Positions 1 to 39,246 are shown, counted from the first letter of the stretch. The stretch is 39,246 nucleotides of DNA from Bacillota bacterium (GCA_021799275.1 JAJZAT010000027.1:1-39246); one strand, 5' to 3'. The notes: a model not told the origin generated them from the letters alone. Translations and numbers: made by a program.

Positions 1-202
1 CTGATCAGTTCGGCCCTGCATCGCAGTCATCCTCGTCTATCTGACTGCTGACTACTTCGACACCGCTACCTCAAACTCCTTAACCTTATCCTACCAATTG
101 TCAGGACTTTTTCAGCGCTCTCCTAGGTTGCTCGATGCTTCGACGATCGGGCGGGGAACACCTCGCCCTGGCTCCTGGACGAGGAAGTTGGGAGGAAAGC
201 CG

Positions 203-931
203 ATGCGTGTGTCTCTGGACGGCCAGGTTGTGGTGATCACGGGAGCGAGCAGGGGAATCGGCCGGGCGACGGCGCTCGAACTCGGGCGGGCGCATGCGCG
301 TGTCGCGATCCTGGGGCGCGATGAGGCGGCGCTCGCGGAGCTCGAGGGCGAGGTGCGCGCGCTTGGCGCCGAGGTGCGCCGCTATGCGGGAGACCTGCGG
401 GACCACGCACGTTCCGCCGAGATCGCGGAGCAGGTGCGGCGCGATCTCGGGCCGGTCGACGCGCTCGTCAACAACGCCGCCGTCGGCAGGTATGGCGCGT
501 TCCTCGAGCTCGGAGTCGAGGACTGGCGCCAGATGCTCGAGGTGAACGTCCTTGGCCTTGTCGCGATCACGCAGGCCTTCCTGCCGGACATGCTGGCGCG
601 TGGCCGGGGCCACATCCTGAACGTCTCGAGCGTGCAGGGCGTGCGTGCCACCGCGACCTCCTCGGCCTACTCCGCGACGAAGTTCGCCCTGATGGGGCTC
701 AGCGAGTCGCTCGCGCAGGAGGTCGGACCGCAGGGCATCCGCGTCTCCGTGCTCTGCCCCGGCAGCGTCGAGACCGACTTCGACGGCTTCCCAGGCCGAC
801 TCAAACCGAGCGCCATGCTGCCGGAGGAGGTGGCGGACGCGATCCGCGACATGCTCGAGACCGGTGGGCGCGCGCACGTGTCCCAGGTGATGTTGCTGCC
901 GTTCGGGCGCAGAGGCGACGCCTCCTACTGA
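203..931 (+). CDS. SDR-family NAD(P)-dependent oxidoreductase
   Basis: A 242-residue classical short-chain dehydrogenase/reductase, a Rossmann-fold cytosolic enzyme that oxidises or reduces an alcohol/carbonyl with NAD(P)(H). Visible motifs are the TGASRGIG cofactor loop (residues 13-20), an NNAA motif near 90-93, and the catalytic set Ser143, Tyr156, Lys160 in YSATK. A PG(S)VET segment follows, as is common after the sixth strand. The frame stays open up to 98, but the ATG at 203 has a good GGGAGGAAA ribosome binding site and begins just before the Rossmann strand, so this start was chosen. The substrate cannot be read from the sequence. It is convergent with the lipoprotein gene ending at 962. 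Confidence 0.93.
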   Translation: MRVSLDGQVVVITGASRGIGRATALELGRAHARVAILGRDEAALAELEGEVRALGAEVRRYAGDLRDHARSAEIAEQVRRDLGPVDALVNNAAVGRYGAFLELGVEDWRQMLEVNVLGLVAITQAFLPDMLARGRGHILNVSSVQGVRATATSSAYSATKFALMGLSESLAQEVGPQGIRVSVLCPGSVETDFDGFPGRLKPSAMLPEEVADAIRDMLETGGRAHVSQVMLLPFGRRGDASY

Positions 932-961
932 GAGGTCAGGTCGGCGTCGGGTTTGAAGGCG

Positions 962-3292
962 CTACTGCAGACCCGGAAGGTAGCCGTAGTTCACCTGCTG
1001 GAAGCGGACCTTCGTGAACGCCCCGAACACGCGGGCGTAGGCCTGACCGGGGAAGTACACCTTCTGCAGGCCCGGCACGTCGGACGGCACGTAGGTGTCC
1101 CACTGCACGAGGAGCGTGCCGGGGGCCGTCTCCCGCACCCGGACCACCGTGGGCTCTACGCCTTGCGGCAGCTTCGGCGCGACGCGAAGGAGGGTCTCCT
1201 GGCCGAGCACGGCACTGCCTGTGCCGGAGATCGAACGCAGCGCAGCCCGCTCGCCCTGGGACAGGAGGTTCGTCGTCCAGATCGGCTGGAAGTCGAGCGA
1301 GGCCGATCCGAGCGGCTGGACCGTGAAGCGGTAGCGGGGCTCAAGGCGCAGTTTGGCGTCGTAGGCGGAACTGGTGCCGGGATAGCCCTTCTCCACCCGC
1401 TTCAGAAGTGTCCTGTCGCCCGTGAGGTAGTAGAGGGACATGAGGGCCTTGCCGGCCACGCTGTTCCGGGGATCGGCGGCGGCTGCGGCCCGCAGGAGGG
1501 ACTCGGCCTGCCGCTCGAGCTCGTAGGGCGGGTAGAGGTCGCTGCCGGAGCCGTAGTCCGAGAGCTCGACGAGGCTTTCTCCCTCGCCGTAGAGATCGCT
1601 GGCCCGCAAGGCCGCGTTCTTCCCGGCGAGCCGTGCCGCCCGGGCGTAGAGGTTGGCCGCGACGGCGTAGTTGTTGAACTGGGCCTGGTAGCGCATCCAG
1701 GCGGGGCTCGGGTAGGTGCCGCCGCTTGCGAACGCGATGTAGCCGGCGCGCGTGCCCTGCCAAAGACCCATGTAGTAGAGGAGCGGGGTCTGGAAGTTGT
1801 CCTGCGCGAGGCGGAAGGCGCCTTCGGCCGTGCCTTTGGCCTTCGCCAGCGTCTCAAGGCGCTCGGCGGCCCGCAGCTGCCAGGCCACGAAGTAGCGGAG
1901 GAACGGGGTCGCCTGGTAGGAGATGCCCGGCAGCGCATCCGTCAGGGCCTGGGGGTCCGCCGCCAGGGACTCGAGGCCCGCGACGGCCTCGCCGTACCGC
2001 CCCTCGCGCAGGAGGTGGACGGCCCGAGCGTAGCCGAGCAGGGGTCTGAGACCGTTGGGCGCGGCCGGGATCAGCTGCTCGATGCCCTTGCTCGTCATCT
2101 CGACGTCGAGCACCCAGACGAGCCGGCTGGCCGCGTCGTACTGCATGCCGCCGTCCGGCAGGGCAAGCGCCTGGTCGAAGGCCAGCACCGCCTGGCCGTC
2201 GTGATGCCCGATCTCCTCTTCGCGGCCGATGATGTAGGCGATGTCGTCCGCGCCGGGATGCCCCTGCAGGCGGGTCAGAAGGGCCCGCCACTGCGGCAGC
2301 TGCGCGGGGTCGTACTGGGCCTGTCCTTCGAGATAGAAGCCGCACTGGTGGCGGTGGGGGATGCAGCGGTGGACGTCGGTGTAGGGGGTGCCGGTCAGGG
2401 CGGAGACGTCCGCCATGCCCTGGGCGATGTAGCCGTGCGGGTCGGCCTGCTTCACGGCGAGCATCAGCGAGGCCGGCCAGACGATGCCCGCAAAGGTGTG
2501 GTGCCGGTCAGTGAAGGCGGCGAGATCCCGCACAGCGCCCGGCTGGCCGTTCTGCGCCAGGACGACGAGAGCCTGCTCCTGCAGCGCGGGGTCTCGGACG
2601 GTGCTCGCGTAGCGCAGCAGCAGCGGGTACGAGCCCGGTGCGACGCTGTACGTCTCGCCCAGGATCGCCTGCTTGACGGCATCCGTGATCTTGGCGTCCT
2701 TGAGCACCCTGGCGAGCCATGTGGGCGACGAAGGGAGGTAGTAGCCAGCCTGGGCGTCGGTGGCGTCGGTCGCCGGTATGGCGGCGAGCGCCGCGAGCTC
2801 GAGGGCGGTGCCCGCGTGCCCGTTCATGAAGAGGGCCTGTACGGCGGCGCGCACAGCCCAGGGAGGCCCATGGCGGATCTGGGAGAGCAGGAAGGCGGTC
2901 GGCACGGAGACGCCGCTCGGCGGCGCCACGCCATAGCGAACGATGGCCTCCTCGGCGATTGGCAGTGCGAGCGGGCCAGGAAGATCCGCGAGGAGGGACC
3001 AGCCCTGGACGCCCTCAAGGGTGGTGGTCAGGGGATCCTGCTCGAGCGCCGCCTGGATCGCCCGGGCGAACCGCCTTGGCTGGGCGTGCAGCACCTTGCT
3101 GGCGGCGCGTGAGGGCGGCATGCCCTGGAGGGAGCTCGCGAGCGCCGACCGATAGGCGCGAGCGAAGGCGGAAGAGGACGCGGATGTGGCGTCGGCGGCG
3201 GACGGGCGCGTCTGCACGGCGACGCTGCCGCAGCCGGCCAAGGTCAAGGCGGCGAGGACGGCCATCAGGGCGGGGGCTTGGCGGGTCTTCAT
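962..3292 (-). CDS. large helical-repeat (TPR-like) lipoprotein
   Basis: A 776-residue predicted exported lipoprotein. The signal peptide starts MKTRQAPALM, has a hydrophobic core and ends in the lipobox LAGC with the lipidated cysteine at residue 21. The mature protein is Ala/Leu-rich and reads as a long chain of paired amphipathic helices of TPR or Sel1-like character, with recurring ALE/AAE, LYARAARLAG and LLRAAAAADP segments. The C-terminal ~100 residues look beta-rich and end YGYLPGLQ. The frame is open far upstream to 4099, but the lipoprotein signal fixes the start at 3292, behind GAGAGG. No catalytic motif was recognised, including none for lytic transglycosylases. The likely role is a cell-surface scaffold or assembly factor, which is inference. 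Confidence 0.8.
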   Translation of the reverse strand: MKTRQAPALMAVLAALTLAGCGSVAVQTRPSAADATSASSSAFARAYRSALASSLQGMPPSRAASKVLHAQPRRFARAIQAALEQDPLTTTLEGVQGWSLLADLPGPLALPIAEEAIVRYGVAPPSGVSVPTAFLLSQIRHGPPWAVRAAVQALFMNGHAGTALELAALAAIPATDATDAQAGYYLPSSPTWLARVLKDAKITDAVKQAILGETYSVAPGSYPLLLRYASTVRDPALQEQALVVLAQNGQPGAVRDLAAFTDRHHTFAGIVWPASLMLAVKQADPHGYIAQGMADVSALTGTPYTDVHRCIPHRHQCGFYLEGQAQYDPAQLPQWRALLTRLQGHPGADDIAYIIGREEEIGHHDGQAVLAFDQALALPDGGMQYDAASRLVWVLDVEMTSKGIEQLIPAAPNGLRPLLGYARAVHLLREGRYGEAVAGLESLAADPQALTDALPGISYQATPFLRYFVAWQLRAAERLETLAKAKGTAEGAFRLAQDNFQTPLLYYMGLWQGTRAGYIAFASGGTYPSPAWMRYQAQFNNYAVAANLYARAARLAGKNAALRASDLYGEGESLVELSDYGSGSDLYPPYELERQAESLLRAAAAADPRNSVAGKALMSLYYLTGDRTLLKRVEKGYPGTSSAYDAKLRLEPRYRFTVQPLGSASLDFQPIWTTNLLSQGERAALRSISGTGSAVLGQETLLRVAPKLPQGVEPTVVRVRETAPGTLLVQWDTYVPSDVPGLQKVYFPGQAYARVFGAFTKVRFQQVNYGYLPGLQ

Positions 3293-3408
3293 CCTGGCAC
3301 GTCCTCTCGGGGGAGTGGAAGCATGGCGTGGGTCATGCCGAAGACGCAGCGGTCGCAAAGGAGAACGTCTGGTCCGAGCGTCAGGTTGCGCTGCGTGAGG
3401 AAGGCCCT

Positions 3409-4215
3409 TCAGCCCAGCCACGCCTTGAGGACGGCGTCGAAGGCCTGCGTGCGCTCGAGGTTCGGCAGGTGCGCGGCTCCCTCGATCACCGCATAGCGGG
3501 CAGCGGGGATCAGGCGGTGCATTTCGGCCGCGGCCCGCTGGATCTCGGGCACGTCCTCGTCGCCGACGACGATGAGTGTCGGGACCCGCAGCGAGGCGAT
3601 CCGCTCGAGCGCGGACCAGTTCCCGTCGAGACACTCGGCGCCGTTCTCGGGCCGGTCGGTTCTCGCGAGGAGCTCGCGGGCTCTCGCGAGGTACCCGGGA
3701 TCCACGTCGACAGGATCGCGACCGGGGCCCACCAGCCAGAGCCTCTCCATCAGGGCCAGGGCTTGCCGGGATTCGCCGGACGCGATGGCGTCGTCGGTCG
3801 CCCTCAAGAGTTCCTCGACCTGCGGCGGATTGCCGCCCTCGTAGCCGGGAAGGTTCGAGGCCACGAGCACGAGCCTCTCGACGCGCTCGGGATGATCGAG
3901 GGCAATGCGCAGGGCGATGCCGCCGCCGAAGGAACAGCCCATGCAGGCTCCCTGCTCGACGCCGAGCGCATCCATGATGCGGAGGACGTCGTCCGCGTAG
4001 CTGAAGGGACCGGGGACATGCGGCGTGTCGCCGTGGCCGCGCCAGTCCCAGCGCAGCACCCGGAAGCGCTCCCTGAGCCACGCCCACTGGGGGTCCCACA
4101 TGTGCCGGTCCGAGACGCCCGCGTGCAGCAGGAAGAAGGCTGGCCCCGCGCCCGCTTCCTCGACCGTCGCGGTGACTCCGCCTGAAAGCTCGATCTCGTG
4201 CGTGCGCACGTCCAT
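3409..4215 (-). CDS. alpha/beta hydrolase (3-oxoadipate enol-lactonase-like)
   Basis: A 268-residue alpha/beta-hydrolase-fold enzyme. The nucleophile elbow GCSFGG gives Ser95, the acid is probably Asp221 in GDEDVPE, and the catalytic histidine is His249 in GAAHLPN. The oxyanion-side motif LLHAG (29-33) and the WRGHGDT segment (58-64) are typical of the enol-lactonase, haloperoxidase and esterase branch, so the exact substrate is unknown. An ATG two codons earlier (4221) directly abuts the AAGGAGG ribosome binding site. The second ATG, at 4215, has a 6-base spacer and was preferred. It is co-directional with the downstream lipoprotein gene, 116 bases away. Confidence 0.88.
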   Translation of the reverse strand: MDVRTHEIELSGGVTATVEEAGAGPAFFLLHAGVSDRHMWDPQWAWLRERFRVLRWDWRGHGDTPHVPGPFSYADDVLRIMDALGVEQGACMGCSFGGGIALRIALDHPERVERLVLVASNLPGYEGGNPPQVEELLRATDDAIASGESRQALALMERLWLVGPGRDPVDVDPGYLARARELLARTDRPENGAECLDGNWSALERIASLRVPTLIVVGDEDVPEIQRAAAEMHRLIPAARYAVIEGAAHLPNLERTQAFDAVLKAWLG

Positions 4216-4271
4216 GGCCATCCTCCTTGCCCGCGGGCGCCCAGCGGGACGCGCGGCGCCTTGGCGGGAGC

Positions 4272-5252
4272 TCAGCGGAATCCGAGCACCGGGTGCGGGA
4301 CGTAGGGCTCCTCGAGCCGCGCGATCTCTTCCGCGCCGAGCTGGACGTCGAGGGCCGCGACGGCGTCGTCCAGGTGCCGGAGCTTCGTGGCGCCGACGAT
4401 CGGCGCCGTCACCGGAGCCTTCTGCAGCACCCAGGCGAGGGCGATCTGGGCCATCGGCACGCCGCGCGCGGCCGCCACGTCAGCGACGCGCGGCACCACC
4501 TGACGGTCCGCCTCCGCCATCGCCTCGTAGAGCGAGTCGCCGAAGGGGTCCCGCTCCTTGCGCTTCGATGTCTCGTCCCAGGGGCGGGCGAGGCGACCGC
4601 GCGCCAAGGGGCTCCAGGGGATGACACCGATGCCCTGCGAGGCGCAGAGCGGCAGCATCTCCCGTTCCTCCTCCCGGTAGAGCAGGTTCACGTAGTTCTG
4701 CATCGAGACGAACCTCGCCCAGCCGCGCCGCTCCTGGATGGAGAGCGCCTGCATGAACTGCCAGGCGTACATCGACGAGGCGCCGATGTAGCGGGCCTTG
4801 CCCGCCCGCACGACGTCGTTCAGGGCCTCGAGCGTCTCCTCGATCGGCGTCTGGTAGTCCCAGCGGTGAATCTGGTAGAGGTCGACGTAGTCGACGCCGA
4901 GGCGCCTCAGGCTGTGGTCGATCTCGCTCAGGATGGCCTTGCGCGAGAGGCCCTGGCCGTTCGGGCCCGGATGCATGCGGCCGTTCACCTTGGTCGCGAG
5001 CACGATCTCGTCGCGGTGGGCGAAGTCCCGAAGGGCGCGTCCGACGATCTCCTCGCTTGTCCCGTCCGAGTACACGTTGGCGGTGTCGAAGAAGTTGATG
5101 CCGAGCTCGAGACCCTTGCGGATGAAGGGACGGCTCTCCTCCTCGTTAAGGGACCAGGAGTGGTTGCCGCGTTCGGGCTGGCCGTAACTCATGCAGCCGA
5201 GACAGATGCGGGAAACTTCGAGGCCGGTGTGGCCCAAGCGAACGTACTCCAT
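4272..5252 (-). CDS. aldo/keto reductase
   Basis: A 326-residue (beta/alpha)8-barrel NADPH-dependent oxidoreductase. The catalytic tetrad is complete: Asp56 and Tyr61 in FFDTANVY, Lys88 in LATKVNG, and His129 in YQIHRWD. The IPWSPLARGRL segment is the usual loop near the nucleotide site, and GASSMYAWQ matches the family's strand-6 motif. It resembles the bacterial YajO/IolS-type general-stress or sugar-aldehyde reductases, but the substrate cannot be assigned. The start is the ATG preceded by AAAGGGCGG. It ends 56 bases before the hydrolase gene on the same strand, so the two may be cotranscribed. Confidence 0.93.
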   Translation of the reverse strand: MEYVRLGHTGLEVSRICLGCMSYGQPERGNHSWSLNEEESRPFIRKGLELGINFFDTANVYSDGTSEEIVGRALRDFAHRDEIVLATKVNGRMHPGPNGQGLSRKAILSEIDHSLRRLGVDYVDLYQIHRWDYQTPIEETLEALNDVVRAGKARYIGASSMYAWQFMQALSIQERRGWARFVSMQNYVNLLYREEEREMLPLCASQGIGVIPWSPLARGRLARPWDETSKRKERDPFGDSLYEAMAEADRQVVPRVADVAAARGVPMAQIALAWVLQKAPVTAPIVGATKLRHLDDAVAALDVQLGAEEIARLEEPYVPHPVLGFR

Positions 5253-5405
5253 GGCTGCCGCCCTTTCGTCCGGTCACGTGCGGGAAGCGCGCGTCAGGCG
5301 GCTCCCAGGTGTACCCTGATTCAGATCATAGCGCAGGCCAGGCACAACGGAGCGGTTCGTCGGGGCGGATCTGGCTGGAGGCAGTGCTCGGTCCGTGGGC
5401 GTGGG

Positions 5406-5421
5406 ATGTGATATATTACAT
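5406..5421 (+). promoter_or_regulatory. probable GntR operator overlapping -10 of a leaderless gene
   Basis: The 16-base imperfect palindrome ATGTGATATATTACAT ends two bases before the ATG of the GntR regulator. It contains TATATT (5412-5417), placed so that transcription would start on or next to that ATG. There is no ribosome binding site, which suggests a leaderless transcript. A regulator binding here would block its own promoter. No convincing -35 box is visible. Confidence 0.5.
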
Positions 5422-5423
5422 GC

Positions 5424-6080
5424 ATGACTGACCTGCCACGGATCGATCAGGTGTCCCTCCGCGAGCGTGCCCACCGTGTCCTGCAGCGGGCGATCGTCCG
5501 CGGGGAGCTGCCTCCGGGAACGCGCCTGCGTGACCAGGAGCTGGCGGAGCAGATGGGGCTCAGCCGCACGCCGGTTCGGGAGGCGCTGCAGCGGCTGGAG
5601 GAGGAGGGGCTCGTGCAGACGGCGGCGCGCTCGCAGACGGTCGTCGCGCCGCTGGAGGCGCGGACGGCCAGGGAGGCGTTTCCTGTGGTCGCGGCGCTGC
5701 ACGCGCTCGCCGCGCGCGAGGCCGCGCCGGCGTGGCGAAGGGTGGACACTGCGGCGCTCCAGGCGGCCAACGAGGCGCTTCTCAGGGCTCTCCGGACGGG
5801 TGACGCCGAGGCTGGCATCGCGGCCGACGACGCGTTCCACGGCGTCTTCGTCGCGCGGGCGCAGAACGCCGAGCTCGCGTCGGTCCTCGAGGGACTGATG
5901 CCCAAGGTGCGGCGGCTCGAGTGGCTGCAGTTCAGTTCCCTCGGCGGACGCGCCTCGGTGGCCCAGCATGCGCAGATCATCGAGGAGGTGGGCCGGGGAG
6001 GGGACGGCGTGGCCCGTCTGGTCGAGGAGAACTGGCTCAGTCTCGGCAGCCTGATCGCAAATTCGCTGCAAGGAGCGTGA
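5424..6080 (+). CDS. GntR-family transcriptional regulator (FCD/FadR type)
   Basis: A 218-residue regulator. The N-terminal winged helix (about residues 10-75) contains IVRGELPPGTRL, ELAEQMGLSRTPVREAL and LEEEGLV, the classic GntR signature. The C-terminal all-helical FCD-type ligand domain has an acidic/His segment AADDAFHGVFVARAQN and a later His, compatible with metal-assisted carboxylate binding. The ATG at 5424 has no ribosome binding site. The near-palindrome at 5406-5421 overlaps the putative -10 element, pointing to autoregulation and leaderless initiation. The SHMT-like enzyme gene starts 5 bases after its stop, so the pair very likely forms an operon and the regulator probably senses a substrate or product of that enzyme (inference). 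Confidence 0.9.
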   Translation: MTDLPRIDQVSLRERAHRVLQRAIVRGELPPGTRLRDQELAEQMGLSRTPVREALQRLEEEGLVQTAARSQTVVAPLEARTAREAFPVVAALHALAAREAAPAWRRVDTAALQAANEALLRALRTGDAEAGIAADDAFHGVFVARAQNAELASVLEGLMPKVRRLEWLQFSSLGGRASVAQHAQIIEEVGRGGDGVARLVEENWLSLGSLIANSLQGA

Positions 6081-6085
6081 GGCCT

Positions 6086-7438
6086 GTGGCCACGAGAATC
6101 GAGGTCCACGACGTGACGCGGCTCGGCTGGGCGCGGGAACGGATCGATGGGGCGACCTCGCCGCGGCAGATGCTGGACGAGGTGGTGGAAGCCGTCGTGC
6201 GCAATGCCACCTGGCGCGGCGCGGAATGCCTCAACCTCCTGGCGCCGGAGGCGCCGATGAGCCCGACGGTGCGGGCGCTCCTGTCCGCGGAGGTGGGGCA
6301 GCGGGCCGCGGAGGGGCACATCGGCCCGGAACAGCGCTGGTTCGCGGGAACGCGCCACATCGACGAGATCGAGGCGCTCTGCGTCGAGTTGCTTAAGGAA
6401 GTGTTCCATGCCGACTACGCGGATCACCGCCTGGTCGCCAGCATGATCGGGAACCTCACGGTCTACACCGCCATGACGCGACCGGGCGACACGGTGATGA
6501 GCCTGACGCAGCCGGTGGGCGGCCACTCCAGCAACCGCCCGGACGGGCCGGCGGGCGTGCGGGGCCTGAGGGTCGAGGACGTGCCGACGGATCCGCGGGA
6601 GCTCACGGTGGACGTCGACGCCTTCGCCGACGCCGCCCGGCGCCTCAGGCCGACGCTCGTGGCGCTCGGGGCGTCGATGACGCTCTTTCCCTTGCCGGTG
6701 CGCGAGATCGCCGAGATCATCCGGCCCTGGGGCGGACGCGTGTTCTTCGACGGCGCCCACCAGCTCGGACTGATCGCCGGCGGCCAGTTCCAGGACCCGC
6801 TGGCGGAGGGCGCCGCGGTCCTGACGGGTTCGGCCGGCAAGACCTTCAGCGGCCCGCAGAGCGGCGTGATCGTCTGGAACGACCCGTCCCTCACCGAGCC
6901 GCTGACCACGGCGATCTTCCCCACCCTCGCCGCGACGCACCAGGTCAACCGCGTGGCGGCCCTGGCGGCGGCCGCCGCCGAGTTCCTCGCCTTCGGCGAG
7001 GCCTACATGGCCCAGATCGTCCGCAACGCCCAGGCGCTGGCCGCCGCCTTGCAGGCGCAGGGCGTCACGATGCTCGGGGCCCACAAGGGTTTCACGCGCA
7101 CGCACCAGGCGATCGCCGACGTCAGGGAGCATGGCGGTGGCCTCAGGGTGGCGCAGCTCCTCGAGGGCGCCAACATCATCGTCAACAAGAACCTCCTGCC
7201 CTCCGACACGCCCAGGGACTGGGACCGTCCCGGCGGTGTGCGCATCGGCACGACGGAGGTCACGCGCTGGGGCATGCAGGAAGGGGAGATGGAGGCGATC
7301 GCGGGCTACATCGCGGACGTGCTGCACGGGCGCCGCCCGGCGAACCTGGTCCGCAAGGACGTGATCGCCCTCAGGCGTTCCTTCCCGGCCCTGCAGTACT
7401 GCTATCCGCTCGCCGCGGGCGCGGCGCCGTCCCTGTAG
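6086..7438 (+). CDS. SHMT-like PLP-dependent enzyme
   Basis: A 450-residue fold-type I PLP enzyme of the serine hydroxymethyltransferase clan. Landmarks are EQRWFAGTRHIDEIE (82-96), GHSSNRP (146-152), the PLP-contacting FDGAHQLGLIAGG (Asp222, His225) and the Schiff-base lysine Lys252 in LTGSAGKTFSGPQSG. The core spacing matches SHMT, but the loops differ from GlyA (TTTTHKTLRGP in GlyA). A related aldolase/transaldolase or alpha-methylserine-type hydroxymethyltransferase is therefore as likely as housekeeping GlyA. The GTG start at 6086 follows AAGGAG and sits 5 bases after the regulator's stop. The frame is open to 5921, but that extension overlaps the regulator and was dropped. Confidence 0.85.
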   Translation: MATRIEVHDVTRLGWARERIDGATSPRQMLDEVVEAVVRNATWRGAECLNLLAPEAPMSPTVRALLSAEVGQRAAEGHIGPEQRWFAGTRHIDEIEALCVELLKEVFHADYADHRLVASMIGNLTVYTAMTRPGDTVMSLTQPVGGHSSNRPDGPAGVRGLRVEDVPTDPRELTVDVDAFADAARRLRPTLVALGASMTLFPLPVREIAEIIRPWGGRVFFDGAHQLGLIAGGQFQDPLAEGAAVLTGSAGKTFSGPQSGVIVWNDPSLTEPLTTAIFPTLAATHQVNRVAALAAAAAEFLAFGEAYMAQIVRNAQALAAALQAQGVTMLGAHKGFTRTHQAIADVREHGGGLRVAQLLEGANIIVNKNLLPSDTPRDWDRPGGVRIGTTEVTRWGMQEGEMEAIAGYIADVLHGRRPANLVRKDVIALRRSFPALQYCYPLAAGAAPSL

Positions 7439-7473
7439 GCCTGGCACGACACAAAGCGATCGCAATGGACGAA

Positions 7474-7496
7474 GAGCCGCCGCTTGTCGGCGGCTC
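7474..7496 (+). terminator. hairpin after the SHMT-like gene
   Basis: A perfect 9-bp stem, GAGCCGCCG / CGGCGGCTC, with loop CTTGT lies 35 bases after the stop. No U-tract follows, so efficiency as an intrinsic terminator is uncertain. Confidence 0.5.
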
Positions 7497-7647
7497 GGCG
7501 CATGGCGGGGCCTGATGCGAGGCAGCGGCGCGCGTAGGCAGGGTCTCGACGGACCGGCCGATTGACCTGCGGACGAGCCAGGACCCGGCTCCCGGCGGGA
7601 GAAGACCGCAGCAGGCATCGTGCAATCGGTGGGGACGGAGGCGCGTC

Positions 7648-8010
7648 ATGCGCGTGGTGGCGTTGGTGCTGGGGATCCTTGGCGCGGTGTTCGGATTCTT
7701 CGGGGCTCTTCTCGCCGAGGGCGTGGGCGGGCTCGGCAGCGCCTTTGGCGTCGCGAACGCGCACCTCATCATGGGACTCGGTTTCCTCGCGTTCGCGGCG
7801 GCGATCGTCGGTCTCATCGGCGCCATCCTCGCCATGAGCGCGCCGCGGGCGGCCTGGATCATGCTGCTGATCGCGTCGGTCCTGGTCGTGATCGCGATCT
7901 CCGCGTTCGCCACGCCGGCCGCGCTGCTGTTCCTGGTCGCCATGGTGTTCGCGATCCTCGAGGACCGCCGCCGGCGGCAAGCCGGGACCGGATCCAAGCA
8001 GTCGCTCTGA
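7648..8010 (+). CDS. small four-helix membrane protein (DUF4064-like)
   Basis: A 120-residue integral membrane protein with four hydrophobic segments at about residues 2-25, 38-62, 68-87 and 89-104, ending in a basic tail EDRRRRQAGTGSKQSL. The layout, with a Gly-rich first helix and a Met-Gly-Leu-Gly second segment, resembles the DUF4064 small membrane proteins of Firmicutes, whose function is unknown. The ATG at 7648 follows GGACGGAGG. It stands alone and is followed by a strong 16-bp hairpin shared with the convergent gene. Confidence 0.8.
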   Translation: MRVVALVLGILGAVFGFFGALLAEGVGGLGSAFGVANAHLIMGLGFLAFAAAIVGLIGAILAMSAPRAAWIMLLIASVLVVIAISAFATPAALLFLVAMVFAILEDRRRRQAGTGSKQSL

Positions 8011-8039
8011 GCCCGCGTCTGCATCCTGGGTCAAGAGAT

Positions 8040-8077
8040 CGAGGGCAGGAGCGCCGAACTTGGCGCTCCTGCCCTCG
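8040..8077. terminator. bidirectional terminator
   Basis: A perfect 16-bp stem (8040-8055 with 8062-8077) closes on loop GAACTT between two convergent genes. It probably serves both, although U-tracts are weak on either strand. Confidence 0.75.
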
Positions 8078-8101
8078 TATGCGGAAGTCGGGAGGTAGGG
8101 T

Positions 8102-8563
8102 CTAGTACACGTCGCCATCCACGGCGTCGGCCGCCGTGCCGTACTCGTCGTAGATGCCGTTGGCAGCCGTCCGGAGCTGGCTGCTGTAGGCCTCGTTGAT
8201 CGGCCCGTTGGCGTTCGCGGTGACGTTGTAGGCACCGTTCGCGTTGGTGGCGTCGTAGGCGCGGCCGCTCGTGGCGTCGTACGCGTTCACGAGGCCGCCG
8301 CGCGTGGCGTTGTAGGCGCCATAGCTGTCGGTGCCGGCGTTGAACGCCGAGCCCGTGCCGGTGGCGCCGGGGTAGGCGCTGTTCGTGCCGCGGTAGGGCG
8401 CCGAGACGGGGTTTTGCACGCCGCGTGGCGGAGTCGTGGCCGTGAACGCGTTCACCGGGTCGGCGTACCCGCGCGTGTTGATGTTCTGCATCGCGGCCGG
8501 ATAGCCGACGTACCTGTTTTCCTCACCGCGCTCGATCAGACGCGGACGCCTGCGTCGACTCAT
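8102..8563 (-). CDS. Asn/Tyr/Ala-rich repeat protein, unknown function
   Basis: A 153-residue protein without recognisable homology. After a basic start (MSRRRRPRLIERG) it becomes low-complexity and rich in Ala, Asn, Gly, Thr and Tyr. It carries an AY[N/D]xT motif four times, at about residues 83, 94, 102 and 111. It contains no Lys, Cys, Trp or His. There is no signal peptide or membrane helix. The composition is reminiscent of spore-coat, exosporium or adhesive structural proteins, but that is only a compositional analogy. Three ATGs lie behind AAGGAGG. The third, at 8563, has the best spacing (9 bases), while the first overlaps the ribosome binding site. The repeats are also visible in DNA as imperfect copies of GTGGCGTCGTAGGCG on the plus strand. 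Confidence 0.7.
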   Translation of the reverse strand: MSRRRRPRLIERGEENRYVGYPAAMQNINTRGYADPVNAFTATTPPRGVQNPVSAPYRGTNSAYPGATGTGSAFNAGTDSYGAYNATRGGLVNAYDATSGRAYDATNANGAYNVTANANGPINEAYSSQLRTAANGIYDEYGTAADAVDGDVY

Positions 8564-8790
8564 CTGCATCATCCTCCTTCGCTCAAAGTTTCGCGTGCGG
8601 CGTCCTCGGGCACACGTAAGGACCTGTGGACCCATCGCCAGGGCCCGGCATCGCTGCCGTGGAAGGCGCCTCGAGCGTGCATGGACGCGGCGGCCCGAAC
8701 GGGACGCCATGCGCCTCGGCGGCCTGGCTTCCCTGACCGGCAAGGCGTCGCGCTTGCCATAAACCGCCGCCATGGCCCGTAGGCGGCGAA

Positions 8791-8822
8791 GAGCCCCGCG
8801 TCCCTCGAAGGGCGCGGGGCTC
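8791..8822 (-). terminator. terminator downstream of tiny peptide 1
   Basis: A 10-bp stem GAGCCCCGCG / CGCGGGGCTC is extended by CCCT/AGGG around loop CGA, with one bulged base. It lies 24 bases past the stop of the peptide at 8846-8923. The same GAGCCCCG/CGGGGCTC stem recurs at 12337-12367 behind the second peptide. Confidence 0.7.
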
Positions 8823-8845
8823 CCGGTTTCCGGTGGGCCTTCTGC

Positions 8846-8923
8846 TCAGGACTTGGCGTCCTCGGCCTGACCGACCACGAGTGCGAGGGCGACGATAGCG
8901 ATGACCGTCATGACGAGCCACAT
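8846..8923 (-). CDS. 25-residue single-helix membrane peptide, copy 1
   Basis: A very short gene encoding 25 residues: MWLVMTV, then a hydrophobic helix IAIVALALVV, then the polar tail GQAEDAKS. The ATG has a textbook GGAGGTG ribosome binding site with a 7-base spacer (AGGTTT-type), and a strong hairpin lies 24 bases after the stop. A homologous 26-residue peptide at 12556-12636 shares the pattern M-aromatic, AIV, VV, QA, acidic/amide, A, Lys/Arg, Ser. Conservation of both the peptide and its translation signals in two copies argues that it is real. A role as a small inner-membrane regulator, a toxin-like peptide or a subunit stabiliser is possible, but nothing identifies which. Confidence 0.7.
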   Translation of the reverse strand: MWLVMTVIAIVALALVVGQAEDAKS

Positions 8924-9092
8924 AAACCTGCACCTCCGCATGTTTCTTGTCGCGTTCGAACGATCGCAGCGTTATGGTTTCCGTCCGGGGTGGTGGACAT
9001 GTGCCGTTGTGGTCCGCCGCCTGCGGCGAGGCCGGTCCGTGGGCCGCGCCGGCAACCACTAACCCGCTCCGCGGAGCCGCACCCCTCGCTTT

Positions 9093-9104
9093 CCACAGCT
9101 GTGG
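9093..9104. promoter_or_regulatory. 12-base perfect palindrome
   Basis: CCACAGCTGTGG is a perfect palindrome directly bordering an AT-rich stretch (GATAATATTT), about 170 bases upstream of the tiny peptide start. It could be a regulator site. There is no direct evidence of binding. Confidence 0.35.
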
Positions 9105-9156
9105 GATAATATTTCTGCCCGAAGGTATCTATATCCTGCCGGTCCTCTGGACGTTG

Positions 9157-9170
9157 ACAAATTCATTTGT
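9157..9170. promoter_or_regulatory. inverted repeat ACAAAT-TC-ATTTGT
   Basis: Two 6-base arms are separated by TC in an AT-rich island inside GC-rich DNA. The arm resembles the palindrome at 22592-22604 upstream of the sensor kinase (GACAAA-T-TTTGTC). A common regulator is a speculative possibility. Confidence 0.35.
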
Positions 9171-9279
9171 TCACAATTTGAGAGTCAGATGGACGTGTCT
9201 GGGGAGCATGCCCGACCTGCAACGCGAAGGCGTGGAGCCTCGATGCCCCAGGCCTTCTCCGTGGACCCGCCGACCCGCG

Positions 9280-10263
9280 TCAGACCTCGAGACTGCGTCC
9301 CATGCCGCGTGCGATGGCTGCCTGCGTCACGTAGCCCGCGACCGCGGCGTCGAGTACCCCGATGCCCGTCAGGTCCGCGACGGTGATCTCCTCCTGGCGC
9401 TCCCGGCCAGGCCAGAGGCCCGCGACGATCTCGCCGAGCTCGTGGACGTCGTCCAAGGCCAGGAGGCCTGCGTCCAGCGCGTGGTGCAGCTCGCCCTGGC
9501 GGCTCGCCTGCGCGAGGCTGTCCACCGCCACCCTGTCCGCCTGTCCCAGGACGTCCGCGTCGAGCTCCTGCTTGTGCGGCATGTCGGAGCCGATCGCCGT
9601 CACGTGCGTGCCGGGCCGCAGCCACGGAAGACGCACGACGGGGCTCTGCGCCGGCGTCGTCGTGATCAGGACGTCCACGTCCCGCACCACCTGCTCAGGC
9701 CCGTCGGCGACGATGACCTCGAGTCCGAGTGCCTTGCCGGCCCACGCCGCGTAGGCCTCGGCGTTCGGGCGCGTTCGGCAGTAGACTTTGGCCGTGCGCG
9801 GCGAGCGCACCTCGAGCAAGGCCTCGAGCTGGTACCTCGCCTGGATGCCGCAACCGAGCACCCCGACCGACTGGACGTCGCGGCGGCCGAGCACGTCGGT
9901 CGCGACGGCCCCGGACGCCGCGGTACGCAGGTCCGTGAGAAAGCCGTTGTCGAAGAGCACAGCCCTCAGCTGGCCCGTCGTCGCGTCGAACACCGACACC
10001 ATGCCCGAGCCGACGGGAAGTCCCTTCTCGGGATTCTTGTAGAAGCCCGAGGCCACCTTGATCGAGAAGTACGGGGAGCCTTTGAGATGGGCCCCCTTGA
10101 CGTGGGTCTCGCCGGCCACATCCCTGAAGTCGAAGTTCATCACCTCGGGCAGGATCACCTCGCCGCGGGTGTGCAGGACAAACGCCCGGCGCACGAGGTC
10201 GATCGCCTTACGATAGCCGATGATGCCGCGGATCTCCCGCTCGCTGAGCATGACGACGGACAC
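9280..10263 (-). CDS. ornithine cyclodeaminase/mu-crystallin family enzyme
   Basis: A 327-residue NAD(P)-dependent enzyme. It carries the conserved active-site lysine in SIKVASGF (Lys69), the family signature LFDNGFLTDLRTAASGAVA (about 103-120) and the nucleotide loop VGVLGCGIQA (133-142). Members include ornithine cyclodeaminase, archaeal alanine dehydrogenase, iminosuccinate reductase and the ectoine-degradation protein EutC. The DNGFLTDLRTA segment is closest to the EutC/BhcD-like branch by eye, but no catabolic neighbours support a specific assignment. The frame extends to 10296. The GTG at 10263, behind AGGGAGGA with a 10-base spacer, was preferred, and an ATG at 10251 is the alternative. 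It stands alone between an MFS gene and a gene-free region. Confidence 0.88.
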   Translation of the reverse strand: MSVVMLSEREIRGIIGYRKAIDLVRRAFVLHTRGEVILPEVMNFDFRDVAGETHVKGAHLKGSPYFSIKVASGFYKNPEKGLPVGSGMVSVFDATTGQLRAVLFDNGFLTDLRTAASGAVATDVLGRRDVQSVGVLGCGIQARYQLEALLEVRSPRTAKVYCRTRPNAEAYAAWAGKALGLEVIVADGPEQVVRDVDVLITTTPAQSPVVRLPWLRPGTHVTAIGSDMPHKQELDADVLGQADRVAVDSLAQASRQGELHHALDAGLLALDDVHELGEIVAGLWPGRERQEEITVADLTGIGVLDAAVAGYVTQAAIARGMGRSLEV

Positions 10264-10483
10264 GCGAATCAGTCCTCCCTGGGAGTCTAGGGTCATGTCT
10301 CTGAGGTGCTGTAGAAGCGGCTAGGGAACCTCGGACGCAGCGGGGCTCTGGTTTTCTCGTTCCTGCTTGTCGGCTGGGGGTTGAGGCGAAGGTAGTCCGC
10401 ACCGCGTTACGCATGGGCGGAGTTTCCAATAAGGCCGCTTAAAGAAGGCACGGTTGGATGTGCGGGGAATGCGGGGGCGAAGA

Positions 10484-11740
10484 TCAGTCCCCCAGGTGCA
10501 TTGCCTCCCCGGCATCCCGAGGAACGCGCCACATCGGCGAGGCGAGGTACCATACCGCCACCAGAGCCATCCCAGCGCTTGCGAGCCAGAACACCGCCGT
10601 GAAGCCGTAGGCGTCGGCAAGCGCTCCGCCCACCGGCGCGCCCACGACCACCATGGCGCGGTTGGTCGAGCGCATGGTGGCATTGGTGCGCCCGAGCATT
10701 GCGCCCGGGGTCACCCCCTGCCGATAGGCCATCTCGAGCGGTCCCTCGATGCCCATGGCGAGGCCGTAGAGAATCTGTCCCGCGCCCACCAGGAGGATCG
10801 GGAGCACGTCGGGTGCAAGCTGCGCGGCCAGGGAGGCGAGCGCAAGCAGCACGAGGCTCGGCGCGTAAAGCAGGCGTGCGGCGCCAATGGTCGGACCGAG
10901 GCCCCACTGGGTGGACAACCTTGCCGAGGACGCGGTGCCCATGAGGGCACCGACGCCGGAAAGAGCCAGGACCCCCCCGAGAGCCAGCGGGCTCAGGCCA
11001 AGGTCCCGCAGGACGAAGGGTGCAAGGATCGCACCCAGCATCGCATGGAACAGGAACCAGGCGTTCGTATTAAGCGCGAGGGAGCGGAGCGCTGGGTGGC
11101 TGTAGAGCCACCTGAGTCCGTCCGAGATCGCCTTTCCAATCCCATGCTCCCGCGGGCGGTCGGTGGTAGGCGGGTATGGTATGGACGCCGTCAGTGCACC
11201 GCACACGAACTGTGCGGCCGCATCGGCCAGCAGCGCGATGGGCGCCCCGAACCAGACGATGAGCGCGCCCGCGATAGCTGGCCCCGTGGCCTGTGCGGCG
11301 GCCGTACTCTGCTCAAGGCGCACATTCGCATGGACGAGGAGCGGCTTTGGAACGAGTTGCGGCAGGGTCGACTGACCAGCGGCATCATGGAAGAGCGTGA
11401 CGGATCCGAACAGCAGGATCAGCACGATGAGCCAGACGACGTCGAGCCGTCCGAGCGCCGCCAGCACGAAGATGGCGGTCAACAGCACGCCGGAGATGAC
11501 GTTGGTTGCGATCAGAATGCGCTTTCCGGACGTGCGATCGACGAGTGCACCCGCGAGAAGACCAAGGAACACATAGGGCAGCCATCTCGCCGCATTGACG
11601 AGTCCTAGGTCGAGGGCGCTGCCGTGCAGTGTGATCACAACGACCACCTGGAGGGCCAGTGTGCTGACATATCTCCCAAAGTCTGAGCTCGTCTCTGCGA
11701 GCCAGAAGCGCAGGAAGCCGCCGGATTGCCGAAGCTTCAT
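10484..11740 (-). CDS. MFS transporter (MFS_3 / EntS-like exporter)
   Basis: A 418-residue major facilitator with about 12 membrane helices. It shows the loop motif GLLAGALVDRTSGKR between helices 2 and 3, the helix-5 segment TGPAIAGALIVWFG, and a symmetrical second half (ALGGVLALSGVGALMG, GGALADAYGFTAVFW). This architecture is that of the MFS_3 / transmembrane-secretion-effector group, which includes EntS-like siderophore and macrolide exporters. The substrate is unknown. The frame is open to 11872, but the ATG at 11740 has GGGGGAG at a 5-base spacing and starts directly before the first transmembrane region, so it was chosen. The 97-residue unknown gene lies upstream on the same strand, 144 bases away. 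Confidence 0.9.
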   Translation of the reverse strand: MKLRQSGGFLRFWLAETSSDFGRYVSTLALQVVVVITLHGSALDLGLVNAARWLPYVFLGLLAGALVDRTSGKRILIATNVISGVLLTAIFVLAALGRLDVVWLIVLILLFGSVTLFHDAAGQSTLPQLVPKPLLVHANVRLEQSTAAAQATGPAIAGALIVWFGAPIALLADAAAQFVCGALTASIPYPPTTDRPREHGIGKAISDGLRWLYSHPALRSLALNTNAWFLFHAMLGAILAPFVLRDLGLSPLALGGVLALSGVGALMGTASSARLSTQWGLGPTIGAARLLYAPSLVLLALASLAAQLAPDVLPILLVGAGQILYGLAMGIEGPLEMAYRQGVTPGAMLGRTNATMRSTNRAMVVVGAPVGGALADAYGFTAVFWLASAGMALVAVWYLASPMWRVPRDAGEAMHLGD

Positions 11741-11884
11741 GAGCACTCCCCCGCTTCCCGGCACTTGCGGAGGGTATTTCGTTCGCTGGTTCACAAGCAC
11801 CTGTCGCGCGACAAGATCGACGGAACTCCGGCTGGTCGGCGACTCGCTTTCATCCAGGACTGCTGTCCCCACGCGTATCCCAGA

Positions 11885-12178
11885 TCACGGCACCGGGATG
11901 GTCTGCGCTTCCCATTCCTCCAGCCGGTATCCGAAGGCATCGAAGCCAAAGCGCCGGTGCTCCTTGATCCGGCGCACCCAGTCCGCATCGATCCGGCGCG
12001 GGTTCTTCCGATAGTCCGAGGTGCCCGCGATGCCAGCGGACATCGCCGGCTTCGCGTTCTCAAACCCAGCATGGCCTTGAGCGGCCGCGCCGACGACCGG
12101 GCCGTCGCCCTCGATGCCCTGGTTAAGCAGCTTCGCAATGGCCTGCCCGATGCGCTCCGACGGTGGTACCCTATGCAT
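11885..12178 (-). CDS. 97-residue hypothetical protein
   Basis: A small soluble protein of unknown function starting MHRVPPSERIGQAIAKLL. The middle is Gly/Ala-rich, and the C-terminal half is charged (DWVRRIKEHRRFGFDAFGYR) and ends LEEWEAQTIPVP. A GAGGAGG ribosome binding site lies 10 bases ahead of the ATG, and the length and composition favour a real gene. No domain was recognised. There is no signal peptide, membrane segment or metal-binding cluster. It could be a remnant of a longer gene. Confidence 0.55.
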   Translation of the reverse strand: MHRVPPSERIGQAIAKLLNQGIEGDGPVVGAAAQGHAGFENAKPAMSAGIAGTSDYRKNPRRIDADWVRRIKEHRRFGFDAFGYRLEEWEAQTIPVP

Positions 12179-12555
12179 AAGGTCCGGGCCTCCTCGATGG
12201 GTGTCTAGTCAACTCCATCGTAGCCTGGACCCCGTACTTTTTACATCACGCTGGAGACGTCACCGGAGTCTGGTTCGCGACCGCTGGCGACAACCTTGGT
12301 GGTGGCCATGGTTCAGGGCATGCAGGGAGCAAAGATGAGCCCCGCCTCCTTGCCGGAGACGGGGCTCTTGCCGCCATGGTCAAGCCGCTGACGGCCGCGG
12401 GGCCGCGGGTAGGTCAGAAAGCCGTGGCAGGGATGTTCGGCGTGTCCTTTGGCGAGAGGCATCTGGCCGCGTGCGTGCGACGTCGCGTCGGTGCGCCGGG
12501 CCAGGGAGAGAAGTGGTCGCCCGGCGGGCTTGCACCCTGCAAACTTGCGTCCCGC
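12179..12555. other. 377-base gene-free region
   Basis: This lies between the start of the 97-residue gene and the stop of tiny peptide 2. It contains the hairpin at 12337-12367. The open frames that cross it on both strands have no ribosome binding site and shadow the peptide gene. The promoter of the 97-residue gene is presumably near 12200-12260, where CGTACTTTTTACATCACG is the only AT-rich patch. Confidence 0.5.
12337..12367 (-). terminator. hairpin downstream of tiny peptide 2
   Basis: The stem GAGCCCCG / CGGGGCTC continues, after a mismatch, with CTCC/GGAG around loop TTGCC. On the minus strand it is followed by the moderately U-rich CATCTTTGCTC. The outer stem is identical to the hairpin behind tiny peptide 1 at 8791-8822. 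Confidence 0.6.
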
Positions 12556-12636
12556 TTAGGAGTGGCGGGCCTCCTGTGCCTGGCTGACGACTGCTCCCGC
12601 GACAACGATGGCGGCGATCGCCAATACCCAGAACAT
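12556..12636 (-). CDS. 26-residue single-helix membrane peptide, copy 2
   Basis: A second tiny gene, homologous to the one at 8846-8923. The peptide starts MFWVLAIAAIVVAGAVV, giving one hydrophobic helix, and ends SQAQEARHS. Aligned without gaps, it shares M, V4, A9, I10, V11, V16, V17, Q19, A20 and A23 with copy 1, and most other positions are conservative (W/F, E/Q, D/E, K/R). GGAGGTG sits 7 bases before the ATG, as in copy 1, and the whole stretch from the ribosome binding site to the start codon is nearly identical (GGAGGTGCA-GT-TATG). A nearer upstream ATG lies too close to the ribosome binding site to be used. Function unknown. Confidence 0.7.
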   Translation of the reverse strand: MFWVLAIAAIVVAGAVVSQAQEARHS

Positions 12637-13292
12637 ACACATGCACCTCCAGCTACATGATGAGGCGCAAAGCGCTTCACAGATATACATTCAGGCTTCT
12701 GGACGGTCCAAATAATGGGGCCTTGTTCGGGCGCTGGACGACAGAGGTTTTGCGATTCACGTGGCACATGAAACCAACCAGGAGAACCATGGCGCGAGGT
12801 TGCTGGCTGCGTCGCTTTTGGCGTCCGTCCGCTGCGCTTGCGGTGCCCATTGGTCAGGCGCATGCGCATGCGTCATCCGGCTGAACGGGGTGCAGAGGTC
12901 ATGGCAGTCTGGCGCAAGGGACGCGAGAACTGGCGAGGGCCCCGGGCGGAGGGCGGACCGGGCCCGCGGCGACGGGACGAGGTACGTCCGACCTCGGTGC
13001 GCGGTGCATTCGCCTATTCGTGGTCCGCTCTGCCGGCCGGCAGGGTGCAATCCGCCACGCGACGAGGCGACGGACGCGCCTTCTGAAGAGGCAGTCCGAC
13101 GACGAGCGCGATCTGGCTTCGGTCCCAGACATCGCCGGCCCGGGGCCGGCGCACATGGTCCGAACGGACGTGGTTGCGTGCGAGCGACTGATGCAAGGTC
13201 AGATAGGGCAGCGAACGCGGGCCCTCCTGTTTGGCGCATCTTGCGTAGCATGGAGGCCTTCCTGCCGTCAGCTTTCCTTCAGGGAAGAGAGC
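12637..13292. other. 656-base gene-free region ahead of formate dehydrogenase
   Basis: Open frames exist on both strands, but all look like low-complexity GC-driven frames rich in Arg, Pro and Ser. The only one with a plausible ribosome binding site is a 31-codon frame at 12789, which has no recognisable feature. The region probably carries the promoters of tiny peptide 2 (minus) and of the formate dehydrogenase (plus). A molybdenum-cofactor riboswitch was looked for and not recognised. Confidence 0.5.
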
Positions 13293-15983
13293 GTGAGACT
13301 TGTGGATCTCATTCCCGTCACCATCGATGGTCAGAGAATCGAGGTGCCCGAGGGCACGTCGGTCCTCGAGGCCGCAGAGCTGATCGGGATCGACGTGCCG
13401 CGGCTCTGCCACGACCCCGTGCTGGGCGCCGTGGGCACGTGCCGCCTCTGTGTCGTGGAGATCGACGGCATGCGCAACCTGCGCTCGTCGTGCACGACCA
13501 AGGTGACACCGGAGATGATGGTCCGCACGAAGAGCCCGCGCGTCGTGGAATCGCGCAGGACGGTGCTCGAACTTCTGCTGAGCGACCACCCGGCCGATTG
13601 CCTGACGTGCGAGAAGATGGGGAACTGCAAGCTCGCCGAATACGCCTACGACTACGGCGTCCGCAAGGGCCTGTCGTTCGCGGGCGAGGAGCACCGCTAC
13701 GAGCTCGACGATACGAACCCGTTCATCGTGCGCGACCCGAACAAGTGCATCCTCTGCGGCAAGTGCGTGCGCGCCTGCCAGGAGATCACCGGCAAGAACG
13801 TCCTCGGCTTCGCCTTCAGAGGCTTCGACACGAAGGCGGCGCCCTGGGGCGACACGTCGTACGTCGAGTCCGATTGCATCTTCTGCGGCAACTGCGTCGC
13901 TGTCTGCCCGACCGGCGCCCTGACGGAGAAGGGCATGCAGGGCCAGGGACGCGCCTGGGAGATGGAGAAGGTCCGCACGACCTGCTCCTTCTGCGGCGTC
14001 GGCTGCACCGTCGACCTGAACGTCAAGGACGGCAAGGTCGTCGGCGTCACCTCGACCGACGGTACCGTCAACGATCAGGCCATGTGCGTGAAGGGCCGCT
14101 TCGGCTGGGACTACATCAACAGCGAGAGGCGCCTGACGAAGCCCCTGATCAAACGCGAGGGCCGCTTCGAGGAGGCGTCCTGGGACGAGGCGCTCGACCT
14201 CGTGGCGAGTCGGCTCACGGACCTGAGGGACCGCTACGGGCCCAAGGCCTTCGGTGCGCTCAGTTCCGCCCGCACGACGAACGAGACGAACTATCTCATG
14301 CAGAAGTTCGCGCGGGGGGTGATGGGCACCAACAGCATCGACCATTGTGCCCGTACCTGACACGCCCCGACGGTGGCCGGTCTGGCCACCACATTCGGCA
14401 GCGGCGCGATGACCAATCCCATCGCCGACATCGACCAGGCGGAGCTTCTGCTCCTGATCGGAACGAACACGACGGAAGCCCACCCCGTGATCGGCTACAA
14501 GATGCTGAAGGCGCGACGTGAAGGTGCGCGTCTGATCGTCGTGGACCCTCGGCGCACGGAGCTCGCGGATCTCGCGGACTACTGGCTGCAGCTCAGGCCC
14601 GGCACCGATATCGCGCTGCTCAACGGGCTGATGCACATCATCCTCCAGGAAGGGCTCGAGGACCGGGCGTTCATCGAGGAGCGCTGCGAGAACTTCGAGG
14701 AACTCCGCGACACCGTGGAGCGCTATACGCCGGAGCGTGTCGCGGAGATCACGGGCGTGCCGGTCGAGACGCTCGAAGCCGTCGCGCGCCTCTACGCCAC
14801 CACCGACCGCGCGGCCCTCTACTACACGCTCGGCATCACGGAGCACGTCTCCGGCACGATGAACGTCATGAGCTGCGCGAACCTCGCCATGCTCACGGGC
14901 CACCTCGGCCGCCCGGGCACCGGCGTCAACCCGATCCGCGGGCAGAATAACGTCCAGGGAGCCTGCGACATGGGCGCCCTGCCGAACGTCTACCCGGGCT
15001 ACCAGAACGTGCAGAGCCCCGAGATCCAGGCCAAGTTCGAGCAGGCGTGGGGCGTCCCGCTCTCCGGCGAGATCGGGCTCAAGATCCCGGAGATGTTCGA
15101 CGCCGCGCACCGCGGCGAGCTGAAGGCGATGTACATCCTCGGCGAGAACCCGGTCCTCTCCGACCCGAACACGAACCACATCCGCCAGGGCCTCGAGCAC
15201 CTCGAGTTCCTCGTCGTGCAGGAGATCTTCCTGACGGAGACCGCGCAGTACGCCGACGTGGTGCTGCCGGGCGGCAGCTTCGCCGAGTGCGATGGCACCT
15301 TCACGAACACCGAGCGCCGCGTGCAGCGGGTGCGCAAGGCGGTGGAGCCGCTCGCGGGACTCAGCGACTGGCAGACGGTCGCGGAGGTCATGAGGCGCAT
15401 GGGCATGCCGGCGACCTACCGGGACGCGTCCGAGGTGTTCGACGAGATGGCCGCCCTGACGCCGTCCTACGCGGGCATCAGCTACGAGAGGATCGAGCAC
15501 GACGGTCTGCACTGGCCGTGCCCGACGAAGGACCACCCCGGGACGCCGATTCTGCACGTTGGCAAGTTCAGCCGCGGCAAGGGCCGCTTCCAGGGGATCG
15601 AGCACATCCCGCCGGGCGAGCTGCCCGACGAGAAGTACCCCTTCATTCTCAGCACCGGCCGCGTGCGCGAGCACTACAACGTCACGACCGCCTACTCGCC
15701 GGGCATCATGGCGCTCTGGGGCGAGGAGCACGCCTGGATCAACCCCGAGGACGCCCAGGCTCTTGGCCTTGCGGCCGACAGCCGCGTGCGCGTCTCGTCG
15801 AGGCGCGGCGAGCTCGTGACGGCGATCGAGATCACGGACCGGGTGCCCCCGGGCATGGTCTGGATGAGCTTCCACCATGCCGGGAGTCCGTCGAACGCCC
15901 TGACGAGCCACCTCGTCGATCCGATCAGCGGCACGGGCGAGTACAAGGTCTGCGCCATCAAGGTTGAGAAACTGGCGTCCTGA
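13293..15983 (+). CDS. fdhA: selenocysteine-containing formate dehydrogenase, alpha subunit
   Basis: An 896-residue cytoplasmic molybdenum/tungsten bis-MGD formate dehydrogenase that oxidises formate to CO2 or does the reverse. It comprises a [2Fe-2S] domain (Cys39, 50, 53, 67), a His-Cys cluster site as in NuoG (His99, Cys103, 106, 112), two [4Fe-4S] ferredoxin sites (Cys152-162 and Cys195-205), the catalytic-domain [4Fe-4S] site (Cys231, 234, 238, 265) and a C-terminal dinucleotide-binding domain (STGRVREHYN). An in-frame TGA at 14358-14360 falls exactly at the catalytic Cys/Sec position in CART-U-HAPTVAGL, so residue 356 is read as selenocysteine. A SECIS-like hairpin follows. The size and domain order match the Moorella-type enzyme. 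The GTG start at 13293 follows AGGGAAGAG. No NuoE/F-like partner or FdhD gene is adjacent. Confidence 0.93.
14358..14390 (+). promoter_or_regulatory. selenocysteine UGA and bacterial SECIS element
   Basis: The UGA at 14358-14360 is followed 11 bases later by a perfect 7-bp stem, GGTGGCC (14372-14378) with GGCCACC (14384-14390), closing on loop GGTCT. The E. coli fdhF SECIS also presents GGUCU in its apical loop at the same distance from the UGA, where SelB binds. The coding sequence through the hairpin stays in frame and conserves the family residues. Confidence 0.88.
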
Positions 15984-15992
15984 TATGCGAAA

Positions 15993-16035
15993 CGAAGGAG
16001 CGGGCGGCGCGACCGGCGCGCTGCCCGCTCCTTCG
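15993..16035. terminator. strong terminator hairpin after formate dehydrogenase
   Basis: A 13-bp stem (15993-16005 with 16023-16035, outer sequence CGAAGGAGCGGGC) carries further GC pairing inside. It lies 9 bases past the stop, between convergent genes, and probably acts in both directions. Confidence 0.75.
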
Positions 16036-16047
16036 CTATGATGTGCG

Positions 16048-16872
16048 TTACCGCACCTCGAAGCTGAAATCGCCGTCCGAGTTGCCGTTCATGAAGCCGG
16101 GACCGAGGTTCTGGACCTCTTGCTCGCCCAAGAGCGCGAGGAAGTACCGGCCCTTGGGCAGATCCCGCGGCAGCTCGATCCGCAGGATGTCCATGGTTCC
16201 GGTCGAGACGCGCGTGATGGCGACGGGATAGACGGCGATCTTCCCGTAGGGCACCGCCCACCAGCGCACAGTGCCGCTCCACGGGTGGAGGTAGAGCGCG
16301 TCGTCGTTGCTGCCTTGCAGGAGCAGAAGGGTGATGGCGCCGCCCGGACGGACGGTGGTCGGGGAGACGCCGTAGAAACCGCGCGTGAGGTGCGCGGCGC
16401 GGTCGGCCGCCTCGCCCGATACCACCGAAAGTTTCAGCACCCGGACGCGGTTCCAGGAAGAGAAGCAGACATCCGCCGCAACGACGCTCGGGTTCTCGTA
16501 GTTGTACATGGCCGGATTGCTCCGGGTTTCATTCTGGATGAACGAAGAGATCCTCCGGCCGTCCCGCAGATCCACCCGAAGGTCACGGAGAGTCCAGGTG
16601 GTGGCGGACGGGATCACAGCTTCCAACATGCGTCCATTGGACGCGTGGGGCAGGGTCAGGAGGGAAAGGCGAAGCCAGGTTATGCTCTCCTGGCTCGCCA
16701 TGCCGCCCGTCGCATTGAAGAGGTAGACGGTGCGAGGGGTAGGGCAGGCCAAGGCGCGGCTTGCCACCGCAGGGCGCTTTGCGGAGGGCGCCGCCGTGGC
16801 GGGATGCGTCGCGCAGCCGGCCGCGAGCGGGAAGAGCGCCACCAGAACCATGATGAAGGCGCGTCTCGGCAT
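16048..16872 (-). CDS. 274-residue lipoprotein, unknown function
   Basis: A predicted lipoprotein with signal MPRRAFIMVLVALFPL and lipobox LAAGC (lipidated Cys20). The mature part is predicted mostly beta, with aromatic-rich segments (HPWSGTVRWWAVPYGK) and an ending, GDFSFEVR, reminiscent of Ig-like or jelly-roll surface domains. The RIELPRDLPKGRYFLALLG segment resembles the last strands of an Ig-like fold. No enzyme motif was seen. GGAGG lies 6-7 bases ahead of the ATG at 16872. Another lipoprotein gene follows upstream on the same strand, 140 bases away, with a hairpin-forming repeat between them (16889-16909), so the two may be expressed independently. Confidence 0.78.
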   Translation of the reverse strand: MPRRAFIMVLVALFPLAAGCATHPATAAPSAKRPAVASRALACPTPRTVYLFNATGGMASQESITWLRLSLLTLPHASNGRMLEAVIPSATTWTLRDLRVDLRDGRRISSFIQNETRSNPAMYNYENPSVVAADVCFSSWNRVRVLKLSVVSGEAADRAAHLTRGFYGVSPTTVRPGGAITLLLLQGSNDDALYLHPWSGTVRWWAVPYGKIAVYPVAITRVSTGTMDILRIELPRDLPKGRYFLALLGEQEVQNLGPGFMNGNSDGDFSFEVR

Positions 16873-16888
16873 GGTCAGCCTCCGGATT

Positions 16889-16909
16889 CCAGCCTATGCC
16901 ATAGGTTGG
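16889..16909. repeat. inverted repeat between two lipoprotein genes
   Basis: CCAGCCTATG and CATAGGTTGG are complementary apart from one wobble pair, separated by one base, just upstream of the 16872 start. It could be an operator or part of the leader. It has no U-tract. Confidence 0.4.
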
Positions 16910-17012
16910 AACCTGGCAAGGACAGTAGCGCTGGCCGCCACGGCGAAGCCGTGCCTTCTTCGGAGCGTCGCCGCGCGGTGGGATCCGGATCTGATGCCTG
17001 GGCCGGATCTGG

Positions 17013-18206
17013 TCATTCCTTCGGAGCACCAGGCGCGTCGGGATTGCGTCCCACCCCTAGCACCTGGGCCGTGATCGCCTGGACGGTCACGAAGTATTCC
17101 GCATTGGCTACCGCCGGACAAGGGGAGCCGGCCGGATTGCAAACGGGCTGGTAAGGTCCCTTCAGCCACACGAGCCACACCTTCGTTCCGGTCTCCGTGG
17201 GAGCACTGGTCACGCGCATCCCGGCCTGGCGATCGGCGGCCGAGACGGACTCGAGCGTCGCGGCGAGAACCTGCGCGTGCGGCGTTCCGAAGCTCTGCGC
17301 TTTCTCGAGAGCGGCAGCCGTCGCCTCAGCGCGCGAGATGTGGCCGGTCAGGGGGGCGTTGAAGTATCCCGACGCGTACCACTGGCCTGTCATGGCATCC
17401 TCGACGACGCTGTAGACCTGGTCGTACAGCACGGGCACGCAGGTTACGAAACACGCAGCCGGATTGTAGGTGCCCTTGAGCGTGAGAACCCAGACCATGG
17501 CATGGTTCGGTATGGTCAGCGCGGCGGCCCGCGAGCCAAGTTGCGCGCTGGCGGCGGCGACGGTCTCAAGCTTCGCGGACAGGAGCTTTGGCGGCGTCGT
17601 TCCCCACTCGGGCTGCGCCACGATCGCCTCGGCGCTGGCCCGGGAAATGTAAGGACCCGCATCCGCCTCGTGCGCGTTGCCGGACTCGATCAGTTCGCTT
17701 GTACCCGTCCGGCCATTGACCAGCAGGATGATGAACTCCACGACGGGCGGTTTGGGCGGATGCGGCCCTGCCGCATTCTTCAGACCCTGGCTCAGGTCCG
17801 CCCCGACAAGCTCCACAAGATAGGCGGAGGGCTCTTTCGTCACTCCTCCAGCGTTCGAAAGCTGCCCCGCAAACCCGACGGACTGCATGTAGATGACGTC
17901 GACGGAATGCGCGGCGACGCCCTCCACGGCACGCAGGACGGCTGCGCGCGGCGAGATCCGGTAGGCTTTCGGCGGCTTCGTCGTCCCCACGCTCTGGCCG
18001 TAGGGAAGGACGCCATTCCATGCGATGCGCACGATGGGGGTTACGCGACTCGACCCTGCCACCATGGCGACGGCTGGCGGGAACTTCCCGACCGTATGTC
18101 GCGAAGGCGTGCGTCCGGCGGGCTTCACGCCCGGCCCGCCAGATCCGCATCCGGCGAGCACCATGCCGCCGGCCACCAGAAGAGGCCATAACTTACGCGT
18201 TGGGAT
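17013..18206 (-). CDS. lipoprotein with PepSY-like repeats; non-canonical start
   Basis: An exported lipoprotein with lipobox VLAGC. The mature region has repeated units of an RA-x-A helix (PYISRASAEAIVA, GHISRAEATAAALEKA) followed by beta strands ending in a VxxAxTGQ-type turn, resembling PepSY/YpeB-like modules by eye. The only canonical start near the N-terminus is GTG at 18176, which leaves just nine residues before the lipid cysteine. The in-frame stretch upstream (IPTRKLWPLLVAGGMVLAGC) is a proper lipoprotein signal and lies directly behind GGAGGAGGG, but holds no ATG, GTG or TTG. AUC at 18204-18206 or a sequence error would explain this. The end given here assumes the longer form, and 18176 is the conservative alternative. 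Confidence 0.7.
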   Translation of the reverse strand: MPTRKLWPLLVAGGMVLAGCGSGGPGVKPAGRTPSRHTVGKFPPAVAMVAGSSRVTPIVRIAWNGVLPYGQSVGTTKPPKAYRISPRAAVLRAVEGVAAHSVDVIYMQSVGFAGQLSNAGGVTKEPSAYLVELVGADLSQGLKNAAGPHPPKPPVVEFIILLVNGRTGTSELIESGNAHEADAGPYISRASAEAIVAQPEWGTTPPKLLSAKLETVAAASAQLGSRAAALTIPNHAMVWVLTLKGTYNPAACFVTCVPVLYDQVYSVVEDAMTGQWYASGYFNAPLTGHISRAEATAAALEKAQSFGTPHAQVLAATLESVSAADRQAGMRVTSAPTETGTKVWLVWLKGPYQPVCNPAGSPCPAVANAEYFVTVQAITAQVLGVGRNPDAPGAPKE

Positions 18207-18398
18207 CCCTCCTCCGGCCGGTGCGCCGCCTCATTGCGCAGAGGCTTTGCCATCGGCGCGCGACATCCTGCCCAAGGCCGTGGATTCCGGGAGCTCGTGC
18301 CGGCTCGCGCCGGATCCCGGCCACGGCTCTGCCGCGGCAGCAGGGCAGGGCGCCACGCGGCGCCCTGCAAGCGGGTTCGATCAGACGCGGCGGGCGGA

Positions 18399-19061
18399 TC
18401 AGAGCCGGGTCAGGACCCGCATGAGGGCATCGACCGCCATGCCGACCGTCATGTCGTGCCGGAATTCCTGCAGGGCTGCCATGGTGCCCGGTCGGATCCC
18501 TTCCTCGGCGGAGGCCCTGGCCAGACCGTAGAACGAGGCGGCAAGATCCTCCCGGCCCTTGCCGTCTCCCTCGACCAGCAGGAACGCGTGGATCAGAGCG
18601 AAGTTGCGGCGGCGCCGCTGCGACAGGCCCGCCACCTTCCGCCCGCCGATCGAGAGGTCGTAGCGGCCGGCGCAGATGCTGCCCGCCACCTCGCCGACGA
18701 CGGGCTCAAGACCCAGGTCGCCGAGCGCTTCCGACAGTACCCCGGCCATCAGCTGGAAGCCCGGCTCGATGCCGGGCAGAGCTTCGCCCGCGTAGGCGAT
18801 CGCGACGTTCAGGACGCCCTCGTCGAGCACGACGAGCCGCCCGCCGGAGGAGCGCAGGTGCACCTCGTAGCCGAGGGAGCGGAAGTGCCGGACGGCGTCC
18901 TCCGCCCCCGGCAGGCGCATGTCGCGCATGCCCGGCACGAGGCTTGGACCGTGCAGCCAGAGTCGCGCTCTTTGGGCTTCCTGGCCTTCGGCCAGGTGTT
19001 CGTCGCGGGCGAAACTGGCCTCCAGCGAGCCGAGCGGTCTCAGGTGGAGCTCGACGTCCAG
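18399..19061 (-). CDS. lipL: lipoate/octanoyl-protein transferase (LipL-like)
   Basis: A member of the biotin/lipoyl A/B ligase family, closest to octanoyl-[GcvH]:protein N-octanoyltransferase of Firmicutes. It carries RSSGGRLVVLDEGVLNV, the catalytic-cysteine motif SICAGRYDLSIGGRKVAG and SQRRRRN. The conserved fold begins well before the first canonical start (GTG 18938): the in-frame upstream codons give SLEASFARDEHLAEG and RARLWLHG, matching the family's SFAxDDxL and ARxWxH motifs. No ATG/GTG/TTG exists between the preceding gene's stop (19098) and 18938. CTG at 19061, behind AAGGAAGG, is the best candidate. An ATG inside the ribosome binding site is out of frame, so a single-base error or indel is possible. 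Together with the Cys/Met enzyme upstream it forms a likely operon. Confidence 0.75.
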   Translation of the reverse strand: MDVELHLRPLGSLEASFARDEHLAEGQEAQRARLWLHGPSLVPGMRDMRLPGAEDAVRHFRSLGYEVHLRSSGGRLVVLDEGVLNVAIAYAGEALPGIEPGFQLMAGVLSEALGDLGLEPVVGEVAGSICAGRYDLSIGGRKVAGLSQRRRRNFALIHAFLLVEGDGKGREDLAASFYGLARASAEEGIRPGTMAALQEFRHDMTVGMAVDALMRVLTRL

Positions 19062-19097
19062 GGCCGGATCATCCTTCCTTGCGCAGAGCGGGATGCG

Positions 19098-20273
19098 TCA
19101 GGCCAGGGCCTGCCCGAGGTCCCGGATCAGGTCCTCCGCATCCTCGATGCCGACCGCGATGCGCACGAGATCGGCGGTGATGCCGCCCATGCCTTGGAAC
19201 TCCGGTGGCACGAAGCGGTGGACGGCCGCCACCGGCTGGGTGATGAGCGACTCCACCGAGCCGAGGCTTACGGCGCGGCCGAAGAGCTGGACGCGGTCGA
19301 GGAAGCGGTCGACGGCCGGCTGGCCGCCCCTCAGGCGCACGCTCAGAACGCCGCCAAAGCCCTTCATCTGGCGCTTTGCGAGCTCGTGCTGCGGGTGGCT
19401 CTGGAGGCCGGGATAGAGCACCTCCGCGATGGCCGGGTGGCCTTCGAGATACTCCGCGACAGCCTGGCCGTTCTCGTTCTGCTTCTGCACCCTGAGAGCG
19501 AGCGTCTTGAGGCCGCGGCCGAGCAGCCAGGCGTCGAACGCGTTCAGGGTGCCGCCAAGCTTGCGGGCGACGTCGCTGCAGGCGAGGATGAATTCCGCCG
19601 GGCCCGCGACGGCCCCGGCGATGACGTCACTGTGGCCGTTCAGATACTTCGTGCCGCTGTGGACGACGGCATCGGCGCCGAGGGCGAGCGGCCGCTGGTT
19701 CACCGGGGTCGCGAAGGTGTTGTCGACGATCAGCCGCAGGCCCTTTCGGTGGGCGATCTCGGCGATGGCCGCGATGTCCGCGAGGCGCAGCGTCGGGTTG
19801 CTCGGAGTCTCGAGGTACACGACCTTGGTCTCCGACCGCAAGGCGCCCCGCAGGGCGGAGGGGTCCCTGAGGTCCATGAAGGTGGTCTCGACGCCGAAGC
19901 GCGGCAGGAGATCGTGCAGCAGGCCGAACGTGCCGCCATAGATGTCGGCGTGGGCGATCAGGTGGTCACCGGCGCCGCACAACGCCATGAGGGCGGTCGC
20001 GACCGCCGCCATGCCCGAGGACAGCATGAGGGCCTTCTCCGCGCCCTCCAGCTTCGCGATCTTCGCCTCGGCGACGGTGAAGTTCGGGTTGCCGAGGCGC
20101 GTGTAGATGTAGCCCTCCTTCTGCTCGTTCATGAAGTCGGCCATGCTCTGGTTGGTTGGGAACGCGAATGTCGAGGTCTGGTAGATCGGCGACGTGACGG
20201 ACCCCGAGACGGGATCGGGCGCCTCTCCTTCGTGCACGAGCAGGGAGTTGAGTCCTTTGAGGGTCTCCGCCAT
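19098..20273 (-). CDS. Cys/Met-metabolism PLP enzyme (cystathionine gamma-synthase/lyase family)
   Basis: A 391-residue fold-type I PLP enzyme acting in sulfur amino-acid exchange. Features are the tetramer-contributed phosphate ligands in YIYTRLGNP (Tyr57, Arg59), the ring-stacking Tyr111 in ADIYGGTF, IVDNTFATP (182-190) and the Schiff-base lysine Lys209 in VHSGTKYLNGHSD. These residues are shared by cystathionine gamma-synthase, cystathionine gamma-lyase and methionine gamma-lyase, so the exact reaction is open. The frame is open to 20318, but MAETLKGLN at 20273, behind AAGGAAAG, is the family-typical start. The LipL-like gene follows 37 bases downstream on the same strand. Upstream lies a divergent promoter region shared with the propeller lipoprotein. 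Confidence 0.92.
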   Translation of the reverse strand: MAETLKGLNSLLVHEGEAPDPVSGSVTSPIYQTSTFAFPTNQSMADFMNEQKEGYIYTRLGNPNFTVAEAKIAKLEGAEKALMLSSGMAAVATALMALCGAGDHLIAHADIYGGTFGLLHDLLPRFGVETTFMDLRDPSALRGALRSETKVVYLETPSNPTLRLADIAAIAEIAHRKGLRLIVDNTFATPVNQRPLALGADAVVHSGTKYLNGHSDVIAGAVAGPAEFILACSDVARKLGGTLNAFDAWLLGRGLKTLALRVQKQNENGQAVAEYLEGHPAIAEVLYPGLQSHPQHELAKRQMKGFGGVLSVRLRGGQPAVDRFLDRVQLFGRAVSLGSVESLITQPVAAVHRFVPPEFQGMGGITADLVRIAVGIEDAEDLIRDLGQALA

Positions 20274-20511
20274 CAAGTGTCTTCCTTTCCTTGTGAGAAC
20301 TGCCCCGGCCGGTGGCAAGAACTCCCCCCGACAACTCTAGCAGAGAGCGGCCGCGGCTGCAGGCCCTGCTTGGCGTAACCGGGCGGTCCTGACTTCATGC
20401 GCTGCGGGTGCGGATGACCCGTGCAAGAGGTGCGGATTGCCAGAGGGACCCGGCCGATGCGCAAGGAACTTAGCGACATCGTATGCGGTCCAAGCGGGAG
20501 GAGGAGGGTGT

Positions 20512-22500
20512 ATGGGCGTTGGCCCGCGGCGGCGGAGCGCGGTGGCGGCGGCGGCGCTCGCGGCCGTGGCCCTGTCCCTCGCAGCCTGTGGAAGCGGCGT
20601 CTCCACGGCCCCCTTCGCGCCGGTCGGACGCATCGTCGGTACGACCGAAGGGCGCATCGGGCCCGAGCCCTGGTCCCTCGTGGCGCTCGACTTCCTCACG
20701 GTCCAGCGGGGCTACGTCGCAGGCGAACGCTGCGCCGGGAGCCCTGGGCACTGCGTCGGGGCATTCGGCCGGACCACGGACGGTGGTGCCGATATCGCCT
20801 GGACCCCCCTCGGTCCCGGCTCCCCTTCGGACCTGCAGTTCCTCGGCCCGCAGTTCGGCTGGGTGCTGCTGGGAAATCCCGGCCAGACGGGGCGGCTTCT
20901 CGGCACGACAAACGGCGGGCGCACGTGGACGCGGCTCGATGCGGCCCTCTTCTTCGCCCCGCCCCGCTTCCTCACAAGCGACTTCGGCTACGCCATCGCC
21001 GTCCGGCCTGGGCGGGGCGGGGCGTTCTCGGCCTCGTCGCTTGAGCTCACACGGGATGGCGGGCGCACCTGGCAGAGCGTCGCGACAGGCGGCTACCTGC
21101 CGGCCTACGCGGACTTCCCCTCGGAGAACCAGGGTTACGTCGCCGGCTGGCAGTGCCGTGGCCAGGGCCCGCAGTCCGTCTGTCGGGCCGCGATCCTCGG
21201 CACGCAGGACGGTGGCGCGCATTGGCGGGTATTGCAGTCGGTGGGCGAGAGTTCCGTCGGCAACACGGGCACCTTCGCGCTCGACTTCCTTTCGCCGAGC
21301 GTCGGCTTCGCGGCCTTGCCGGATCTTCAGGGCTGCACGATGGGCGGCTGCCTGCCGGGGCTCGAAGAGACGCAGGATGGCGGCCGCACGTGGCGGACGC
21401 TGCAGACGGCCTACCGCTGGGGGGCGCAGATCCAGGCCGGCTGGGCGAGCCCTCCCGTCTTCACGAGCGCAAAGACGGGCTGGATCACCCTTTCGCCGGG
21501 AGCGGGTCCGGGCGCTGGCGGCGTTCTCGTGACCTTGGACGGCGGGAGCAGCTTCCATCAGTTCTTCGCCCGCGGATTCACGGCCGAAGCTCTCGATCCC
21601 GTCGGCGGTGTCGCCTATGCCATCGCGGGCTCCGTGCCGCCGGGAAGCACGGCGGGCGCGGCGCTTGTCCGCATCACGCCCCGTGGCGGGGTGCGCCGCA
21701 TCTGGCCCGCCGCCGTGCCGGCGAGCGCGTTCGCGGCGCTCGAGGGGGCACGCCTCTACGGCGTCGGGCTGGCTGACGCCGCCGGGGCCCTGCTCTCGAG
21801 CCAGGATGGCGGGCGGACCTGGTCCGTGCGCGGCGACTTGCCCGGTGATCCGCCCTGGCTCGCCTCCTTCCCGGGCGGCCGCATGGGCTACCTCTTGGCG
21901 CAGAGCGCCGCGGGCGGAGCGCTTCTCTACACCACAGACGACGGCGGCAAGACGTGGCGGGCGGACGGTGGGGTGCTCCCGGAGCAGCCGAGCTATGCCC
22001 GCTTCTTCGGCGGTGGCCAGGCCATCGCGCTCGAGCCTCGGCGCAGTGGCGGCGAGGTCCTGCGCAGCACGGACGGAGGCCACACCTGGCGCCGGTACGG
22101 CCGGCTGCCCGCCGGCTATGCCTGGGCCGCGGCGTTCGCGAGCGCCGACGTGGGCTATGCCTACGTGGAGGACGGGGAGAGGCTCGCCATCTACGAGACG
22201 CGGGACGGTGGCCGGCGCTGGCGCACCCTCTTGCGACTGCCTCGTCTGCCGCGAAACGTCACGCCCGGCACCGCCATGGCGGCCGACCGGACGGGCTTGC
22301 TCGCTCTGCAGCGCTACGCAGGAGAGGCAGGGTACCTGGTGACGCGCGACGGCGGCCGGGACTGGCGCGTCCTGGAGATCGGCGGGGCTCGTGGCGCCTC
22401 CGCGATCGCCGTGCAGGGACGGTCCACGGTGCTGCTCGAGACGACCACGGGCCTGCTGCGCTCCACCGACGGCGGGAAGGTCTGGACCTACATCCAGTGA
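20512..22500 (+). CDS. Asp-box/BNR beta-propeller lipoprotein, paralogue A
   Basis: A 662-residue exported lipoprotein (signal with RRR, lipobox SLAAC, Cys26). The mature protein contains about 12 copies of the Asp-box pattern S/T-x-D-G-G-x-x-W, for example TTNGGRTWTRL, TQDGGRTWRTL, STDGGHTWRRYG and STDGGKVWTYIQ, spaced roughly 40-60 residues apart. This defines a sialidase/YCF48-type beta propeller. YCF48/HCF136 relatives assist photosystem assembly in plants and cyanobacteria. Lipoprotein versions are common in Firmicutes with unknown roles. Cys pairs in loops (GERCAGSPGHCVG, LQGCTMGGCLPG) could form disulfides. GGAGGAGGAGGG precedes the ATG at 20512. A paralogue lies at 31577-33517. Confidence 0.9.
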   Translation: MGVGPRRRSAVAAAALAAVALSLAACGSGVSTAPFAPVGRIVGTTEGRIGPEPWSLVALDFLTVQRGYVAGERCAGSPGHCVGAFGRTTDGGADIAWTPLGPGSPSDLQFLGPQFGWVLLGNPGQTGRLLGTTNGGRTWTRLDAALFFAPPRFLTSDFGYAIAVRPGRGGAFSASSLELTRDGGRTWQSVATGGYLPAYADFPSENQGYVAGWQCRGQGPQSVCRAAILGTQDGGAHWRVLQSVGESSVGNTGTFALDFLSPSVGFAALPDLQGCTMGGCLPGLEETQDGGRTWRTLQTAYRWGAQIQAGWASPPVFTSAKTGWITLSPGAGPGAGGVLVTLDGGSSFHQFFARGFTAEALDPVGGVAYAIAGSVPPGSTAGAALVRITPRGGVRRIWPAAVPASAFAALEGARLYGVGLADAAGALLSSQDGGRTWSVRGDLPGDPPWLASFPGGRMGYLLAQSAAGGALLYTTDDGGKTWRADGGVLPEQPSYARFFGGGQAIALEPRRSGGEVLRSTDGGHTWRRYGRLPAGYAWAAAFASADVGYAYVEDGERLAIYETRDGGRRWRTLLRLPRLPRNVTPGTAMAADRTGLLALQRYAGEAGYLVTRDGGRDWRVLEIGGARGASAIAVQGRSTVLLETTTGLLRSTDGGKVWTYIQ

Positions 22501-22591
22501 TCTGGGTTGGGATCGCTTCCCTCGATGGCAGGGGCCAAGCGGTCCCTTCTGCGCCTGCGGCCCATTCCTGGAAGGAGTCGGTGCTCGCAGA

Positions 22592-22604
22592 GACAAATTT
22601 TGTC
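22592..22604. promoter_or_regulatory. 13-base palindrome upstream of the sensor kinase
   Basis: GACAAA-T-TTTGTC lies 49 bases ahead of the kinase start in otherwise GC-rich DNA. It could be an operator. It shares its arm with the repeat at 9157-9170. Confidence 0.4.
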
Positions 22605-22652
22605 CGGTCACGGGTCCGAATATGGTCGCGGCAGATCGCGGGGAGGTGCAGC

Positions 22653-24569
22653 ATGGCGAGCGCTGGGGAGTACTACGATGCGTTGCTCGGCGACGCCGGC
22701 GGCTTCCTCGCGACGCTGGACGAGCGGGGCATCTGCCGCCACGTCGCGCCGGAGGTGCGCGGCGTGCTCGGCTATGAGCCCGAGGAGATGGTCGGACGCT
22801 CGTGCTTCGAGTTCGTCGTCCTGGCGGATTCGGCCGCGGGTCTCAGGGCGATCGGCCGTCTCCTGGCGCAGGGGGACCGGCTCGAGCGCCGGGTGCTGCC
22901 TGTGCGCCATCGCGACGGCGGGTATCTGATGATGGAGATCCTGTTGCGGGATCTGCGCCAGCGGGCGGACATCGGGGCGATCCTTGTGCATGCGCGGGAC
23001 GTCACCGCGGAGCGGCAGGTGGCGACGAAGCTGGCGGAGAGCCGCACGGAGCTTGCGGAGGCGTACCGGCTCGCGGGGCTCGGCAGGGTCGAGTGGGACG
23101 TGCGGACGGGGGAGGTGGCGCTCTCCGAGCATCTGCTCGATCTGCTGCAGTGGCAGCGGCAACCTTCTGCGCGCTGGCGCGATCTGCGCCACATGTTCAT
23201 TCATCCGGAGGACCTGGGGCGCGTCGAACTGGCCTGGGCCTCGGCCCGGCTCGGCGAGACGGTGCGTCTCGAATATCGCGTCGTCCGGCCGGACGGGAGC
23301 CTCAGGCACTGGCTGATGCAGGCGCAAGGGGTCTTCGGGACGTCGGGCGAGCAGGCTCGGGTCACGGCCACGGTCATGGACGTCACGGAGTTGCGCCAGG
23401 CGGAAGAGGAACTCCTCCGCGCGCAGAAGCTCGAGGCGCTCGACCAGCTGGCGGCCGGCATCGCCCACGATTTCAACAACCTTCTGACGGTGATCCGCGG
23501 CAATCTGTCGCTTGCGCAGCAGGCGGCGGGGCAGGAGGATGTCGAGCCGCTGCTCGCGGAGGCCACGGCGGCCTGCGATCGGGCCGCCTATCTTGCCCAC
23601 CAGCTCTCGAAGCATGTGCGCAGCAGTGATGCCAGGGCTTTCGCGCCGACCGAACTCGGGCCTCTCCTCGCGGACGTGATCCCCTTCCTCTTGCGCGGCT
23701 CGCGCGTCAAGAGCGAGATCCTGGCGCCGGATGACCTCCGGGCGGTGCGGGGCGACGCGGGCGAGCTCGCGCAGGTGCTGCAGAACCTTGTGATGAACGC
23801 GGTCGCGGCGATGCCCGACGGCGGCGAGTTGCGCGCGCAGGCGGAAAGTGTCGCGCTGCCCGAAGCGGACCCGGCGGTGCCGCTGCCACCGGGGCCCTAT
23901 GTGCGCCTGGTGGTGGCAGATTCGGGCCATGGCGTCGCTCCCGAGCACCTGCCGCGCATCTTCGACCCCTATTTCACCACCCGGCAGGGCGGACAGGGTC
24001 TCGGCCTCGCCACCACCCGCCGCATCGTGCGCCAGCACGCGGGACACATCGCGGTGCAGTCCAGGACGGGCCAGGGGACGATCTTCACGATCTACCTGCC
24101 TGCGGCCCTGGAAGAAGTCGCCGTGGCAGCCACGTCCGAGGCCCCGGCGCGCACGGAGCTGCGCCGCCATCTGCGCGTCCTGCTGGTCGATGACGACGCC
24201 GCGGTGCGCAGGGCCGGAGCGGGCATGCTGAAGGAACTCGGCTGCCGCGCCGACGTGGCCGCGGGGAGTGAGGAAGCGCTATCCCTGATGCGACGGTCGG
24301 TCACGCGCGGCAGGCCCTACGAGGTGGCGATCCTCGACGTCACGATGCCGGGCGATCTCGGGGCGCGGGAACTCTTCGAGCAGCTCTGGGCCATCCACCC
24401 CATGCTGCGGGGGCTGGTCTCGAGCGGGTACACGACCCATGACGCGATGCTCGATCCGGCCCGCTACGGCTTCCGCGCCGCCCTGCCGAAGCCGTACGGC
24501 CTTGCGGAAATGCGCGAGGCCCTGGCGGCGGTCAGCGAAGGGGAACGGCGCGGGCCCGACCGGCGCTGA
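22653..24569 (+). CDS. PAS-domain hybrid sensor histidine kinase with receiver
   Basis: A 638-residue soluble signalling protein without membrane segments. It comprises a PAS domain (about 10-120: LDERGICRHVAPEVRGVLGY), a second PAS/PAC (about 135-250, ending TATVMDVTELRQAEE), a dimerisation/phosphoacceptor helix with His272 in AAGIAHDFNNLL, an ATPase domain with N box (LQNLVMNAV), G1 (VVADSGHGVAP), F box (IFDPYFTT) and G2 (GQGLGLATT), and a C-terminal receiver with Asp562 in ILDVTMPG and Lys in LPKPYG. The NtrB-like HDFNN box plus receiver suggests self-contained phosphotransfer. No partner response regulator is nearby. GGGAGGTG precedes the ATG. The frame is open to 21954 but overlaps the lipoprotein gene. 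Confidence 0.93.
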   Translation: MASAGEYYDALLGDAGGFLATLDERGICRHVAPEVRGVLGYEPEEMVGRSCFEFVVLADSAAGLRAIGRLLAQGDRLERRVLPVRHRDGGYLMMEILLRDLRQRADIGAILVHARDVTAERQVATKLAESRTELAEAYRLAGLGRVEWDVRTGEVALSEHLLDLLQWQRQPSARWRDLRHMFIHPEDLGRVELAWASARLGETVRLEYRVVRPDGSLRHWLMQAQGVFGTSGEQARVTATVMDVTELRQAEEELLRAQKLEALDQLAAGIAHDFNNLLTVIRGNLSLAQQAAGQEDVEPLLAEATAACDRAAYLAHQLSKHVRSSDARAFAPTELGPLLADVIPFLLRGSRVKSEILAPDDLRAVRGDAGELAQVLQNLVMNAVAAMPDGGELRAQAESVALPEADPAVPLPPGPYVRLVVADSGHGVAPEHLPRIFDPYFTTRQGGQGLGLATTRRIVRQHAGHIAVQSRTGQGTIFTIYLPAALEEVAVAATSEAPARTELRRHLRVLLVDDDAAVRRAGAGMLKELGCRADVAAGSEEALSLMRRSVTRGRPYEVAILDVTMPGDLGARELFEQLWAIHPMLRGLVSSGYTTHDAMLDPARYGFRAALPKPYGLAEMREALAAVSEGERRGPDRR

Positions 24570-24582
24570 GGGCCGAGGGCGA

Positions 24583-24612
24583 GCCTGCCCAAGCCCTGCG
24601 GGCTGCGCAGGC
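24583..24612. terminator. bidirectional terminator between kinase and HAD genes
   Basis: The outer stem GCCTGC/GCAGGC encloses the inner stem AGCCC/GGGCT with loop TGC. It lies between two convergent stops. Confidence 0.65.
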
Positions 24613-24613
24613 G

Positions 24614-25306
24614 TCAGAAGTGATCCAGGAGCTCGCGCAGTGCTCGCACCCGCTGCTCCTCCACGTCGGGGTAGACGTCGTAGGGGTCGTAGAGGTAGGG
24701 CGTGAGGCCGGCGCCGCGGGCTCCCGCGCAATCGATGTCGAGGAGGTCGCCGACGTAGACCGCCTCGTGCGACGAGAGTCCGAGCTGCGCGAGGGCCAAG
24801 CGGAAGATGGCCGGGTCCGGCTTCTCCACCCCGACCTGCGACGAGTCGATCACGAGGTCGAGGTAGTCGGCCAGGCCGGCGAGTCCCAGGTGGGCTTCGA
24901 CCTTGCCGCCCGAGTTCGAGATGACGCCCAGGTGCAGATTTCGGGCCCTCAGCGCCGACAGGGTCGCGAGGGCTCCTGGCGCCGGGCAGCGCCAAAGCCC
25001 CTGCGGGTGTTCCCGGTCCTCCAGGTGGGCCCTGCGGGCGAACTCCGCCGCGGCCATGGGCGACAGGCCGAGCTCCGCAGCGATGGCCGAGAAGGACTCC
25101 TCGAACACCGCCTGCGCGTCCTGCCTTGCGGGTGTTCGCCCGTAGCGCAGACTGCGCTGGCGCATCAGCCGTGCGCCCGCGCGGCCGATCGCCTCCGGCG
25201 TCGGGTCGGCGGCCCCGAGGCGCCGGGCCAGCTTCGTGAGCCAGGGGTAGTCGAGATCCAAAAGCGTATTGCCGCCGTCGAAGAGGACGGCCTTTAGAGC
25301 GGGCAC
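24614..25306 (-). CDS. HAD-superfamily hydrolase with altered motif I
   Basis: A 230-residue HAD phosphatase with an alpha-helical cap. Motif I is FDGGNTLL, so the nucleophile Asp10 is present, but the second acidic residue (general acid/base of DxDxT phosphatases) is Gly12. Motif II is VISNSGG, motif III has Lys in GVEKPDPAIF, and motif IV is VGDLLDIDCAGARGAG. Family members of this type dephosphorylate small metabolites, and here the acid/base substitution may change activity. The GTG at 25306 follows GGGGGAGG with a 7-base spacer and precedes the first strand exactly. The frame open to 25351 adds a non-conserved leader. Confidence 0.85.
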   Translation of the reverse strand: MPALKAVLFDGGNTLLDLDYPWLTKLARRLGAADPTPEAIGRAGARLMRQRSLRYGRTPARQDAQAVFEESFSAIAAELGLSPMAAAEFARRAHLEDREHPQGLWRCPAPGALATLSALRARNLHLGVISNSGGKVEAHLGLAGLADYLDLVIDSSQVGVEKPDPAIFRLALAQLGLSSHEAVYVGDLLDIDCAGARGAGLTPYLYDPYDVYPDVEEQRVRALRELLDHF

Positions 25307-25370
25307 TTCGACGCCTCCCCCAGGCACCCGTGTCCACTTGCAGCGTAGCACAGGTCCGGTGAGCGGGTGC

Positions 25371-26690
25371 CTACTTTTTGGGATCAGGTCCCGGGGCGCT
25401 CTCGTCCGTCCCCTTGGACGAGGATTCGGCCACCGCTCGCCGCAAGCCGGGCAGCCGCTTCAACGCCGGCAGCTGGTTCGGGAACATGCTGCGGCGCCCC
25501 GCGAGCACGTACGCCGGCAGCACGGCGCAGAAGGCGAGGACACCTGCCTTGGGGCCACAGAGTTCGAAGGCGAGCAGGGTGGCGGCGACGGGCACGTTCG
25601 CCGCCGCGCCGAGCAGCGCCGCCATGCCGGCGCCGGCGGCAAGCGGTGGCATGACGTGCAGGACGCCTACGAGCGCGGAGCCGAGGGTGGATCCGATCAC
25701 CAGGGCGGGCGTGATCACGCCGCCGCCGAAACCGGTGGCGAGGGTCAGCGAGGTGAAGGCGATCTTGGCGAGGAAGGCGAGCGGGGGGACGGGCCTGCCC
25801 GCGAGAGCGAGGCCCAGCAGCGGCAGCGAGAGCCCGAAGTAGGCCCGGCCGCAGACCTGGGCGAGCAGGACGAGGGCAAAGCCTCCGCCGGCGGCCAGGG
25901 CCCAGGGCGGCAGGCGCCGGTGCCGCAGGAGCGTTGCGGCCGCGCTGCGCCCGCGCTGCAGAGACTCGAGGTAGATCACCGCGACGAGCCCCGCGGCGAG
26001 GCCCAAGGCGACCATCTTTAGCGCCAGGACGGGCGTCGCGGCCGGGGCGACGAAGGCATGCACGGGCAGGGTGGGGGTGCGCAGCCAGCGGGCGGTGATG
26101 TGGGCGGTGAAGCTTGAGATGCCCACGGGCAGCAGGGCGTGGTAGCTGGCCCGGCCCGCCGCGGGCACCTCGAGCGCGAACACGGCCGCCGCCACCGGCG
26201 CGTCGGTCGCCGCGCAGAAGCCGGCCGCGACGCCCGCGAGGGCCATCAGCTGACGGTCCCCGGGGCTGAGGCGCGCGACGCGCGCGAGCAAGGAGGTGAC
26301 AAGGGCGCCCAGGTAGGCCGCGGGACCCGTGCGGCCGGCCGAGCCGCCCACCGTGATGCTGACGAGCGTCGCGAACGTCTTCGCCAGTGCCGTGCGGGCA
26401 GGGATGTCGCCGTCCCGCCGCCGGTAGGCGGCGAGGACGTTGTCGAGACTCTGGCCGGGGGCATCCGCGGCGAAACGGTGGAGGATCGTGGCCGCCACCG
26501 CGCCACCCAGCGGCAGGAGCAGCCAGAGCAGGGCGGGTGGCAGAAGCGCGACCTTCTCGGGACCGAGCCTCAGGAGCCAGAGGAGGCAGCTCGCCGCCGC
26601 ACCCGCGGCGACACCGCCCACGGAGGTCAGGAGGAGCCAGCGGACGATGGCCAAGAGCCTTTCCGCCTGTTCCAGCAGCAAGGTCTTCAT
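25371..26690 (-). CDS. ClC-family chloride channel/transporter lacking the gating glutamate
   Basis: A 439-residue membrane protein of the ClC family. It carries the selectivity-filter signatures GGSAGRTGPAAYLGA (115-129) and TGFGGGVITPALVIGS, the pseudo-repeat helices and a long C-terminal tail ending in a polar, Lys-rich stretch. No CBS domains follow. In ClC H+/Cl- exchangers the GREGP motif supplies the gating glutamate. Here it reads GRTGP, with Thr121 in its place, which in studied ClCs abolishes proton coupling, so this protein may be a passive channel. No clear ribosome binding site precedes the ATG at 26690. It lies about 65 bases downstream of the HAD gene start on the same strand. 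Confidence 0.88.
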   Translation of the reverse strand: MKTLLLEQAERLLAIVRWLLLTSVGGVAAGAAASCLLWLLRLGPEKVALLPPALLWLLLPLGGAVAATILHRFAADAPGQSLDNVLAAYRRRDGDIPARTALAKTFATLVSITVGGSAGRTGPAAYLGALVTSLLARVARLSPGDRQLMALAGVAAGFCAATDAPVAAAVFALEVPAAGRASYHALLPVGISSFTAHITARWLRTPTLPVHAFVAPAATPVLALKMVALGLAAGLVAVIYLESLQRGRSAAATLLRHRRLPPWALAAGGGFALVLLAQVCGRAYFGLSLPLLGLALAGRPVPPLAFLAKIAFTSLTLATGFGGGVITPALVIGSTLGSALVGVLHVMPPLAAGAGMAALLGAAANVPVAATLLAFELCGPKAGVLAFCAVLPAYVLAGRRSMFPNQLPALKRLPGLRRAVAESSSKGTDESAPGPDPKK

Positions 26691-26742
26691 AGAGGGGAGC
26701 CACCCGATCTCTCGTGGTCCTGGTGGGGGGCAAGGGAACGGA

Positions 26743-26769
26743 AGGCCGGAGCCGATCAGGCTCCGGCCT
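26743..26769 (-). terminator. terminator after the APC permease
   Basis: A perfect 11-bp stem AGGCCGGAGCC / GGCTCCGGCCT with a 5-base loop lies 15 bases past the permease stop. On the minus strand it is followed by the U-rich TCCGTTCCCTT. Confidence 0.75.
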
Positions 26770-26784
26770 CCTGCCTGGGGACGA

Positions 26785-28413
26785 TCAGTCCTTGATGTCG
26801 AGGGCCGGATCGTCGATGAACTTGCCCTGGTCGATGCGGACGGCTTCGGGCGTCTGCCAGCCGCTCCTGACCGCCCAGTAGTAGAAGAAGATGGAGTAGA
26901 TGATGATCACCACGAGGTCCCACGGGTAGGGAATGATCTGGTGCGGCGCGCCGAAGTTCTTGGCTCCGATGTAGCTCATGATCAGCTCGACGACGAGCCA
27001 GGCGATGAGCCAGTAGCCGGCCTTCAGGTGCTGCCCCGCGAACTTCTCGCGGTCATTCGTGAAGCTCGAAACGCCATAGGCGTAGAAGACGACGCCGAGC
27101 AGGATGCCGAGCAGCACGATCCAGTCGTCGGTCCAGCCGGTCCAGTAGATGATCAGGCTGCAGAGGATGAAGGAGATCGGCGCGATCCAGTTCATGCCCT
27201 TCAGGTAGAAGGGGCGCCTGAGGTTCGGTGCCGTCTTGCGCAGCACGGCGGCCGCGATCGGGCCGGAGGTGAAGGTGACGACGTAGGCGTTCGAGACGAC
27301 GCCTACGAGCAGCGCCCAGGACGGGAACGGCAGCAGGAAGATCAGCCCCAGGACGATGGTGCCGATCAAGGCGTAGGCGGGGATGCCGGTCTTGGGGTTG
27401 ATCGACGCGAAGGCGCGCGGGAAGTAGCCGTTGCGCGACAGGGCGAGGAACACGCGGGCGGTGGAGCCGGTGTAGACGTTGCCGGTGCCGGCCGGGGACC
27501 AGAGGGCGTCCGCGAACAGGATGACCGCCCACCAGCCGAAGCCGACGGTCAGGACGAGGTTGGCGAACGGGGAGCTGAAGTTGATGGCCGCCCAACCGTG
27601 CGCCAGGACGGACGCCGGCATGGCGACGATCCACGAGGTCTGCAAGAGGACATAGAGCACGACGCAGAGCAGGATCGACCAGATCACGGCCCGCGGCACG
27701 TCGCGCTGCGGGTTCTTGGCCTCCCCGGCGAAGTCGATGGCCTGCCGGAAGCCGAAGAAAGCGAAGATGATGCCGCCGAGAGGCACAGCCTGCAGGATGG
27801 CGGACGTTCCGAACGGTGCGAAGCCGCCGGCCTTGACCGCCGTGAAGTTGGCGCCGTGGAAGTTCGTCACGAGCAGCAGGATGACGGTGAAGAAGGGAAT
27901 CACGATCTTGATCATCGTCCAGACCGTGTTGGTCTTCGCGAAGACGTTGACGCTGAAGTAATTGAGGAAGAAGAAGAGGATCATCAGGACGAACGCCGCC
28001 AGGAGCCCGAGAGCGCTCAACTGGGCGTGCACGTAGAGGCCCGGGATGTAGACGTTCGCGTACTGCACCACCGCCTCCGCTTCGAGCGGCGGCAGGGACG
28101 CGAAGCCGAGCACCGCGGCCCAGCCCAGGATGAAGCTGACGAACGTGCCATGCGAATATTGCGGGTAGCGCACCAGGGCGCCCGATTCCGGAATGGCCCC
28201 ACCGAGCTCGGCGAACACGAGGCCGATGAGGATGACGGCGATGCCGCCGATGATCCAGGAGAAGACGGCCGACGGTCCGGCGATGGCCGCGGACCGCATC
28301 GAGCCGTAAAGCCAGCCGGAACCGATGATGCCGCCGATGGACGCCATGGTCAGGTCGAGAGCCGTCAGGCGCCTCTTCAGATGTCCCTCCCTGATCGGAG
28401 TGACACGTGCCAT
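26785..28413 (-). CDS. APC-superfamily amino acid permease
   Basis: A 542-residue polytopic transporter with about 12 or more membrane helices. The first helix carries the unwound substrate-binding motif MASIGGIIGSGWLYG (about 23-37). FGFRQAIDFAGEAKNPQRDVPRA matches the conserved segment of helix 6 and the following loop in APC permeases. The C-terminus is a short hydrophilic tail (EAVRIDQGKFIDDPALDIKD). The substrate is unknown. An acidic residue within GFRQAIDFAGEAKNP is typical of the family. A perfect AAAGGAGGTCA ribosome binding site precedes the ATG. The acetamidase gene lies upstream on the same strand, 349 bases away, so a nitrogen-acquisition theme is possible but unproven. Confidence 0.92.
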   Translation of the reverse strand: MARVTPIREGHLKRRLTALDLTMASIGGIIGSGWLYGSMRSAAIAGPSAVFSWIIGGIAVILIGLVFAELGGAIPESGALVRYPQYSHGTFVSFILGWAAVLGFASLPPLEAEAVVQYANVYIPGLYVHAQLSALGLLAAFVLMILFFFLNYFSVNVFAKTNTVWTMIKIVIPFFTVILLLVTNFHGANFTAVKAGGFAPFGTSAILQAVPLGGIIFAFFGFRQAIDFAGEAKNPQRDVPRAVIWSILLCVVLYVLLQTSWIVAMPASVLAHGWAAINFSSPFANLVLTVGFGWWAVILFADALWSPAGTGNVYTGSTARVFLALSRNGYFPRAFASINPKTGIPAYALIGTIVLGLIFLLPFPSWALLVGVVSNAYVVTFTSGPIAAAVLRKTAPNLRRPFYLKGMNWIAPISFILCSLIIYWTGWTDDWIVLLGILLGVVFYAYGVSSFTNDREKFAGQHLKAGYWLIAWLVVELIMSYIGAKNFGAPHQIIPYPWDLVVIIIYSIFFYYWAVRSGWQTPEAVRIDQGKFIDDPALDIKD

Positions 28414-28762
28414 GCAATCTGACCTCCTTTCGTCGGAGCCAGTCCCTTCACGTGGTCATGCTTTTGGCGCATCACCTCTCAAATGACCTATATACGGGGC
28501 CGGGCCCCCTCTTGACCGGCTCCGCGGAACATTGGCCCCATATGAGGTTTTGGGGACCCTCCGGCAATCGCCGCGGGTCGAAGGCATGGGTGCGTTGGGC
28601 GTATGCGGCCGAGGGTTGTTCGGCCGCTCATGGGGTCGAGCGCGTGCGGCGCGCCGACCGAAGCCCTCTTCCGGGCCGGCCATTGCCCGATGGGCGATGT
28701 GTCCATGAAGCGGCAGCGACTCCCGGGCGCCTGGCGCCCGGGAGTCGCTGCGAACCCGAAAC
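28414..28762. other. 349-base gene-free region ahead of the permease
   Basis: It contains the hairpin at 28714-28750, and towards the permease an AT-richer stretch (CAAATGACCTATATACGG, 28477-28495) likely to hold its minus-strand promoter. The long leader, about 80 bases or more with internal inverted segments (GGTCAT near 28485 and ATGACC near 28453), might be regulatory. No known riboswitch class was recognised. Confidence 0.5.
28714..28750 (-). terminator. terminator after the acetamidase
   Basis: A perfect 17-bp GC-rich stem (28714-28730 with 28734-28750) and tight loop lie 13 bases past the acetamidase stop. There is no clear U-tract. Confidence 0.7.
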
Positions 28763-29677
28763 TTAGGTGAACATCGCCTCGAGGTCGACGCCAAGCTCCC
28801 CGAGCCAGCTTCTCTTGAATTCCATCCGCACGGTCTTCAGCGGGTCGACGACCTGGCAGATCCTGAGGTCGCCCTTGGCGCTCAGCAGCATCGCGATCTC
28901 GGGCAGGGCCACTCCGGTCTTGCGCCGGAGCCAGTGCGCCATCGCCCTGGCGGCATCTGCCGCCGCTTCGTCGAGCGTCAGGCGGGAGACGATCGCGACG
29001 GCGAGTTCGTCGTCCACGAGGAACGGCGTGGGCAGGTCCGCGGATTTCAGCACGGTGAGGGTGACGGTGACGCGGCCCGGCATCTCGACACCGGTGCTGC
29101 AGACCTCGCCGTCGCCCATCGCGGCGTGCAGGTCGCCAAGCGCGAAGAGGGCGCCCGGCACGTTCACCGGCAGCACCAGCGTGGCGCCCTCGGTGATCGG
29201 CTTGCAGTCCATGTTTCCGCCGTGTTCGCCCGGGGTGCCGTTGGCGACCGGGACCCCCGCGGGGGCTGTGCCGATCACCCCGATCATCGGGTTCACGGGC
29301 CAGCGCTGACCGAGGATCTCGATTCGGCCGTCCTGGATCGGGACGAGGTGGATCGTGCTTTCCTCGAGTTCGTCGCCGAACACGCCCATGCCCTGGCCCG
29401 TCGTCATGACGCCGTGGTCGCCGGGCTCGATCCGCTCGACGCGCACCGCGAGCAGGTCGCCCGGGTCGGCGCCCTCGACGTAGATGGGTCCGGTGGCGGG
29501 GTTCACGTGGTCCCAGTTGATCGCGACGAAGGGCTGGTTTTCGGACTGGATCTGGTTCTCGAAGCAGTCGGCGGTCTCGATCTCGATCGTGTCCCCGCTG
29601 CGGACGGTGAGAGCGGGAGCGTTCTCACGGGACATGGCGTAGACGAGATGCGTTGGGCTCAGGTGATGGAGAGCCAT
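28763..29677 (-). CDS. acetamidase/formamidase family protein
   Basis: A 304-residue protein of the FmdA/AmdA family, which hydrolyses short amides (acetamide, formamide) to the acid and ammonia. Recognisable segments are NPATGPIYVEGADPGDLLAV (about 58-77), GVIGTAPA, the metal-site region TPGEHGGNMDCK, and GALFALGDLHAAMGDGEVCSTGVE, which carries the conserved Asp, His and Cys. The frame reaches 29752, but MALHHLSPTHLVY at 29677 is the family-typical start and follows AAAGGAGG with a 10-base spacer. Formamidase could feed the formate dehydrogenase elsewhere in the window, though the two are not linked in an operon. Confidence 0.9.
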   Translation of the reverse strand: MALHHLSPTHLVYAMSRENAPALTVRSGDTIEIETADCFENQIQSENQPFVAINWDHVNPATGPIYVEGADPGDLLAVRVERIEPGDHGVMTTGQGMGVFGDELEESTIHLVPIQDGRIEILGQRWPVNPMIGVIGTAPAGVPVANGTPGEHGGNMDCKPITEGATLVLPVNVPGALFALGDLHAAMGDGEVCSTGVEMPGRVTVTLTVLKSADLPTPFLVDDELAVAIVSRLTLDEAAADAARAMAHWLRRKTGVALPEIAMLLSAKGDLRICQVVDPLKTVRMEFKRSWLGELGVDLEAMFT

Positions 29678-29801
29678 GCTCCATCGGCCTCCTTTCCAGG
29701 CAATGCCTCGAATTGGCCGCGAGCGGGCGAGTTCCTTCACCCGTCTGCGCAACTCCTTCGCTGCCGGGGTTGACCCTGGCGCGCGGCGGGAGCGACGAAA
29801 G

Positions 29802-29817
29802 GCCCTGCGGTCAGGGC
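29802..29817 (-). terminator. terminator overlapping the lipoprotein stop
   Basis: The stem GCCCTG / CAGGGC spans the stop codon of the gene ending at 29811. On the minus strand it is followed by CTTTCGTC. It is a short but plausible intrinsic terminator. Confidence 0.5.
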
Positions 29818-30593
29818 AGAGTCTGCAGATCGTTCGCGAGAAAGTAGTTCAGCACCGTGGTGGCGAGGGCATGGTCCTTCTGCGGCAGGGTGACGTTCAT
29901 CTGCTCAAACGGCAGACCGGACCGGTGATCGACGAGGCCCGAGTAGGCGACGCCGTTGACCTCGAATTCGCCGGTGGCCGGCAGCCGATAGGCGACGACG
30001 TTCGGCGAGAGCGCGACTTGCGACAGAACGTGCTCGGGCTTCGGCGCCGGGACGTCGATGACCCTGAACTGCGCCCAGTTCTGCCGGACGTAGGCGAAGA
30101 ACGCGGCCGCCGAAGAGTCGCCGCAGCCCATGCAGCCGCCCGCCGTGGTGATCGAGACGAGCGGACCATGGTAGGGGGACTTCGCCGGGTTGACACCGGG
30201 CGGGTAGAGCGTGACGCCGCCGCTGCCATCCGCGCCGTACACGCCGAGTCCCGTCCAGCCGGCGGGACCCAGGAACACCGTGCCGGACCAGTACGCCGCG
30301 ACCGCCCCCTGCCATGCGGCGGGGATCGAGACCGTGACGGAGCTTGGGGCTGTCCGGCCGTAGTCGACGGCAAATCGTGTCGGAACTTTCTCGACCGGCA
30401 GCGTGACCGTGACGGTCCCTTGCGCCCCGGGGTGCGGCGGGCCATCCGGGACAGATCGGTACGACGGAGGGGCGGGGGCGTGCGGCGGGACCTTGTGCGC
30501 CGCGGGACGCGGCGCGGCGGACGGAGCCAGGCCGCAGGCGGTGAGCAGCAGGACGCATGCGGAAGCCAGCGCAAACAGGGAACCGCTTCGCAT
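29811..30593 (-). CDS. 260-residue lipoprotein (DUF4850-like)
   Basis: A predicted lipoprotein with signal MRSGSLFALASACVLLL and lipobox TACG (Cys20), then a Pro/Ala-rich linker. The domain is characterised by VYGADGSGGVTLYPPG, a Cys-x-x-Cys pair in TTAGGCMGCGDSSAAAFF and LSPNVVAYRLPATGEFEVNGVAY. The overall pattern recalls the uncharacterised DUF4850 group, and this similarity is a judgement by eye. The CMGCG pair may form a disulfide or bind metal outside the cell. GAGAGGACG precedes the ATG. The downstream hairpin overlaps the stop codon. It is co-directional with the SDR gene upstream, 53 bases away, and may be cotranscribed with it. Confidence 0.75.
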   Translation of the reverse strand: MRSGSLFALASACVLLLTACGLAPSAAPRPAAHKVPPHAPAPPSYRSVPDGPPHPGAQGTVTVTLPVEKVPTRFAVDYGRTAPSSVTVSIPAAWQGAVAAYWSGTVFLGPAGWTGLGVYGADGSGGVTLYPPGVNPAKSPYHGPLVSITTAGGCMGCGDSSAAAFFAYVRQNWAQFRVIDVPAPKPEHVLSQVALSPNVVAYRLPATGEFEVNGVAYSGLVDHRSGLPFEQMNVTLPQKDHALATTVLNYFLANDLQTLP

Positions 30594-30646
30594 GGGTTCA
30601 CGTCCTCGCGAGAGAGTGCCGGCGGCGTTCGAGGTGGTGCACTGGT

Positions 30647-31411
30647 TCAGCGGCTGCGGACGTATTCCCCGTACCAGGCGTCGAAGTCCTTCGCGACGAT
30701 GCGTGCACCCGTGAGCCCCTCGGCTTCCACGGAGGCCAGGAAGACGATCGGTGGGCCCATGATCTCGGCAGGCAATAGCCTCGCCGGGGCGACGCCGTCC
30801 GGGATCATGCCCGTCAGGGTGGCTCCGCCGGGCAGCAACTGGTTCACGGCGATGCCGTACGGCCTCAAGTCTTCGGTCATGATGCGGCTCAGGGCCTCCG
30901 CGCCCGCCCGGGCGGGGCCGTAAGGCACGAAGCCGCGGCGCTGCATCGTCTCGACGTTCATCGTGACGTTGACGATGCGGCCCCTGCCCTGGCGCACCAG
31001 CATCGGCGCGAAGGCCCGGGCCACGAGGAAGTAACCGGTGAGGTTCGTGCGCAGGACGTTTTCGAACCCCGCGACCGGCACCTCGAAGAAGGGGCGCGGG
31101 TCGGTCATGAAGTTCGGGTTGACGGTGCGCATGCCGATGCCGGCGTTGTTCACGAGAAGCTCCAGACTGCCGAACTCGGCCTCCACCCGCTTAGCCACGG
31201 CTTCGACCGACGCCTGCTCCCGCACGTCGACCCCGGCCAGGTGGGCTTGGAGTCCAAGGTCGCGGAACTCCTTGACGACCTGCCGCAGGCGCTCGGTCGG
31301 GCGGGCGGCGACGAGCACGTCCATGCCCGCTTCCAGCAGAGCCGCGGCCATCGCCCGGCCTAGACCACTCGTCGCGCCCGTGACGAGCGCGGTACCTTCG
31401 AGCTTCGCCAT
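30647..31411 (-). CDS. SDR-family protein with altered catalytic residues
   Basis: A 254-residue Rossmann-fold short-chain dehydrogenase/reductase with cofactor loop TGATSGLG (11-18) and NNAG (88-91) intact. The active site is unusual: the YxxxK motif reads Tyr164-GPA-Arg168, and the usual catalytic serine position lies in NVTMN (Thr150/Met151). Lys-to-Arg and loss of Ser normally weaken or abolish oxidoreductase chemistry, so it may be a regulatory or binding SDR or have a shifted substrate. The ATG at 31411 follows GGGGAG. The long frame upstream to 32350 is antisense to the propeller gene. It is divergent from the lipoprotein at 31577. Confidence 0.88.
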   Translation of the reverse strand: MAKLEGTALVTGATSGLGRAMAAALLEAGMDVLVAARPTERLRQVVKEFRDLGLQAHLAGVDVREQASVEAVAKRVEAEFGSLELLVNNAGIGMRTVNPNFMTDPRPFFEVPVAGFENVLRTNLTGYFLVARAFAPMLVRQGRGRIVNVTMNVETMQRRGFVPYGPARAGAEALSRIMTEDLRPYGIAVNQLLPGGATLTGMIPDGVAPARLLPAEIMGPPIVFLASVEAEGLTGARIVAKDFDAWYGEYVRSR

Positions 31412-31576
31412 GCCATCACGCTCCCCGGCTGTCCTACGGCGCGTTCCCACAGGATTCCTGCGCCAAGGCAGGGTTAGCGGTCGTGGCTCGAGCGACGCAA
31501 AGTCGCGGCCGGTCGGCAGGAACCCTTGGGCGCACCTTGAAAGGAGTTGCCCAAAAGGGCAGCGGGAGGTGGCTGC

Positions 31577-33517
31577 GTGCGGCACAACACAGGTGGCGGA
31601 ACTGGTCGGACCAGATGGGCTGTCGGCGCGCTCGCCGCCATGGCCGCCATGTCGCTGGCCGCCTGTGGCACAGGCTCCGGTCATGCGGCGGCCCAGGGCA
31701 CGAGCCTCAAGTCCCTCCTGCGCATGAAGCCGCGCCCGAGCGAGGTGCGGCTCCTGTCGGGTCAGCCGCCGCATCTCACGGCGCTTCAGTTCGAGACGCC
31801 CGAGGACGGCTGGGCTGGTGGGCAGGGCGTCATCCTCGCGACCCGCGATGGCGGGCGGAGCTGGCGCCCCCAGTACCTTGGCGGGGGCAACGTGAGCGGC
31901 TTCTCGATCCTCTCCCGGATCGTCGCCTTCGCCGCCACCAGCGTCGGGCTGCTCGGCACGAACGACGGCCAGACCTGGAAGAGGATCAGCGCGCAGCCGC
32001 TCTGGCAGGTCCAGTTCCTCACGCCCACGCAAGGGTATGGCCTCGGCGAAGCCGCGGGGACCTCGTATCCTTCGTCCTTCAGCCTCCTCACCACGACGGA
32101 CGGCGGACAGGTGTGGCACAAGATCCAGATCGGCCCCGTCGAGCAGGCCTGCTTCTTCGCGGGCGGCGTCGGCCTCGCGGTGCCGACGACGCCGTACTTT
32201 GGCGGCGGCCTGACGGTGCGGCGCACCACCGACGGCGGCCAGACCTGGAGCACCGTACTCAGGGTGCCTGCGGCGCACGCGGCGAACCTCGCCTGCACCG
32301 GGGACGGAGGCGCCTGGCTCGTGGCCGCCGGTGGTGCCGGCATGAGCCAAGAGTCCTACTCCGTCTTCCGCAGCGGCGATCAGGGTGCCACATGGACGGC
32401 GGCGCTCGCCGTTTCCACCGCGGGCGCCGGGCCGGCGCCGGGCGACACCAAGGGCGCCGCGATCGGGCCGGGGTCGTCGCCCGGGCCGATCGCGGTCCTC
32501 AGCAGGAAGCAGGCGGCCATGACGGGCCTATGCGAGGCCTGCACCGGCAGTGGCATCGCGATGGTGGAGACGACGTCGGACGGCGGCGGCCACTGGCGGA
32601 AGACGCCCGCCCTGCCGCCGGTCTCGGCACCCGACGTGCTCGCCCTCGCTGCCTTGACGCCCAAGGACATGTGGCTCCTCTTCAATGTCGGTTCGGGACA
32701 GTCCGAGATCGCCTCGACCACGGACGGCGGTGCCGCCTGGCGCATCCTCTACACCGCGCCGCGGACCTTGCCGCCCTTCTCCCTGACCTACGCGTCGCCC
32801 GAGGTCGCGTTCGGCTTCGGCACGAGCGCCTATTCCCTGCGTGTCGAGCGCAGCGACGACGGCGGCCGGACCTGGCGGACGGTCGGGAGGCTGCCCAAAG
32901 GCACGAACCCGTACAACTACAGCCCGATCGCGGCCGTAGGCACGCGCGACCTCTATGTGGTGGCATCCGGCGTGCTCCTTGCTTCGAACGACGGCGGACG
33001 GCACTGGCGCGTCGTCCGCAAGGACATCTCGGGCAATGTGCACGGCCTCAAGTTCACGACGCCCCAGGCGGGCTGCTACTCGGTGATCGGGGCGGGCCGG
33101 TCTCGCCAGGACTTCGAGACCCGCGACGGCGGCAAGACGTGGAGGAAGGCAGCCCTGCAGGGCGTGCCGGCGGCGATCTGCGCCGTGGCCGGCGGCCATC
33201 CGGCGCTCGCCAACGAGGCCGCGGGGCTCATCCGCCGCCTGACCGGCCCCACCGGCAATGCAGCCGTGCCCCCGGACTATCTGTCCTTCGCGGGCACGAC
33301 GGCGAGCAGCATCTGGCTCGCGTTCTCGAACGATCCCGTCAGCAGGCTCTACATCCTCTCGGCCAGCAGGCCGCCCGCGGTGACCGCCTGGCCGGACCAT
33401 GAGATCAATCCCGCCGCCCTCGTGCCGTTCGGGGACCGCGAGGCCTATCTCCTTACCACGGACGGTCGCCTGCTGCGGACGACGGATCAGGGCAGGACGT
33501 GGACGCAGCAGCCTTGA
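31577..33517 (+). CDS. Asp-box/BNR beta-propeller lipoprotein, paralogue B
   Basis: A 646-residue exported lipoprotein with lipobox SLAAC (Cys30), related in architecture to the gene at 20512. It contains about 11 Asp-box motifs, such as TRDGGRSWRPQ, TTDGGQTWSTV, SDDGGRTWRTV, SNDGGRHWRVV, TRDGGKTWRKA and the C-terminal TTDQGRTWTQQP, predicting one or more beta-propeller domains. A Cys-containing loop (GLCEACTG) may be disulfide-bonded. The GTG at 31577 has GGGAGGTG ahead and directly precedes the signal peptide. The ATG further upstream adds a stretch outside the ribosome binding site. A GNAT gene begins 16 bases after the stop, followed by a HAD gene, so the three likely form an operon. Its role is unknown. 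Confidence 0.88.
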   Translation: MRHNTGGGTGRTRWAVGALAAMAAMSLAACGTGSGHAAAQGTSLKSLLRMKPRPSEVRLLSGQPPHLTALQFETPEDGWAGGQGVILATRDGGRSWRPQYLGGGNVSGFSILSRIVAFAATSVGLLGTNDGQTWKRISAQPLWQVQFLTPTQGYGLGEAAGTSYPSSFSLLTTTDGGQVWHKIQIGPVEQACFFAGGVGLAVPTTPYFGGGLTVRRTTDGGQTWSTVLRVPAAHAANLACTGDGGAWLVAAGGAGMSQESYSVFRSGDQGATWTAALAVSTAGAGPAPGDTKGAAIGPGSSPGPIAVLSRKQAAMTGLCEACTGSGIAMVETTSDGGGHWRKTPALPPVSAPDVLALAALTPKDMWLLFNVGSGQSEIASTTDGGAAWRILYTAPRTLPPFSLTYASPEVAFGFGTSAYSLRVERSDDGGRTWRTVGRLPKGTNPYNYSPIAAVGTRDLYVVASGVLLASNDGGRHWRVVRKDISGNVHGLKFTTPQAGCYSVIGAGRSRQDFETRDGGKTWRKAALQGVPAAICAVAGGHPALANEAAGLIRRLTGPTGNAAVPPDYLSFAGTTASSIWLAFSNDPVSRLYILSASRPPAVTAWPDHEINPAALVPFGDREAYLLTTDGRLLRTTDQGRTWTQQP

Positions 33518-33533
33518 GGGAGGCAGGCGAGAC

Positions 33534-34046
33534 ATGCGGCTTTCGGACGGCGGTCTGCGGCTGCGCGAACTGCGGCCGGCCGACATCGACACGGCTCTCG
33601 GGTGGTACCAGGACCCCTACGTCTTACGCATGTCGGAGGGGCCTGCGGCGCAGCCCTTCGACCGCCGGCGCGTCGAGCGCATGTACGAAGTCCTTGGCAG
33701 CACCGGCGAGCTCTACATGATCGAGGTGCCTGAGGGCGACGTCTGGCGGGCGATCGGCGACGCGACGCTCGCGCGGGACACCCTGCCGATCGTCATCGGC
33801 GAGAGCCGGTACCGCGGCAAAGGCATCGGCGGGCGGGTCCTGGACCTCCTGATCGGGCGGGCGCGGGAACTCGGCTGGTCATGTCTCGAGGTGAAGCACG
33901 TCTACGCCTACAACGAAGCGAGCCGCAGGCTCTTCCTGAGCCGCTGCTTCGTCCAGATGGGGACCGGCGTCGAGGGTCGGGACACGGCTTACGGGCGGTA
34001 CCGGCTGGATCTGCGGGCCGTTCCCTCGGGTGGAACGAGGAGGTAG
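33534..34046 (+). CDS. GNAT-family N-acetyltransferase
   Basis: A 170-residue acetyl-CoA-dependent acetyltransferase. LRLRELRPADIDTALGWYQDPYV is the usual first strand and helix of RimJ/RimL-like GNATs. IVIGESRYRGKGIGGRVLDLLIGRA holds the acetyl-CoA-binding R-G-x-G-x-G loop, and VYAYNEASRRLFLSRCFVQMG is the conserved Asn-containing last helix. Targets may be an amino acid, an aminoglycoside-like amine or a protein N-terminus. The ATG at 33534 lies 16 bases after the propeller gene, with GGGAGG within reach. The following HAD gene starts 4 bases after its stop, an operon arrangement. Confidence 0.88.
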   Translation: MRLSDGGLRLRELRPADIDTALGWYQDPYVLRMSEGPAAQPFDRRRVERMYEVLGSTGELYMIEVPEGDVWRAIGDATLARDTLPIVIGESRYRGKGIGGRVLDLLIGRARELGWSCLEVKHVYAYNEASRRLFLSRCFVQMGTGVEGRDTAYGRYRLDLRAVPSGGTRR

Positions 34047-34050
34047 CAGG

Positions 34051-34743
34051 GTGGTTACGGACATCGTCTTCGACCTGGATGACACGCTTTGCGATTTCAG
34101 CGCTGCCCGCAGGCGTGGCATCGATCAGGCGTTCACCGTGCTTCCTGAGCGGTACAGGTCAGACGCCCAGGCGCTGTGGCATGCGCTCGAGCCGGGACTT
34201 TTCAAGTCCTTTGCCGCGGGAGAGATCACCCGTGATGAATACCGCCGGCGGCGTTTTGCCACGATTCTCTCTGAACTCGGCCTTGCGGACGTGCCTGGGG
34301 AGGAGATGGGGCGGCGCATCGATCAAATGAACAGGGCCTTCATGCGGGAGATCAACGATGGCGCGCAACTGATGCCAGGGGCGGCGGCGTGTCTCGCCGA
34401 GCTGCGTGAGCGGGGCCTGAGCTGCCACGTGCTCACGAACGGCCCTGCGGACAGCCAGCGGAAACGGATCCGCGCGCTAGGTGTGGACACCTTCTTGGAA
34501 GAGGTGTTTGTGGGGGAGGAGATCGGTGCGTTCAAGCCGGATCCCATCGCGTTCTGCCACGCAGTAGACCGGATCGGACGTAGGCCCGACCAAGCGGTGA
34601 TGGTCGGCGACGATCTCCATGCCGATGTCCTTGCGGCACGGCAGGCCGGGCTGCACGCGATCCACTACGCGCCGGCCGGATCGGGCTACACGCCGCACAT
34701 CACGCATCTCAACCAGCTCGCGCACCTCATCGCCCAACTCTAG
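34051..34743 (+). CDS. HAD-superfamily hydrolase (YjjG/phosphoglycolate phosphatase-like)
   Basis: A 230-residue HAD phosphatase with all four motifs: Asp8 and Asp10 in FDLDDTL, Thr in HVLTNGPAD, Lys in IGAFKPDPIAF, and GDDLHADVLAARQAGL. The helical cap lies between residues ~18 and 95. The usual role is hydrolysis of small phosphomonoesters, often house-cleaning of nucleotides. The GTG at 34051 follows GGAGGTAGC, which overlaps the GNAT stop, giving translational coupling. The GC content of this gene is slightly lower than its neighbours. The gene is convergent with the kinase gene, with only 41 bases between the stops. Confidence 0.9.
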   Translation: MVTDIVFDLDDTLCDFSAARRRGIDQAFTVLPERYRSDAQALWHALEPGLFKSFAAGEITRDEYRRRRFATILSELGLADVPGEEMGRRIDQMNRAFMREINDGAQLMPGAAACLAELRERGLSCHVLTNGPADSQRKRIRALGVDTFLEEVFVGEEIGAFKPDPIAFCHAVDRIGRRPDQAVMVGDDLHADVLAARQAGLHAIHYAPAGSGYTPHITHLNQLAHLIAQL

Positions 34744-34784
34744 AGCCTGAGGCAAGGCTGCCCGCAGCGCAAAACCTCGAAACG

Positions 34785-36953
34785 CTACGGTTCCTGGACG
34801 CCGCGCCGCAGCACAGAGGGCACAAGACCCTGGCAGAACCGACGAAAGCACACCTCCTGCAGTCCCTCGCCCGCCCTTTGCGCCTTCGCCGCCTGCCAGC
34901 GCACCTCGCGGAGCCTCGTCTGCGCTGCCCGCATGCTGCCGAGGTACGCCTGAGCCTCGGACCGCCAGGACAGCGCAAGGCTCTGGCGCTCTCCGTCGAT
35001 CGTCTGCAGCGTCCTCGCGGCCTCTGCCCTTAGCCCTGCGACGTCCCGCAGGAACTCGCGCAGGGCCGCGTGGCGCTGGAGGCGCAGGTCCTGGAGCGCG
35101 CGGCGGAGTTCCTCCTCGGCCTCATGCTCCTCGAGAGGCGGCAGGGCCGCCGGCACGGCGGCGTGGGCCAGGGCCGTGACCTCGCGGTGCCACTGCGCGA
35201 TGCGCCGGGCCCGTTCGGGATCGATCGCCTCGATGTGGTGTCGCCGCCCGTCGCGGCCCACCGCAAGCTGCTCGCCCACCGCCTGGAGGTCGTAGGCGGA
35301 CAGGATGCCGGCCGCGACCAGCTGCAGCTTCGCGACGCGCCGCACGTCGAGGAGCGGGTCGTCCATCACCCGGTGGCTTTCGAGGACGCGCCGCTCCTCC
35401 GTGATCTGGAAGGCCCGCAGACGCTCCTCGCGGCGCCTCTGCGCGAGGTCGCGCAGTTCGGCCTCGCGCCGGTGGTAGCCTTGCAGGCCGAGGCCCTGGC
35501 GCAAGGCGCGCTCCTGCCGGCGCAGTTCGCCCTGGACTTCCTGCGCCTGCGCCCGCAGCCGCTCCTCATGCCGCTGCGAGGCCGTCAGCGCCGCGGCGTA
35601 CCGCGACGAGGTCGCGTTCAGCAGGGCGACCGTCCTCCGCTCGTCCCTGCGCAGCCGCGAGACCTGCCGCCGCAGGGCGTGGGCCCTGCGGGCATCGTCG
35701 CCCAAACGGTAGTGGAGGTAGAGGACGAGGGCGCCGAGGCTGGTCCAGGGCAGGACGCCCAGGGCGAGCCCCGTGCGCACCGCGGGACCCAGCGCGAGCA
35801 GCAGCCAGACCCCGGCGAGCCACGCGGCCGCGATCCAGCGGTCGAGCGGGGCAGGACGCAAACGCTCCTCCGGTATGGGGGCAGCCTGCGGCATGAGCCA
35901 GCCGGCGGCGCTCCCCACCCACTGCGTGGCATCGGGTGGGAGCCAGTCGTCGGGCGCCCGCTCCACCTGAAGGGCCACGGCGCGGGTCGGCACCGGCGAC
36001 GGCCGCGGGGCGGGCGCACCCGCGAGGGTGACCCGTCCGGCGGCGGGTTTCGCGGCTTCGGCCAGGACGTCGCGCAGCGGCAGGGTGCGGGGCAGCGCGG
36101 GCACCTCCCGCGGCGGCCGCGACGCAGCCCGCAGCAGCCGCTCCGCGAGCTCCGTCAGGCCTGGACGCCCAAGAGCCCTCAGCCGCTGCCAGACCGCCGC
36201 ATGGGGATCAAGAAAGTCCTCGCGGCGGAAGAGGAGACACTCGTCGCCCGCGCCCTGCTCCCGCCAGAGCTCAGGGCGACAGGCGAGCGCCGCGATCGAG
36301 AGGAAGACGACCCAGCCGGAGAAGCGATCGAGCCAGGGACCGAAATCCTGGTGCGAGCGGCCCGGGTGCTGGTAGTTCGGGTGGCCGAGCTCGAGCGACG
36401 GCCGAGCGGCGAGCGACGGCACGTACATCCCGTCGTAGTCCAGGAGGACGAGGCGCCCGGAGTCGACGAGGACGTTGCCGTGCTGGAGGTCGCCGTGGGC
36501 GATGCCGCCCTGCTCGAGGTCATGCAGCAGGTGAAGCCACGAAGCGGCCAGATCCTCGAGAGCCGACCGATCGCCGAGGTGGGCGCGCAGGTACGCGTCG
36601 AGACGCTCGCCTCCGGCCCACGCCATCTTGACGATCGGCTGCCAGCTGCCGGCGACGAGCACGCCACGCTCCTGGAACGCGAAGGGGACGAAGTACGGCA
36701 GGTGACCGCCGCGCAGACGGCGGGAGATCTCGGCGTAGCGCTCGCCCTGCTCGCTCCGGAGATGCTGGAAGCAGCGCACCGCCCAGTCTCCGCCCTGGCC
36801 CTGCAGGCGGAAGACGACGGCCATGTTGCCGCTTCGCGCCTTGGGCAGGCCCATGGCGTCGCACTCCGGCGCGCAGAGCCGCAGGTCGGGGTCCGCAAAG
36901 ACGAGGCCGGGGTGCTCGACCGCCTCCTGGTAGGCGCTCAGCTGCGCCGCCAT
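34785..36953 (-). CDS. membrane-anchored protein kinase-like protein of a TerY-P triad
   Basis: A 722-residue protein with an N-terminal kinase-like domain (about 40-300). The catalytic loop is HGDLQHGN (Asp155, Asn160) and the metal-binding segment is LLDYDGM (Asp172/Asp174); the Lys of strand 3 is less clear. A Pro-rich linker, two membrane helices (about 372-390 and 393-415), a long Arg/Glu-rich coiled coil (about 420-550), a possible helix-hairpin-helix segment (LVAAGILSAYDLQAVG) and further helices follow. This order, together with the adjacent PP2C-like and VWA genes, matches the TerY-P triad described for bacterial Ter-type stress systems. The ATG at 36953 follows GGGAGGCGG and overlaps the phosphatase gene end by 16 bases. 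Its substrates are unknown. Confidence 0.85.
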   Translation of the reverse strand: MAAQLSAYQEAVEHPGLVFADPDLRLCAPECDAMGLPKARSGNMAVVFRLQGQGGDWAVRCFQHLRSEQGERYAEISRRLRGGHLPYFVPFAFQERGVLVAGSWQPIVKMAWAGGERLDAYLRAHLGDRSALEDLAASWLHLLHDLEQGGIAHGDLQHGNVLVDSGRLVLLDYDGMYVPSLAARPSLELGHPNYQHPGRSHQDFGPWLDRFSGWVVFLSIAALACRPELWREQGAGDECLLFRREDFLDPHAAVWQRLRALGRPGLTELAERLLRAASRPPREVPALPRTLPLRDVLAEAAKPAAGRVTLAGAPAPRPSPVPTRAVALQVERAPDDWLPPDATQWVGSAAGWLMPQAAPIPEERLRPAPLDRWIAAAWLAGVWLLLALGPAVRTGLALGVLPWTSLGALVLYLHYRLGDDARRAHALRRQVSRLRRDERRTVALLNATSSRYAAALTASQRHEERLRAQAQEVQGELRRQERALRQGLGLQGYHRREAELRDLAQRRREERLRAFQITEERRVLESHRVMDDPLLDVRRVAKLQLVAAGILSAYDLQAVGEQLAVGRDGRRHHIEAIDPERARRIAQWHREVTALAHAAVPAALPPLEEHEAEEELRRALQDLRLQRHAALREFLRDVAGLRAEAARTLQTIDGERQSLALSWRSEAQAYLGSMRAAQTRLREVRWQAAKAQRAGEGLQEVCFRRFCQGLVPSVLRRGVQEP

Positions 36954-37690
36954 GGCGCCGCCTCCCGGCACTTGAGGGCCAAAAGCGTCACGTCGTCGTT
37001 GCGCAGCTGCCCGGTGCGGCGCCGGACCGCGGCCCAGCGGGCGAACTCCCGGGGGCCGGCGTCCGCGAGGCGGAGCAGGGTGGGGAAGGGTCGGCCGCGC
37101 CGTTCGGCCTTGCCGAGGCACCAGTGGGCGAGGGCGTCGCTCATCAGGAGGAAGCTGTCGCCAGGGCGCCAGTCGCCTTCGGTTTCGGCGAACAGGGCCT
37201 CGGCTCCGAGGCCGGAGCAGATCGCCTGGGGCCGCAGCGGCAGGTCGCCCTCCGCGCGGAACGGGAAGGATCTGACGAGTCTTGCGCCGCGCAGGTGGAA
37301 GAGGCAGCTGTCACCGATCGCGACGGCGTGCCAGCGCCCTCCGCCCGCCGCGCCGCCCACTTCGAGGCCGACGAACGTGGCGTAGGCCCCCGCTCGCAGC
37401 TTCTCCTCGGCGTACCAGGGCAGGGGGCGATCGCTGACGGCGCCCTGCCAGAGCCGGCGCAGGTCCTCGAGATCCGCCCGGTTTCCTGTCCCCGGCTGCC
37501 ACTGCCCCTGGGCGTAGGCCTGCACGAGCATGGTCGCCCAGAGGCCTGCGAAGGACGACTCGGTCGCCCCGTCCGCGACCGCGAGCCGCCAGGTGCCGCT
37601 CGCGGGGTCTTCCTGGCAGGCCCAGGCGTCCTCATACTCCCGGATGGATGAGCCCGCCTTCGGCAGGGCGTGCGCGCGGCAGGTCGGCAT
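36938..37690 (-). CDS. PP2C-family protein phosphatase of the TerY-P triad
   Basis: A 250-residue PPM/PP2C-type serine/threonine phosphatase. The metal-binding motifs are EDAW (20-23), VADGATES (Asp40), AIGDSCLF (Asp127), LLMSDALAHW (Asp185) and NDDVTLLAL (Asp232/233). It would dephosphorylate targets of the kinase encoded by the overlapping downstream gene. It starts 6 bases after the VWA gene stop and its 3' end overlaps the kinase gene by 16 bases, giving a tightly coupled operon. This order is as known for TerY-P triads. Confidence 0.88.
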   Translation of the reverse strand: MPTCRAHALPKAGSSIREYEDAWACQEDPASGTWRLAVADGATESSFAGLWATMLVQAYAQGQWQPGTGNRADLEDLRRLWQGAVSDRPLPWYAEEKLRAGAYATFVGLEVGGAAGGGRWHAVAIGDSCLFHLRGARLVRSFPFRAEGDLPLRPQAICSGLGAEALFAETEGDWRPGDSFLLMSDALAHWCLGKAERRGRPFPTLLRLADAGPREFARWAAVRRRTGQLRNDDVTLLALKCREAAPWRRS

Positions 37691-37696
37691 GGAGGG

Positions 37697-38542
37697 TCAG
37701 CGGAGATTCGCGGGGCGCGTGCCGATGTCGAGGAAGCTCACGAGCGCCGCGGGTTCGGCGTTGAAGATGAAGCCGCGGGCGCCGGGCGCCGCCGGGTAGC
37801 CCTCGAGCTGGAGGTGCGAGCGCATCGTGTCGGGGAGATCGCTCGAGATCTCGTAGAGCATGTGCGCGTAGGGGTCCTCGACCCCGGGATCCGCGGCGGG
37901 GAAACTGATCTCCCGGCTGGCGTGGGATGAGATGTGCACGTTGAAGAGCATCAGGTTGCCGTCGGTGGTGGCGAGGCCCCGCAGGCTCTCGGCCGCGAGG
38001 GAGGGATCGCCGTCCGTCGACTCGCCGTCGGTGATGTGGAAGACGATCGGGGGATGGCTGAAGGGGTGGGTCTGCACCCAGTGGTCAAGGACGCGGCGGG
38101 CCTCCGCGAAGGCCTGGCACATCGGCGTGCCGCCGTGCGCGACGGGGTCGAACCAGACGGGGAACTTGACGTCCTGCTCCAGGGTGCCGCCGGCGCCGTC
38201 CGGGATCTTGCGCCGCCGCGTCTCGATGCGCAGGGGCGCGTCCGCGAGATCGGCGACGGCCACGAGCTGCCGGCCCGTGAGCGGCCCGCCGAAGGCCGGC
38301 CCCACCTGGTCGCAGTAGCCGAGCACGCCGACGTCGAAGTAGTTGCGCACCCCTTCGTCCTTGGAGCACTTCAGCACAATGTTGCGCAGGAGGTTGTTGA
38401 CGATGGTCGCCACCTCCTGCGCCTTGCTCTCGTGCGCGCCGCCCTGCGCTCCGCCCCAGGGGTCCGCCATCGATCCGGACTGGTCGATCAGGAACAGGAA
38501 GCAGGACGGGTTCGCCCGGCTGATCTCGGCACTGTACGGCAT
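37697..38542 (-). CDS. VWA-domain protein (TerY-like) of the TerY-P triad
   Basis: A 281-residue von Willebrand factor A domain protein, first gene of the operon. The MIDAS metal site is complete: DQSGSM (Asp20, Ser22, Ser24), GGTPM and ITDGEST. The protein lacks a signal peptide and is expected in the cytoplasm. VWA domains in this context are thought to bind partner or client proteins in a phosphorylation-dependent system. Length and motif order fit the TerY group, and no other ter genes (TerB, TerC, TerD) lie in the window. The frame opens at 38722, but the ATG at 38542, behind GGAGGTG with a 6-base spacer, was chosen. Confidence 0.9.
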   Translation of the reverse strand: MPYSAEISRANPSCFLFLIDQSGSMADPWGGAQGGAHESKAQEVATIVNNLLRNIVLKCSKDEGVRNYFDVGVLGYCDQVGPAFGGPLTGRQLVAVADLADAPLRIETRRRKIPDGAGGTLEQDVKFPVWFDPVAHGGTPMCQAFAEARRVLDHWVQTHPFSHPPIVFHITDGESTDGDPSLAAESLRGLATTDGNLMLFNVHISSHASREISFPAADPGVEDPYAHMLYEISSDLPDTMRSHLQLEGYPAAPGARGFIFNAEPAALVSFLDIGTRPANLR

Positions 38543-38712
38543 GAACCCACCTCCAGGTTGTCGGCCAGGACCCATAGGTGGCCCTGCGCGCCGAGAGAGG
38601 TATATGCCGCAAGGGGTCGTCCAAAGGCCCCTTAAACCACCGGCCTGGCAGGAGCCGCGGCCCAGGCGCCATATCTCTTCTCGTGGACACGGATTTGGAG
38701 GAGGCCGGGACG

Positions 38713-39000
38713 ATGGTCGCACTCGTCGCGAGGTATCTGGTCCGGGAAGGCATGGCGGACGAAGTGGCCCGGGAACTGCGGGACTTCGCGCCCTTCGCGC
38801 GGGCGGAGCCCGGTTGCAGCCAGTACGTCGTGCATCGGGATCCCGCGGAGCCCAGGCGCATTCTGCTCTACGAGCAGTATCTCGACGAGCGGGCGCTCGA
38901 GGCGCACCGTGAGACCGAGCACTTCAAGTCGGTGATCGAGGGTCGGGTGCTGCCGCTGCTCGAGCGGCGCGAGCGGGAGATCTACACCGTCATCGGTTAG
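38713..39000 (+). CDS. small ABM-fold (antibiotic biosynthesis monooxygenase) protein
   Basis: A 95-residue ferredoxin-like alpha+beta barrel protein of the ABM superfamily. The pattern VALVARYLVREG, EPGCSQYVVHRD, ILLYEQYLDERALEAHRETEHFKS is typical. The latter segment has a His pair near the active-site cleft. Relatives include quinol monooxygenase YgiN and autoinducer-2-degrading LsrG. The exact substrate is unknown. GGAGGAGG lies about 8 bases ahead of the ATG. The gene is divergent from the TerY-P operon with about 170 bases between, so regulation may be shared. Confidence 0.85.
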   Translation: MVALVARYLVREGMADEVARELRDFAPFARAEPGCSQYVVHRDPAEPRRILLYEQYLDERALEAHRETEHFKSVIEGRVLPLLERREREIYTVIG

Positions 39001-39022
39001 GGCCGGAGTGGACGACCGCCGC

Positions 39023-39064
39023 CCAGCCCTGACGCATGATTTGAGAAGGCCGCGTCAGGGTTGG
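39023..39064. terminator. 13-bp hairpin downstream of the ABM gene
   Basis: CCAGCCCTGACGC pairs with GCGTCAGGGTTGG (one wobble) around a 16-base loop, 22 bases past the stop. It could be a terminator or the edge of an inserted element. There is no U-tract. Confidence 0.5.
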
Positions 39065-39131
39065 GATGCGGGCACTGGTGGAGAAGATTTCATCGCACAA
39101 AGGCACTGGACATCCACTTGCGGGTCTGCGA

Positions 39132-39153
39132 TGATACCGATGGGACGGTATCA
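39132..39153. repeat. inverted repeat ahead of the truncated ORF
   Basis: TGATACC (39132-39138) and GGTATCA (39147-39153) are perfect inverted repeats, 21 bases upstream of the truncated reading frame. An operator or a mobile-element end are the two simplest readings. Confidence 0.4.
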
Positions 39154-39173
39154 AAGGGGGCCCGCGTTCTGCT

Positions 39174-39246
39174 ATGGGCAGGTTTGAGGAGCCGTTCTGG
39201 GTGGGCGAGCGGTACTTCAGTGCGGAAGACATCGCCCATATCAGGG
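39174..39246 (+). CDS. 5' end of a truncated gene, possibly a DruA/IS4-like transposase
   Basis: Only 24 codons remain before the window ends, beginning MGRFEEPFW and continuing VGERYFSAEDIAHIR. The aromatic start followed by FSAEDIAHIR resembles the N-terminus of transposase-related DUF4338/DruA-type proteins, but this is recognition by pattern over a short stretch. AAGGGGG lies 13 bases ahead of the ATG, a long spacer. The inverted repeats upstream are compatible with an element end. Confidence 0.4.
   Translation, partial: MGRFEEPFWVGERYFSAEDIAHIR

Follow-up and report, generated by a model that had tools for sequence, protein, structure and literature searches.

The OB-type TerY-P triad was reportedly described as a defence system by Gao et al. 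in 2020. It consists of a VWA protein, a PP2C phosphatase and a kinase with an OB fold (PADLOC TerY/PP2C/STK_OB), is a stand-alone antiphage system (PMC11090510) and acts against T7-like phages (PMC7699616); most cells with TerY-P survive infection (PMC10889362). A zinc-ribbon type with the same three components is found in CoCoNuT/Ter loci (PMC11090510). In Escherichia coli, YegL, PphC (YegK) and YegI are likewise encoded in the order VWA, PP2C, kinase, and YegI is an inner-membrane kinase that has membrane helices, a coiled coil and an HhH tail as well as its own PP2C. According to one report, YegI is membrane-bound, autophosphorylates and is dephosphorylated by PphC; the same report cites it as autophosphorylating without canonical motifs and describes no inducing condition as known (PMC13232886). 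The housekeeping PknB/PrpC pair combines a Hanks-fold kinase with a PP2C partner.

The triad described here is located in a 39,246-nucleotide stretch of DNA from a Bacillota bacterium (hereafter the window; GCA_021799275.1 JAJZAT010000027.1:1-39246). Its VWA, PP2C and kinase-domain families and its gene order are those of OB-tailed TerY-P and, like that system, it stands alone without ter genes. However, the window kinase lacks the OB fold of STK_OB and has instead two membrane helices, a coiled coil and an HhH-like head. In contrast to the zinc-ribbon type, no zinc ribbon is recognised in the window kinase, no McrBC/CoCoNuT genes adjoin the triad and the genome is devoid of TerB, TerC and TerD. 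The PknB/PrpC pair shares the Hanks fold and the PP2C partner, whereas the window kinase has no external sensor domain and the genome encodes a separate kinase/PP2C pair on contig C49. What is mainly new is the joining of a TerY-P-type kinase to a YegI-type membrane/HhH tail, and the width of its spread; part of these findings may already have been described elsewhere in the literature.

Gene layout and the VWA and PP2C proteins

The triad is made up of the following genes:

37697..38542, minus strand: TerY-like VWA gene, 281 amino acids (PADLOC TerY, full length)
36938..37690, minus strand: PP2C-type Ser/Thr phosphatase gene, 250 amino acids (PADLOC PP2C)
34785..36953, minus strand: Ser/Thr-kinase-like gene, 722 amino acids, with a membrane/coiled-coil/HhH tail (PADLOC STK_OB, AlphaFold2)

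A good Shine–Dalgarno sequence (GGAGGT) is located just 5′ of the VWA start. The VWA and PP2C genes are separated by 6 bases (37691–37696) and the PP2C and kinase genes overlap by 16 bases (36938–36953), which agrees exactly, for all three ORFs, with the tight coupling given in the preliminary description; its assignment to TerY-P-type triads is likewise borne out by PADLOC, which places all three proteins among TerY-P components. The three proteins are 98.6, 88 and 86% identical to their counterparts in the nearest member of the genus, and dN/dS is 0.04–0.54 in every pairwise comparison within the genus. Judged from these substitution patterns, the triad genes are real and under purifying selection in the genus. 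Plus-strand frames over the kinase (e.g., 35070–37385) were rejected as shadow frames of high G+C, because it is the minus-strand proteins that have close genus relatives, these dN/dS values and hundreds of distant relatives.

Elsewhere in the window, long frames without a Pfam match are found on the minus strand (962–4099, 5447–7618, 13014–15911, 20470–22611) and on the plus strand (8947–10290, 18234–20378), several of which are probably shadow frames of G+C-rich sequence. Rfam recognises no RNA feature in the window.

The VWA protein matches the PADLOC TerY model over its full length (E 3.1e-99) and is also seen by Pfam as VWA. Its MIDAS is intact (D20-x-S22-x-S24...T139...D172), with the corresponding residues present in 53–55 of 55 homologues. 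In genus comparisons its dN/dS is 0.04–0.29, against 0.20–0.54 for PP2C and kinase, and it is the most constrained triad member in every one of them, which would fit an adaptor with several partners. The phosphatase matches PADLOC PP2C (E 1.6e-21) and Pfam PP2C_2 (6.8e-5, just under the cut-off); its metal-binding Asp residues (D21, D40-G41, D185, D232-D233) are present, and are kept in 57–58 of 60 homologues. The triad is real, well conserved and intact, and its three genes form one operon.

The kinase domain and its membrane-rooted tail

The kinase gene encodes the following parts:

36066..36896, minus strand: kinase domain, residues 20–296, with R60, H153-G-D155-L-Q-x-x-N160, D172-Y-D174 and D209 (Hanks-type fold; invariant residues)
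35793..35849, minus strand: membrane helix 1, residues 369–387 (hydropathy 2.03; helix in the AlphaFold model)
35703..35771, minus strand: membrane helix 2, residues 395–417 (hydropathy 1.69; helix in the model)
35376..35699, minus strand: coiled-coil arm 1, residues 419–526 (long helices, pLDDT above 93)
35139..35396, minus strand: head, residues 520–605, (HhH)2-like with an inserted β-hairpin (model pLDDT 95)
34866..35138, minus strand: coiled-coil arm 2, residues 606–696 (one long helix in the model)

PADLOC STK_OB matches residues 6–297 of the protein only (E 2.2e-74), covering just positions 6–299 of the 562 in the profile, whereas the match reaches position 460 in the OB-type kinase L089, which has an OB-fold match, and 423 in the OB-type kinase L112. 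Pfam, including Pkinase, gives no match in the window kinase. The AlphaFold2 model (mean pLDDT 89.6; pTM 0.49) is confident in the kinase domain, which has an ordinary Hanks-type fold similar to PDK1 (Z 16.4, rmsd 3.4, 238 residues), CK2 and PknB (5u94, Z 15.9).

All 90 aligned relatives have Gly42, Ala58, His153, Asp155, Leu156, Asn160, Asp172 and Asp209. The β3 VAIK Lys is replaced by Arg60; the relatives have Arg (81 of 90) or Lys (9 of 90) at this position, and L089 and L112 also have Arg, so that Arg60 is a trait of the family and no loss in the window copy. The preliminary description had named loss of ATP-binding residues as an argument against its reading; Asp155, Asn160 and Asp172 are kept in all 90 relatives and Arg60 is typical of the family. 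The catalytic core is thus complete, and the protein is predicted to have kinase activity. As a separate observation, the OB-type TerY-P triad of L089 (Archaeoglobales archaeon contig, 1820–3871) has a kinase that also carries a long TPR array.

In the model, a disordered linker leads into the tail, in which two membrane helices are followed by a long helical arm, a small domain and then another long arm. Judged from this order of elements, the small domain would form the head of an antiparallel stalk, although the low pTM makes the placing of the tail relative to the kinase unreliable. Membrane helix 1 is found at the same place in relatives, with hydropathy of up to 3.15. Membrane helices 1 and 2 are separated by only about 7 residues, and a loop this short would put kinase and stalk on one side of the membrane, presumably the cytoplasmic one. 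The two membrane helices and the long coiled coil predicted earlier are thus located at residues 369–417 and in the helices of the two arms, and the possible HhH segment corresponds to the HhH-like head between them.

Within the genus, the arms are fast-evolving: arm 1 is 50% and 30% identical and the two arms 50% and 27–30%, against 78% and 53% for the head. The better conservation of the head than of the arms indicates that it is probably functional. Relatives, L062 and L046 among them, have a canonical double HhH with GIG loops as their head, and Pfam HHH_5 is recognised in 14 of 22. The window head has two degenerate GhG loops and is matched by no Pfam model; the degeneracy extends to the window's genus. 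HhH loops normally contact nucleic acid. The best VIA fold matches of the window head are weak (RNAP alpha-CTD, Z 4.9; Dbh, Z 4.3), and below the top two come PH-like and chemokine folds, for which the inserted β-hairpin is probably responsible. A Foldseek search of the PDB with the window head gave no match with E below 0.17.

Relationship to YegI and spread of HhH-tailed triads

A match that the preliminary description missed links the membrane/HhH tail to that of E. coli YegI. The tail profiles align with an hhalign probability of 98.6% (E 7e-16), compared with 0.3% for a reversed YegI tail as control, and YegI is also recovered, at 6e-14 and at equal distance behind the catalytic motif, by a head profile from which it had been left out. 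On the evidence of these profiles, the window kinase tail is homologous to the YegI tail. The homology is visible by profiles only; direct BLASTP of the window kinase against YegI was uninformative, with no notable alignment. The other parts of the E. coli triad are distant, with hhalign probabilities of 23% for the kinase domains, 1.4% for PP2C and PphC, and 81%, over a partial alignment, for the VWA proteins. With the PADLOC TerY model, YegL of E. coli gives no match, and it has 219 residues compared with 281 in the TerY-type window protein. Since kinase, PP2C and VWA belong to other subfamilies and the TerY model gives no match, the relation to the YegI triad is, as far as these comparisons go, one of shared architecture and tail, without orthology of the whole triad.

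When one genome per species was scanned, the HhH head was found in at least 24 kinases besides that of the window, among the best 79 loci listed. VWA and PP2C genes are located directly upstream on a common strand in 23 of the 24, and the remaining kinase gene starts at a contig edge; the order VWA–PP2C–kinase is strict in all 23 HhH-tailed loci with full flanks among the matches listed. These kinases are found, among the matches listed, in Bacillota, Chloroflexota, Planctomycetota, Verrucomicrobiota, Pseudomonadota, Myxococcota, Actinomycetota, Abditibacteriota, Coprothermobacterota and Thermomicrobiota. A lack of conservation of the gene order had also been named in advance as an argument against the triad; the order is kept across about ten phyla.

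In the kinase tree, the HhH head spans several clades, with 12 changes, at least four of which are forced by well-supported branches. This scattering indicates that tails have been gained or lost repeatedly. A single origin of the tail was rejected (AU p 1e-5), with the bootstrap unsettled and some rows odd in composition. The sister group of the window's genus consists of short, tail-less kinases of Rokuibacteriota and Gemmatimonadota (97/90), and the window clade is placed near the STK-OB-type kinases L089 and L112 with a support of 92/90, which is below the starred level.

A Paenibacillus triad is built on the same plan as that of the window. Several loci of this family have features of their own. 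Obscuribacterales (Melainabacteria) have tandem kinases of the window family (L056:8100-13850, L057:9938-14096, L043:9977-14821), some of which lack the HGD catalytic motif and may be pseudokinases; orphan kinases, with a variety of tails, are also numerous there. At L043:7612-8370 and L075:2-769, the gene directly 5′ of the TerY-P VWA gene encodes a MotB/OmpA-like protein of the membrane that recalls ZorB, and related proteins are found near kinases in L087 and L094. In three Fermentithermobacillaceae genomes, a WD40-like β-propeller gene directly follows the kinase gene (L047:7797-8485, L048:11993-13609, L049:11968-13587), and its product has an N-terminal membrane segment.

Genomic context and candidate functions

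The preliminary description had noted no TerB/C/D in the window, and none is present in the whole source genome either (3.14 Mb, 97.5% complete). The additional adjacent kinase and PP2C genes on C49 make the window triad a second, dedicated module. Of the five other species in the genus, four carry the triad (G001, G002, G004, G005), and in each of them the same ABM-monooxygenase gene adjoins it upstream; G001 also retains downstream HAD, GNAT and Ycf48-like genes. The triad is fixed at one chromosomal site in the genus. Outside the genus, strong TerY matches are rare in the phylum (three in 398 genomes, including the window's own). The Ycf48-like/BNR-repeat protein of the window (31547–33517, plus strand) has a lipoprotein-like start and is conserved with its neighbours in the genus relative L016.

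A search for conserved clients across genomes had been proposed; all-against-all clustering of the neighbours yielded no recurrent fourth gene beyond local synteny. Among 117 neighbours of relatives, PADLOC and Pfam found no defence family in more than two members, a weak result given that there is no background control. A mobile element was considered and rejected: 50,697 phage records contain no copy, and 72,556 plasmid records contain only two distant kinase matches, to about one third of the protein, on cyanobacterial plasmids.

By analogy with OB-type TerY-P and with YegI/PphC, the triad is probably a stand-alone, membrane-anchored phosphorylation switch of the TerY-P type. Kinase domain and stalk would both be cytoplasmic; the kinase would autophosphorylate, and phosphorylate a client, once a cytoplasmic ligand at the membrane, with nucleic acid or a partner protein as candidates, engages the head or stalk. 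The PP2C protein would reset the kinase, as PphC does for YegI, and the VWA protein may act as a metal-dependent adaptor joining kinase, phosphatase and client. Of the stand-alone stress or defence switch suggested earlier, the stand-alone part holds, as ter genes are absent; the stress or defence part stays a conjecture, as no client, defence island or phage copy was found.

Being fixed at one chromosomal locus, the triad is more likely to serve regulation or the response to stress than to be a mobile cassette for defence. Antiphage defence, in which phage would be sensed at the membrane and phosphorylation would block it while the cell survives, is accordingly unlikely, although it keeps a real share because the kinase domain is near the OB-type kinases (92/90). 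The VWA and PP2C proteins and the kinase domain match PADLOC defence models, and OB-type triads are antiphage by experiment, with T7-like phages as targets and most cells surviving (PMC11090510, PMC7699616, PMC10889362); however, the site is constant across the genus, the phage and plasmid records and the relatives' neighbours (with no background control) offer little sign of such a cassette, and the OB tail is absent. Also unlikely is the wider proposal that TerY-P is one conserved kinase/PP2C/VWA chassis with exchanged nucleic-acid-binding OB, zinc-ribbon or HhH tails as sensors; in this widespread branch, an HhH head carried by a coiled-coil stalk rooted in the membrane would then read nucleic acid at the inner membrane, be it RNA or DNA, such as that of an entering phage.

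That the kinase fold is a pseudokinase scaffold, binding nucleotide or partners without phosphate transfer, is improbable. Arg at the β3 position in 81 of 90 relatives and the failure of Pfam Pkinase to detect the protein would be in keeping with it, but each of the 90 relatives has the Asp and Asn of HGDLQxxN, D172 and D209, position 60 alternates between Lys and Arg, a dedicated PP2C adjoins the kinase in the triads, and YegI also autophosphorylates without canonical motifs (as cited in PMC13232886). It is still less credible that the triad is the orthologue of yegL–pphC–yegI with its housekeeping role: equal gene order and a homologous tail are set against kinase domains of different subfamilies, a PphC that barely aligns to the window PP2C, a TerY model without a match to YegL, and the lack of a YegD-like neighbour at the window locus.

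The membrane-anchored switch favoured here links the antiphage and Ter-associated TerY-P triads to the orphan YegI–PphC–YegL system of E. coli, in that different kinase domains have a common membrane/HhH tail. This points to the tail as the functionally constant element of a membrane-anchored class that is found in about ten phyla, and research on YegI gains a comparative frame from the HhH-tailed TerY-P triads.
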